Assembly: GCA_013151635.1 (NCBI GenBank)
Contig: JAADHV010000011.1
Location: 1-49,312 of the forward strand
DNA length: 49,312 nucleotides
Reading direction: 5' to 3'
Origin: Deltaproteobacteria bacterium
Lineage (GTDB): Bacteria > Desulfobacterota > Desulfobacteria > Desulfobacterales > Desulfobacteraceae
Below, one piece after another: positions 1-49,312 of the stretch. Each line of letters begins with the position of its first letter. Within the stretch, counting starts at the first letter, position 1. The notes under the pieces were generated by a model, which was given only the letters and a program-made list of their open reading frames with translations, ran no database searches and was not told the DNA's origin. The position numbers and the translations under genes are program-made.

Positions 1-261
1 ATGTCAAGATGTTGACAAATGTATTTTTAATCTGGACAAGTTTGAAAAATATCCTGATACGGTGTTGATCATAATCACAGGTTATGCCACGCTTGAACAC
101 TCCATTGAAACTATGAAAAAGGGGCTTTTGATTTTTTGTCAAAACTTTTTTCACCCGGGAAATTAAGGGTTGTTATCAGTAGAGCTATTGAATTTATAAG
201 GACACTTCAGGATATTGCAACGGAAAAATCCAGAATGAGGGTTATGATCAAGACCCTATAG
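1..261 (+). pseudogene. Decayed response-regulator receiver domain (left edge cut)
   Basis: Reading codons from base 2 gives a receiver-domain segment (PDTVLIIITGYATLEHSIET, then MKKG). The frame is lost at about base 125, where GAFDF would be expected. Shifting frame there gives the rest of the domain (FDFLSKLFSPGKLRVVISRA and on) up to a TAG at 259-261. The conserved block 'T-G-Y-A' and the 'K-x-F-S-P' end are those of NtrC-type receivers. Both halves remain recognisable across one indel, so this is a recently broken gene, or a sequencing error. The start lies outside the window. No output domain follows, and bases 262-325 hold nothing recognised. Confidence 0.65.
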
Positions 262-325
262 ACCGGGCAATTAATCAACCGGAAGACACATTTGCAGAAA
301 TTACCGATGAGATCACCTTACGGTT

Positions 326-1714
326 TTATATGGCAAATTTTTTCCATTTGTATCTAAATGTATGATGGTTCATTTTTAACAGTCTTGCAGCTTTGCTTTC
401 ATTTCCCCTTGTAAGTTTTAAAGCCTGTGCCATATATTTTTTTTCAATGCCTTCCAGCAGTTTTCCAAGGTGGATGCCCTGATCGGGAATATCAAAGATC
501 TTGTCTTTAAGGGTATCTGGTTTATCTGTTTCCATATCACCCGGTACCTGGTAAAGTCCAAGGTCTTCTTTTGTGAGCTCGTCGGTTTGCGCAATAAGAC
601 AGGCCCTTTCAATGATATTTTTCAGTTCTCTTACATTCCCGGTAAATTTATGTGACAGTAAAAGATTTTGTGCTTCTTTAGAAATGTTTTTCAGGTTCTT
701 GTCAAATTTTTTATTCAACTCATATAAAAAATATTTAGCAAGAGGCAGGATATCATCCCGTCTTTCATTTAATGAAGGGATTTTTGCTTTTACAACACAT
801 ATTCTGAAAAAGAGATCTTTTCGGAAACGTTCCTTATCAATCAATTCTTCCAGGTTTTTATTTGTTGCAGAGACAAGGCGCACATTTGATTTGTATTTCG
901 TGGTGCTGCCAACCTTGTAAAACTCACCGCTTTCAAGAAATCTTAGAAGTTTGGCCTGGCCTGCCGGACTCAGGTCTGCTACTTCATCAAGAAAAAGAGT
1001 TCCGTTATCAGCTTCTTCAATAAATCCTTTCTTACCGTGTTTTCTCGCACCGGAAAAAGCACCTTCCTCATATCCGAACAATTCGCTCTCTATTAGTTCA
1101 TTGGGAAAGGCAGAGCAGTTTACAGCAATAAAAGGGCCTTGAAATACAGGACTCCTGGCATGGATGGCTTTTGCTATCAATTCCTTCCCGGTTCCTGTCT
1201 CTCCCACTATCATGATGGGTGTGTCAGGGCTTTTTGAGACCAGATTTATAAAATCCATTACGCCTTCAATGTTTTTGCTTTCCCCGATAAAACAGGGTTG
1301 ATTGTCCTTCAGGTATTTTTCCTGGAGTATTTTAACCTCTTTCCTCAAAGCAATCGAGGAAATGGCCTTTTTGATGGAAAATTCGAGAATGTCAGGGTCC
1401 ATGGGTTTGAGAATGAAATCAAAGGCCCCTGTTTTCATTGAGCGGATAACCATATTAATATCTTCAAATGCAGTGATCATGATCACCGGAAGATCAGGGG
1501 TTTTCTTTTTTATAATATTCAAGGCATCTATCCCGTTCATTACCGGTAACCCGATGTCCATTAAAACCAGATCAGGCGCAGCTTTTTCAAGATCTGACAA
1601 GAATGATTCCGCATCAGCAAAACAGGAGATCTCATATTCTTCCGACAGGAGCAGTTCAAGGCCGTTTCGAATGGTTTCTTCATCATCAACAATACTGATT
1701 GAGTATTTTATCAT
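326..1714 (-). CDS. NtrC-family sigma-54 response regulator
   Basis: This 462-residue protein has three parts: a receiver (residues 1-120, acceptor Asp53, Thr81, Lys103), an AAA+ sigma-54 interaction domain (Walker A GETGTGKE at 171-178) and a Fis-type helix-turn-helix at the C-terminus. When phosphorylated it should remodel sigma-54 RNA polymerase to open promoters. The sigma-54 contact loop reads GAFSGA (218-223) instead of the usual GAFTGA; Ser for Thr is conservative. The ATG at 1714 overlaps the stop of the upstream kinase gene by four bases, so the two are translationally coupled and form a cognate pair. Target genes cannot be read from the sequence. Confidence 0.93.
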   Translation of the reverse strand: MIKYSISIVDDEETIRNGLELLLSEEYEISCFADAESFLSDLEKAAPDLVLMDIGLPVMNGIDALNIIKKKTPDLPVIMITAFEDINMVIRSMKTGAFDFILKPMDPDILEFSIKKAISSIALRKEVKILQEKYLKDNQPCFIGESKNIEGVMDFINLVSKSPDTPIMIVGETGTGKELIAKAIHARSPVFQGPFIAVNCSAFPNELIESELFGYEEGAFSGARKHGKKGFIEEADNGTLFLDEVADLSPAGQAKLLRFLESGEFYKVGSTTKYKSNVRLVSATNKNLEELIDKERFRKDLFFRICVVKAKIPSLNERRDDILPLAKYFLYELNKKFDKNLKNISKEAQNLLLSHKFTGNVRELKNIIERACLIAQTDELTKEDLGLYQVPGDMETDKPDTLKDKIFDIPDQGIHLGKLLEGIEKKYMAQALKLTRGNESKAARLLKMNHHTFRYKWKKFAI

Positions 1715-3363
1715 GGCTCTTTCTCATCACTTTTCAACGGGAGTTCAATAATAAACTTTGCTCCTTTTTTTGTGCCGGAGCTAAATCTTAACGAACCACC
1801 ATGGTCAGTTATGATTCTATGGCATATGCTGAGCCCGATGCCCGAGCTGTTCGTTTTTGTCGTGTAAAAAGGGTCAAATATTTTCGGCTGGCTTGAAATG
1901 GGTATGCCGGGTCCTGAATCCTTTATTACAATAGCAATGCATTGGTTTTTCCTATAGGTTTCCAACTTGATTGTTTTTTCACCGTCATAATCTTTCATGG
2001 CTTCGGCAGCGTTGGTTATAAGATTCAAGACCACCTGTTCAATAAGATGGGGTTCACTCCAGCATTCAGGGATAGTCGGATCAAGTTTTTTTATGAATTT
2101 TATTCCGTTTCTTCTTAACGAGACAGATGTAAGCTTTGTAACCTCGTCAATATTTTTATTAATATCGGTCATTATAAACTGTGGTTTGCCCGGCTTTGAA
2201 AAATCCATAACCCTTTTAATTATGGATTCTATTTTGCCGGCGGCAAGTGTCACTTTGTCAATTATGGAGAGGACAGTGTTAATATCCCCCATGTTTTTAT
2301 ATATTTTTTTTAATGCTTTCAGGTAGATATAAATACCTGACAGGGGATTTCTTATTTCATGGGCAATACCTGCAGTGACCCGTCCAAGGGATGTCATTTT
2401 GTCCTGGATTCTTAAAAAATTTTCAACCTCTTTGGAGTCGGTAATATCCATAACATTGGTTATTATGGATTCACTCCCCATATAATCTATTTTCCTGGCG
2501 CTGATTAATGCCCACCTTATCTGGGGTTCCTCTTTTTTCCGGCCTTCGGGGTAATACCTGAAATCCGTGTCAATATGCTTTATTTTATTTTGGACCAGAT
2601 CCTGGTAGTTTTGTTTTATCCGCTTTTGATCATCAGCATAGACGTTTTCAAAGTCCGGCGGTTCAAAAGCTTTTGTAATAAGGCGGTGGGCTTTTCTTAA
2701 ACCTGCATTCCTATAAATTTTTTTATCATTCTGTATAATGGAGATACAGTTTAAAGAGTTTTCAATCAAGGTCTTAAACCTGATCTTGCTTTCTTCCTGT
2801 TCTTTCCGGGCCAGTTCCCTTTTTTTTTCCAGATCAATCCTGTAGAGCCCAAAGGCAATATCATCCGAGATTTCTTTAATAATGTTTTTTTCAGTTTTAT
2901 CAAGGCTCAGTTCCTGTTGGATTGACAGAACCATAAATCCATAGTTTTTCTTCTCATGGGTGAGTCGTACGGCCATTGAGCCCCGGCCTGAATAATTTTT
3001 TGAAAGTATGCATTCAGAGCATTCCAGGACAGGGTTTTCAGCCAGGAAAACTTCCTCGGATTCAAGGGTTTTTTGAATACACCTTGTGAATTCACCTTTT
3101 TCAAGCCTGGCGCGCATTTTATCAAATTGGCTGTTAAATCCTGACTGGGCTATTTTACTGATATTGTTGCCTTCATCCAGCAAACCGATCCAGGCATTGT
3201 AATAGCCTCTTTTTTTTACCAGGATGTTACAGATGCCATTAATGAGCTTTTGCTTGTTCTTCTGGGTAACAAGAAGCCTGCCAACATCTCTCAATGCCCG
3301 TAATACAAGGTTTAAATGCTTGATTTTCCTTATTTCATAGTCGTTTTCCAAAAGCCGCCCCAA
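1711..3363 (-). CDS. Sensor histidine kinase (GAF-PAS-HisKA-HATPase)
   Basis: About 550 residues with no clear membrane segment, so probably a cytoplasmic sensor. A GAF-like region spans about 20-175. It contains a Cys cluster (CSEC, about 115-118) that might bind a ligand or metal, though that is speculative. A PAS domain follows (about 195-315), then the HisKA box with phospho-acceptor His335 (AGIAHEIRNP) and the HATPase N, G1, F and G2 boxes (LNLITNAAEAM, DSGPGIP, FDPFYTTK, SSGIGLSI). It resembles NtrB-type partners of sigma-54 regulators and overlaps its response regulator by four bases. The start is uncertain: 3363 is a TTG without an evident ribosome site, and the next in-frame ATG is at about residue 82, inside the GAF region. 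Confidence 0.9.
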   Translation of the reverse strand: MGRLLENDYEIRKIKHLNLVLRALRDVGRLLVTQKNKQKLINGICNILVKKRGYYNAWIGLLDEGNNISKIAQSGFNSQFDKMRARLEKGEFTRCIQKTLESEEVFLAENPVLECSECILSKNYSGRGSMAVRLTHEKKNYGFMVLSIQQELSLDKTEKNIIKEISDDIAFGLYRIDLEKKRELARKEQEESKIRFKTLIENSLNCISIIQNDKKIYRNAGLRKAHRLITKAFEPPDFENVYADDQKRIKQNYQDLVQNKIKHIDTDFRYYPEGRKKEEPQIRWALISARKIDYMGSESIITNVMDITDSKEVENFLRIQDKMTSLGRVTAGIAHEIRNPLSGIYIYLKALKKIYKNMGDINTVLSIIDKVTLAAGKIESIIKRVMDFSKPGKPQFIMTDINKNIDEVTKLTSVSLRRNGIKFIKKLDPTIPECWSEPHLIEQVVLNLITNAAEAMKDYDGEKTIKLETYRKNQCIAIVIKDSGPGIPISSQPKIFDPFYTTKTNSSGIGLSICHRIITDHGGSLRFSSGTKKGAKFIIELPLKSDEKEP

Positions 3364-3442
3364 CGCGCAGTTATTGTATTCAAGTTTTATTTAAAAGTTT
3401 TTTCAAACAATAACAAGAAAAAATATATAACAGCATAATGGT

Positions 3443-6400
3443 TCAGATCATTGTTAAAATTTTAATCAGAAAACTATCAAGTTTTTTAGTGGAAATTTTT
3501 ACAATTGTCTTTAATTCCTGTGCAAACAAGGATATTTTATACTCTTCCAGGAGCCAGAAAAAATCTTCAATATATTGTGATTTTTCCGGACTTGAGTTTT
3601 CACAAAGCGATGCCAGGAGTTTATTTAAATGGTTTGTATAAACTTTTAACCCCAATGCTTTTTTTTCTTCTTTTAAAGGATTGTCAACTGCCTTTTGAGC
3701 CCTGATTCTTATACAGGCAACATACCTTTGAAGATTGCCGATCTTTTCATGGCTGTAAATATCGGCAAAATTCGGGGGCACAAGGTTTTTTAAATCTTTG
3801 AACAGGGCGGTTAATATCTCCTGTGTCTTTTTCTTTTTCAGATGCTTGAAAGACAGCTTTTGCAGGAGTTCAAAACAGGACTGATATTCTTTGCCAAGTG
3901 TTAAAATAATTTTTATAAATTCCTGCCCGGTATTGTAGAGGTTCTTCAATTCTTTTTTTGCATGGGCCTCAAACTCTTTTTTTGTCCTGATATTTTTTTC
4001 AAACATGTCGGACGTGACAAGGTTGAACAAGGAATTTTGAAATTTTGTCCGGCCACTGAAAAATGGTGCTATCTGTTTTATACCGGAAGAGGCATTGATA
4101 TCTTTTTTCAAGGCCTTAAAATCGTCCGGGTAGCAGGTTTGGAAAAGTTTTTTGATCCCTTCTGCATGGGATTCAAGGGCCTTTTGTTCTGACTTGAACA
4201 GCCTCAGGGATATGACCTGATTGTTTGTTCCGGGGTGAGTTTCAATTTTAAGGCCAGGAAAGGCTTTTTGTGTAAACTCCTTTTCCCGGGTTATGGCAAT
4301 AAATTTTTCAATGTCCTTAAAATCCCATTTTTTAATATTGGTTATTTCATATTTTTTTCTGGCAGTCTCAAAGACATTGTTTTTTTGAGATGTTCTTGTG
4401 GCTGCAAACTCGTTTAAAACAGCTTTATCCCTTATAGCTTTAATTTCATTCCCTTTTTCATCCTTAATTGAGATCCTCATCTTTAAATGGTCTGAAAGTT
4501 CTTTATCCGACCAGAGAGTCTCGGGAATCGCAAGATCAAACCGTTTTTTAATAAAAGAAGAAAGCAGTGTAAACAAAGGCTTGTCTTGTTCCGGCATTTC
4601 ACTGGCAATGATACGGGCTTTCTGGGACACAGGCAGAAGTTTTACCCGGTATTTTTTGGGAAGCGCCTTTATCAATGCTTCTATCTTTTCTTCCAAAAGT
4701 CCGGGTACAAGTTTGTCCACCTGGTTTTTCGACACAAGCGATGCCGAAGAGGCAGGCACACTTATGGTAACCCCGTCTTTTTCTGATCCCGGGTTGAATT
4801 CATATTCCAGCCTGAATCTTCCATGTTCCATGGACAGGGTATCGGGGAATAAGGATAATTCATTCTCATCAATGGAAGATTTTTGAAGATCTTCCAGGCT
4901 CATTTTCAGGAAGTCCTGGTTTTTTTGACATTTAATAAACCTTGAAAAAGTCCTGATATTATAGAAAGGTTCAGGCAGTCTTGACTGGTAAAAAAGATAC
5001 ATATCGTCAAGGGATGCCAGTATATCTTTTTTCCGCCTTTTATGTTCAAGGGTTTCAAGTTCATCAATCAACAGCCTGTTATGGGTCATGAATTCAAATT
5101 TTTGATGGATTTCTCCCTGGACCAGGGCATGACGGATAAATATTTCACCTGATTCACGGGGATTTATTTTGCCATAGGCAATGTTCCTGCCATTGACAAT
5201 AATCAATCCGAACAGGGATACTTGCTCCTTTGCTATTACTTCTCCTCTTTTTTTTTCCCAGTGCGGGTCAGAATAGGTACGGGTGCAGAGGTCTTTCCCG
5301 ATTTGTTCCAGCCATTCAGGGTCAATGTTGGCAATAGTTCTTGCAAAAACCTGGCTGGTCTTTACAAATTGAGCCGCAACAATCCAGTTCCCGGCATTGC
5401 CAAAAAGGCCGGACCCCGGGAATATCATTGCCTGCTGCCCCTTTGCAGCGATAAAGATATTTTTTTCTTTTTTATGGGCAATATTGGCAAGATATCCCGA
5501 TAAAAGTGACTTGTGCAGCGCAATATACATGGGTCCGCCGATATCAAATTCCCTGGCCTTCATCCCACGGGTTCCTGTTTTTTGGATTATTTTTTTTTCT
5601 CCTTTAATATTATGCTCTTTAAGGATTCTTATAACCTGGCGATGGATATCGTTCCATTCTCTTAAACGCTTGAAAGAAAGGAAATGGTCCTGGCAGTATT
5701 TTTTGAGCCCGGATCTGGATTTGAGTTGCTTTTCAGCCTTTTTACAGGCATTCCAGATGTTTAAAATACTTATAAAATCAGAGGAAGGATCCTTGAACAA
5801 TGCATGTTTTTGATCTGCCTGCATGGCTTTTTCAGAAGGCCGCTGCCTTGGATCTGAAATGGCAAGTGCAGTTGTGATGATGGCGGCCTCTTTGAGGCAC
5901 CCGTTCCGGTCAGCTTCTATTAATATTCTGGATAATTTGGGATCAACAGGCAGGTTGGCCATAATCCGGCCTGTTTTTGTAAGGGTATATTTTTTTTTCC
6001 CGGCCTTTTTCCCCCAAGGCTTGTTTTCTTTGATGGCAGAAAGTTCAATCAAAGTGTCGAATCCGTCTTTAATACTCTTGGGCGCCGGCGCGTCAATAAA
6101 GGGAAAGGTTGTGACCTCCCCTAATTTCAGGGAAATCATTCTCAGTATTACTTCGGCAAGATTGCTCCTTAAGATTTCAGGGGATGTGAAAAAAGGCCTT
6201 GCCAGGAAATCATCTTTATCAAACAGCCTGATGCAGACCCCGTTTTCGACCCGGCCGCACCGTCCTTGTCTCTGGTTGGCAGAAGACTGGGAAACAGGGG
6301 TGACAGGAAGTGCTGTTGTCCTTGTCCGGGGGGAATAGCTGGGTATCCTTGCCAGGCCTGTATCCACAACATATTTTATTCCTGGAATGGTAAGGGATGT

Positions 6401-7312
6401 CTCAGCCACGTTGGTTGCGATAATGATTTTTCTTGCCCTCTGCCGTGAAAAAATTTTTGATTGTTCCCCGGCTGAGAGCCTTGCAAAAAGTGGCAGAACT
6501 ATTGTTCCTGGATGATGCTTGCCCCGCACAAGCTCCATGGTCTCCATGATATCCTGCTCTGTGGGCATAAATACCAGGATGTCACCTGGCCTTTTTCCGG
6601 AAAGAATAAAGTTGACTGCATCTGCTGCTGCTTCAACATAGCCCTGGTCTTCAATGGTCCCGGTTTCATCGTTTTTATCTAAAAACGGCATATAGATGGT
6701 TTCAACAGGGTACATCCGGCCTGATACTTCAATTATGGGTGCGTTGCCAAAAGCTTTGGAAAACTTTTCAGTATCAATGGTGGCAGAAGTTATTATAAGT
6801 TTAAGATCTTTTCTTTTTTTTAACAGGCCTCTTAAAATACCAAGGGTAAAGTCGATATTCAGGCTTCTTTCGTGAGCCTCATCCACGATAATGGTGTCAT
6901 ATGCACTTAAGAACCTGTCTTTCTGGGTTTCCGCAAGCAGGATACCGTCTGTCATTATTTTAATACGGGTCAGGGGTCCTGTTTTATCGTCAAACCTGAT
7001 TTTATATCCAACTAAAACTCCTGGCCTTTCATTTAGTTCTTCGGCAATTCTTTTTGCAACATTTATGGCTGCAATGCGCCTTGGCTGGGTACAGCCGATG
7101 ACTCCTTTAACCCCCTGTCCCGCTTCAAGGCAGAATTTTGGAATCTGGGTGGTTTTCCCGGACCCGGTTTCCCCTGATATAATCACGATTTTGTTTTTTT
7201 TTATGGCAGTGATGATCTCATCTTTTTTGCGGTTAATGGGCAGGTCAGGATTAAAGGTTATATTAGAAGGTTTTTGAAAATGCCTTGTCTGCTTTTTCTT
7301 TAGTTTGTCCAT
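3443..7312 (-). CDS. hrpA: ATP-dependent RNA helicase HrpA
   Basis: This 1289-residue DEAH-box helicase matches the length of HrpA (about 1300). Visible motifs are Walker A GETGSGKTTQ (47-56), DEAH (about 145), SAT (motif III) and QRQGRCGR (motif VI). The helicase-associated and OB-fold regions follow, then the long DUF3418-type C-terminus typical of HrpA. The family unwinds or remodels RNA, and HrpA has been linked to mRNA processing and to rescue of stalled ribosomes. The ATG at 7312 has a short AAGG upstream. It is probably monocistronic: 79 bp separate its end from the start of the histidine kinase. A small hairpin (CCGGAT/ATCCGG, 7353-7370) lies in its leader. Confidence 0.95.
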   Translation of the reverse strand: MDKLKKKQTRHFQKPSNITFNPDLPINRKKDEIITAIKKNKIVIISGETGSGKTTQIPKFCLEAGQGVKGVIGCTQPRRIAAINVAKRIAEELNERPGVLVGYKIRFDDKTGPLTRIKIMTDGILLAETQKDRFLSAYDTIIVDEAHERSLNIDFTLGILRGLLKKRKDLKLIITSATIDTEKFSKAFGNAPIIEVSGRMYPVETIYMPFLDKNDETGTIEDQGYVEAAADAVNFILSGKRPGDILVFMPTEQDIMETMELVRGKHHPGTIVLPLFARLSAGEQSKIFSRQRARKIIIATNVAETSLTIPGIKYVVDTGLARIPSYSPRTRTTALPVTPVSQSSANQRQGRCGRVENGVCIRLFDKDDFLARPFFTSPEILRSNLAEVILRMISLKLGEVTTFPFIDAPAPKSIKDGFDTLIELSAIKENKPWGKKAGKKKYTLTKTGRIMANLPVDPKLSRILIEADRNGCLKEAAIITTALAISDPRQRPSEKAMQADQKHALFKDPSSDFISILNIWNACKKAEKQLKSRSGLKKYCQDHFLSFKRLREWNDIHRQVIRILKEHNIKGEKKIIQKTGTRGMKAREFDIGGPMYIALHKSLLSGYLANIAHKKEKNIFIAAKGQQAMIFPGSGLFGNAGNWIVAAQFVKTSQVFARTIANIDPEWLEQIGKDLCTRTYSDPHWEKKRGEVIAKEQVSLFGLIIVNGRNIAYGKINPRESGEIFIRHALVQGEIHQKFEFMTHNRLLIDELETLEHKRRKKDILASLDDMYLFYQSRLPEPFYNIRTFSRFIKCQKNQDFLKMSLEDLQKSSIDENELSLFPDTLSMEHGRFRLEYEFNPGSEKDGVTISVPASSASLVSKNQVDKLVPGLLEEKIEALIKALPKKYRVKLLPVSQKARIIASEMPEQDKPLFTLLSSFIKKRFDLAIPETLWSDKELSDHLKMRISIKDEKGNEIKAIRDKAVLNEFAATRTSQKNNVFETARKKYEITNIKKWDFKDIEKFIAITREKEFTQKAFPGLKIETHPGTNNQVISLRLFKSEQKALESHAEGIKKLFQTCYPDDFKALKKDINASSGIKQIAPFFSGRTKFQNSLFNLVTSDMFEKNIRTKKEFEAHAKKELKNLYNTGQEFIKIILTLGKEYQSCFELLQKLSFKHLKKKKTQEILTALFKDLKNLVPPNFADIYSHEKIGNLQRYVACIRIRAQKAVDNPLKEEKKALGLKVYTNHLNKLLASLCENSSPEKSQYIEDFFWLLEEYKISLFAQELKTIVKISTKKLDSFLIKILTMI

Positions 7313-7743
7313 AGCCTTTAAATAGTAACTTAAAGTTTAAAAAAGTCAAATTCCGGATGTTATTATCCGGCAATTCCCGGTGAATGACAGCTATAAATAA
7401 AATATGTTTTTTTATGTTGTTCCCCGCCAAACAGATACATTGTTCCCGCTATATTGCAACATAATCGAGCAACCCTTCCCAATCAGCAAAAACAGGCTTA
7501 AGCTTTGTCGATGGGATAGAATCAACAAGTTCTCTCATTTGAGTTTTTTTTTGGATAGATTTTACACCGGATAATGTTTGCTCATGATCTATTTTGCCTG
7601 GCTTTCTTGAACCTGATATTTTACCACAGCTTTTTAGTCAAAACTAAAAGATTGCGAAAAATAAATCTATAGCTCAATTAAATCCCATGCCAATACCGGC
7701 TTGTACCGTTTGCCGGAAATTGCTGGTTTCTGAGTCATATATT
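7313..7743. other. Intergenic stretch without a supported gene
   Basis: AT-rich gap of 431 bp between hrpA and the lipoprotein gene. It holds a 6-bp stem (CCGGAT, 6-nt loop, ATCCGG; 7353-7370) in the hrpA leader. The minus strand has two short coding-like snatches. One is a 23-codon frame at 7667-7738 ending KPVLAWDLIEL. The other is a frame ending VFADWEGLLDYVAI near 7450. Neither has a convincing start and ribosome site, and neither is recognised. They may be remnants of a small toxin-antitoxin-like gene, but this is only a guess. Confidence 0.4.
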
Positions 7744-8457
7744 TTATTCTGAGCTGTTTATCCACTTGACAACAGGAATTAACCACTCTTTGCGAGGTTG
7801 ATAAAACGTGCCGTGACCTTTGCCCACCGTCAACTTGATTTCTTTACTTGAAATGCCTCCTGCTGCCAGCTTGAAAGCCGTTTCACAGCTGCCACAGATA
7901 GAATCATTTATATCGTATATAGAAAGGATACGACCTTTCAGGTCATGAGCAGCACTTCTAAGGAACCTTTTATAATTTTTCCTATACTTGCCATTGGCAC
8001 CACAACCTGCCATCACGACAAAATTAATTTTATCATTTTTTAATATGGAAGAGGCATAAAGAGTAATAGCACCACCCTTGGAAAATCCAACGACACTAAT
8101 ATTCCCGGGAGGAACCCCCTGAGTTAGAAGTTCCTTAACCTGGTCTGCAATTTTTCCGGCATAGAGTTGAATATTTGTATTTTTTTTTCTCACTTCGCTT
8201 ATTACCATAAAACCTTGATCTGAAATCGCTTTGGTCATCTTATAAAAATCGTATGTTCCATATATCGGGTGTGTAGCATATGGCCCTTGTTTTTCAGTAA
8301 TAGTGCCGTGAAGAAAAAAGATATATTTTGCTGAGCTATCTATAACTGTTGGCATCCTGTACGAAGTTGTTGTTGATACACAACCGGAAAGGAAAAATAA
8401 TAAAACAGCAAAAACTCGAAATAAGGACTTCGTATTTTGGGTAGATAATGATTTCAT
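7744..8457 (-). CDS. Lipoprotein alpha/beta hydrolase
   Basis: The 237-residue precursor begins with a basic N-terminus and a hydrophobic segment ending in a lipobox (LSGC, Cys26), so it should be a lipid-anchored envelope protein. The mature part has an alpha/beta-hydrolase layout: an early HG motif (FLHGT, about 48-52), a nucleophile elbow GFSKGG with Ser125, an acidic candidate Asp181 or Asp184 and a likely catalytic His214 (GKGHGTF). Two cysteines (CGSC, 187-190) beside the acidic residue may form a disulfide. The substrate is unknown; an esterase or peptidase-like role is plausible. It stands alone, with non-coding sequence on both sides. Confidence 0.8.
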   Translation of the reverse strand: MKSLSTQNTKSLFRVFAVLLFFLSGCVSTTTSYRMPTVIDSSAKYIFFLHGTITEKQGPYATHPIYGTYDFYKMTKAISDQGFMVISEVRKKNTNIQLYAGKIADQVKELLTQGVPPGNISVVGFSKGGAITLYASSILKNDKINFVVMAGCGANGKYRKNYKRFLRSAAHDLKGRILSIYDINDSICGSCETAFKLAAGGISSKEIKLTVGKGHGTFYQPRKEWLIPVVKWINSSE

Positions 8458-8613
8458 ATAGTTAATCCACCTTTTTGAAAGAAGTTAATAAGTCTCATAA
8501 TTATCAGGATATAGGATAGGGTCGGAACTTGTTTCTTGTCAACAGAAGTATGAAAAAAATTAAGAACTGAAATATACACCCAGCCCGACATGGGTTCCTT
8601 TTTTTTGTAACGC

Positions 8614-8655
8614 GGCAATCAATATCAGAAAATCTGGCAAGCAATATCAGAAATT
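8614..8655. repeat. Two near-identical 20-bp direct repeats
   Basis: GGCAATCAATATCAGAAAAT (8614-8633) is followed 22 bp later by GGCAAGCAATATCAGAAATT (8636-8655), with two mismatches in 20. Tandem short repeats of this kind occur at the ends of some insertion sequences and as protein-binding iterons. Here they sit in a gene-free stretch (8458-8838) just before a recombinase fragment, so an IS or transposon end is the more likely reading. The rest of the gap shows nothing recognised beyond a possible CGTCTC/GAGACG stem around 8780-8832. Confidence 0.5.
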
Positions 8656-8838
8656 TAAAATTTTATAATTGTTCTGAAATCAGGTAATTATATTAAGCAG
8701 AATCAAAGGTGAGTGGGAGTTTTCAACTTATTACATCACAAAACAGTTCCTGATTCTGGGATCTTGACTTAGGATTAAGACGTCTCTGCCCTTTAGGGTG
8801 CAACATGATAAAGCCTTTGAATTCGGGAGACGGGGTAA

Positions 8839-9069
8839 ATGCTGCGGTCGTGCAGTGAAAGTTCACGTTCTTATCTTACACAGGCCAGGAAGATTGATAC
8901 TCTGTTGGAAAATTTGCAAGCAGGAGACTTGCTACTGGTCAGTGAGCTTTCCAGGTTAGGCAGGAGTGTCGGACAGATAATGCAAATTGTGGGCACTCTT
9001 ATTAAAAAACGGCAACTCAAAAACATTTATTGCCAAAAGGTATATGACATCTTTGCCAAATCTTTATAA
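8839..9069 (+). pseudogene. Serine recombinase/resolvase fragment
   Basis: The reading frame contains the most conserved block of the resolvase/invertase N-terminal domain: KIDTLLENLQAGDLLLVSEL followed by SRLGRSVGQIMQIV. The catalytic-serine segment that should precede it and the whole C-terminal half with its DNA-binding helix-turn-helix are absent. The 76-codon frame diverges after about residue 58. This is the core of a broken site-specific recombinase, probably from the transposon that brought in the adjacent mercury genes. It should not be functional. Confidence 0.75.
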
Positions 9070-9220
9070 ATGGATGAAGAAGCAAGGGATACCGTTAAGG
9101 TTAATTAGTAAATGAGCAGGTAGATATTGACTCTTAGGGTGTTTTTCGTCCAACTGTGAAATTTGATTCCTTATTCGTCTACAAATCAACAACAGTTTAT
9201 AAATATTTTTTCATTCCCCC

Positions 9221-9251
9221 TTGACCTGTACTACGGTACAGGGATTATACT
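9221..9251 (+). promoter_or_regulatory. MerR-type mercury promoter/operator
   Basis: A -35 box TTGACC (9221-9226) and a -10 box TATACT (9246-9251) are separated by 19 bp, the over-long spacing typical of promoters activated by MerR through DNA untwisting. The spacer carries a perfect 7-4-7 palindrome, CCTGTACTACGGTACAGG (9225-9242), like the classical mer operator. merR starts 18 bp downstream and is read in the same direction as merT and merP. The promoter is therefore both autoregulatory and the operon promoter, unlike the divergent merR of Tn501 and Tn21. Confidence 0.9.
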
Positions 9252-9269
9252 TCTTTCATGGAGGCAAAA

Positions 9270-9695
9270 ATGGGTAAATTATCAATCGGAGAACTTGCTA
9301 AAAAAGTAAACGTAAACAAAGAAACAATTCGTTATTATGAGCGGAAAGGACTGATTCCAGAGCCTCCAAGAAATGATAGCGGGTACAGACAATATTCTGA
9401 AATCGAGGTTAAAAGGATCGAGTTCATAAAACGGACACAATCTTTAGGGTTTTCATTAAAAGAGATAAAAGATCTCTTAATGTTAAAAGTTGAACCCCAG
9501 ACAACATGTAAAGACATTCAAGAAATAGTAAAATTAAAAATTTCAGATATTGATCATAAAATAACGGATCTCATGCTCATTAAAAAAACTTTAAATAAAC
9601 TCGCTGGCAGATGCACTGGCCAGGGTCCAGCCAGCGAGTGCCCTATTTTGGACGAATTGGAAGAGAATAAACCGAAAGGAGGTGAAAACACATGA
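9270..9695 (+). CDS. merR: Mercuric resistance regulator MerR
   Basis: Using the ATG at 9270 (GGAGG five bases upstream; the ATG at 9258 overlaps that ribosome site), the protein is 141 residues. An N-terminal MerR winged helix (IGELAKKVNVNKETIRYYER) is followed by a dimerisation helix and a metal loop. Cys80, Cys115 and Cys124 are spaced 35 and 9 residues apart, exactly as the three Hg(II)-binding cysteines of Tn501 MerR (82, 117, 126). The mercury assignment is therefore firm, rather than copper or zinc. It binds the operator directly upstream. Its stop overlaps the start of the next gene by four bases. Confidence 0.95.
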   Translation: MGKLSIGELAKKVNVNKETIRYYERKGLIPEPPRNDSGYRQYSEIEVKRIEFIKRTQSLGFSLKEIKDLLMLKVEPQTTCKDIQEIVKLKISDIDHKITDLMLIKKTLNKLAGRCTGQGPASECPILDELEENKPKGGENT

Positions 9696-9961
9696 GTACA
9701 AAAAGAAATATAGAGGTCTTCAGTGCAGGCTGTCCTGCTTGTGATGAGACAATTAAAATGGTTAAGACTAATGCTTGCCCATCCTGCGAAATCAAAGTCC
9801 TGGATATGAAAGATCCGGCTGTTGCAGGCCAGGCAAAGCGTCTTGGCATTCATTTTGTTCCAGCGGTTGTCATAGATGGCAAACTTGCTGACTGCTGCAC
9901 CGGGCGAGGTCCTGATGAAGCAGTTTTAAGGACTGCAGGGCTTGGACAGCCTTTGGTATAA
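9692..9961 (+). CDS. Small thioredoxin/glutaredoxin-like protein of the mer operon
   Basis: An 89-residue thioredoxin-fold protein. A CPAC redox motif (Cys14, Cys17) follows the first strand (IEVFSAGCPAC), and the cis-Pro region is FVPAVVIDG (Pro57). It carries extra cysteines: CPSC (29-32) and a vicinal pair Cys68-Cys69. There is no signal peptide, so it is cytoplasmic. It sits between merR and merT, overlapping merR by four bases behind a strong AGGAGG. A role in reducing or relaying Hg(II) or thiol adducts in the cytoplasm is inferred from the position and the spare thiols; it is not proven. It is shorter than a normal thioredoxin and closer in size to glutaredoxin or NrdH-like proteins. 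Confidence 0.8.
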   Translation: MSTKRNIEVFSAGCPACDETIKMVKTNACPSCEIKVLDMKDPAVAGQAKRLGIHFVPAVVIDGKLADCCTGRGPDEAVLRTAGLGQPLV

Positions 9962-10088
9962 AACAGCAAGGCAGAGAGCTTTAATGGCTCTGATGATAAT
10001 TTACGCTTTCTAATCATATAAAAAATGGAGGAAGGAGTGTAAAAGCTGTGCTCCAGGAGAATCCGGGGTATAAAATATGGAGATGCAA

Positions 10089-10421
10089 ATGAAAAAAGAA
10101 AACATATCAAGTACACTGGCTGTAATCGTTTCTTTCCTTGCTGCATCCTGTTGTATCGGTCCGGCTATTTTCATTGTCTTTGGTGTTTCCGCAGGTTTTA
10201 TGGGGAACTTTGGATTTCTTGAAATATACAAGTCATATTTTCTGGGTGCAGGCTTTCTTATGCTCAGTTTTTCTTTCTGGAAACTTTATATCAAGAAAAA
10301 GACCTGTGATTGTATAGAAGACATTCGGATGCAGAAAATTTCAAAGGGTATCTTTTGGACTGGTGTAATATTGTTTGTCTTTGCTTTGTCTTTTCAGAAA
10401 ATTTTAATTTGGCTTTATTAA
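10089..10421 (+). CDS. merT: Mercuric ion transporter MerT
   Basis: About 110 residues with three membrane spans. The vicinal pair Cys21-Cys22 in the first helix (ASCCIGPA) and a second pair Cys73/Cys75 in the cytoplasmic loop (KTCDC) match MerT, which takes Hg(II) from MerP and passes it to the cytoplasm. The ATG at 10089 is preferred to 10077 because GGAG lies six bases before it and overlaps the upstream ATG. It lies 127 bp after the thioredoxin-like gene and 18 bp before merP. With merA truncated, import by MerT would deliver Hg(II) to a cell without an evident reductase in this window. Confidence 0.92.
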   Translation: MKKENISSTLAVIVSFLAASCCIGPAIFIVFGVSAGFMGNFGFLEIYKSYFLGAGFLMLSFSFWKLYIKKKTCDCIEDIRMQKISKGIFWTGVILFVFALSFQKILIWLY

Positions 10422-10439
10422 AGATGGAGGGCTTAAATA

Positions 10440-10727
10440 ATGAAACATCTTCTAATTATAATTGTATTGATGTTGGCAATGATTCCCGTTCACACAATCG
10501 CCGCTGAACAGAAAGTAGAACTTGAAATAACAGGAATGACCTGCTCACTGTGCACTGTGGCGGTTAAAAAATCATTATCGAAAATTGACGGCATCACGGA
10601 CATAAAAGTGTCTTATAAAGATGAAAAGGCCTGGTTCGTTGCAGATGATTCTATTACTGACGAGGTCCTGATAAAAGCAATAAAAAAAGCAGGGGGCTAT
10701 AAGGTTCAATCAATTCACCGGGAATAG
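10440..10727 (+). CDS. merP: Periplasmic mercury-binding protein MerP
   Basis: A 95-residue protein with an N-terminal signal peptide (MKHLLIIIVLMLAM... cleaved near AA-EQ, about residue 22) and a single heavy-metal-associated domain bearing GMTCSLC (Cys35, Cys38). MerP captures Hg(II) in the periplasm and hands it to MerT. Length and organisation match the family (about 91 residues). It has a GGAG ribosome site and sits 18 bp after merT in the same operon. Confidence 0.93.
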   Translation: MKHLLIIIVLMLAMIPVHTIAAEQKVELEITGMTCSLCTVAVKKSLSKIDGITDIKVSYKDEKAWFVADDSITDEVLIKAIKKAGGYKVQSIHRE

Positions 10728-10772
10728 CTGTACGTAATAATTTATTAAATCTGCACAAAAGGAGATTTGAGC

Positions 10773-11066
10773 ATGTTGAGCCTGATGATCATAGGCGGTG
10801 GTTCCGCAGGGTTTGCCGCTGCTATAAAAGCAAATGAGCTTGGTACCAGGGTAACCATGATTAATGCAGGACTGCCCATCGGCGGGACCTGTGTTAATGT
10901 AGGGTGTATCCCGTCGAAAACACTGATACGAGCAGGAGAAACACTGTATCGTGCTTCTCATCATCATTTTAAAGGTATCCAAACTAAAGGCTGCTTTAAT
11001 AATTTTAAAGCAGTAACAAAACAAAAACAAAAGTTAGTAGATCTACCACTTTATATGTCGCTGTAG
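10773..11066 (+). pseudogene. merA: Truncated mercuric reductase MerA (FAD-binding N-terminus only)
   Basis: The ATG at 10773 has AGGAG eight bases upstream. The protein starts with the FAD-binding motif (IIGGGSAGFAAAIKA) and continues through the redox-active disulfide GGTCVNVGCIPSKTLIRA, the signature of MerA-type flavin disulfide reductases. Similarity stops at about base 11043 (KQKLVD). Some six foreign codons and a stop follow. The NADPH, dimerisation and C-terminal Cys-Cys regions (over 350 residues) are missing. On the other side of the break a degraded IS66-type tnpB begins at about 11069, so insertion or a related deletion destroyed the gene. There is no N-terminal MerP-like extension. 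Confidence 0.93.
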
Positions 11067-11068
11067 TG

Positions 11069-11247
11069 ATAGGAAAGAACCTTGATAGAAGTCTTCCGGC
11101 GATTAAGAAATACAAACAAATACCCTGCAAAGGAATCTGTTCTCAAGACCGTTTTACACAGCATGGCCAAACCATATCAATGCCTTTTCTAAAATCAACT
11201 GGCTCCACTGCCAGTAGTATCCTCATCTGGGGAGTGATCTGGGTCAT
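11069..11247 (-). pseudogene. IS66-type TnpB fragment, frameshifted
   Basis: Read on the minus strand from an ATG at 11247, the frame gives ITPQMRILLAVEPVDFRKGI, the hallmark start of IS66 TnpB (Orf2). It shifts frame near 11185 and then continues in another frame as GLAMLCKTVLRTDSFAGYLF followed by VFLNRRKTSIKVLSY. Similarity ends at about 11069, where the expected DGxGFW continuation is missing and the merA side begins. Its ATG overlaps the tnpA stop by four bases, as usual in IS66 elements. It carries a frameshift and has lost its end, so it is dead. Confidence 0.8.
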
Positions 11248-11504
11248 GCCTGTTTGCTCCAAAATGATTTGCCAAGCTCAAGAAGATGAAAGCCAGTTAT
11301 ATTCTTGAAACACATTTTCATTTTAGACCCCCCACTGTCTTCCATTTCAACAATACATTCTGGAATAAATTCAGGGTGAAAAACATTTATTGCTGCCTGC
11401 CAAAATTCTTCCGGAATCCGGGTGCCTCGTGTCCTTGCCTTACGCCAGGCTTTAAATTTTAGTTTAACATTATCAAGGGATGGCGGGTTTTGCATTGTGG
11501 CCAT
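11244..11504 (-). pseudogene. IS66-family accessory protein (TnpA-like) remnant
   Basis: An 86-residue frame with a good ribosome site (AGGAGG before the ATG at 11504). The segment VKLKFKAWRKARTRGTRIPE plus EFWQAAI resembles the start of the small first ORF of IS66 elements. The middle DNA-binding section is then missing or diverged. The C-terminal half (ECIVEMEDSGGSKMKMCFKN) looks like the matching end of that protein, so an internal deletion is possible. It couples to the tnpB fragment downstream. The third IS66 gene, encoding the DDE transposase, is absent, so only part of the element remains. Confidence 0.7.
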
Positions 11505-11569
11505 CGATTCTTCCTCCTATTGGCTTTGGATGATTTTATCGAACCGATACTACCATTTATAAGGAGCTG

Positions 11570-11945
11570 ATCCACGCATACTCACCGAAAGGACACAAAG
11601 AACCGAATGTTTAGGATATGCGGCAAACCTCTCCATTGCTTTTAACAGTTGAACAGATGATATCATGCATCCCGTTATGACGTCTGGCGAACATATGTCA
11701 TGGCGGTAAATTTTTGAATTTTAATCCGCATCTTCACGTCATCGTCCCGGATAGATGGTTCATAGATGATGCTGTAATTGATAACCTTTTTTCATTGCAT
11801 CCTCCTGATCCCTTTGGATATTTCCCGGACACCTTTGATACTATTATGGGTGATTTGTTTTTTCAATCCAATCAAGGACTATTCATCTGGATAATCAATT
11901 TGACTTGTATCGGTCGGCCAGGATATTTTTGCTGCCCATAAGCAT
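11570..11945 (+). mobile_element. IS91-like transposase fragment in a decayed stretch
   Basis: The plus strand encodes GKFLNFNPHLHVIVPDRWFI at about 11706-11765. The NPHLHV core is the His-hydrophobic-His region of Y2 (rolling-circle, IS91-type) transposases. About 55 further codons stay open but become unrecognisable, and upstream codons contain stops. The surroundings (11511-12001) hold no intact gene. This looks like a second, unrelated transposable-element scar between the broken merA and the corrinoid cluster. The boundaries are not visible. Confidence 0.55.
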
Positions 11946-12001
11946 GTTTGCAGGATTTAAGATTTTGCAGACAGTTAACAAGAAGACCAGAGGAGAATAA
12001 A

Positions 12002-12664
12002 ATGCCGAGATTACGCGAAGAGATCCTGAATGACCTGGCAGACAACGTATTAAATATGAGGGAAGATCTGGCGGTGAAAGCGGCCAAAGAAGCGGTGGAA
12101 GCAGGAATTGACGCCCTTGACGCTATCAATAACGGCCTTGTGGTTGGAATGAACCAGGCAGGAGAACTCTATGACCAGGAAGAGTATTTCGTGCCGGAGC
12201 TTGTGATTTGTTCCGATGCCCTCTACCTGGGACTGGATATCTTGAAACCCCATATCAAGGCAGAGGAGAGCGAAAAAGAGATCAGCTGTGTTATTGGCGT
12301 CATCGAGGGGGATACCCATGATATCGGAAAGAACCTTGTCAAAATAATGCTGGATGTATCCGGGTTTGAGATCCATGATCTGGGCAGGAATGTACCACTG
12401 GCCGATTTCGTGGAAAAGGCAAAGGAAGTAAAGGCCTCCCTGATCTGTCTTTCCACCCTGATGACCACGACCATGGACAGCATGGCCACTGTGATCGAAA
12501 TGCTCAAAGAGGAAGGCATCCGCGACCAGCTCAAAGTCATGGTGGGTGGCGGTCCGATTTCCCAGGCGTTTGCAGACAGTATCGGTGCGGACGGGTATGC
12601 ATCCAATGCCTCCCAGGCTGTGACTGTGGCAAAAAACTTGTGCAATGTCCTTACAACGGCTTGA
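12002..12664 (+). CDS. Corrinoid (cobalamin-binding) methyl-carrier protein
   Basis: The 220-residue protein starts at the ATG at 12002, which has AGAGGAG upstream; an open frame reaches further up but has no ribosome site. A four-helix cap domain (about 1-88) precedes a Rossmann B12 domain with DTHDIG (104-109), in which His106 is the lower ligand of cobalt. Family members (MtaC, MtbC, MttC type) carry a methyl group between a substrate methyltransferase and a second methyltransferase. Two such second methyltransferases follow in the operon. No substrate-specific partner (MtaB, MttB type) is present, so the methyl donor is unknown. The cluster is noticeably GC-richer than the flanks, suggesting separate acquisition. 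Confidence 0.93.
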   Translation: MPRLREEILNDLADNVLNMREDLAVKAAKEAVEAGIDALDAINNGLVVGMNQAGELYDQEEYFVPELVICSDALYLGLDILKPHIKAEESEKEISCVIGVIEGDTHDIGKNLVKIMLDVSGFEIHDLGRNVPLADFVEKAKEVKASLICLSTLMTTTMDSMATVIEMLKEEGIRDQLKVMVGGGPISQAFADSIGADGYASNASQAVTVAKNLCNVLTTA

Positions 12665-12683
12665 TAAAAAGGAGAAGCCGACC

Positions 12684-13748
12684 ATGAATGATATGATGAA
12701 CATCCCTGAGGACAACCAGACCTCGTTGGAACGGGTACTTTGCTACCTCCAGGGGAAAACTCCCCAGCGCATTGCCTGCTTTCCACTTATCCTCAACCAT
12801 GCCGCCAGGGTTCTTGGCATACCCATTGGAGAATACAACCGGAATCCGGAACTTATGGGCAAAGCCCATATTGCAGCCTACCGGCGCTATGGCAATGATC
12901 TGGTACTGATTTTTTCCACCACCTCCACCCTGGCCGAGGCCATGGGAACCAAACTGGCTTTTTTTGACGAAGATGCTCCCCAGATAGATGTTCCCCTGAT
13001 CCAGGAACTGGATGACATTAAAAAAGTGATCATCCCGGATTTTTCAAGGGACGGACGACTGCCCTGTTATCTTGAGGCCACTGAAATGGCGGTTCAGGAA
13101 ATCGGGGCTGAAACTTGCGTGTCAACAGTTTTTGCCGGTCCCCTGACTACCGCAGCAGCCCTGAGACCTATTGAGCTTTTTGTCAGGGACCTTCACCGGA
13201 ACAAAGAGCGGGTCCATGAACTCCTGGAAATCTGCACCCAGTCCGGGATTATGTTTATTGATGAAATTCTTAAAAGAAACTCCCTGCCGATTATTGTGGA
13301 ACCTATTGGAACCGGAAGTCTCATCAGCCCCAGACATTTCAGGGAATTTGTCACACCCTATCTCAAGCGGATGGCCGACCATATCCATGCCCATGGGAGT
13401 GGAATGCCGGCAGTCCTCCACATCTGCGGCAACTCCCGTCCCAACTGGAAACCCATGCTGGAAGCCGACTGGAATATCTGGAGCATTGATTCTCCCGTGG
13501 ACATCGGGGAAGCAAGAGAAATTGCCGGCAGCCATGTCTGCCTGGTGGGAAATTTGACCACCACCAATCTGCTCAAGGGCACCTCGGCCCAGATTGATGA
13601 AGAGGCACGGGTAATCTGTGAAAAAGCCATGGGAAGCCCAGGGGGATTCATTCTGGGCTCTGGTTGTGAGGTTCCCTTTGATACGCCGCCTGAAAATATA
13701 GACGCCCTTATCCTGGCTGCCAGAAAATACGGAAGATTTGATCAATAA
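12684..13748 (+). CDS. UroD-type corrinoid methyltransferase (MtaA/MtbA family), copy 1
   Basis: 354 residues from the ATG at 12684 (GGAG in the preceding AAAAGGAGAAG); an in-frame ATG at 12645 lies inside the corrinoid gene and is not preferred. The protein belongs to the uroporphyrinogen-decarboxylase superfamily branch that moves methyl groups off corrinoid proteins. The zinc-site residues are visible as HICGN (about residue 250) and SGCEVP near the C-terminus. MtaA and MtbA of methanogens use coenzyme M as acceptor. In a bacterium the acceptor may be another thiol or a folate, and this cannot be told from sequence. It begins 19 bp after the corrinoid gene, in the same operon. Confidence 0.88.
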   Translation: MNDMMNIPEDNQTSLERVLCYLQGKTPQRIACFPLILNHAARVLGIPIGEYNRNPELMGKAHIAAYRRYGNDLVLIFSTTSTLAEAMGTKLAFFDEDAPQIDVPLIQELDDIKKVIIPDFSRDGRLPCYLEATEMAVQEIGAETCVSTVFAGPLTTAAALRPIELFVRDLHRNKERVHELLEICTQSGIMFIDEILKRNSLPIIVEPIGTGSLISPRHFREFVTPYLKRMADHIHAHGSGMPAVLHICGNSRPNWKPMLEADWNIWSIDSPVDIGEAREIAGSHVCLVGNLTTTNLLKGTSAQIDEEARVICEKAMGSPGGFILGSGCEVPFDTPPENIDALILAARKYGRFDQ

Positions 13749-13755
13749 TATTTTT

Positions 13756-14676
13756 ATGGACCCAAAAGAAAGGACTGCCGTCATAACAAGCCTTGTCTGC
13801 GGTTTTCTGGGCGCGGGGAAAACCACCTTTATCAAAGGCCGGTTAAAGCGCAGCAAGGAGAGGACGGCAGTCCTGGTCAATGAATTCGGGATACTTGGCA
13901 TGGATGGTGATGAAATCGGAGAATCCCGTTCCCTCAAAGTGGTCGAGATGCCCGGAGGGTGTATCTGCTGCAGTCAGAGCGAGAATCTGGCAGATGCGAT
14001 AAGGGATATTGTCCGGCAGATTCGACCGGACCGCCTCCTGATTGAGCCCAGCGGCGTGGCCGAGGCCTCATCTGTCATCCGGGTGCTTCAGGGCATTGAA
14101 GATATCCAACTGGAAAGCGTTGTCACCATTGTGGATGCCCATACATTCCTGGAGGATATCCAGCCCCATGCCTTTGGCAGTTTTTTCATGGATCAGCTGA
14201 TCAATGCCGATACCATCCTGATCAACAAGATCGACCGGGTTTCTGCGGATACCCTTGATGCAATTGAGTCTGAAATTTTAAACGTCAATGAATCCGCTCT
14301 GATCTTTCCGGTTTGTTTTGGATCTCCGGATCTTGTCCTGCCCCAGGCCATGAGAGCTGTTCTTAAGGAATCAATATTCATGTCCCGGGAATTTGATTCC
14401 ATGAGCATGACTCTCTTCTGTCCTCTGGGAGAGGCGCAATTAAACGCGTTTGAGACAAAGCTTAAAACCGGTGAATTCGGAAATATTGTACGGGCCAAGG
14501 GGATCTTCAACACTGCGGGCGGGGGGAAAAAGGCACTTCAATATGCACGGGGAAACCTGTCCATTGAAGAAACAGCCTCATCGATCAGCGCAAGACTCAC
14601 GCTTATCGGTTTTTGCCTCGAAAGAAAGAACCTTGAAGAATTTTTCAAAAAAGGAGTAGCTTTTGAATCCCTTTGA
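13756..14676 (+). CDS. CobW/COG0523-type GTPase
   Basis: About 306 residues from the ATG at 13756; a TTG at 13738 overlaps the previous gene and neither has a good ribosome site. The G3E-family signature is complete: Walker A GFLGAGKTT, the metal-binding CxCC motif (GGCICC), EPSG, and NKID for guanine recognition. Relatives are metal chaperones that load metal ions (zinc, cobalt, nickel) into client enzymes. Here it sits between two zinc-dependent UroD-type methyltransferases and beside a corrinoid protein, so a role in metalating them or in corrinoid maturation is inferred. It lacks the His-rich stretch of many zinc chaperones. It overlaps the next gene by 14 bases. Confidence 0.88.
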   Translation: MDPKERTAVITSLVCGFLGAGKTTFIKGRLKRSKERTAVLVNEFGILGMDGDEIGESRSLKVVEMPGGCICCSQSENLADAIRDIVRQIRPDRLLIEPSGVAEASSVIRVLQGIEDIQLESVVTIVDAHTFLEDIQPHAFGSFFMDQLINADTILINKIDRVSADTLDAIESEILNVNESALIFPVCFGSPDLVLPQAMRAVLKESIFMSREFDSMSMTLFCPLGEAQLNAFETKLKTGEFGNIVRAKGIFNTAGGGKKALQYARGNLSIEETASSISARLTLIGFCLERKNLEEFFKKGVAFESL

Positions 14677-15688
14677 GCGCCTCATGAAGGCTGTGGACAA
14701 AGAACCTGTTGATCGCGTTCCCCTGATCTGTCCGGGCGGAATGATGACAATGGCTGTCAGTGAAGCCATGGACCTGCTCAGGGCCTCATGGCCTGAGGCC
14801 CACAAGGATGCCGGACTGATGGCGGATCTAACCGAAGGGATGACACGTCTCGGCGGTATTGAAAACCTGGGTGTTCCTTTCTGCATGACAATTGAAGCCG
14901 AAAGTATGGGCGCAACAGTGGATCTGGGAAACAGGGCCCGGGAACCCCATGTCACCCGATATGTCATGGAGTCCATGGCTGATACAGGCGTGCTTCGCCC
15001 TCTCGATCCTGAAAAGGGCCGGGCTGCGGTATGCTGCGACGCCATCCGACTGCTGAAAAAACGCAGGACTGATCTTCCCTTGATTGGGAATCTGTCAGGG
15101 CCGGTCAGTCTTGCCACCTCCCTTGTGGAACCGATATCCTATTACAGGGCTGTGCGCAGGGATAAGCCACGGGTCTATGAACTCACCTCTTTTTGCGTTG
15201 AGCAGGCCATTGTCCTGGGTGATGCCATGGTCAGTGCCGGGGCAGACATGATCTGCATTGCCGACCCCAGCGCCACCGGGGATCTTTTAGGGCCTTCCGC
15301 TTTTGAAGAATTTGTCCTGCCCTGTCTGAACCGGATGACCCGCCATTTTCAAGAGGATCTTGGTGTGCCTGTCATTGTCCATATCTGTGGAGATATTAAA
15401 AAGACCGGAAAACTGCTTGAAAAACTTGAAGCCAGGGTTATCAGTGTCGATTCCGTGGTGGGAATCAGCCGTCTGTCCCATCTGATTCCTGAAAAGGTGA
15501 CCATGGGAAATGTCAGCACCTATACCCTGGAACGGGGTTCCCCGGGAAAAGTTGAGAGAGCCGGCCTTTCATGCCTCAGGCAGGGGGTCGACATTCTGGC
15601 GCCTGCCTGCGGTATTTCTCCGCTCACCCCCCTGACCAATATCCAGAGTCTGGCAAAGATCCAGACAGGTTTAAAAATTGAACCATAA
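14663..15688 (+). CDS. UroD-type corrinoid methyltransferase, copy 2
   Basis: 341 residues, starting at a TTG (14663) with GGAG six bases upstream, inside the end of the GTPase gene. It shares the UroD fold and the zinc-site pattern HICGD (about residue 235) and PACGIS (about 310) with the other methyltransferase of the operon, but the two are clearly diverged. The N-terminus (NPFERLMKAVDKEPVDRVPL) is typical of the MtaA/MtbA branch. Two different second-step enzymes next to one corrinoid protein suggest either two acceptors or a donor-acceptor pair in which one serves as the demethylase. It lies 12 bp before the ferredoxin-like gene. Confidence 0.88.
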   Translation: MNPFERLMKAVDKEPVDRVPLICPGGMMTMAVSEAMDLLRASWPEAHKDAGLMADLTEGMTRLGGIENLGVPFCMTIEAESMGATVDLGNRAREPHVTRYVMESMADTGVLRPLDPEKGRAAVCCDAIRLLKKRRTDLPLIGNLSGPVSLATSLVEPISYYRAVRRDKPRVYELTSFCVEQAIVLGDAMVSAGADMICIADPSATGDLLGPSAFEEFVLPCLNRMTRHFQEDLGVPVIVHICGDIKKTGKLLEKLEARVISVDSVVGISRLSHLIPEKVTMGNVSTYTLERGSPGKVERAGLSCLRQGVDILAPACGISPLTPLTNIQSLAKIQTGLKIEP

Positions 15689-15700
15689 AGGACCCGGAAC

Positions 15701-16033
15701 GTGCCAACGATAATTTTTTGTTCTCCTTATTCAAAAATTGATGTGCCTGCCGGAACCAGTATCCTGGATGCTGCAGGAAAAGCCGGCATTCCCCTTGAAT
15801 CCCCTTGCAACCAGATAGACGTCTGCGGCAAGTGCAGGGTCAGGCTTTCCCCTGATTCCGCAGGGAGTATAAAAACACCCGAAGATTTTGTCCTTCACCC
15901 TGCTGCGGCCCAAAACGGATGGGTTCTGGCCTGTCATACCCTGATATACGATGATATCGAAATGTCAGAGATTCCTGTCCGCGTAAAAAAAGATGCCGGA
16001 TCTGTCCTGGCCCATGGTCTTTGTCATGCATAG
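15701..16033 (+). pseudogene. Corrinoid activation protein (RACo-like), only the [2Fe-2S] domain left
   Basis: A GTG start with AAGGA about nine bases upstream gives 110 residues. They match the plant-type [2Fe-2S] ferredoxin domain at the N-terminus of reductive activators of corrinoid proteins (COG3894/DUF4445). The cluster ligands are visible as CNQIDVCGKC with a distal Cys (LACHT). Full-length members run to about 600 residues with an actin-like ATPase domain that drives Co(II) to Co(I) reduction; here a stop follows at 16031-16033. The downstream sequence is unrelated and contains an integrase remnant, so the gene was probably cut by recombination. A free-standing ferredoxin is possible but less likely. 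Confidence 0.75.
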
Positions 16034-16330
16034 GTAATGGCAGAACTGGTCAAGGATATCAACATCTGGCTGTCGGGTGGGGAAAACCGGTTTTGATTGA
16101 AATAAAGGTAACCGCCATTGTGTCAGCATCTCCGGCATCCGGTCACAGGCACAATCATGGGCTTTTTGAACCCATTGCCGCAGAAGATCACAATTTGAAT
16201 GTGTCTGTTCCAATGTCAGGTTGAAATCATCACAGAACTTCCGGGCATTGGCCAGGTTCTCTTCTTTGTCCCCCACTCCGGTCTCTTTTTTAATCTCCTG
16301 AAAAGTGAACATTGCATATGTTCCAGGCCA
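16034..16330 (-). other. Unrecognised coding-like remnant
   Basis: The minus strand has an open frame (about 16330 down past 16034) with protein-like composition, e.g. ENLANARKFCDDFNLTLEQT and AHDCACDRMPEMLTQW. No family is recognised. It runs on into the antisense of the ferredoxin-like gene, where it is surely meaningless. It abuts the integrase remnant in a different frame, so it may be a piece of another decayed mobile gene. No start with a ribosome site was found. Confidence 0.3.
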
Positions 16331-16490
16331 AACGTCTTTCTTTAAGCAAATACAGCAGATAATCCTGAACCTGGTCATTGGTCAGCCTGCCTGGTGATCG
16401 CCGGTAATATCCGGCAAGTAATTTTACAGCGCTGATATCATTCACCGGGAATTGCTGGTTATTATAAAATATGGTTGACATAAATAATGG
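16290..16490 (-). pseudogene. Tyrosine integrase N-terminal (SAM-like) fragment
   Basis: The minus-strand frame VNDISAVKLLAGYYRRSPGR followed by LTNDQVQDYLLYLLKERRLA resembles the core-binding SAM-like domain of integrases often found with IS91-type transposases (pattern: Y-x-R-S-P, then I/V-x-x-Y-L-x-Y-L-x-x-E-R-x-L). It breaks off after about 55 residues. No catalytic domain (R-H-R-Y) is present. With the truncated activation gene at 16033 it marks the right end of the recombined region. Confidence 0.6.
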
Positions 16491-16587
16491 AATAAGAGAA
16501 AAAGAACATTGTTCTAAAAAACACTGGAGCATAAAATTAGAGTAAAAAATACTTTGAATTTGATATGGACTTAGGAGAAAAAATAGC

Positions 16588-17907
16588 ATGACTGATACAG
16601 CTATTAAAATTGGCGGCGCAAGAAAAAGCGTCTTTAAAGACAAGGTAATGGAACTTCTGCCTGACGGTGGAAACCTTAATGCATGCCTGACATGCGGTGC
16701 ATGTGCATCAGGCTGCCCTGCAACAGGGCTTGAAGGAATGGATCCAAGAAAATTTTTGAGAATGGCAGCACTTGGGATGGATGAAGAAATCCTGAGTACA
16801 AACTGGGTGTGGATGTGTTCTATGTGTACAAGGTGCATGTATGTGTGCCCGATGCAGATCAATATCCCGCAGCTTGTTTTCAATGCAAGGGCGCAATGGA
16901 CAAAAGAGAATAAACCAAAAGGTATTACCAGTTCCTGTGACATGGCATTAAAAAATGATACCTGCTCTGCTATGGGTGCTAATGAAGAAGACTTCCAGTT
17001 TGTTGTGGAAGATGTTCTTGAAGAGTATCAGGAATCACAGCCCGAGTTTGCTGAAATGAAAGCAGATGTTAACAGGAAAGGGGCATATTACTTTTTGAAC
17101 CAGAACTCAAGGGAGCCTGTGACCGAACCGGATGAAATGGTCCCTTTGTGGAAGATTATGCACCTTGCCGGTGCGGACTGGACCTATGGCTCAAAAGGAT
17201 GGGCTGCGGAAAATTATTGTCTTTTTGCAGCAGATGATGAAAACTGGGAAAATATTGTCAGAACAAAGGTCAAGGCGGTGGAGGATCTAGGCTGCAAAGT
17301 CTGGCTCAACACCGAGTGAGGGCATGAACTCTTCGCAGTCCGGGCCGGACTGCAGAAATTTAACATCCCTTACAACTTTGAAATTAAAAGCATTATTCAG
17401 CTCTATGCTGAATGGATCAGAGAAGGCAAACTTAAACCGTCTTCTGACTGGAACAAGGACAGGAAAATCAAGTTCACTGTCCAGGATCCCTGTCAGCTTG
17501 TCAGAAAGTCTTTTGGAGACCCGGTTGCAGAGGACTTGAGATATGTTGTAAGAGCGGTTGTGGGTGAAGAGAATTTTGTTGATATGACACCCAATAGATC
17601 AAATAATTTTTGTTGCGGCGGCGGTGGTGGATTCCTCCAGTCAGGCTTCCCTGAACAAAGACGGGCCTATGGGCAGACCAAGGCCAATCAGATCCTTGCA
17701 ACAAAAGCACCTTATTGCATCACGCCATGCCATAATTGCCATGCCCAGGTGCATGATATGTCGGAAGTCAATGACCATGCATGGGAAACCGTTCATCTCT
17801 GGACACTCTTAAACCTTTCCCTGGGCATACTTGGTCCCAATGAAAGAGAATATCTTGGTGATGATTTAAAAGATGTGGATGTATTCCATCCTGAATCTGC
17901 CATGTAA
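16588..17907 (+). CDS. Selenocysteine-containing HdrD-like Fe-S oxidoreductase (TGA read through)
   Basis: Read as one gene of 439 residues with TGA at 17317-17319 (codon 244) decoded as selenocysteine. The N-terminal part binds two [4Fe-4S] clusters (Cys33-36-39-43 and Cys77-80-83-87). The C-terminal part has two cysteine-rich CCG-type segments as in HdrD, DsrK and TmcB. The first ends in NTE-U-GHE, where relatives have Cys in the same E-C-G-H motif. The second is complete (DPCQL, FCCGGGGG, CHNCH). The frame stays open and fully conserved on both sides of the TGA, with no separate start or ribosome site for the second half. A hairpin follows 15 bases after the TGA. Such proteins pass electrons between membrane or soluble carriers and thiol/disulfide couples. 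The partner subunit is not adjacent. Confidence 0.9.
17335..17353 (+). promoter_or_regulatory. Candidate bacterial SECIS hairpin
   Basis: GCAGTCC, loop GGGCC, GGACTGC: a perfect 7-bp stem inside the coding sequence, starting 15 bases after the in-frame TGA at 17317-17319. The apical loop begins 22 bases after the TGA, within the window expected for bacterial SECIS elements, and it opens with G residues as SelB-bound loops do. The stem also encodes ordinary residues (AVRAGLQ), so RNA structure and protein are superimposed. Confidence 0.75.
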
Positions 17908-17990
17908 TTTATTCAGTATCAGGACTAAAACCTGATAATAGAGGCTTTTTCAAGGCCGGCCATTATTTTATTTATAAGGCTGAATGATAG

Positions 17991-18032
17991 AACAGGTCCT
18001 GTACGGCAATTGCCTGCCGTGCAGGGCCTGTT
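17991..18032 (+). terminator. Hairpin after the HdrD-like gene
   Basis: A long imperfect stem: AACAGG-TCCTG-ACGGCA pairs with TGCCGT-CAGG-CCTGTT around the small loop ATTGCC. It is followed by TTTC rather than a full T-run. It lies 84 bp after the HdrD-like stop and before parA, so it probably ends the upstream transcript or stabilises its 3' end. Confidence 0.65.
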
Positions 18033-18122
18033 TCATGTTTAATGCCTGCAGGATGCTAAAAATGTAATATGAGTTTTTAACTGATTGCCTATGAAGAGTA
18101 ATTATGATAAGAATTTTTGATT

Positions 18123-18881
18123 ATGACCCAGATTATCAGTATAGCAAACCAGAAAGGGGGCGTTGGTAAGACAACGACCAGCATTAACCTGTCAGCCGCC
18201 CTTGCCAAAATCGGGGAAAAAGTATTGCTTGTTGACTGTGATTCCCAGGCAAATGCAACAACAGGAATGGGAATTGATAAACCATCGCTTAAGTATTCTC
18301 TTTACCAGGGCCTTATTGGCGAGGCAGGTACGGATGATATTATTTATCCCACAATGTTACCGAAACTCATGATGATTCCGGCTGATATTGATCTTATCGG
18401 CTTTGAAATCGAGATGGTCTCTGCAAAGGACAGGGAAAAAAAACTTAAAGAACTTCTTGAACAGGTAAAGGCAGACTTTGATTATATTATCATAGATTGC
18501 CCGCCGGCACTAAGCTTGTTGACATTGAATGCATTTACAGCTTCCAACGCTGTCCTGATACCTCTCCAGAGCGAATTTTATGCACTGGAAGGCTTGGGCC
18601 AGCTTTTAGATACCATAAAACGAGTCAAGTCCTCTTTCAATCCCGGATTAAAAATCAAGGGAATCCTTTTGACCATGTACGACAAAAGAACAAATCTTGC
18701 CCAGCATGTTGTGAAAGATGCAAAAAAATATTTCAAAGATATGGTTTTCAAAACAAAGATACCGCGCAATGTAAAACTTGGTGAAGCGCCAAGCTATGGA
18801 TTGCCGGTGATTTTATATGATAAACTGTCACAAGGATCAAAAAGCTATATTGCTTTTGCAAGGGAGCTTCTAAAAAGATGA
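18123..18881 (+). CDS. parA: Chromosome-partitioning ATPase ParA (Soj)
   Basis: 252 residues from the ATG at 18123 (a TTG lies six bases upstream). The deviant Walker A KGGVGKTTT, the switch DCDSQANAT and the DCPP motif identify a ParA/MinD-type ATPase of the short, chromosomal Soj class with no N-terminal helix-turn-helix. It oscillates or forms gradients on the nucleoid and moves ParB-parS complexes. It overlaps parB by four bases. No obvious parS (TGTTTCACGTGAAACA-like) was noticed nearby, although I could not scan exhaustively. Confidence 0.93.
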   Translation: MTQIISIANQKGGVGKTTTSINLSAALAKIGEKVLLVDCDSQANATTGMGIDKPSLKYSLYQGLIGEAGTDDIIYPTMLPKLMMIPADIDLIGFEIEMVSAKDREKKLKELLEQVKADFDYIIIDCPPALSLLTLNAFTASNAVLIPLQSEFYALEGLGQLLDTIKRVKSSFNPGLKIKGILLTMYDKRTNLAQHVVKDAKKYFKDMVFKTKIPRNVKLGEAPSYGLPVILYDKLSQGSKSYIAFARELLKR

Positions 18882-19741
18882 CAAAAAAAAAAAATACTGG
18901 TCTGGGCCGGGGAATTTCAGCACTGATCCCGGATTTTGAAACCCCTGAGAACAATCCTGATTTTTTCATGTGTCCTGTAGGGGATATCTCGCCTAACAGG
19001 TATCAGCCAAGAACGGTATTCAGCGGAGAAGAGCTGGATCGCCTCAAGGATTCCATTGCCCAACAGGGCGTTTTGCAACCTTTACTGGTAAGATGCCTTG
19101 ATGATTCCTATGAATTGATAGCGGGCGAGAGAAGGCTTCGTGCCGCAAAGGAAGCCAACCTGACCCATGTGCCGGTATTTGTGAAAAACCTGACTGATGA
19201 ACAGGTTTTGGAAGTTTCAATTATTGAGAATATTCAAAGGGAAAATTTAAATATCCTTGAAGAGGCAGCTGCCTACCACAGGTTGATCAGGGAATTTAAA
19301 TATACCCAGGAAAAAGTTGCAGAAAAAATAGGGAAAAACCGTTCTACCATTGCAAATCTTCTGCGTCTTTTGAGCCTTCCCCAGGTGATAAAAGACAGCC
19401 TTATTGCAAAAAAAATATCCATGGGGCACGCAAGGGCTCTTTTGGGGGCAGGTTCAGAGGAAAACCAGATTTATCTTTTCAAAATTGTCCTTGAAAAAGG
19501 GTTATCTGTAAGACAGACGGAAAAGCTTGTAAACAAGGTCAAAAAAGAGCCTAAAAAATTACAGCAAAAATTATCTGCTGCTGAAAAACAATTCCTTGAT
19601 GAAACATGCTCGATCCTTTCAAGCCGGATCAAGTCCAGGGTCAGGATTCAAAAGAACGGTGACAAGGGCAAAATAGAAATTAAATTTAAATCAAAAACAG
19701 AATTCCAGCGGCTGGTTGATCTTTTAAGTCATCTTTCATGA
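18878..19741 (+). CDS. parB: Chromosome-partitioning protein ParB (Spo0J)
   Basis: 287 residues. The N-terminal ParA-contact peptide (LGRGISALI) is followed by the ParB/CTPase region with GERRLRAA and IIENIQRENLN, a helix-turn-helix that binds parS (EKIGKNRSTIANLLRLL) and a basic C-terminal dimerisation end. Family members load onto parS and spread as CTP clamps. The start overlaps parA (ATGA) and the stop overlaps the following ispH fusion (ATGA), so three genes are translationally coupled. Confidence 0.93.
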   Translation: MTKKKNTGLGRGISALIPDFETPENNPDFFMCPVGDISPNRYQPRTVFSGEELDRLKDSIAQQGVLQPLLVRCLDDSYELIAGERRLRAAKEANLTHVPVFVKNLTDEQVLEVSIIENIQRENLNILEEAAAYHRLIREFKYTQEKVAEKIGKNRSTIANLLRLLSLPQVIKDSLIAKKISMGHARALLGAGSEENQIYLFKIVLEKGLSVRQTEKLVNKVKKEPKKLQQKLSAAEKQFLDETCSILSSRIKSRVRIQKNGDKGKIEIKFKSKTEFQRLVDLLSHLS

Positions 19742-21450
19742 AAATAGTTGTTGCAAAAACTGCCGGGTTCTGTATGGGCGTCCGGCGTGCCGTGGATATG
19801 GTTCTGGATGCATCAAACCTGTCAGACCAGCCGATTTATACCTATGGTCCTTTGATTCACAATCCCCAGGTTCTTCAGATGCTTGAAGAAAAAAATATTT
19901 TCAGGATTGAAAAAATTCCCCCGAAAGGAACCGGTATTGTCCTTGTCCGCGCCCACGGGGTCCCGTCGGAAGATGAAAAAGCCCTTAAGGACGCAGGTTT
20001 TACAGTGGTCGATGCCACTTGCCCCAGGGTCGTAAGAGTCCAGGTTATTATTAGTAAATTTGCAAAAAAAGGATATTCAACCATTATTATCGGGGACAAA
20101 AAGCATCCGGAAGTTGTGGGCCTTTTAGGACATGCAAGGGGAAACGGGCACGCTGTCACCTCTGTGGAACAACTGGCTGAACTGCCAGGGTTTGAAAATG
20201 CGGTAGTGGTTGCCCAAACAACGCAAAATACCGACTTTTACGGTGAAATAAAAAACTGGTGTAAAACACATGCGCCCCATTATAAAATTTTTGATACCAT
20301 TTGCGGCTCCACTGAAAAGCGCCAGACTGAAATCCGCAAACTGGCAAACTCAAATGATGCGGTTGTCGTTGTCGGCGGAAAACAGAGCGGGAATACAAAA
20401 CGTCTGGCCCAGATCGCTTCCCGGGCAGGAAAAGTATCCATCCATATAGAGGATGCCTCTGACATTGATTATGAAAAATTGTCACGGGTCAGGTCTGTTG
20501 CGATAACAGCAGGGGCTTCAACCCCAAACTGGATTATCACTGATACCTATAGAAAAATAGAGAGACATCTTAAACAAAAGCATCCTGTTAAAGCGTTTTT
20601 ATTTACCATTCGTGATTTTTTATTAAAAACCAATATAATGGCTGCGGCCGGCGCAGGGTTCCTGACTTATGCATGTTCCATGCTTCAAGGGATTCCCCGG
20701 GATTTTAACCATGCATTGATAGCCATGTTGTATGTACTTTCGATGCAGATACTCAATAATTTATTTACAACCAAGTCGGATAAATACAACCATCCCCAGA
20801 GGGCAAGGTTTTATAAAAAACACAGGCCATATCTGTGGACCCTTGCTGTCCTGTCAGGGGCGGCAGGCCTGTACTTTAGTTTTATCACAGGAATATTGTC
20901 TTTTTTGATCCTGCTTGTCATGAGCCTTTTGGGTTTGTCATACAATTTGAAAATCATTCCGTTAATATCAAAAAAAAGGAAAATCGCCAGGGTAAAAGAT
21001 CTTCCCGGCTCAAAAACCATCCTGATTACCATTGCCTGGGGCACAGTGACCACCCTTTTGCCGGCCATAGCCATTCAAAGTAATTTGATAGAGGTTGCCG
21101 TGGTTTTTATATTTGCAACAGGCCTTGTTTTTGCAAGGACTGCCTTTTTTGATATTCTTGCCATCCAGGGTGACAGGATCACAGGAAAAGAAACTCTTCC
21201 TATTCTTTTAGGGGAAAAACAAAGTTTCAATATAATACGATATGTTTTAATGTTTGATATTTGTATGCTTATTTTGACATTTTTTACTCATTTGTTGGTC
21301 GATCGTGCTTTCTTGCTTGCTTTAATACCCTTTCTTATGCTTTTATTAATAAAGTTTTTTGAAAAGGACAGCCTCATATCCGGCGCGCACCAGGAATTTA
21401 TCATTGAATTTTCATTCCTTGCCGCAGGGTTGCTGTCTGCTGTAATTTAA
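19738..21450 (+). CDS. ispH: IspH (LytB) fused to a UbiA-type membrane prenyltransferase
   Basis: A 570-residue two-domain protein. Residues 1-280 are IspH, which makes IPP and DMAPP from HMBPP with a [4Fe-4S] cluster; the ligands Cys12, Cys95 and Cys189 and the His41 and RAHG (His73) residues are present. Residues about 285-570 form a multi-span UbiA-like domain. Its second acidic motif is intact (DILAIQGDRITGKETLP). The first is weak: NNLFTTKSD keeps the outer N and D but lacks the middle Asp of the usual NDxxDxxxD. The frame is continuous, with no stop between domains. The fusion would couple isoprenoid-unit formation to a membrane prenyl-transfer step, although catalysis by the second domain is uncertain. 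It overlaps parB by four bases. Confidence 0.9.
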   Translation: MKIVVAKTAGFCMGVRRAVDMVLDASNLSDQPIYTYGPLIHNPQVLQMLEEKNIFRIEKIPPKGTGIVLVRAHGVPSEDEKALKDAGFTVVDATCPRVVRVQVIISKFAKKGYSTIIIGDKKHPEVVGLLGHARGNGHAVTSVEQLAELPGFENAVVVAQTTQNTDFYGEIKNWCKTHAPHYKIFDTICGSTEKRQTEIRKLANSNDAVVVVGGKQSGNTKRLAQIASRAGKVSIHIEDASDIDYEKLSRVRSVAITAGASTPNWIITDTYRKIERHLKQKHPVKAFLFTIRDFLLKTNIMAAAGAGFLTYACSMLQGIPRDFNHALIAMLYVLSMQILNNLFTTKSDKYNHPQRARFYKKHRPYLWTLAVLSGAAGLYFSFITGILSFLILLVMSLLGLSYNLKIIPLISKKRKIARVKDLPGSKTILITIAWGTVTTLLPAIAIQSNLIEVAVVFIFATGLVFARTAFFDILAIQGDRITGKETLPILLGEKQSFNIIRYVLMFDICMLILTFFTHLLVDRAFLLALIPFLMLLLIKFFEKDSLISGAHQEFIIEFSFLAAGLLSAVI

Positions 21451-21468
21451 TTCTTTTGCGGGGAGATT

Positions 21469-23634
21469 ATGGCAGTAAACGATAATAGCAAACCAAAGAT
21501 TCCTTTAATAGGCCTTTTGGCTGTTAAAAACCTTCTCATTACTAAAGAAGAGCTCCAAAAGGGGCTTGCCACCTGCCCTGGTGGGAAAGATCAGGATTCC
21601 TCTTTAAAGGAGTATCTTTTATCTAATGAACTTATATCCTCTCAAAATATGGATCGGCTTTTACGGGCGGCAAAAGCCTTTGAAATAAGGCAAAAAGAAT
21701 TTAAGTTCGGTGCTATTGCCATCAGGAAAGGATTTATTAATCAAAGTGTTTTAAAGCTGGCTTTAGAAGAACAGGAAAAGGATATCAAGAACAAAAGAAA
21801 AATCCGTATGGTTGGTGATATGCTTGTAGAAGCCGGTATGTTGACGGAAAAACAACGTGATTATATCCTTAAATTACAAAAAAGGGTCAGAAAGGAAATT
21901 AAAAAAACACCTGATAAAAAAATTAATAAGCACGGCCCGGATGACATCAAAACTTCTGCTGAAACCCTGGAAAATAAATTGCCTGAAAATTCGGATAAAG
22001 ATTTGGAGAACAGCAGGGAAGATGCTGAAACCCTGCTCGAACCTGAGATCATCACAGGCGGGATTAAACTTGAAATTTCTAAAGATTTAATGGCAGCTTT
22101 TTTTTCAAAAACTAAAAATTTTGATAAAAATATAACTGTGACCCAGATTAAGGAAGCCCTTTATGAGAAAGGCATTGTACTTGGTATTGCAGAGGATAAA
22201 ATGATTGAGGGGTTTATTAACTCCAGCGGGTTTAAAACAAAATCTTTCAGGATCGCAAAGGGTATTTTACCAATCCAGGGGAAAGATGCCAAGGTGGAGT
22301 TTTTCTTTAATACAGACTACCTTAAAGCCGGTGGTTTGACAAATGACGGCGCAATTGACTTTAAGGAAAGAGGAAAGATTCCGCATGTGGAAGAAGGAAC
22401 TGTCCTGGCCGAAAAAATTCCAATGGTTGTGGCGCGCCGCGGCCATAATATTTTTGGTGATGAAATTGAAACTATCCCTGGAAATGACGTTGTCTTGAAA
22501 ATTGGAAAGGGCGCAAAACTTTCCGAGGACGGTTATAAAGTGCTTGCCGATGTTAAAGGGTTCCCTAAATATGCCTTGTCCGGTCATATTTTTGTCCACC
22601 AGGAGTATATCACACAAGGCGATGTGGATTATGAAACAGGCCATATTAATTACGATGGCAATGTTAATATAAAGGGGCGGATTAAATCCGGTTTCAAGGT
22701 AAAAGGCAATGATATTGAAGCAATTGAGCTGGATGGCGGCATTGTAACTGCAGACGGGAATGTAAAAATTGCAGGCGGCATTAACGAGGGTAAAATTTAT
22801 GCCCGTGGTAATGTCTATGCTAAATTTATCCATAAGTCGGAAGTAATCTGCATGGGGGACGTAATTATTCAAAAAGAGATAGTTGATTCAGAAGTTGAAT
22901 GTTCCGGCAACTGCGTAATTGAGAATGGAAAGCTGATATCCTCAAGGCTGACGGCAAAGATGGGGTTTAAGGCCAGGAATATCGGCACTGAAAGGGCTGA
23001 GGCGAGTATAATAAAAGTCGGCCATGATGCTTTTACTGAAAAAGAGCTGGAAAAAAACAAAGAAAAAGTTGATGAGCTGAAAAAACAGATTGAGTATCAT
23101 AAGGAAAAGAAAGAAAAATTTAAAGAAGAAAATTTTATTCTCCAGAAACAGATCACGGAACTTGCCCATGTCCAGGACCGGTCTCAACTGGAAGAAAAAG
23201 AAATTTATTCAAAGATTTCTTTAATGGAAAACGATGCGGGAAAAGAAGAAACCATTAAAGAATTAAAAGAGAAAATTGAACTGTTGAAAATCACTGTTCA
23301 AAAGGCTGAAGAAAACCTGGATATCTGCTTTGATAAGAGTGAAAACATTGAAGCGGTAATGGAACAAGAGGACAGGAAGATCGAGGCACTGGGAAAAAGA
23401 CAAAAAGATTTCCTTGATGAAAGATCAAACCTTATTGCCTGGGCCAAAGACAACCCTGGACAATCTGTTGTTATTGTTGAAGGGGCGATCCTGCCTGAGA
23501 CCGTTATTTTCGGCAGGCACAGCGAAAAGCGGGTGACTGAATTGATACGCCATTCAAGAATTACAGAAATTTTATGCACATCTGATGACGGCCGGAGCCT
23601 GAATATTTATGAAATGCAGGTTGGAAATATTTAA
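21469..23634 (+). CDS. DUF342/FapA-family protein
   Basis: 721 residues. The N-terminus (1-140) is helical and includes a repeat-like segment (FKFGAIAIRKGFINQSVLKL; VGDMLVEAGMLTEKQRDYIL) resembling the small sensor-like domain seen in type II secretion and GspE-N proteins. A lysine-rich linker follows, then the DUF342 beta-helix region (about 190-530, GG-rich turns such as GNVNIKGRIKSGFKVKGNDI). A long coiled coil (about 530-660) and a short beta end complete it. Relatives such as FapA affect polar flagellar assembly or polar localisation. It starts 18 bp after the ispH fusion with GGGGAG upstream, in the same operon as parAB. Confidence 0.82.
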   Translation: MAVNDNSKPKIPLIGLLAVKNLLITKEELQKGLATCPGGKDQDSSLKEYLLSNELISSQNMDRLLRAAKAFEIRQKEFKFGAIAIRKGFINQSVLKLALEEQEKDIKNKRKIRMVGDMLVEAGMLTEKQRDYILKLQKRVRKEIKKTPDKKINKHGPDDIKTSAETLENKLPENSDKDLENSREDAETLLEPEIITGGIKLEISKDLMAAFFSKTKNFDKNITVTQIKEALYEKGIVLGIAEDKMIEGFINSSGFKTKSFRIAKGILPIQGKDAKVEFFFNTDYLKAGGLTNDGAIDFKERGKIPHVEEGTVLAEKIPMVVARRGHNIFGDEIETIPGNDVVLKIGKGAKLSEDGYKVLADVKGFPKYALSGHIFVHQEYITQGDVDYETGHINYDGNVNIKGRIKSGFKVKGNDIEAIELDGGIVTADGNVKIAGGINEGKIYARGNVYAKFIHKSEVICMGDVIIQKEIVDSEVECSGNCVIENGKLISSRLTAKMGFKARNIGTERAEASIIKVGHDAFTEKELEKNKEKVDELKKQIEYHKEKKEKFKEENFILQKQITELAHVQDRSQLEEKEIYSKISLMENDAGKEETIKELKEKIELLKITVQKAEENLDICFDKSENIEAVMEQEDRKIEALGKRQKDFLDERSNLIAWAKDNPGQSVVIVEGAILPETVIFGRHSEKRVTELIRHSRITEILCTSDDGRSLNIYEMQVGNI

Positions 23635-23691
23635 TTGAACTGCCGCCTTCTTTCCAAAAAATATCACACGCCCATCCCTGATATAATAAGG

Positions 23692-24594
23692 TTATTTATT
23701 TTGTCTGCCGGTTTTAAGCAGCTTGATTTTTTCATCTTTTTTTTGCCATAAATTGTTCAGCCAGCAAAAAAAATAGTTTTTATACTCTGGATCATTAAAA
23801 TAATCGCCGGTGATGGAATCGGTCAGGGCAATAACTTCAAAGTCCATCACGATCTTATTGACCCTTCCTGAAACATATTCCCAGAATGTTGGGATTTTAT
23901 CAGGATAGACAATGGTGACATCAATGATTTTATGAAGATATTCCCCCATGGAGCCTAAGACAAAAGCAACGCCTCCTGCTTTCGGGGTAAGAAGATGTGT
24001 GAATTGATTGTTCTTGGAATTTTTTTTATGCGGGGAAAACCTTGTTCCTTCTACAAAATTTATAATGGAAACCGGTGTGTGTTTGAATTTTTCACATGCT
24101 TTTTTTGTACTTTCAAGGTCTTTGCCCCTTAGATGGGGGTTTTCTTTTATTTTCTTTTTTGAATACCTCTTCATAAAAGGAAAATCCAAAGCCCACCAGG
24201 CAAGTCCTAAAAAGGGAATCCAGATCAGTTCTTTTTTTAAAAAAAATTTCAGCATGGGGATTTTTTTGTTCAAGGTGGTTTGCAAGGCTAAAATATCCAC
24301 CCAGGACTGGTGGTTTGAAATAACCAGGTACCATTCTTTTTTTTCAAGCTTTTCAAGGCCCCTTATATCCCAGTCTATTTTGCAAAAAAGTTTTGAGTTG
24401 AGTGAATTGATCCATATCCAGAGTGTGGCAATGGATATAAGTATCCTGTCAAGAACCACAACAAAGGAATGGACAGGGATGATAAACTTGAAAAAAGAGG
24501 CTAAAATCAAAGGGATGGTAAGAAAGATGGTGTTTAACGTATACAGCAGCAGGGATAAAATACCTGTGAGTGGATGGGGTAAAAAATTAAGCAT
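23692..24594 (-). CDS. 1-acylglycerol-3-phosphate O-acyltransferase-like (PlsC family)
   Basis: 300 residues. One or two N-terminal membrane segments (about 10-65) precede the acyltransferase core: NHQSWVD (motif I, HX4D), an FPFMKR region and FVEGTR (motif III). Layout and length resemble YihG/PlsC-like enzymes that acylate lysophosphatidic acid at the inner membrane. It lies four bases after the sigma-54 regulator and is probably co-transcribed with it. Together with the divergent lipid megasynthase this suggests it could install the unusual acyl chain into lipid, which is an inference from position. Confidence 0.85.
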   Translation of the reverse strand: MLNFLPHPLTGILSLLLYTLNTIFLTIPLILASFFKFIIPVHSFVVVLDRILISIATLWIWINSLNSKLFCKIDWDIRGLEKLEKKEWYLVISNHQSWVDILALQTTLNKKIPMLKFFLKKELIWIPFLGLAWWALDFPFMKRYSKKKIKENPHLRGKDLESTKKACEKFKHTPVSIINFVEGTRFSPHKKNSKNNQFTHLLTPKAGGVAFVLGSMGEYLHKIIDVTIVYPDKIPTFWEYVSGRVNKIVMDFEVIALTDSITGDYFNDPEYKNYFFCWLNNLWQKKDEKIKLLKTGRQNK

Positions 24595-24598
24595 GGAT

Positions 24599-26086
24599 TT
24601 ATTTTTCTTTTTTAAAATTTATAATATGTTTTTTAATTGTTCTTCTGTCCAGCCCTGTCAATTTCGCAACCTTTTCATAGGTGCCGGCATTATCGTACAA
24701 AAGTCTGCAATATCCTGATACCAGGGACGATACCAAAATATTTTGATCGATAATGCCCTGTATGAGTTCCTGGGCCAGGGACAGGTTCTTTGTCCTGTCT
24801 TTTTGTTTTCCGTTATAATCCCGCCGCAACAGGACACTTCTTACGCATTGCTCAAGCTCTCTTACGTTTCCCGGCCATTGATAATCTTTCCCAAGCCGGC
24901 GGTCAATAATTCTTTTGACTTTTAAAATTAATTTTTCAGAATGGGTTCCGGTCATTTTTTGGATGGTAAAATCAAGGAGATCGTCCAGTTCAGACGGTTT
25001 TTCCATTATCCTGGTGCGAAGAGGCGGAACTTCAATGATATCGGAACAAAGCCTGTAATAAAAATCGTCCCTGAATACCTTTCCGTCTATAATATCATTT
25101 TTGGGCCGGTTTGTTGCTGCTATTACCCTTCCGTTGAATCTTGATGTCTCATGGGTTCCTACAGGGGAAAAGCTTCTTTCCTGGAGAACTCTTAAAAGTT
25201 TGATCTGTACATGGTTGGGGATCTCGCCGATTTCATCCAGAAGGATGGAACCATGGGGGCTGCAACGGTCAAACACCCCCTGGTAATCATCCACAGCGCC
25301 TGTAAAAGCTCCTTTTGTGTGGCCGAATAATTCAGACTCGAGCAGGCTTTCAGGATACTGGGAAAGATTAAGAGAAGAAAAAGCCCGGGTAAAGCTCTGG
25401 GTAAAGCATTGTTTTTTTTCATCAAAGGGTATATATCCGCTTCTCCCGACGGCCTTGGCGGCCGTGCCTTTTCCCGTACCGGTTTCACCTAAAAGCAGGG
25501 TGGAAAAATCTTCCATTTTGTTCCATAAAAATTGATTGTAATGATCAATATTATAGGTAAAAACATTGTACCATAAATGCTTTTTTAAAGTTTTCATACA
25601 TGGGCTGCTTCCTACAAGGGAGCTGGAAATAAAGTAAAAGGCACGTCTTAGCTGATAGGAAAGGGCAAAATAATGGAGGATGCTTTTATCTTCAAACCCC
25701 TTTGCATGGAGCATCTGCATGGCTTTTTGTGCAAAAGGAACCCTGATGGATGTATCCTGGGCCTTAATTTGATTTTTTATTAAAAGGTCAAAACTATCCC
25801 GGAATTTATGAAAGATATCAAATAAAAATACAATTGTGATGATTTTCCTGTCCTCATCGTGAAAGGCATTTATATCGGCCCGGCCCTGCCTTTCAAGGTC
25901 TTTTATCCGGCGATCCACTTCTTTTATGCAAAGATCTTTACTTTTTCTCCTTGATACGGAAGGAAAAAGGCCTGCAATTTTTATATCCAGTTTTTCCCTT
26001 AAATCACTGAATGGGTTTGCAAAAGCAGCATTATAGACTGTCCTGAAAAAGTGGCGTTCTTCAAAAGTGAGTATGGCTTTTTTCAA
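24599..26086 (-). CDS. Sigma-54-dependent activator without receiver domain
   Basis: 495 residues from a TTG at 26086 (GGAG seven bases upstream). The N-terminal 180 residues are helical with no recognised sensory family. The AAA+ domain has Walker A GETGTGKG, an intact GAFTGA loop in LFGHTKGAFTGA, and LLDEIGE. A C-terminal helix-turn-helix (KVAKLTGLDRRTIKKHI) binds DNA. It is transcribed away from the megasynthase gene, whose upstream region contains a -24/-12 promoter and palindromes. It is the obvious activator of that gene and acts without a phosphorelay, through its unknown N-terminal domain. Confidence 0.9.
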   Translation of the reverse strand: MKKAILTFEERHFFRTVYNAAFANPFSDLREKLDIKIAGLFPSVSRRKSKDLCIKEVDRRIKDLERQGRADINAFHDEDRKIITIVFLFDIFHKFRDSFDLLIKNQIKAQDTSIRVPFAQKAMQMLHAKGFEDKSILHYFALSYQLRRAFYFISSSLVGSSPCMKTLKKHLWYNVFTYNIDHYNQFLWNKMEDFSTLLLGETGTGKGTAAKAVGRSGYIPFDEKKQCFTQSFTRAFSSLNLSQYPESLLESELFGHTKGAFTGAVDDYQGVFDRCSPHGSILLDEIGEIPNHVQIKLLRVLQERSFSPVGTHETSRFNGRVIAATNRPKNDIIDGKVFRDDFYYRLCSDIIEVPPLRTRIMEKPSELDDLLDFTIQKMTGTHSEKLILKVKRIIDRRLGKDYQWPGNVRELEQCVRSVLLRRDYNGKQKDRTKNLSLAQELIQGIIDQNILVSSLVSGYCRLLYDNAGTYEKVAKLTGLDRRTIKKHIINFKKEK

Positions 26087-26118
26087 TCCCCCTCTCCATT
26101 AGGTCATATTATTGACAA

Positions 26119-26154
26119 TGTACAATTTTGTACACTCAGCGTGCATAAAATGCA
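26119..26154. promoter_or_regulatory. Candidate upstream activator site for the sigma-54 regulator
   Basis: Two inverted repeats lie side by side: TGTACA-ATTT-TGTACA (26119-26134) and TGCAT-AAA-ATGCA (26142-26154). They sit about 90-120 bp upstream of the -24/-12 promoter and just behind the activator's own start, the usual place for enhancer sites of sigma-54 activators. Binding is inferred. Confidence 0.5.
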
Positions 26155-26240
26155 AGGATAAAACTAGTATTTAAAGGTTAAAAAAGATGATCAGATGAAA
26201 AAAATCTTTTATTTTAAGGGCTTATATTTTCAAGGTGGCC

Positions 26241-26255
26241 TGGCACAATATTTGA
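26241..26255 (+). promoter_or_regulatory. Sigma-54 (-24/-12) promoter of the megasynthase
   Basis: TGGCAC-AATAT-TTGA has the required spacing (GG to TTG) of TGGCACG-N4-TTGC, differing at the last C. It lies 82 bp before the megasynthase ATG at 26337, leaving a leader of about 70 bases. A divergent sigma-54 activator gene begins 155 bp upstream. Confidence 0.75.
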
Positions 26256-26336
26256 AACATAAAATGGCGCAATGTGAATTTTCATGGCAGTGCCGTGAAA
26301 ATTAAAAAAACAAAAACAAATTATGGAGAAATACTT

Positions 26337-29300
26337 ATGATTAGGAGAATACTGAATTCAAGACTGCCTTTAATGGTTTATAACCCGGTAAAGGTATTTG
26401 ATATAAAGTATTTTAACAAGATTTTCAATGCCGGGGCTCTTCCTGTATTTGATACGGAATTTTTGACCCATGACGAAATACTCCGGAACGCTTCGCAGCT
26501 TTCCAAAGAGAAATTGAGTTTTGGTATCAGGCTTTGGGCTCATGACGCAGAGCTTATCGGGAAAATCAAACAACAGCGGATGGCTAATCTTGATCTTTTA
26601 ATTTTCCCTTTTTCAAAAGCCGGTACACCGGCGGATCTCAATAATTTCGGTGATACAAAAATTGTTCTTGAAATCAAAGATATTAATATAAATGAAAAAA
26701 TCAAAGAGGTCTCACCCCATGCCCTTATCCTGAAAGGGAATGAGGCCGGGGGAAAGGTTTCAAAATATTCGTCTTTTATCCTGATGCAATGGTATTTGAA
26801 AAATAATGAATTGCCTTTGTTCATCCATGGCGGCGTTGGAAAATACACTGCCGCCGGCATGTTTGCAGCAGGTGTCTCAGGCCTTGTCATGGACAGCCAG
26901 TTTCTCATGACGGATGAAGCCCCTGTATCTGGTAGTTTTAAAAAACTTTTAGGCATGGTTGATGAAAGTGATTCAACCGAAATTACATATGATGGCAGTG
27001 ATATTTACCGTGTGTTTGCAAAACTTGGCACTAAAATTGTCAAGGACCTGAAGCAAAAGGCAATTGAATTTAGTGGCGCCCCCGGGGGAAAAGGCAAGGT
27101 CTATCAATCTATTTGTAATAATATAACCGCCCTTGATAAAGAAGACGGCAATTTTATCCAGTCTCTTTTCTACCTTGGCCAGGATGGGGTCTTTGCAAAG
27201 GATTTTATAAAAGGTTCAACCTGTCTTCGTGACATCATATCCGGTTTTTTCAAGACCATTGGTGAGAATTTGAATTTTATTGATGAATTCGACCCTGTGA
27301 AACCAGGCTCTGAATTTGCCATTGACCAGGGAACAAAATTTCCATTGATCCAGGGGCCCATGGCCAATATTTCCGACAACTCTGATTTTGCAAATAAAGT
27401 TCTTGAACATGGGGCGTTGCCGTTTTTCGCCGTGGGAAGCCTTCCCGAGCAGCTTGCAGACGACATGCTGAAGGATGGCAGCCGGAAAGTGGATGTCTTT
27501 GGTGCAGGCCTTGTGGGGATTGAAGCCTTTAACCCCATGGTAAAAAAACACCTTGACATGGTTAAAAAGTACAAGGTTCCCTATGCGCTTTTTGCAGGCG
27601 GGGTTCCTTCCCAGGTGGCAGAGCTTGAAAAAGCAGGAACCAAAACTTATCTTCACACCCCGTCGTTATCCATGATGGAAAATGCTCTGAAAAGCGGGTG
27701 CAAGAGGTTCATCTTTGAAGGCGGGGAAGCAGGAGGCCATGTGGGAACCCTTTCTTCAATGGTGCTGTGGGAGGATGCCATTTCCACCTTGATTAATCAA
27801 AATTATGATCTTTCTGATTTATACCTGGTATTTGCAGGTGGCATTTCCACCTGTTTTGCATCTTTTTTTATTTCAGGGCTTGCATCCTTTCTTGCTGCCA
27901 AAGGGGCGAAAATCGGAATCCAGGTTGGGACAGCCTATCTTTTTGCCGATGAAATCGTGGCAACCAAGTGTATTAAATCCCAGTACCGGGATATCATTAT
28001 CAAGGAAAACGAAACCATGGTCATCGGCAAAAGCCTGGGGTTGTGGTCAAGAACGGCGCCCACAAAGTTTGCAAGGATGATGATAGAAAATGAAGCTGAA
28101 ATGATCAAAAACAAAGAAAGCCTTGAAAATAGAAAACGTGCTTTTGAAAAAAGAAATATAGGTTCTTTGCTCATAGGCGCAAAAGGCTTTTTGCCGGATT
28201 TTAAAAAACCGGGGCCTGAGAATTATACGTGGTTTGAAGATGAGGAACACAAGGAAAAGGGCAATTTTCTTGTGGGGGACAGCCTTGCCTTTTTTGAGGG
28301 TGCGGTCACTATAAAAAAGATCCATGATAAATATTTCAAAGCCAAATCAGCACTTTATAAAAATATTAATTCTCTTGAGATATTTTCAAGCTCAAAAAAT
28401 AAAATCAATGATGAGATAGCCGTAGTGGGCATTGGTTGCACATTGCCGGATGCTGGTGATCCTGACAGTTTGTGGAAAAATATTTTAAACAAAAAATATT
28501 CCATAAGCCGGATGCCGGAATCAAGATTCGACCATGATCTTTATTACGATCCCGACAAAAGTGCGGAAGATAAAACATACACCACGCTTGCAGGGCATGT
28601 GGACAATTTTAAATTTGACCTGGAACGGTTCGGGTATACCGAAGAAAAAGCAAAAAGGCTTTCCCGCAGCCAGAAAATGGTGCTGCAGACCGCATACAAA
28701 GCCGTTGAAAATGCAGGGCTCCTGAACGAAGATGACCGTCTTGCCTGTGATGACCCTTCCAGGACAGCCGTTATTATAGCCACCTGTCTTTCCAACGAGC
28801 TTGGCAATGACCTTCAGCTTAAATACTGGTATCCCCAGATAGTTTCCATGATGGAGGACACAGAAGAGTACCAGGCTTTAAGCAATGAAGAAAAAGACAA
28901 AGTCAATAAAGCTTTAATGGAAGGCATGGAAGGGGAAAACACCGGATACGATCCTGTCCACGGCATTCTTTTGAATATTGAAGCTTCAAGGATTGCCCGT
29001 CATTTAGGGATCAGGGGTGCAAATTATATTGTCGATGCTGCCTGTGCATCCTCGATGACTGCAATTGACGCTGCAAAAAGTGAGCTTTTATCAGGCGATC
29101 ATGACCAGGTTATTGTGGGCGGGGTCAATACCCACCTGGCCCCGGAATCTTTTATCGGGTTCGCAAAAATGGGAACCTTGTCCAAAGTCGGGTCCTACCC
29201 CTTTGACAAAAGGGCTGACGGGTTTATCTTGGGTGAAGGGTCTGTTATTTTCGTGTTAAAAAGAATGAAAGATGCCATAAGGGACAAGAACCGTATTTTC

Positions 29301-32300
29301 GGCGTCATAAATTCCATAGGTGCAAGTTCCGACGGTAAGGGAAAAGCCATTGCAGCACCGAATCCAAAAGGACAGGCATTAAGTTTGCAAAGGTGTTTTG
29401 AAAATCTTCGCCCCGGGATACGGCCCGAAGATATCGGTTTTATCGAAGCCCATGGTACATCCACTGTCATCGGTGATAAGGCAGAGCTTGAGACCTTAAA
29501 TTCCATCTACAAAAATTCTGGTGCAGGTGTAAGTTCCATAAAATCCCAGATCGGGCATCTTTTGGGGTGTGCAGGGTCAGCAGGGCTTTTAAAGGCGTTG
29601 CTGACAGTTAACAATGGCATTTTGCCGCCCAATGGAAATTTTGAAACCCTTTCTGAAAACCATGATTTAAGGGATTCTTCCCTGTTTATTTTAAAAGACG
29701 CAAAAGAATGGAAACTTAAAGATAATCTTTCAAGGAAAGCTGCGGTTTCTTCATACGGTTTTGGCGGTATTAATTACCATATGGTTGTAGAGCAGATGAC
29801 AAGGAACTATCAACCTGTCCCACGGGATATTTTCATTGACCCTGACTATGATTTTAATGATGACAGGATTGTTGTTGCAGGCCTTGGGGTTTTTCTCCCC
29901 GGTGCGAAAAATACAGAGGAATTCTGGGAAAAACTTCAATCAGGGGAAAAGCAATTGTCAAGGATCCCTGCCGAACATTTTAATAATGATGCCTATTCGC
30001 GTCTTGATAAAAATTCTTCTTACAGGCTCCCTGAGGTAAAGGCAGGTATTGTTAAAGAATATAAGTTCAACAACCTGAAATACAGGATGCCGCCCATGAT
30101 GGTTAAATCCATCGAGAGAGGGCAGATTTTCGGGCTTGAAGCCGCCAGCGAGGCATTAGAAAGTTCAGGTCTTCTTGACCGCTTAAGTGCTGCCAACAAG
30201 GTGGGCGTGATTCTCGGTACTATTGCAGGAGAAAGGCAGAGTAAAAATATTGTCAGGGTCAGAAAACAATTTATCGGCAATATCATTAAAAATTGTCCAG
30301 GGATTGAGCCTGATAAACGCAGCATGCTTTCAGATAAGCTTGTGGAATCGATCCGGACCACTATTCCGGAGAATAATGAAGATACAACGCCAGGGCTTTT
30401 GTCCAATATCATTTCCGGCAGGATTGCCAATTATTTCGGCTTGAACGGTGCCAATTATGTTATTGACGCATCCTGTGCCTCTTCCTTTATAGCCATGAGA
30501 AATGCGGCCAGGAACTTAAAACACAAAGATCTTGATTTTGTCCTTGCAGGAGGGGTTGACTGTAATATTTACCCGGCAGTTCTGATGGCCTTTAAACGCC
30601 TTGGCCTGTTATCAGAAGGGGAGTGTAACTTTTTCGATTCAAGGGCTGACGGGTATGTAATGGGAGAGGGTGCGGCAATTCATATGATGACCACCTATAA
30701 GAAGGCTCGTGAATATGATATGCAGATTCTAGGTGAAATCAATGAATGCGCTGTCCGCTCAAGTGTTCCAGACCATCTTCTTGCCCCTTCGGAACATACT
30801 TTTGTGTCCACCATAAACGAAACATATAATAAATCCGGTATCAGGAAAAAGGATGTCAATCATCTGGATCTTTTTGCATTTTCCAATATTTTCGGTGATA
30901 TCGTCGAAAAGCAGGTAATTGAACAATGCTTTGACCATGAAATGCATTGCGGGAATATCAAATCCCAGTTCGGGTATTTTAAAGCGGCAAACCCTGCAGT
31001 TGCCATGGCAAAGCTGATGCTCATGAACCGCAATGGAAAAATTCTGCCGGATTTTAATTATGATCCTGAGCATTCTGTCTTAAATGGCAGTAAAATTTTA
31101 AAGCCGGCCCGTAATATGGTTGTAAAATCAAAAGGGCAGCCTTTCAGGTTCGCGGCCAACGTCAATGGTATCGGCGGCAATCACTGCCATATGATCATGA
31201 GCTCATTGCCGGCAGTGTTAGAAAAAGAAGAGCCCGTGGTTGAAGCCCAATTCAAGGAAGAAGCCGGGGATGATATCGTACTGATCGACCATGCTTATTC
31301 TGCTGATAACAAAGGTAAAAAATTGAGAATGGTTGCTCTTCTTTCCGGCCAGGGTGCCCAGAGAAGCCACATGATGAAGGATCTTTTTGAAAGGGATGCC
31401 CATATAAGAAAGATAATGGAAAAAGGCGAAAAAGTCTTTGTTGAGCAAAGAGGATATTCCCTTTTGGACATGATGTTCGGTACGGATGATGCCATTAACT
31501 CGACACAGAATACCCAGCCTGCGGTTTTTCTTTCTTCTGCTGCCATTTACAGCAGGCTTTCCAGGGAAGGGTTTGCCCCTGATTATTTTATCGGCCACAG
31601 TGTCGGAGAATACACGGCACTTTTCTGCAGCGGCATGCTGTCCTTTAATGATGCCATGCGTCTTATCATGAAACGTTCTGACCTCATGCATGAAGCCACC
31701 TTAAAAGTCCCGGGCAAAATCATGGTGGTATTTAAAAATGAAAAAGAAACAGAGCATATGATAAGGAAATCATTTGTTTCAAATATTTATATTACCAATA
31801 AAAACAGTGAAAAACAGACTGCTGTCTCGGGCCGGGCCGAGGATATAGAAAAATTCTGTGTATTTTTAACCCAGCAGGATGTTTTCTACCAAAAGCTGAA
31901 TCTTACCGGGGCTTTTCATACGCCCCTCTTAAAAGAAGCTTCAAAAGAGTTAAGAGATTACCTTGATACCATAAATTTTAATGACACAAGGTTTGGCCGG
32001 ATAATTTCCAACACCCTTGCAAGACCGTACCCTGAAAGCCATGAAGACGTCAAGGACCTGTTGGCAAAACAGATTATTTCACCTGTTGAATTTATTAAAT
32101 CCATAGAGAATGTATATGTATCAGGCAGGAGTCATTTCATAGAGATCGGGCCTTCAAGGCTGCTTGTTAATCTTTTGAAAAATATTAATATAGGAGAGTA
32201 TGGCACGGCTGTATCCGTGGATGCAAAAACAGGGGAGATAAAATCCTTTGAAGCGTGCAGGAAATATCTTCGGGGCTGCAACAGCATTTTTGAGGCCAAG

Positions 32301-35300
32301 CCCATGCCGGTAACCGGCCCGGATATTGTTCCCCCAATTAAAGAGGAGTTGCCAAAAACAGACATGTCTCAAGATTTTGAATCCTTTAAACAAAATAACA
32401 GGAAACTGGTTGATCAGATCCTTTACAGGGAATATCAGCGCCAGAAACGTGAAAGTGCCATTGATGCCATTGAAAGATATAATTTTAATACCGGTAAAAT
32501 ATTGATATCAGGCGTTTCCGTGGGCCTGCCGGGAAAAGCAAGGCGCGTGTTTGCAAGGGATAATTTCGATGCTATTTTAAATGGCGAAAATTTTATCGAC
32601 CCCCTGACAATTGAAGCCCAGGAAAAATTTACAGATAAGAATATCACCAAGCTCTATAAACAGCCTGACGGCAATGCAAGGTTTGTACAGATTACCAAGA
32701 CCGAAGATGTCATACATCTTGCAGGACAATTGGGGTATTTTGACCTTACGGATGAATACGGCATCAAAGAACAATATGATATAAGCATGGCAATCGGCAT
32801 TGCCGCCGGGATTGAAGCCTTAAAAGATGCCAATATCCCCCTTGTCATGCAGTATAAAAAGGTGAAGGGCGGAAGGAGCATGCTTCCCGACGGGTTTGCC
32901 CTGCCAAAAGAAATGCAGGAAGAAACAGGGGTTATTATTACCTCGCTCTGGCCCAGCGGTGAAACCATGATTTCAGAGCTTGAAAAATATTTTTATGAGA
33001 AAATGTTTCTCAAACCCTACGAAGAGTTTGAAAATATTTACTATTTTCTCATGGAGAAAATAAAAGACCTGGGTATTAAAGAAGAATTGACTGAATGGTT
33101 TTTCAAAGCAAAATCAAGAAAGAGACCGGATTTTCAAACTTATAAGTTTGACAGGGATTTTTTGTCCAATGCCTGTCCCTTAGGCTCAGCCCATTTTGCC
33201 CGGATTATCAAGGCAAAAGGCCCTAATACCCTTGTAAGTTCCGCATGTGCATCAACAACGCTTGCAATTGGTATTGCCGAAGACTGGATCAGGGTCGGCC
33301 GGTGCAAAAGGGTTCTTGTTGTCGGCGGTGAAAATGCAACATCTTCTATCCAGAACCAGTGGGTTGGATCAGGCTTTCTGGCACTTGGTGCAGCTACCAT
33401 TAAAAAAAGAGTGTCCGAGGCTGCCAAACCCTTTGATGAAGACCGTAACGGAACCATCCTCGGCTCAGGTGCCGTGGGCCTTGTCATTGAAAGCCAAAGC
33501 TGCGCAGAGAAAAGAGGCATGACCGGCCAGTGCGAGATCCTTGGCACTCATATCGCCAATTCTGCATACCACACTTATAATATTGATGTGCCCCATATGT
33601 CCCGAGAGATGAAAAAATTCATCGAAAAAGTGGAAAAACAAAATGATATTAAAAAAGAAGATTATGCTGACAAGCTCCTTTTCATGTCCCATGAAACTTA
33701 TACTCCGGCAAGGGGAGGCAGTGCCGACGCTGAAGTAACTGCCTTGGAAACAGCATTTGCCGACCATTTGAACGGCATTTGCATATCCAATACCAAGGGG
33801 TTTACCGGCCATACCCTGGGGGCTGCCATAGAAGACGTCGTGCTGGTCAAAGCCCTTCAGAAAAGAAAAGCCCCTCCCATTGCCAATTTGAAAAAAATAC
33901 CAGACCATTTCAGGAAGCTTAACTTTTCAGGCCAGGAGGAAATTAATTGTGAATATGGCCTCCACCTGGCTGCCGGGTTTGGTTCCCATTTTGCTTTCAT
34001 GTTTGTTAAAAGGGTAGAGGAAACAAAGGTTGAAGGCAATACAAGGTATCAGAACTGGCTAAAGCAAATCACCGGGAGTGAAGATCCTGAGCTTAAAATT
34101 ATTGACAACACTCTTTGCGCCGTGGCAAGAGGAGAAGCTTTGCCGCAAACAGACAGGAAAGTTGAGATGCCTGCGGCACCAGCTATCCCTGCCATGCCTG
34201 CAGAGCCTGTGCCTGTTGCGGTGGCAAAAGAAAAACCTGCTGACCTTGAAACAAAAATGGTTGAAGAACCGGTCCCGGAGTCTTCCGGTGCCATGGTTCT
34301 TGAAACTATTAAAAATATTATTGCCGTGCAGACAGGTTATACGGCAGACATGCTGGAACATGACCTGGATCTTGAAGCCGATCTTGGAATAGATACGGTC
34401 AAGCAGGTTGAGATTTTTGGAAATATTGCCTCTCATTTCAGCTTTTCCGTACCGGACGACTTAAAGCTTCGTGATCTTAACACCATTGAAAAGCTTGGCG
34501 GGTATGTTGTGACAAAGCTTGATTTAAAAGACACCAGAGATGTGGCGCCATCTGCTGTGCAACCGGCTGCACCAAAGGTCCCCTCCAATGCCGTTGCCAT
34601 GGTAAAAGAAGTGATTGCCGAGCAGACAGGTTACACAGCGGACATGCTGGAGGAGGATCTTGATCTTGAAGCAGACCTTGGGATAGATACGGTAAAACAG
34701 GTTGAAATTTTTGGGAAAATTGCTTCCACATTCGGTTTTTCCGTGCCGGACGACTTGAAACTAAGAGATTTAAACACTATTGCAAGGCTTGGGGATTATA
34801 TCCATACAAGGCTTGGAACAGGTGATGAAGAACCCGAACTGCCGCAAGCCCGGCCAACTGCTGTTGAAGATCCCTTAAATGCCGTTGCCAAGGTTAAAGA
34901 AGTTATTGCGGTCCAGACAGGATATACGATAGACATGCTGGAGGAGGACCTTGACCTTGAAGCAGACCTTGGGATAGATACGGTAAAGCAGGTTGAAATT
35001 TTTGCCAAAATCGCATCCCATTTCGGTTTTTCCGTGCCGGATGACCTTAAGCTGCGAGACCTTAATACAATTGCAAAATTGTCCGACTATATCAAAACAA
35101 GGGCAGGTGCGGGCCAGGCACCAGGGACAGGACCTGTAACCCGGGTTAAAACCCTGGAACCTGTCAAGGCAGAGAAAGTCAATGTCCCTTTAAATGAGGA
35201 CGATGAATTCCCCGATCCTGCTTCCCCTATTAAACGTCTGCTTGTCAGGGCTGTTGAAGCTCCTGTGCCTGAACTTTCCAAAAAGGATTTTAAAGGCAAA

Positions 35301-37742
35301 AAGATCATTGTTTCACTTGACAGCCACGGGTTTGCAACAAAGGTTGCACAAGAGATAATACAGAAAAAGGGAGAAGTCATCACCATTGGCGGCAAGGGTG
35401 CTGATTTTAAGTTTGACCTTGCCGATGTAAAAGCCACGGAAAAAAGGGTGGAAGAGTTTAAAAAAGCCTATCCCGGGATAAACGGGTTTATTCATCTTGC
35501 ACCCCTTGACGCTTATTTTGACCGGAATAATAAGAACGGAGATTCAGATGAGTCCCTTAATACAACCGTTAAATCTTTTTTTGTCATAATTAAGAGCCTT
35601 TTTGAAAATCTTGACCGGGAAGACAATGTCATTGGAACCATCACCTTTGACTCGGTTGTATTTCCCTACATGGAAGGCTGTGGCGATATTCACCCCATGT
35701 TTGCAGGGCTTGCAGGTCTTATGAAGACGGCAAACAAGGAACTGCCCGGCACCATGGTAAAGGTTGTGGATTTTTCCTTTAAACATCCCAGGAAGAGTGC
35801 GGCAAAGATTGCTGGTACTTTCATAAACGAGTTGCTTTGTGATGATACAAGATGTGAGGTGGGATACAGGAATAAAAAACGCTATGTCATTTCCATGAAG
35901 CCTTCCATTGCGGAAAAAAATCATCCCGTCATATCTGAGAACGATACCATGCTTGTTACAGGGGGAGCCGGCGGCATTACTTATGAAATTATTAAAAAGG
36001 TGGTTGAAAAATATAAAGTCAACCTGATCATCCTGGATATCAACGACATATACAGCACTGATCAAAAATACCTGGACAAGACTTCCACCCAGGCACAGCT
36101 TATGGGCATGCTCAAAAATGACATGCCCGGTGTTAAACCAGTTGAAATAAAACGTGCTCTTGACCGTCTGATGCGGGTCCGGCTGTCTATTGACAATATT
36201 GAGCATCTTAAGTCCCTGGGTGTAAGTGTTGAATATAATTGCGTGGATGTAACCAATGCAGATGCTGTCAAAGCGGCCGTGGATAAATATGACAGGATTG
36301 ATGGAGTTTTTCATGCAGCAGGCATGGAAATGAGCCAGTTCATTCCCAAAAAGGAACTCTGGTCTTTTGAACTTGTGGTGGATGTTAAAGTCAAAGGCAT
36401 GAGAAATCTTTTGCAGGCTTTTGATGAGAGAGGGTATAAATACTTTTTTACATTCTCTTCTGTTACTGCCCGTTTTGGAAATGAAGGACAGGTGGATTAT
36501 ACAGCAGCCAATGATTTTCTTGGAAAAACGCTTTTCAGGCAGAAACAGCTTCATCCTGAAAGAACCTACAAGGTCTATGCATGGACGGCCTGGGACGGCG
36601 TTGGCATGGCAACCAACCCCACAGTAAAGATGGTTCTGGAGCAAAGAGGTATTAAGTTCCTTCCAATGGAACAGGGGGTCAGGTTTTTCATGGCAGATCT
36701 TTTGGACAAGACAGAGTCTGAAATGGTATTTTCCGGCCTTGATTATTCATTTGACAAGGACGGCCTGTTAGGAGACCCGGAAAACAAAGAGTTCCCGTTT
36801 TTAGACACCCCGGTGGAGAAAACAACCGGCAGTATGACGTATTCAAGAGTGCTGGATATTGAAAGGGATATCTTCCTTCATGATCATACAATGGAAGATG
36901 TACCGCTTTTCCTTGGGTCCACGGGAATTGAAACCATGGCCGAGGTTGCAGGCTCCATGGCTGACGGGAAAGCTGATTTTGTTGAACTTACAGATTTTCA
37001 TATCCCCTACGGGATCAAACTTTTAAAGGGACGTCCAAAAGAGCTTTTGATTTCAGCAAATAAGGATGGCAAAGGCCTTTATGACTGTAGTATTACCTCT
37101 GTTTTCAAGAACCCCAAGGGTGTTGTCATGGGTGAACCCAAACTCCATTATCAAGGTAAATACAGGTTTGCCAAAAAACCTTTAAAGGCAAAAAAGATAA
37201 ACCTGCCTGAATTTAACAGGGTAACCTTTGATGGTGATTTTGAAGCCCTGGCATATAACCCTAAAAGGCTTTTCATGTTCGGGCTTTTTGGCACTATCAC
37301 GGATATTAATTCCTTTGACGGAAAAACATTGGTTACAACAGTGGAGGACAAGAGCAATAAAGAGTTTTTCAAAGGGGTGAAAGATCCTGAGTTTGTGGCA
37401 GCGCCCATCCTGGTGGATGCAATGTTCCAGACCGGTGGCCTTTTCGAGTTTTTCACGACTTCAAGAACAGTTCTGCCCTATAAAATCAAATCATTGAAAT
37501 TTTACCGTGATGTGGAAAAGAATAAAAAATATTATTGCATTACAGGCAAGATGGCATCCGGCGATGAGACAAACACCTATGACCTTATGCTTACAGATAA
37601 AAAAGGAAATGTTTTTATTGAGGTGAAAAGCTTTGAAATGGTGAAACTCAACCGCCTTGATCCTGAAGACAGGATAACTGACCGGATCAATTTCCGTGTT
37701 GCTGAGGAAGCTAAGGAAAAGGACCGTTCAGAGGTCATCTGA
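26337..37742 (+). CDS. PUFA-synthase-like lipid/polyketide megasynthase, single chain
   Basis: 3801 residues from the ATG at 26337 (GGAG eight bases upstream; a GTG at 26274 lacks one). Domains in order: two nitronate-monooxygenase-like (PfaD/enoyl-reductase) barrels, the second with EGGEAGGHVG and His468, the first with Lys140 at that place (1-690). KS1 has Cys903, His1039 and His1074 (693-1152). KS2 has Cys1380, but Phe1515 and Tyr1547 replace the His residues (1175-1630). The acyltransferase has Ser1755 in GHSVGE (1660-1955). A divergent KS3 has Cys2304, His2452 and His2492 (2055-2565). An Ala/Pro linker leads to three ACPs (2650-2960) with Thr2687, Thr2785 and Thr2882 where the phosphopantetheine Ser is expected. 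A KR-type region and Rossmann domain follow (2980-3455), then a double-hotdog dehydratase (3500-3780). It resembles Pfa-type secondary lipid synthases with PfaA, C and D functions merged. The product is unknown. No phosphopantetheinyl transferase is nearby. Confidence 0.92.
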   Translation: MIRRILNSRLPLMVYNPVKVFDIKYFNKIFNAGALPVFDTEFLTHDEILRNASQLSKEKLSFGIRLWAHDAELIGKIKQQRMANLDLLIFPFSKAGTPADLNNFGDTKIVLEIKDININEKIKEVSPHALILKGNEAGGKVSKYSSFILMQWYLKNNELPLFIHGGVGKYTAAGMFAAGVSGLVMDSQFLMTDEAPVSGSFKKLLGMVDESDSTEITYDGSDIYRVFAKLGTKIVKDLKQKAIEFSGAPGGKGKVYQSICNNITALDKEDGNFIQSLFYLGQDGVFAKDFIKGSTCLRDIISGFFKTIGENLNFIDEFDPVKPGSEFAIDQGTKFPLIQGPMANISDNSDFANKVLEHGALPFFAVGSLPEQLADDMLKDGSRKVDVFGAGLVGIEAFNPMVKKHLDMVKKYKVPYALFAGGVPSQVAELEKAGTKTYLHTPSLSMMENALKSGCKRFIFEGGEAGGHVGTLSSMVLWEDAISTLINQNYDLSDLYLVFAGGISTCFASFFISGLASFLAAKGAKIGIQVGTAYLFADEIVATKCIKSQYRDIIIKENETMVIGKSLGLWSRTAPTKFARMMIENEAEMIKNKESLENRKRAFEKRNIGSLLIGAKGFLPDFKKPGPENYTWFEDEEHKEKGNFLVGDSLAFFEGAVTIKKIHDKYFKAKSALYKNINSLEIFSSSKNKINDEIAVVGIGCTLPDAGDPDSLWKNILNKKYSISRMPESRFDHDLYYDPDKSAEDKTYTTLAGHVDNFKFDLERFGYTEEKAKRLSRSQKMVLQTAYKAVENAGLLNEDDRLACDDPSRTAVIIATCLSNELGNDLQLKYWYPQIVSMMEDTEEYQALSNEEKDKVNKALMEGMEGENTGYDPVHGILLNIEASRIARHLGIRGANYIVDAACASSMTAIDAAKSELLSGDHDQVIVGGVNTHLAPESFIGFAKMGTLSKVGSYPFDKRADGFILGEGSVIFVLKRMKDAIRDKNRIFGVINSIGASSDGKGKAIAAPNPKGQALSLQRCFENLRPGIRPEDIGFIEAHGTSTVIGDKAELETLNSIYKNSGAGVSSIKSQIGHLLGCAGSAGLLKALLTVNNGILPPNGNFETLSENHDLRDSSLFILKDAKEWKLKDNLSRKAAVSSYGFGGINYHMVVEQMTRNYQPVPRDIFIDPDYDFNDDRIVVAGLGVFLPGAKNTEEFWEKLQSGEKQLSRIPAEHFNNDAYSRLDKNSSYRLPEVKAGIVKEYKFNNLKYRMPPMMVKSIERGQIFGLEAASEALESSGLLDRLSAANKVGVILGTIAGERQSKNIVRVRKQFIGNIIKNCPGIEPDKRSMLSDKLVESIRTTIPENNEDTTPGLLSNIISGRIANYFGLNGANYVIDASCASSFIAMRNAARNLKHKDLDFVLAGGVDCNIYPAVLMAFKRLGLLSEGECNFFDSRADGYVMGEGAAIHMMTTYKKAREYDMQILGEINECAVRSSVPDHLLAPSEHTFVSTINETYNKSGIRKKDVNHLDLFAFSNIFGDIVEKQVIEQCFDHEMHCGNIKSQFGYFKAANPAVAMAKLMLMNRNGKILPDFNYDPEHSVLNGSKILKPARNMVVKSKGQPFRFAANVNGIGGNHCHMIMSSLPAVLEKEEPVVEAQFKEEAGDDIVLIDHAYSADNKGKKLRMVALLSGQGAQRSHMMKDLFERDAHIRKIMEKGEKVFVEQRGYSLLDMMFGTDDAINSTQNTQPAVFLSSAAIYSRLSREGFAPDYFIGHSVGEYTALFCSGMLSFNDAMRLIMKRSDLMHEATLKVPGKIMVVFKNEKETEHMIRKSFVSNIYITNKNSEKQTAVSGRAEDIEKFCVFLTQQDVFYQKLNLTGAFHTPLLKEASKELRDYLDTINFNDTRFGRIISNTLARPYPESHEDVKDLLAKQIISPVEFIKSIENVYVSGRSHFIEIGPSRLLVNLLKNINIGEYGTAVSVDAKTGEIKSFEACRKYLRGCNSIFEAKPMPVTGPDIVPPIKEELPKTDMSQDFESFKQNNRKLVDQILYREYQRQKRESAIDAIERYNFNTGKILISGVSVGLPGKARRVFARDNFDAILNGENFIDPLTIEAQEKFTDKNITKLYKQPDGNARFVQITKTEDVIHLAGQLGYFDLTDEYGIKEQYDISMAIGIAAGIEALKDANIPLVMQYKKVKGGRSMLPDGFALPKEMQEETGVIITSLWPSGETMISELEKYFYEKMFLKPYEEFENIYYFLMEKIKDLGIKEELTEWFFKAKSRKRPDFQTYKFDRDFLSNACPLGSAHFARIIKAKGPNTLVSSACASTTLAIGIAEDWIRVGRCKRVLVVGGENATSSIQNQWVGSGFLALGAATIKKRVSEAAKPFDEDRNGTILGSGAVGLVIESQSCAEKRGMTGQCEILGTHIANSAYHTYNIDVPHMSREMKKFIEKVEKQNDIKKEDYADKLLFMSHETYTPARGGSADAEVTALETAFADHLNGICISNTKGFTGHTLGAAIEDVVLVKALQKRKAPPIANLKKIPDHFRKLNFSGQEEINCEYGLHLAAGFGSHFAFMFVKRVEETKVEGNTRYQNWLKQITGSEDPELKIIDNTLCAVARGEALPQTDRKVEMPAAPAIPAMPAEPVPVAVAKEKPADLETKMVEEPVPESSGAMVLETIKNIIAVQTGYTADMLEHDLDLEADLGIDTVKQVEIFGNIASHFSFSVPDDLKLRDLNTIEKLGGYVVTKLDLKDTRDVAPSAVQPAAPKVPSNAVAMVKEVIAEQTGYTADMLEEDLDLEADLGIDTVKQVEIFGKIASTFGFSVPDDLKLRDLNTIARLGDYIHTRLGTGDEEPELPQARPTAVEDPLNAVAKVKEVIAVQTGYTIDMLEEDLDLEADLGIDTVKQVEIFAKIASHFGFSVPDDLKLRDLNTIAKLSDYIKTRAGAGQAPGTGPVTRVKTLEPVKAEKVNVPLNEDDEFPDPASPIKRLLVRAVEAPVPELSKKDFKGKKIIVSLDSHGFATKVAQEIIQKKGEVITIGGKGADFKFDLADVKATEKRVEEFKKAYPGINGFIHLAPLDAYFDRNNKNGDSDESLNTTVKSFFVIIKSLFENLDREDNVIGTITFDSVVFPYMEGCGDIHPMFAGLAGLMKTANKELPGTMVKVVDFSFKHPRKSAAKIAGTFINELLCDDTRCEVGYRNKKRYVISMKPSIAEKNHPVISENDTMLVTGGAGGITYEIIKKVVEKYKVNLIILDINDIYSTDQKYLDKTSTQAQLMGMLKNDMPGVKPVEIKRALDRLMRVRLSIDNIEHLKSLGVSVEYNCVDVTNADAVKAAVDKYDRIDGVFHAAGMEMSQFIPKKELWSFELVVDVKVKGMRNLLQAFDERGYKYFFTFSSVTARFGNEGQVDYTAANDFLGKTLFRQKQLHPERTYKVYAWTAWDGVGMATNPTVKMVLEQRGIKFLPMEQGVRFFMADLLDKTESEMVFSGLDYSFDKDGLLGDPENKEFPFLDTPVEKTTGSMTYSRVLDIERDIFLHDHTMEDVPLFLGSTGIETMAEVAGSMADGKADFVELTDFHIPYGIKLLKGRPKELLISANKDGKGLYDCSITSVFKNPKGVVMGEPKLHYQGKYRFAKKPLKAKKINLPEFNRVTFDGDFEALAYNPKRLFMFGLFGTITDINSFDGKTLVTTVEDKSNKEFFKGVKDPEFVAAPILVDAMFQTGGLFEFFTTSRTVLPYKIKSLKFYRDVEKNKKYYCITGKMASGDETNTYDLMLTDKKGNVFIEVKSFEMVKLNRLDPEDRITDRINFRVAEEAKEKDRSEVI

Positions 37743-37745
37743 ACC

Positions 37746-37788
37746 ATATTGCCCCTGCCTTTTAACCTTTTTTTGGCAGGGGCAATAT
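37746..37788. terminator. Strong bidirectional terminator
   Basis: ATATTGCCCCTGCC pairs perfectly with GGCAGGGGCAATAT (14 bp) around a 15-base T-rich loop. It lies three bases after the megasynthase stop and ends 29 bp before the stop of the convergent biotin carboxylase, so it can serve both transcripts. Confidence 0.85.
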
Positions 37789-37817
37789 AAAATCCTTGAC
37801 ACTTCTCCTTGAGCAGG

Positions 37818-39155
37818 TCAGATATGTTCTATAAAATGAGTATCAATGTCACCCTTTATAAAGGCTTTGTTTTCAAATACTTTCCGGAAAAAGGGTATGG
37901 TTGTCTGAATCCCTTTGATCTGGAATTCATCCAATGCTTTTTTCATACGTTTGATGGCTGACGGTCGATCCTGAGCCCAGACAATGAGTTTGCCGATAAG
38001 AGAATCATAAAAAGGGCCAACCATGTATTTATCATGGATATGAGTGTCGATCCGGATGCCTGGACCGCCCGGAAAGAGAATAGATTCGATTTCACCCGGA
38101 GACGGCATAAAATTGTCTTCTGGGTCTGAAGCATTGATCCTGCATTCCATTGACCAGCCATTGGGGATAATTTCATCCTGCCTGATTTCAAGCTTTTGAC
38201 CTGCTGCAATCAAAATCTGCTGTTGAACAATATCAATCCCCGTAATCAGTTCTGTTACAGGATGCTCTACCTGAATCCTGGCATTGACTTCCATAAAATA
38301 AAAATTTTTGTCTTTATCCACTAAAAACTCCATGGTGCCTGCATTGAAATATTCCATGGATCTGGCAATTTTTATGGCTGTTTCCCCGAGGGTGGCCCGG
38401 AATTCATCATCCACAAAAGATGAAGGGGCTTCTTCAATGAGTTTTTGATATCTCATCTGGATACTGCATTCCCGTTCTGCCAGATGAATATAATTGCCAT
38501 GCATATCACCCAGGATCTGGATTTCTATATGTCGTGGTTTATCAATATATTTTTCAAGATAAATGTCAGGATTGCCAAAAGCCGCCTTTGCTTCTCCCGA
38601 TGCTATGGAAAAGGCTTCAATAAGTTCTTCTCTGGTGGCGGCAATCCTCATGCCCCGGCCGCCGCCGCCGCCGGACGCCTTTAAGATCACCGGAAATCCA
38701 ACCCTGTCCGCCACCTTGCAGGCCATATCGGAAGATAAAATTATATCATCACTTCCCGGGATCACAGGAATACCAAGTTCAATCAAGGCCTGCCTGGCCG
38801 ATGATTTATTGCCTGCTTTTTCAATGCTTTGGGCAGAAGGCCCGATGAAGGTCATGCCATTGTCCTGGCAAGCCTGTGCAAAGCTAGCATTCTCAGATAA
38901 AAATCCGTATCCGGGATGGATGGCAAAAGCTTTAGTCTTTTTTGCGGCCCCAACGATGTTATCAATATTTAAATAGCTCTTATAACTCAAGGCAGGGCCG
39001 ATATTTACGGCATCATCCGCATACCTGACATGGAGGCTGTCCTTGTCGGCATCGGAATAAACAGCAACAGTCCCAATTCCCATTTCTTTGCAGGCACGAA
39101 TGATCCTTACGGCGATTTCGCCCCTGTTTGCTATTAAGATGCGTTTAAATACCAT
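37818..39155 (-). CDS. accC: Biotin carboxylase
   Basis: 445 residues, the usual AccC length. It carries the N-terminal pre-ATP-grasp domain (ILIANRGEIAVRIIRACKEMG), the glycine-rich ATP loop KASGGGGGRGMRIA and the catalytic EVNARIQVEHPVTE motif. It carboxylates carrier-bound biotin with ATP and bicarbonate. It sits 30 bp downstream of a minimal biotin carrier gene and divergent from a TRAP transporter and pxpABC. No fatty-acid carboxyltransferase (accA or accD) is near, so a role with the PxpBC carboxyltransferase-like pair is more likely than housekeeping malonyl-CoA synthesis. Confidence 0.93.
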   Translation of the reverse strand: MVFKRILIANRGEIAVRIIRACKEMGIGTVAVYSDADKDSLHVRYADDAVNIGPALSYKSYLNIDNIVGAAKKTKAFAIHPGYGFLSENASFAQACQDNGMTFIGPSAQSIEKAGNKSSARQALIELGIPVIPGSDDIILSSDMACKVADRVGFPVILKASGGGGGRGMRIAATREELIEAFSIASGEAKAAFGNPDIYLEKYIDKPRHIEIQILGDMHGNYIHLAERECSIQMRYQKLIEEAPSSFVDDEFRATLGETAIKIARSMEYFNAGTMEFLVDKDKNFYFMEVNARIQVEHPVTELITGIDIVQQQILIAAGQKLEIRQDEIIPNGWSMECRINASDPEDNFMPSPGEIESILFPGGPGIRIDTHIHDKYMVGPFYDSLIGKLIVWAQDRPSAIKRMKKALDEFQIKGIQTTIPFFRKVFENKAFIKGDIDTHFIEHI

Positions 39156-39185
39156 TGTTTCCTCCCTTTTTATTATAGCTGCCGG

Positions 39186-39437
39186 CTATTCTTTTTCTAT
39201 GATAATCAACGGCTGTTTTTTCATAACAGGTTCTTCGTTTTCCACCAGGATTTTTTTTACTATACCGGAATGTTCACTGCGAAGTTCTGTAAATATTTTC
39301 ATGGATTCAATCACGCATACGATATTCGAAGCCTTGATCCTTTGCCCGACCTCGGCCAGGGGCGGTTCCCCCGGGGCTGAAGCACGGTAAAAAGTTCCCA
39401 TGACCGGTGATGTAACCGTATAAATTTTGTCATCCAT
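39186..39437 (-). CDS. accB: Minimal biotin carboxyl carrier protein
   Basis: 83 residues consisting of the biotinyl domain alone, with the biotin-acceptor motif ESMK (Lys47; Ala-Met-Lys is commoner). The Pro-rich linker and N-terminal region of housekeeping AccB (about 150 residues) are absent. A good ribosome site (AAAGGAGAAA) precedes the ATG. It is transcribed with accC from the divergent regulatory region at 39438-39562. Stand-alone carriers like this usually accompany specialised biotin-dependent carboxylases. Confidence 0.9.
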   Translation of the reverse strand: MDDKIYTVTSPVMGTFYRASAPGEPPLAEVGQRIKASNIVCVIESMKIFTELRSEHSGIVKKILVENEEPVMKKQPLIIIEKE

Positions 39438-39475
39438 GATTTTCTCCTTTTTGTTTGGTTAATCATACATTTTTT

Positions 39476-39522
39476 AAAAATATACTTGACATATATTTTG
39501 AATCTATGTCAAGTATATTTTT
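39476..39522. promoter_or_regulatory. Perfect 18-bp inverted repeat between divergent operons
   Basis: AAAAATATACTTGACATA (39476-39493) is repeated in inverse as TATGTCAAGTATATTTTT (39505-39522) with an 11-base spacer. It lies midway between accBC (minus) and gntR-dctPQM-pxpABC (plus). Each arm holds a TTGACA-like -35 box pointing inward. This is the likely operator of the adjacent GntR regulator and may control both directions at once. Confidence 0.7.
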
Positions 39523-39562
39523 ATTGGAATCAAAAGTTTAATAAAAAGGAAAGTTGTACTCA

Positions 39563-40255
39563 ATGAAACCCTCGGTAAAAATTCAGAAAATTCCAAAGCA
39601 GCCCCTGGCAGTCACTGCCTATGAAACCATTGTCAAAAAAATCATCTGTCTTGAATATCAACCCAGCCAGCACCTTGAGGAAAACCAGCTTGTTGAAGAG
39701 TTAGGGATCGGCAGAACCCCGATCCGGGAGGCCCTTGTGAGACTTCAGGGGGAAAAGATGGTGGAGTCCCATCCCAATAAAGGGGTAATTGTCAGACCCA
39801 TTACCCTCCAGAATACCAAAGCCATGTTTGAAAGCATGCATATCTTTGAATTCGGTGTGGTTGACGTGGCGATTAATAAGGATTGTTCAATTTTTATTAA
39901 AAAAATGAAACAGTCAAATGAAGCCGTTAAAAAAGCCATCCTTTCGAACAAAGTCTTTAGACTGGTGGAAGCAAACCACGAATTTCATATGAATTTTGCA
40001 AAATGCTCCCAGAATGAATTTCTGATCCGTGCGGTGAATGATGCCAGGAAAGAAGCCAAAAGGCTGTCATACTTGTCCTATGGCAACATCATCGACCCTG
40101 AACGGCCTCTTGAAATCCATTATAAGTCCGTTGTACAGGAACATGACCAGATCATCGACTGCCTTGCCAATAAAGATAAACCTAAGCTCAAACAATTGTT
40201 GCAAGACCATATTGAGACTTTCAGACAAAGGATAATAATTTTTATGACATCTTAA
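39563..40255 (+). CDS. GntR-family regulator (FCD type)
   Basis: 230 residues from the ATG at 39563 (AGGA about 12 bases upstream; a TTG at 39554 is an alternative). The winged helix (LVEELGIGRTPIREALVRLQGEKMV) is followed by an all-helical FCD effector domain with His-containing metal or ligand positions (EANHEFH, QEHDQI, LLQDHIETF). FCD regulators respond to small carboxylic acids. It lies between the 18-bp inverted repeat and the transporter genes and is probably autoregulated, sensing the substrate of the TRAP/PxpABC system. Confidence 0.9.
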   Translation: MKPSVKIQKIPKQPLAVTAYETIVKKIICLEYQPSQHLEENQLVEELGIGRTPIREALVRLQGEKMVESHPNKGVIVRPITLQNTKAMFESMHIFEFGVVDVAINKDCSIFIKKMKQSNEAVKKAILSNKVFRLVEANHEFHMNFAKCSQNEFLIRAVNDARKEAKRLSYLSYGNIIDPERPLEIHYKSVVQEHDQIIDCLANKDKPKLKQLLQDHIETFRQRIIIFMTS

Positions 40256-40313
40256 GATGCTGTCCAACGTATGGGAGTTCTTATAAAACCACAAACCAAG
40301 AAGGGAGAGAAAG

Positions 40314-41303
40314 ATGAAAAAATTATTAATTATTTTAACCGGTTTGATGTTTGCTTTAACACTCTTTTCCAATGCCATGGCAAAAACAAAATGGGATCTG
40401 CATCTGAATTATCCTGCTGGCAATTTCCATTCAAAAGGGGCACAAAGATTTGCAGATAAAGTTGCCAAAGCCACCAACGGCGAATTGACCATTGTACTGC
40501 ATCCTGGTTCCTCACTTGGCTTTAAGGGCCCCGAGCTTTTAAGGGCTGTTGCGGAAGGCCAGCTTGCCGTTGCCGAGATTCCCACCGGCATGGTTGAAGG
40601 GGACGCGCCCGTACTTGCATTGACTGCCCAGCCTTTTGTCTCCACCAATGCCTTTGAACAGCGTCTTCTTTATCAACTGGCAAAACCCGTATATGCCAAA
40701 ATCTTAAAAAAATTCAACCAGATGACCCTGTACACCTCTGTCTGGCCATTTTCAGGCATTTACACCCAGCGTGCCGTAAAATCTAAATCTGATTTAAGCG
40801 GGCTTAAAATGAGAGTATACGATGGTACGGGTCTGGCTTTTGGAAAAGCCACAGGTATTGCAGCAAGAAAAATGCCTTTTTCAGAAGTATATCCTGCCAT
40901 GAAAGCAGGACTCTTGGATTCCATGTATACCTCCTCGGTATCAGGTGTTGATGCAAAGGCGTGGGAAGTGTTGAAATATTTTACCCCCATCAATATTGTG
41001 GGCCCTGTAAACATGATCAATGTAAATCTGGATGACTGGAATAAGCTGGACAAAAAAACCCGGACCACAGTACTTGAAATTGCCGCCCAGATGGAAGATG
41101 AAATGTGGAACCTTGCAGGAGACATGGATCGTAAAAGCCGCGCCACTCTTGTCAAAAACGGGATGGTCATTGATCCTGTGAGTAAACAATTCAGGGCCGA
41201 ACTTAATGCCATCGGTAAAAAATTAAGGGCTCAATGGGCAAAAAAAGCCGGTGCTGATGCCCAGGCAATTTTAAAGGAATATTATAAAATTACAGGTCGC
41301 TAA
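40314..41303 (+). CDS. dctP: TRAP transporter substrate-binding protein DctP
   Basis: A 329-residue precursor with a clear signal peptide (cleavage after SNAMA, about residue 23) and GGGAGAG upstream of the ATG. The mature protein has the DctP fold, including the conserved region around MRVYDGTG with the Arg that binds a substrate carboxylate (GLKMRVYDG). It delivers an organic acid in the periplasm to DctQM. The neighbourhood (pxpABC, biotin enzymes) points to a cyclic amide or related carboxylate such as 5-oxoproline, which is not proven. Confidence 0.93.
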   Translation: MKKLLIILTGLMFALTLFSNAMAKTKWDLHLNYPAGNFHSKGAQRFADKVAKATNGELTIVLHPGSSLGFKGPELLRAVAEGQLAVAEIPTGMVEGDAPVLALTAQPFVSTNAFEQRLLYQLAKPVYAKILKKFNQMTLYTSVWPFSGIYTQRAVKSKSDLSGLKMRVYDGTGLAFGKATGIAARKMPFSEVYPAMKAGLLDSMYTSSVSGVDAKAWEVLKYFTPINIVGPVNMINVNLDDWNKLDKKTRTTVLEIAAQMEDEMWNLAGDMDRKSRATLVKNGMVIDPVSKQFRAELNAIGKKLRAQWAKKAGADAQAILKEYYKITGR

Positions 41304-41388
41304 CTGTTAATCCCATCTGGAATTGAAGATTCTCCCACAGCAGGCTGCAGGGAATAGACCCGCCGCCTGCTGATCTGTTAAATTGGTA

Positions 41389-41414
41389 AAGGCCCGGTTA
41401 GCCAGCCGGGCCTT
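41389..41414 (+). terminator. Intercistronic hairpin between dctP and dctQ
   Basis: AAGGCCCGG, 8-base loop, CCGGGCCTT: a 9-bp stem without a T-run, 22 bp before the dctQ start. Such hairpins after the binding-protein gene usually stabilise its mRNA or attenuate transcription, giving more DctP than membrane subunits. Confidence 0.7.
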
Positions 41415-41436
41415 GCCGTAAATTTTGGTGAGATAT

Positions 41437-41940
41437 ATGAATAGATTTGTAAAGCTGTCTGATGATTTAAGTGATATTATGGCAACTATTTCCGCTATTA
41501 TTTTAGGATTGATGACAATTTTGATCCTGGTGGAAATTTTTATATGGAACATGTTTGAAAAAACCACCCTGATTTCTGACGAATACAGTGCCTATGGCCT
41601 TGCAGCCATTATTTTCCTAGGAGCCGGATACTGCCTTAAGGAAAAGGGCCATATCAGGATCACTCTTGTCTTAGGATTTCTGCCTGAAAAAATGGAAAGG
41701 ATCATTACCTTTATTTCAACTTTGGTCACAACTGTTTTCATGGGGTATCTATGGTGGTATCTTTTTAAAATGGTAAAATCTGCCATACGATATGAATCCA
41801 CCTCAGGCACCCTGACCCATACGCCCCTGTGGATTCCCCAGAGCATCATGCTCATTGGCGCTGCCTGTTTTTTTATTCAACTTGCTGCAACAAGTGTTAA
41901 AACCTGGGCTGCAATCAAAACCAAAGAGGAGGTCGTGTAA
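41437..41940 (+). CDS. dctQ: TRAP transporter small membrane subunit DctQ
   Basis: 167 residues with four membrane spans, starting at the ATG at 41437 (GGTGA five bases upstream). The pattern (LILVEIFIWNMF, EYSAYGLAAIIFLGAGYCLKE, TPLWIPQSIMLIGAACFF) is typical of DctQ. It forms the integral-membrane pair with DctM that drives Na+-coupled uptake. Its stop overlaps the dctM ATG by one base. Confidence 0.92.
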   Translation: MNRFVKLSDDLSDIMATISAIILGLMTILILVEIFIWNMFEKTTLISDEYSAYGLAAIIFLGAGYCLKEKGHIRITLVLGFLPEKMERIITFISTLVTTVFMGYLWWYLFKMVKSAIRYESTSGTLTHTPLWIPQSIMLIGAACFFIQLAATSVKTWAAIKTKEEVV

Positions 41941-43250
41941 TGGAAACAAGCCTCCTGTTCATGTCAATCATTGTATTCGGCTGCCTCTTTTTAACCCTGG
42001 CATCCGGGATCTGGGTCGGGTTTTCTCTTTTTATTGTCGGATTTATCGGCATGACCTTTTTTTCTTGTCTTCCCGCCGGGAACAATATGGCATCATCTGT
42101 ATGGGCCTCCATTGAAAAATGGGAGTATGTTGCCTTGCCCCTGTTTATCCTCATGGGTGAAATCCTGTATCAATCGGGGATTTCCGAAAAACTGTTCAAG
42201 GCTCTTGTCCCCTGGCTTTATCGTCTTCCCGGGGGCCTTTTGCTTATGAATATCGTCTCCTGCACGCTTTTTGCCGCCGTATCCGGCTCCAGTGCCGCCA
42301 CAACCGCAACAGTGGGACGGATCACCCTGGCTGAATTTGATAAACTTGGATATGACCGGAGTCTTTCCATGGGGTCCCTGGCAGGTGCCGGGACCCTGGG
42401 CTTTCTGATACCGCCGTCATTGATCATGATTATCTATGCCATCCTGGCCGAGGTTTCCGTAGGGAAAATGTTCATGGCCGGTATTTTACCAGGATTGCTC
42501 CTGGCAGGAATTTATTCTGCCTATATTATTTACAGAGGAATAAAAAATCCTGACATCGCACCCCGAACTCAGGAAAGCTATTCCTGGGCAGACCGTTTAA
42601 TAGGACTCAAAGATCTTGCCCCGACCTTGATGTTGATCCTGATGGTGCTCGGCAGTATTTACGGTGGCTATGCAACACCAACTGAGGCGGCTGCCCTGGG
42701 AGTTTTCGGAGCCTTGATATTTGCTGTCATAAACCGGCAGATGACATTGAAAATACTTCTTGAATGCCTGAAAGGTGCAGTAAAAACCAACTCCATGATC
42801 ATGATCATTGTTGTGGGTGCGGGATTCCTGTCCAGAACCATGGGATTTTTGGGAATCCCTGCTGCTATCACACAGTCCATTAACCAGATGAATCTTTCTC
42901 CTTACATGCTCATGATTCTCCTGGGAGGGGTTTATATTGTATTGGGCTGCCTTCTGGACGGGTTTTCCATTGTTGTCATGACCCTTCCGATTGCCCTTCC
43001 CATGGTGACAGCCGCAGGATTTGATCCCATCTGGTTTGGGATCTATCTTATACTGATGGTGGAAGTCAGCCAGATTACACCGCCTGTCGGGTTTAACCTT
43101 TTTGTCATACAGGGCCTGACCGGAGAACCTATCATGAAGATTGCAAGATATGCTTTACCATTCTTTTTTTTAATGTTATTGACAACTACAATTTTAACTC
43201 TTTTCCCGGAAATTGCTTTATACCTGCCAAAACTGATGGCAACAAAATAA
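41940..43250 (+). CDS. dctM: TRAP transporter large membrane subunit DctM
   Basis: 436 residues with about twelve membrane segments. It carries family motifs such as SGSSAATTATVGRI, LGFLIPPSLIMIIYA, YGGYATPTEAAALG and EVSQITPPVGFNLFVIQG. It is the ion-coupled transport channel partnered by DctQ and DctP. It is translationally coupled to dctQ (TAATG) and followed 21 bp later by pxpA. Confidence 0.94.
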   Translation: METSLLFMSIIVFGCLFLTLASGIWVGFSLFIVGFIGMTFFSCLPAGNNMASSVWASIEKWEYVALPLFILMGEILYQSGISEKLFKALVPWLYRLPGGLLLMNIVSCTLFAAVSGSSAATTATVGRITLAEFDKLGYDRSLSMGSLAGAGTLGFLIPPSLIMIIYAILAEVSVGKMFMAGILPGLLLAGIYSAYIIYRGIKNPDIAPRTQESYSWADRLIGLKDLAPTLMLILMVLGSIYGGYATPTEAAALGVFGALIFAVINRQMTLKILLECLKGAVKTNSMIMIIVVGAGFLSRTMGFLGIPAAITQSINQMNLSPYMLMILLGGVYIVLGCLLDGFSIVVMTLPIALPMVTAAGFDPIWFGIYLILMVEVSQITPPVGFNLFVIQGLTGEPIMKIARYALPFFFLMLLTTTILTLFPEIALYLPKLMATK

Positions 43251-43271
43251 ATAGTAGATAGAGGGTGCTTG

Positions 43272-44048
43272 ATGAAAACAATGGATCTAAACTGTGATAT
43301 GGGAGAAAGCTTTGGTGCTTACAAGCTTGGGATGGATGAAAAGGTAATGCAGTATATTGCATCTGCAAACATTGCCTGCGGCTTTCATGCAGGAGACCCA
43401 CTTGTCATGGACAGGACCGTTAAAATGGCCGTTGAAAAAAGTGTGGGGATCGGCGCCCACCCGGGGTATCCGGATCTCTTGGGTTTCGGCCGCAGGAGCA
43501 TGGCCTTGACACCGGAAGAAATCCGGCAGTACCTGGTATATCAGATGGGTGCCTTAAAGGCTTTTTGCAATGTGCACAGCGCAACCCTTCAGCATGTAAA
43601 ACCCCATGGGGCGCTTTATCTTGATGCTGTTGAAGACGAGGCCATTGCAAGGGCTGTTGCCGAAAGCATCATGAGTCTCGACCCTGATCTGTATTTTATT
43701 GCCCTGGCAGGCAAAAAAGGGAAAACCATGAGACAGGTAGGAGAGGAACTGGGGCTTAAAGTGGTCTTTGAGGCATTCCCGGACAGGGCCTATACGCCCG
43801 AAGGCACCCTTGTGTCCAGAAAGAAACCCGGGGCTGTGATCTCGAACCCTGATCTTGTTGCCAAAAGGGCCCTTGATATGGCCAGCGGCTTTGTCAAAGC
43901 AGTTGACGGCACCATTATTGAACTTGAAGTTCAGACCCTGTGTGTGCATGGTGACAACCTGGCTGCTGTTGATCTTGTTAAAACGATTAAAAAAACCCTT
44001 GAAGAAAACAACATAAGGGTGAAACCCATGGGAGAGAAGATCCAGTGA
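43272..44048 (+). CDS. pxpA: 5-oxoprolinase subunit A (LamB/YcsF family)
   Basis: 258 residues from the ATG at 43272 (GAGGG upstream). It carries the LamB/YcsF signatures DLNCDMGESFG and ASANIACGFHAGDP and the conserved IGAHPGYPD. Together with PxpB and PxpC, homologues form the ATP-dependent 5-oxoprolinase of many bacteria that lack the eukaryotic-type enzyme. PxpA is a TIM-barrel-like hydrolytic subunit. Its stop overlaps the pxpB start (TGATG). Confidence 0.93.
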   Translation: MKTMDLNCDMGESFGAYKLGMDEKVMQYIASANIACGFHAGDPLVMDRTVKMAVEKSVGIGAHPGYPDLLGFGRRSMALTPEEIRQYLVYQMGALKAFCNVHSATLQHVKPHGALYLDAVEDEAIARAVAESIMSLDPDLYFIALAGKKGKTMRQVGEELGLKVVFEAFPDRAYTPEGTLVSRKKPGAVISNPDLVAKRALDMASGFVKAVDGTIIELEVQTLCVHGDNLAAVDLVKTIKKTLEENNIRVKPMGEKIQ

Positions 44049-44755
44049 TGAAAATGGGGGGGGAAGAAAAACCGGCCATCCGGCTGGCAGGTGACACAGG
44101 TCTTATCATTGAATTCGGGCAGGGCATTGACCCTGGTGTCAATGCAAAAGTAAGGGCTATGGCCGGGGCAGTTAAAACAAACACCCTCCGGGGTGTTACG
44201 GAAATCATTCCTACCTATTGTTCTCTTCTGTTGATTTATGATCCTTTAATCACCCGGCCCGGAAAGCTTGTGAGCGCCATTGAACGTATTGAAAATACCC
44301 TTGAAAGGACAGGGACCGAACCCTGCAAGGTTGTAGAAATTCCGGTATGCTATGGGGGGGAATTCGGACCGGATATTGAAAATGTGGAAAAATCCGCTAA
44401 CTTTTGCAGGGAAGATGTCATCAGGTTTCATAGTGAGCCTGAATACCTGATTTACATGATAGGTTTCACTCCGGGCTTTCCTTTTCTGGGAGGACTTAAT
44501 AAAAAACTGTTCACACCAAGACTCAAAACTCCCCGGATGTCTGTACCCGAAGGCTCTGTCGGTATTGCAAACAACCAGACAGGCATGTACCCGATAGCAA
44601 GCCCGGGCGGATGGCAGATTATCGGGAGAACCCCTTTAAAACTTTTTGCGCCACAACGGAAAAATCCCTTCCTTTACAAGGCAGGAGATAAGATTAAATT
44701 TATCCCCATTTCCCGGAAGGAATATACCAGATTGAAAATAAAGGAGGAAAACTGA
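44048..44755 (+). CDS. pxpB: 5-oxoprolinase subunit B (KipI / carboxyltransferase C-D half)
   Basis: 235 residues from the ATG at 44048 (GGGAGAG upstream). It has the CT_C_D fold, with motifs such as YCSLLLIYDP, IPVCYGGEFGPD and MIGFTPGFPFLGGL and a cyclophilin-like core that ends in TGMYPIASPGGWQIIGRTP. The same domain forms one half of the carboxyltransferase of urea carboxylase, and relatives were named allophanate hydrolase subunit 1 or KipI. It is coupled to pxpC by a one-base overlap. Confidence 0.93.
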   Translation: MKMGGEEKPAIRLAGDTGLIIEFGQGIDPGVNAKVRAMAGAVKTNTLRGVTEIIPTYCSLLLIYDPLITRPGKLVSAIERIENTLERTGTEPCKVVEIPVCYGGEFGPDIENVEKSANFCREDVIRFHSEPEYLIYMIGFTPGFPFLGGLNKKLFTPRLKTPRMSVPEGSVGIANNQTGMYPIASPGGWQIIGRTPLKLFAPQRKNPFLYKAGDKIKFIPISRKEYTRLKIKEEN

Positions 44756-45702
44756 TGAATGCCATTAAGGTTTTAGCTCCGGGCGGATATACAACAATCC
44801 AGGATAAGGGGAGATTCGGATTTCAACACATGGGAATCCCTGTCTCAGGGGTTCTGGACCGTTTTGCCTTTGCCCTGGCAAATCTCCTGGTAGGCAACCA
44901 CGAAAACACTGCTGTCATGGAGCTTACGGTCATGGGGCCTTCCATTGAGATCAGGAAAGAGATGGATATTGCTCTGACAGGCGCAAAAATGGGGATTACA
45001 GTCAATGAAAACCCTGTGGATCAATGGCGTTCCATAAGGGTAAAAAAGGGAGATATTGTTACCATTGGCCAGGTGCAGTCCGGATGCCGCGCCTATCTGT
45101 CTTTTTCCGGCGGTATCAGTGTCCCTGAGGTCATGGGAAGCTTTTCCACATATGTGGGGGGTAAAATCGGTGGATTTAAGGGACGACCCCTGCAAAAAGA
45201 CGATATTATAGAAACCCGGGACACTCCATTGTTAAGCACGGGGTGGGCAGTCCCCCAAAAATTAATCCCTGCCTATCCATCCCATGCGGTTATCAGGGCC
45301 ATCCCCGGACCCCAGGATGATTATTTTGATACTGGCCTTAAAACCTTGTTCCAATCCGAATATATGGTGACGGCCAAGGCAGATCGCATGGGATACCGGT
45401 TGCAGGGAGATCCCATCCCCATTAAGGCCGGCATGCCTAAAAGTATTGTCTCAGAACCCTCCATGCCCGGAAGCATTCAAATACCGCCTGACGAGCAGCC
45501 CATAATTCTATTAGTCGAGCAAACAGTTGGCGGATATGCAAAAATTGCTACGATTATTTCTTCTGATCTTCCCGTCATTTCCCAGACAACACCGGGAGAC
45601 ACGATCAGGTTTGAAAAAATTGATTTAAATACCGCTCATGGCCTTATCATTGAAGAACAAAATAAAATTAATACCATAAAAGAAATTTTTTCAAATCATT
45701 GA
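44755..45702 (+). CDS. pxpC: 5-oxoprolinase subunit C (KipA / carboxyltransferase A-B half)
   Basis: 315 residues of the CT_A_B family. Typical motifs are TTIQDKGRFGFQHMGIPVSG, ANLLVGNHENTAVMELT, GAKMGIT, the middle PGPQDDYF and the end QTVGGYAKIATIISSDLPVI. GGAGGAAA precedes the ATG. It pairs with PxpB. The pair is homologous to the urea-carboxylase carboxyltransferase, which gives the nearby accB and accC genes a plausible partner. Confidence 0.93.
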   Translation: MNAIKVLAPGGYTTIQDKGRFGFQHMGIPVSGVLDRFAFALANLLVGNHENTAVMELTVMGPSIEIRKEMDIALTGAKMGITVNENPVDQWRSIRVKKGDIVTIGQVQSGCRAYLSFSGGISVPEVMGSFSTYVGGKIGGFKGRPLQKDDIIETRDTPLLSTGWAVPQKLIPAYPSHAVIRAIPGPQDDYFDTGLKTLFQSEYMVTAKADRMGYRLQGDPIPIKAGMPKSIVSEPSMPGSIQIPPDEQPIILLVEQTVGGYAKIATIISSDLPVISQTTPGDTIRFEKIDLNTAHGLIIEEQNKINTIKEIFSNH

Positions 45703-45751
45703 TACATTTCCATTAAATTGAATTTTTTCTTTTTCATTCAAGATTTGAAAA

Positions 45752-46411
45752 TCAGGAGTTTTTAAGAATAAGGCCTGGCAGCATGGTGGTTTCCAGGAAC
45801 TGCCGCTGTATTTCAAAATTTTCCGGGTTTTTTCCCCCTGAAATATCTATTTCATCTCCAAACCTTAAAATAACTTTTGAAAAAGGCTTCGGGAGCATGA
45901 ACCTGTCCCATGAATTAAAAAACCATGCATTTTCGGCCTGGATATAAAATGGTACTATCAAAGCATTTGCCTTGTTTGCCATTTTAATGACTCCGGGCTT
46001 TACTTTCCCTGCCGGGCCTGTGGGGCCGTCAAGGATATGGGCACCAAACCCGTATTTTAGAAGGTGATCAACCATGGCATCCATTGCCTTTTTCCCCCCC
46101 TTTGAGGATGAGCCCCTGGGAGTATGCCATCCTGTCTTATTGGCAACACCTGCAATCAGGTCGCCGTCACGGCTCTGGCTGATCATGAGGCCGGGATTGA
46201 ATTCTGTATAGGTCTTAAAATGCCTGATGGCAGAGAAGAACTGCTGGTGCCATGCGCAAAGAATGACTGGCCTGTCAAGTTTTAAAAGCTTCTGCCATTT
46301 TTTTTCGTTGAGGATTCTAAGGCGGAATGTCATGCTGTAGAACCGGATAAGGTAATAGGAGAAAAAAATAAAGGGTCGTGTGTAAATTATGAATTTTAAT
46401 TTCTTAAACAT
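45752..46411 (-). CDS. DUF374 lysophospholipid-acyltransferase-like protein
   Basis: 219 residues. It has an N-terminal membrane-associated segment, then CAWHQQF (acyltransferase His motif), SRDGDLIAGVANKTGWHTPR, GSSSKGG and DGPTGPAGKVKPG, all typical of DUF374. The family belongs to the LPLAT superfamily, sits next to lipid A or outer-membrane genes in many genomes, and is thought to acylate a lipid precursor. It is alone here, convergent with pxpC, 49 bp away. The following 227 bp (46412-46638) hold no supported gene; one short plus-strand frame ending LSIAVKEGEGHLKPAA may be a remnant. Confidence 0.85.
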   Translation of the reverse strand: MFKKLKFIIYTRPFIFFSYYLIRFYSMTFRLRILNEKKWQKLLKLDRPVILCAWHQQFFSAIRHFKTYTEFNPGLMISQSRDGDLIAGVANKTGWHTPRGSSSKGGKKAMDAMVDHLLKYGFGAHILDGPTGPAGKVKPGVIKMANKANALIVPFYIQAENAWFFNSWDRFMLPKPFSKVILRFGDEIDISGGKNPENFEIQRQFLETTMLPGLILKNS

Positions 46412-46638
46412 ATATGCTCTCTTAAAATCAGTTGAATTTCGAGCACTTTAACAGCTTTGTAGAAGAAGGCAATCTGTTCTTTTAAAAAGACTGATCAAAC
46501 CATTGTTAAACAGAACTATGAAGCCTTTTTGAGTATCGCGGTTAAAGAAGGTGAAGGCCACCTTAAACCTGCTGCATAAGATAGTATCTGATCAATGAAA
46601 AATATTTGGTATGATTAAACTGTTGAAGGACCGGAAAA

Positions 46639-47357
46639 TTATATTTCTATATCAATAGGCAATTCCTCTTCCGCATGTCGCTTCATCGCTTTGTCTATCT
46701 TTTCCGGATCTTTTGATTTTATAGCTTCCAGCATCAGCCTGTTAACCTCAAGAAGTCTGGGGATTTGATCCGGATACATTGCCGTGAGAATAGGGTAACC
46801 CTTTAAACAAATATCATAAAATAATTTCCAGGTCATATAAAATATTTTGTTTCTGGAAAGTTCAGCCAGTTTAAAATGAAAATCCATGGCAATGGAAAAA
46901 TATTTGTTTACATTATCACTGCAGGTTTCCATTTTTGTTATATAATTATTCAGTTTCTCTATTTCTTTATTACTGGCATTTTGAGAGACTGAATGGGCAA
47001 TGCCCAGCTCGATATATTTCCTGGCTTCCGACATTTCTGCAAAACTCTTTTTATCTGCCTGTATCATCCATGCGAATTGTTCGCCCATAGCATCAAGATA
47101 CTGGCCTAAATCAATCTTTTTGACCACAGAACCTTTAAACCCGGGGTTACTCTCAATCAAACCCAGTACACTTAACGTACGCAAAGCTTCTCTGATAGTC
47201 GGCCGGCCGACATTAAACATTTCTGCCAGATCCCTTTCTGAAGGGAGCTGATCATCCGGTTCTAAATCTCCTTTAAAAATTGTTTTTTTTATCTGGTCTG
47301 CAACTTCTTCATACAGTCTTTTTTTTTTAATGGCTTATATGAAAATTTCTTTTTCAT
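46639..47357 (-). pseudogene. FadR/GntR-type regulator with a frameshift in an A10 tract
   Basis: The main frame (46639-47220) gives the second half of the winged helix (FNVGRPTIREALRTLSVLGL) and a full FCD domain. Its upstream codons in the same frame continue as RLYEEVADQIKKTIFKGDLE then PDDQLPSERDLAEM, the normal start of FadR-type regulators, but reach a stop just before any start. An ATG at 47357 with AGGG upstream opens another frame (MKKKFSYKPLKKK) that fits the expected N-terminus and shifts exactly at a run of ten A (47319-47328). One base more restores a complete protein of about 240 residues. This may be a real null, a slippage-controlled gene or a sequencing error. Confidence 0.8.
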
Positions 47358-47507
47358 TCACAAATTCCCTCAACAATTATGGGGTACCAATGTCTTAGTC
47401 ATCTTTTGAAAACCTTTAACCCTATTCCTCTTTAATATACGATTTTATAACAGATTTCTATCATTTTTTCCCGAGTTGATTTTTTTATTACAATTAAAAA
47501 AATTAAT

Positions 47508-48413
47508 TTAATATAGTTTCTGGAACCAATCAAGATAACGCTCATCACGAAAAGCTAAAACATTGTCCATTAAATGGCTGATCCGGGCGCTAACCGGCCC
47601 TGGTGCTATTAACACTTTGTCCTCAAACTGCTTCACAGGAGACACTTTTATTCCTGAATGGCTGGTGAAAATTTCATCTGCGGCGTAAAGATCTTCTTTC
47701 TTCAGGGTGACTTCTTCAACCTCTATGCCATCATCCTTTGCCAGATGCATGATGGAGTCTCTGGTAATGCTTTCCAAAATCCTGCCAAGAGGCGGAGTTT
47801 TAAGAATACCATCCTTAACAATAAAAAGGGACTCTATGGAGCCTTCTGCAACAAACCCGTCAGTTCCCAGAGCCAAGCCCAGATCAAATCCCCTGTCATT
47901 AGCATCTTTTCTTACCAGGTAGCCATTGAGATAATTTGCACACGCTTTCGCCTGAACAGGTACGGTTTCGGGATGCAGTTTTCGCCACTTTGAAAAGCAG
48001 ACAGATATTGGATCGCCTTGCTCCATAGACAGTTCTTCCGATGCAGGGATGGTGAAAATAGCCACATCCAGTTTTGAGTTTAATACAAGGTTAATAATGG
48101 CCTCTTCACCCCAATATGCCATTACCTTTACAAGCCCTTTGCCTGAATTGTTTATGGACGCAAGTTCAGCCGTTGCTTCAGCAATTTTCTGAATCGGAAA
48201 TTTTAATTCCATTCCCAGAAGCCTTGCTGTCTGTGCAAGTCTGTTCAGGTGCCTGTTCATCCTAAAAGCAGAGGTACCAATTGGGTCTTCATATGTACAG
48301 AACACTTCAAATATTGCAGAGCCTCTTGACAGCCCATGGGATAAAATGGGAACATGGGCGTCTTCCCATGGTATAATTTTATTGTTTATCCATACGTTGG
48401 GTTTGGTTTCCAT
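47508..48413 (-). CDS. Class IV (branched-chain type) aminotransferase
   Basis: 301 residues of the PLP fold-type IV family (IlvE, D-amino-acid aminotransferase, aminodeoxychorismate lyase). The Schiff-base Lys156 lies in VQAKACANYL. SRGSAIFEVF, EGSIESLF and FTSHSGIKVSPV are the conserved surroundings. Substrate type cannot be fixed: the sequence deviates from canonical IlvE at the substrate loops (no clear YLR-type arginine pattern was recognised). It lies 59 bp downstream of a TRAP transporter subunit and next to a FadR-type regulator, which suggests a catabolic unit for an imported amino or keto acid. Confidence 0.88.
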   Translation of the reverse strand: METKPNVWINNKIIPWEDAHVPILSHGLSRGSAIFEVFCTYEDPIGTSAFRMNRHLNRLAQTARLLGMELKFPIQKIAEATAELASINNSGKGLVKVMAYWGEEAIINLVLNSKLDVAIFTIPASEELSMEQGDPISVCFSKWRKLHPETVPVQAKACANYLNGYLVRKDANDRGFDLGLALGTDGFVAEGSIESLFIVKDGILKTPPLGRILESITRDSIMHLAKDDGIEVEEVTLKKEDLYAADEIFTSHSGIKVSPVKQFEDKVLIAPGPVSARISHLMDNVLAFRDERYLDWFQKLY

Positions 48414-48472
48414 TATATTGTCTCCTGTAATTATTGTATTCCATTAATCAAAATATTGTTGTACTTGAACAA

Positions 48473-49312
48473 TCAGTTCCCTAAAAAAAATATTGGAAGA
48501 AAAAGAGATATCTGCGGTATGAATGTCACCATCATTAAAACAGGCAGGCTTCCCAGCAGCAAAAAGGGAAGACAGTCCATGGCAAAATCAGCCACCGGCA
48601 CACCGGAAACCCTGGAAGCTGTGAACAGGTTCGTTGCAACCGGTGGTGTCATCTGGCCGCTTCCCTGGTTTATAGCCATGATGGCCGCCATCTGGAACGG
48701 ATGAATCCCAAGATTCATAAAAAGGGGATATAATAATGGTGCTGCAATCAGCATGGCACTGATATCATCCATTATCATGCCCATAATGATCATGAACAGG
48801 TTAATCAATAATAAAAGCGCGATCCTGTTTTCAGTTAAACTCAATATTGAGCTGGCAATGGCATCGGGAAGGCGTTCGTATGTAAAAATACGGGACATGA
48901 CAATGATAAATGCGATGATAAAAACGATAGCGCCTTCTATGCTGGCCGTCTCTTCTACGGCTTTTTGAAACGCCTTTAATGACAGACTTTTTGTGCCGAC
49001 ACCTACGACTATGGCATAAACCACCGCCACACAACCGGCTTCCGTGGGTGTAAAAAGACCACCATAGATTCCGCCTAAAACAATGACCGGCATTAACAAA
49101 GCAAGGGATGATTTTCTCGTGGTCACTGCAATATTTTTTAACCACTCAGATGTATTCATTTTATCCAGCCTGCGGATTTCAGGATGTTTTTTACAATAAA
49201 AATAATTAATGATTGAATAGGCCAGTATGATTAAAATTCCAGGGCCTGCCGCAGCCAGAAAACACCCGGCTACAGATGTATTGGTCACCATCCCGAATAA
49301 AATCATGGGGAT
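48473..49312 (-). CDS. TRAP transporter large subunit DctM, C-terminal part (cut by window)
   Basis: At least 279 residues, open to the right edge of the window. The hydrophobic pattern and motifs GGIYGGLFTPTEAG, GMIMDDISAMLIAAPLLYPL and GQMTPPVATNLFTASRVSG are those of the DctM second half. The first half, and presumably dctQ and dctP, lie beyond 49312. It is distinct from the complete dctM of this window and probably forms a separate transport operon with the aminotransferase gene downstream. Confidence 0.92.
   Translation of the reverse strand: MPMILFGMVTNTSVAGCFLAAAGPGILIILAYSIINYFYCKKHPEIRRLDKMNTSEWLKNIAVTTRKSSLALLMPVIVLGGIYGGLFTPTEAGCVAVVYAIVVGVGTKSLSLKAFQKAVEETASIEGAIVFIIAFIIVMSRIFTYERLPDAIASSILSLTENRIALLLLINLFMIIMGMIMDDISAMLIAAPLLYPLFMNLGIHPFQMAAIMAINQGSGQMTPPVATNLFTASRVSGVPVADFAMDCLPFLLLGSLPVLMMVTFIPQISLFLPIFFLGN

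What the first reader, a model, noticed from the sequence alone, without database searches (positions are those of the whole stretch)
26337..37742. Single-chain 3801-residue PUFA-synthase-like enzyme with PfaD-type barrels at its N-terminus
Pfa systems normally split KS-AT-ACP-KR, KS-CLF-DH and enoyl reductase over several genes. Here two NMO-like barrels, three KS, AT, three ACP, KR and DH sit in one open frame, flanked by an acyltransferase, its own sigma-54 activator and a strong terminator. The product is probably an unusual lipid or polyketide.
Basis: partly seen in the sequence, partly recalled or inferred. Interest (0 to 1): 0.85.

Follow-up and report, generated by a model that had tools for sequence, protein, structure and literature searches.

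The report
One-gene fatty acid synthase, threonine carriers
A marine bacterium, probably a sulfate reducer, carries one giant gene for an apparently complete fatty-acid-making machine with an odd threonine where its carrier domains should have serine, and several ordinary separate fatty-acid genes were not found in its genome, so the giant enzyme may make its everyday membrane fats.

Summary
The 3801-residue frame and its domain order are real: two FabK/NMO-like barrels, KS, KS, AT, KS, three ACPs, KR, DH. It aligns at 46-84% identity with 23 other full-length copies from the same order. Corrections: the barrels are not PfaD-like (no TIGR02814 match, while this genome's own PfaD scores 622 bits) but resemble the N-terminus of the Type P (Ars) synthase; no FabA-type isomerase is present, so PUFA is not predicted. 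Barrel 1 and KS2 have lost catalytic histidines; the rest keeps residues for a full saturating cycle. All ACPs carry Thr where Ser normally takes phosphopantetheine; Thr-ACPs and an HETYT-type KS3 occurred together in 30 of 30 frames and in 0 of 13 Ser-ACP frames. No stand-alone FabD, FabF or FabZ was found in this genome; FabF and FabG are missing from its acpP operon; no stand-alone FabD was listed in any of 35 family genomes. Best reading: an iterative single-chain type I fatty acid synthase that helped replace FAS II. Product untested; a second Pfa-like synthase in the genome is a serious rival for that role.

The parts
26337..37742 (+). single-chain synthase, 3801 aa: ER0-ER-KS-KS0-AT-KS'-ACPx3-KR-DH
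26337..27266 (+). barrel 1 (ER0), aa 1-310; catalytic His site of EAGGH is Lys/Arg/Met/Asn/Leu in 24 of 24 copies
27309..28256 (+). barrel 2 (ER), aa 325-640; His of the EAGGH motif in 24 of 24
28410..29672 (+). KS1, aa 692-1112; Cys903, His1039, His1074 in 24 of 24
29862..31106 (+). KS2 (KS0 / CLF-like), aa 1176-1590; Cys1380 in 23 of 24, no His at either His site in 24 of 24
31335..32201 (+). malonyl/acyl transferase, aa 1667-1955, GHSVGEY
32754..34016 (+). KS3, aa 2140-2560; Cys and both His kept, HGTGT changed to HETYT; deep separate group
34284..35102 (+). three ACPs, aa 2650-2922, each DLGIDTVKQ: Thr2687, Thr2785, Thr2882 at the phosphopantetheine site
35946..36527 (+). ketoreductase core, aa 3204-3397; Ser3374, Tyr3388, Asn3392 in 24 of 24
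36744..37676 (+). PKS-type double-hotdog dehydratase, aa 3470-3780; His3517 and Asp3694 in 24 of 24
26241..26256 (+). sigma-54-like element TGGCAC-N5-TTGAA, 96 bases before the ATG
   Evidence: a site with GC at -12 was not found:
24599..26086 (-). divergent sigma-54 activator with GAFTGA motif; upstream of the synthase in 22 of 23 homologous loci
23692..24594 (-). PlsC-like acyltransferase (NHQSWVD, EGTR); near the synthase in 15 of 23 loci
37746..37788 (.). strong hairpin between the convergent synthase and accC genes

Best explanation
The gene encodes an iterative, fully reducing type I fatty acid synthase in one chain. Inferred cycle: the AT loads malonyl onto the ACPs; KS1 condenses, with KS2 as a non-condensing partner (a chain length factor or transacylase that kept its Cys but lost both His); KR reduces, the PKS-type DH dehydrates, and barrel 2 reduces the enoyl with FMN while barrel 1 is a catalytically dead partner; KS3 works specifically with the Thr-bearing ACPs. 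Without a FabA-type isomerase the expected product is a saturated acyl chain. No thioesterase is seen; the chain is probably passed from ACP to a lipid by the neighbouring PlsC-like acyltransferase, as the AGPAT domain is said to do in myxobacterial Pfa3. In this family the enzyme, together with a separate Pfa-like synthase with FabA domains elsewhere in the genome, has taken over from FAS II. Shown: domains, conserved residues, gene neighbourhood, and that FabD, FabF and FabZ were not found. Inferred: activity, product, phosphopantetheine on Thr, and which synthase does the bulk work.
For: Key catalytic residues of ER2, KS1, AT, KS3, KR and DH are the same in 24 of 24 copies. Own genome (95% complete): 2 of 2 FabD-type AT matches lie in this synthase and the C68 synthase; 6 of 11 KS matches lie in the C107, C68 and C70 chains, the other 5 cover only 39-51 residues of other frames; 4 of 4 FabA/Z-fold matches lie in the C68 and C70 chains. 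In its acpP operon rpiB follows acpP after 15 bp; FabF lies between them in 7 of 7 order relatives in which both were seen, and a FabG-like frame precedes acpP in 7 of 8, but not here. Stand-alone FabD among listed matches: 0 of 35 family genomes (24 of them at least 90% complete), 15 of 17 order members without this synthase, 3 of 6 order members with it. The single-contig genome G007 has two AT matches, both in megasynthases. Precedent: cloned Pfa synthases complement loss of fabD in E. [quoted passage not shown] the Type S synthase of Desulfobacterium autotrophicum was proposed as a core FAS (PMC3098273, section 9).
Against: The same genome has another complete-looking system on C68 (KS-AT-ACP2-KR-DH-FabA plus PfaD), which could be the main FAS. 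Order member G054 holds the synthase together with FabD, FabF and FabZ. Outside the family the FabD association is weak (3 of 6 against 15 of 17, Fisher p 0.09), and the family may count as one event. FabZ was also not listed in 5 of 17 order members without the synthase. Family member G008 has a stand-alone FabF-type frame (431 aa, 175.5 bits), though only 38% identical to an operon FabF and without rpiB or glyA beside it. A dedicated sigma-54 activator suggests conditional rather than constant expression. Thr ACPs might not be loaded at all. FabH, PlsX, enoyl reductases and FabG outside the operon were not searched; acpP operons of other family members were not looked at.
Confidence: 0.5

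Rival explanations
1. The C68 Pfa-like synthase with PfaD is the housekeeping FAS (its FabA domains would also give monounsaturated chains), and the window synthase is a sigma-54-controlled secondary-lipid synthase making a special long saturated or hydroxylated chain for an envelope lipid through the PlsC-like acyltransferase.
For: C68 system has KS, AT, Ser-ACPs, KR, DH, FabA and PfaD; divergent activator and sigma-54-like site by the window synthase; the nearest relative of known product, Type P, makes chains of a special lipid.
Against: Long AT-bearing frames (over 1100 aa) also occur in 13 of the 15 order members that lack the window synthase and keep FabD, so such a system alone does not go with loss of FabD; these frames were not checked to be C68 orthologues. 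The window synthase was found in 31 of 35 family genomes.
Confidence: 0.35
2. A true PUFA synthase.
For: TIGR02813 (PfaA) is the best NCBIfam hit, 850.7 bits.
Against: Below the curated cut-off 1010.1; no FabA-type DH/isomerase in the chain; barrels are not PfaD-like.
Confidence: 0.07
3. A polyketide synthase for a secreted metabolite.
For: PKS-type DH; KS3 of unusual type; a TRAP-type transporter (DctP, DctM) lies a few kilobases downstream behind accC and a GntR gene.
Against: No thioesterase, methyltransferase or tailoring enzyme among the ten neighbours scanned; presence in 31 of 35 family genomes is unlike a strain-specific cluster.
Confidence: 0.05

Closest known systems
Type R secondary lipid synthase (Shulse & Allen 2011, PMC3098273)
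   Same: Order KS-MAT-'CLF'-ACP(3-6)-KR in one chain; here too a KS sits between AT and ACPs. A Nonomuraea gerenzanensis frame with KS, AT, then KS3 motif and one Thr ACP looks like this core (L081; KR not tested).
   Different: N-terminal tandem ER module, an inserted KS2, a C-terminal DH; no PPTase gene next to it.
Type P (Ars) synthase of Azotobacter / Beijerinckia
   Same: N-terminal tandem NMO/FabK-like module fused to KS-AT-ACP-KR; 31% over 573 aa in the module. Known role: alkyl chains of phenolic lipids, e.g. C22 (PMC3098273).
   Different: Ser ACPs, one KS only, no DH call, and two genes downstream annotated as KS III C-terminal-domain proteins, which I read as the type III PKS partners.
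   Same: Tandem ER, KS1, AT, KS3 and Thr ACPs in one chain of 3538-3576 aa; full domain scan of L058 only.
   Different: 30-32% identity, no KS2, and a PPTase at the C-terminus (motif in 4 of 4). Their KS1 does not group with the window's KS1 in the tree.
Canonical Pfa synthase, Types A/B
   Same: KS-MAT-tandem ACP-KR core.
   Different: Split over pfaABCDE, PfaD-type ER, DH pair on PfaC; the window chain has neither PfaD nor FabA-type domains.
Type S synthase of Desulfobacterium autotrophicum HRM2
   Same: Sulfate reducer said to be of the same bacterial family (recalled); synthase proposed as core FAS because fabA and fabZ are missing.
   Different: Its domain order is only in a figure that is not held, so identity with the window gene could not be tested.

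Membership tests
Type R secondary lipid synthase | KS-MAT-CLF/KS-ACP(3-6)-KR in one chain | tested here: met
   with an extra KS2 between KS1 and AT; homologues have 2-4 ACPs
Type R secondary lipid synthase | PPTase gene downstream | tested here: not met
   downstream gene is accC; two PPTase-family matches elsewhere in the genome
Type R secondary lipid synthase | proximal KS clusters with named Type R KS | not testable with these tools
   no named Type R sequence was fetched; the Type-R-like Nonomuraea frame came after the tree and is not in it
Type P (Ars) synthase | N-terminal tandem ER module fused to KS | tested here: met
Type P (Ars) synthase | type III PKS partners in the cluster | tested here: not met
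   none among the ten neighbours scanned
Canonical Pfa (PUFA) synthase | FabA-type DH/isomerase domains | tested here: not met
   no PF07977 match in the chain
Canonical Pfa (PUFA) synthase | PfaD-type enoyl reductase | tested here: not met
   no TIGR02814 match to the module; own C68 PfaD 622.5 bits as positive control; BLASTP between the two E 0.013
Canonical Pfa (PUFA) synthase | score over TIGR02813 cut-off | tested here: not met
   850.7 against 1010.1 bits
Housekeeping type I FAS | all functions from malonyl loading to enoyl reduction in one chain | tested here: met
   (residues only; activity not tested)
Housekeeping type I FAS | FAS II absent or incomplete in the host | tested here: met
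   FabD, FabF, FabZ; FabH, PlsX and enoyl reductases not searched
Housekeeping type I FAS | makes the bulk membrane fatty acids | not testable with these tools
   needs mutants or labelling

The most novel reading that the evidence does not exclude
A bacterial family has discarded the condensing enzyme, malonyl transacylase and dehydratase of FAS II and makes its membrane fatty acids with a single-chain synthase of secondary-lipid ancestry whose carrier domains bear phosphopantetheine on threonine, read by a co-evolved HETYT-type ketosynthase. That the f84 relatives fuse a PPTase to such a synthase argues that the Thr is loaded.
Probability: 0.3. Interest if true: 0.85.

Novelty: new variant of a known kind. 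Interest (0 to 1): 0.62.

Why it matters
FAS II is usually taken as the general bacterial route (general knowledge, with Actinobacteria as the best-known exception). If the reading is right, a whole family of probably sulfate-reducing marine bacteria replaced its core by a megasynthase, which bears on lipid biomarkers and on inhibitors that aim at FAS II. Independently, a consistent Thr at the phosphopantetheine site, tied to one KS type, makes a basic rule of carrier proteins directly testable.

Tried and rejected
PfaD origin of the barrels: rejected. A plasmid-borne close relative: the 59 plasmid records that match the N-terminus do so below 60% identity and none over 80% of it. AccC next door as a dedicated malonyl-CoA supplier: no match in the fetched flanks of 23 of 23 homologous loci, nor in the other 13 loci of that call. 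A strict sigma-54 site (GG and GC): none in 28 of 28 loci; the looser match with TTGAA/TTGTA-like -12 scores 9 or more of 11 positions in 19 of 24 loci, each reached by at most 3% of 200 single-base shuffles; the other 5 score 6-8. Thr ACP as a sequencing error: rejected (pattern in 6 of 395 phylum genomes, 14 of 14 matches inside such synthases). Viral contigs: one match to the pattern (L080), a DFGIDTVKHY frame with none of the synthase motifs looked for, taken as chance. Structure prediction: ER module pLDDT 46.4, KS1-KS2 pLDDT 29.5, from alignments of 8 and 7 close sequences; too poor for a fold search, which was not run. The strand-helix pattern of the first (two runs of eight beta-alpha units by my reading) is only suggestive. 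G025 seemed to have a stand-alone FabF (443 aa, 161.6 bits); it is the C70-type chain cut at a contig end. Literature on Thr as phosphopantetheine site: nothing in the listings; on Desulfobacula or Desulfobacteraceae fatty acid synthases: nothing in the listings beyond PMC3098273.

Full report
OBSERVATION. The window is contig C107 of a 4.2 Mb, 136-contig genome. Seven named metagenome loci match the first 688 aa at 77-85%; four of the seven are titled Desulfobacula, from which I infer family Desulfobacteraceae and order Desulfobacterales for what the tools call f1 and 'same order'. The frame is 3801 aa from the ATG at 26337. Pfam order: NMO, NMO, KS, KS, AT, KS, three PP-binding, KR, DH. The two halves of the double-hotdog DH appear as a weak PKS_DH_N match (below cut-off) and a PS-DH match over cut-off.

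ANATOMY. I aligned the window protein with 28 other long frames, 23 from the same order (3698-4210 aa, 46-84% identity) and five more distant (28-32%). Over the 24 copies of the order: the His of the ER2 motif EAGGH, KS1 Cys-His-His, the AT Ser, KS3 Cys-His-His, KR Ser-Tyr-Asn and DH His and Asp are each invariant. ER1 has no His at the EAGGH site in 24 of 24. KS2 keeps Cys in 23 of 24 and has no His at either His site in 24 of 24. A conserved His of this reductase family is described as the proposed catalytic residue in PMC13311796 (abstract and section 2.5 read), where two ER domains of a thraustochytrid synthase form a heterodimer; a dead barrel paired with a live one would fit that picture (inference; in that enzyme both barrels keep the His). 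In a tree of 49 KS domains the eight KS1, eight KS2 and ten KS3 rows each form one supported group and KS3 is very deep; long branches limit the deeper order, and the KS1 of the f84 synthases stands apart from the window's KS1.

THREONINE CARRIERS. All three ACPs read DLGIDTVKQ. The corresponding DNA pattern was found in 6 of 395 genomes drawn from the phylum; 14 of 14 matches lie inside this kind of synthase, and the reversed control pattern gave none. Across the long frames at hand (at least 700 aa, with a readable ACP motif), 30 of 30 with Thr have the KS3 motif SHET[YF][ST]P and 0 of 13 with Ser do; the 13 count one gene twice (L055 and L070), so 12 distinct, and one Thr frame (L053) is incomplete. 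Loci without a readable motif (L071, L078) are not in the count. The own genome's C68 synthase has Ser. A Nonomuraea gerenzanensis frame of 2584 aa has KS, AT, KS3 and one Thr ACP by motif, in the Type R order. In four f84-family synthases a PPTase lies at the C-terminus (Pfam in L058, motif in 4 of 4), which argues that Thr ACPs are modified; a fifth frame (L062) with a Ser ACP also has the PPTase motif. That Ser is the normal site is general knowledge. The listings showed no paper on Thr in this role.

ORIGIN OF THE BARRELS. TIGR03151 (FabK) matches both barrels, far below its cut-off; the PfaD model TIGR02814 matches neither, while it gives the PfaD of this genome's C68 cluster 622.5 bits against a cut-off of 449.25. 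The solved relatives (11 distinct sequences) are FabK and nitronate-monooxygenase enzymes, all matched within 331-625. The module matches the N-terminus of the Beijerinckia indica Type P synthase over 573 aa, a 2674-aa chain NMOx2-KS-AT-ACP2-KR followed by two genes annotated as KS III C-terminal-domain proteins and a PPTase.

NEIGHBOURHOOD. The sigma-54 activator lies divergently upstream in 22 of 23 homologous loci (not L047), the acyltransferase in 15 of 23 (one of these only 39% covered; L040 ends at a contig edge), accC in 0 of 23 of the fetched flanks. The sigma-54-like site upstream is recurrent but lacks the usual GC at -12. A myxobacterial Pfa3 carries an AGPAT domain said to act in the chain-terminating step (PMC8436480, passages).

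FAS II IN THE OWN GENOME. No stand-alone FabD, FabF (five weak matches cover 39-51 residues of 408-428-aa frames, which I take for thiolases) or FabZ/FabA was found; one 77-aa ACP was. Its operon reads L32p, acpP, rpiB, glyA, deaminase, nrdR, ribD, with 15 bp between acpP and rpiB and gltX about 340 bp from acpP. Eight order relatives outside the family were chosen because one search gave a FabF position, so FabF presence there is by selection: FabF follows acpP in 8 of 8, with rpiB next in 7 of 8; in G044 rpiB was not seen in the fetched stretch. Five without the synthase (G035, G044, G046, G050, G057) have a 541-556-aa frame and a FabG-sized frame before acpP; the two large frames scanned are acyl-CoA dehydrogenases, and the three FabG-like frames scanned (L088, L089, L090) are SDR enzymes. 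Two with the synthase (G042, G043) keep FabG and FabF but not the large frame; one (G054) keeps FabF only; the window genome keeps none of the three. This looks like stepwise erosion, in a sample of three relatives and the own genome.

COUNTS OVER RELATIVES. Of 58 genomes searched (44 have some match at E 0.001) I carriers, with an N-terminal match at 44% identity or more: 31 of 35 in the window's family f1 and 6 of 23 outside. Not found in G003, G015, G021, G030; G003 has an AT piece of matching profile range on another contig. Stand-alone FabD (frames of 312-417 aa): 0 of 35 in f1 (smallest AT frame listed 572 aa), 3 of 6 carriers outside f1 (G048, G051, G054), 15 of 17 non-carriers (not listed for G040, G045). 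The lists are capped, so weak matches may be missing. Fisher over all 58: 3 of 37 against 15 of 21, p 1e-6; this ignores kinship. Outside f1 only: p 0.09. Stand-alone FabZ-like frames outside f1: 12 of 17 non-carriers, 4 of 6 carriers plus one in a 475-aa frame (G038); in f1 short frames in G002, G008, G012, G015, G023, G024, not resolved. FabF over 150 bits in a stand-alone frame, 20 chosen genomes: 5 of 5 non-carriers, 4 of 6 carriers outside f1 (G038, G042, G043, G054), and in f1 2 of 9 (G008, G025). The G025 frame is the C70-type chain cut at a contig end (85% over 435 aa, continued on C17); the G008 frame is 38% identical to the G035 FabF, against 50-75% among the operon FabFs, and no rpiB or glyA lies beside it. 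Weaker stand-alone KS frames (97-130 bits) exist in G007, G010, G027 and G048 and might still act as FabF. So of the six carriers outside f1, five lack FabD or a FabF over 150 bits (G051 also FabZ), and G054 has all three.

READING. The chain has the residues for every activity of a saturating cycle, and the enzymes that would otherwise do it were not found. Shulse and Allen raised the same thought for Type S of Desulfobacterium autotrophicum from missing fabA and fabZ, and Pfa synthases can stand in for FabD. The rival, that the C68 system is the everyday FAS and the window gene a regulated special-lipid synthase, cannot be excluded; long AT-bearing frames also occur in 13 of 15 non-carriers that keep FabD (orthology with C68 not checked), which makes it the weaker correlate. 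Product, loading of the Thr ACPs and the roles of KS2 and KS3 are inferred.

NOVELTY. Single-chain fusions, tandem ER modules and the Type R core are each known. The combination with KS2, the Thr-ACP/KS3 pairing and the association with loss of FAS II genes through a family did not turn up; those are ranked listings from an open-access library, so the claim is limited. Papers seen: PMC3098273 (section 5 part 1, sections 6-9, passages), PMC13291983 (outline and part of one section), PMC13311796, PMC8174602 and PMC8436480 as stated above, PMC6274091 (one passage on ArsA), others as listings.

Noticed in passing
G000:C68 (L070:1535-10669): A second Pfa-like system in the same genome: KS-AT-ACP2-KR-DH-FabA chain of 2480 aa with Ser ACPs and a PfaD gene (TIGR02814 622.5 bits), next to a phage integrase gene.
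   Followed up: partly
G000:C70 (L071:1665-10329): KS-CLF-FabA chain of 1424 aa beside a KSIII/thiolase-like, an alpha/beta-hydrolase and an AMP-binding gene, resembling the oleABC order of long-chain olefin synthesis (resemblance recalled).
   Followed up: no
L090:4209-5831, L092:3925-5580 and similar-sized frames in L086, L087, L091: An acyl-CoA-dehydrogenase-like gene (two of five frames scanned) sits between rpmF and fabG-acpP-fabF in order relatives without the synthase; possibly an enoyl-ACP reductase or an anaerobic route to unsaturation.
   Followed up: no
window 19738-21450: LytB (IspH) fused to a UbiA-type prenyltransferase in one 570-aa frame.
   Followed up: no
window 18117-19741: ParA and ParB genes about 6.6 kb upstream of the synthase, with the LytB-UbiA frame and FapA (21469-23634) in between.
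   Followed up: no
L056, L057, L063: Frames with a similar N-terminal module and Ser ACPs (2438, 1968 and 2788 aa) in other Desulfobacterota genomes, whose KS lie near the Beijerinckia Type P KS in the tree.
   Followed up: partly
window 37818-39155: A lone biotin carboxylase (AccC) gene convergent to the synthase, not found in the fetched flanks of any of the 23 homologues.
   Followed up: yes
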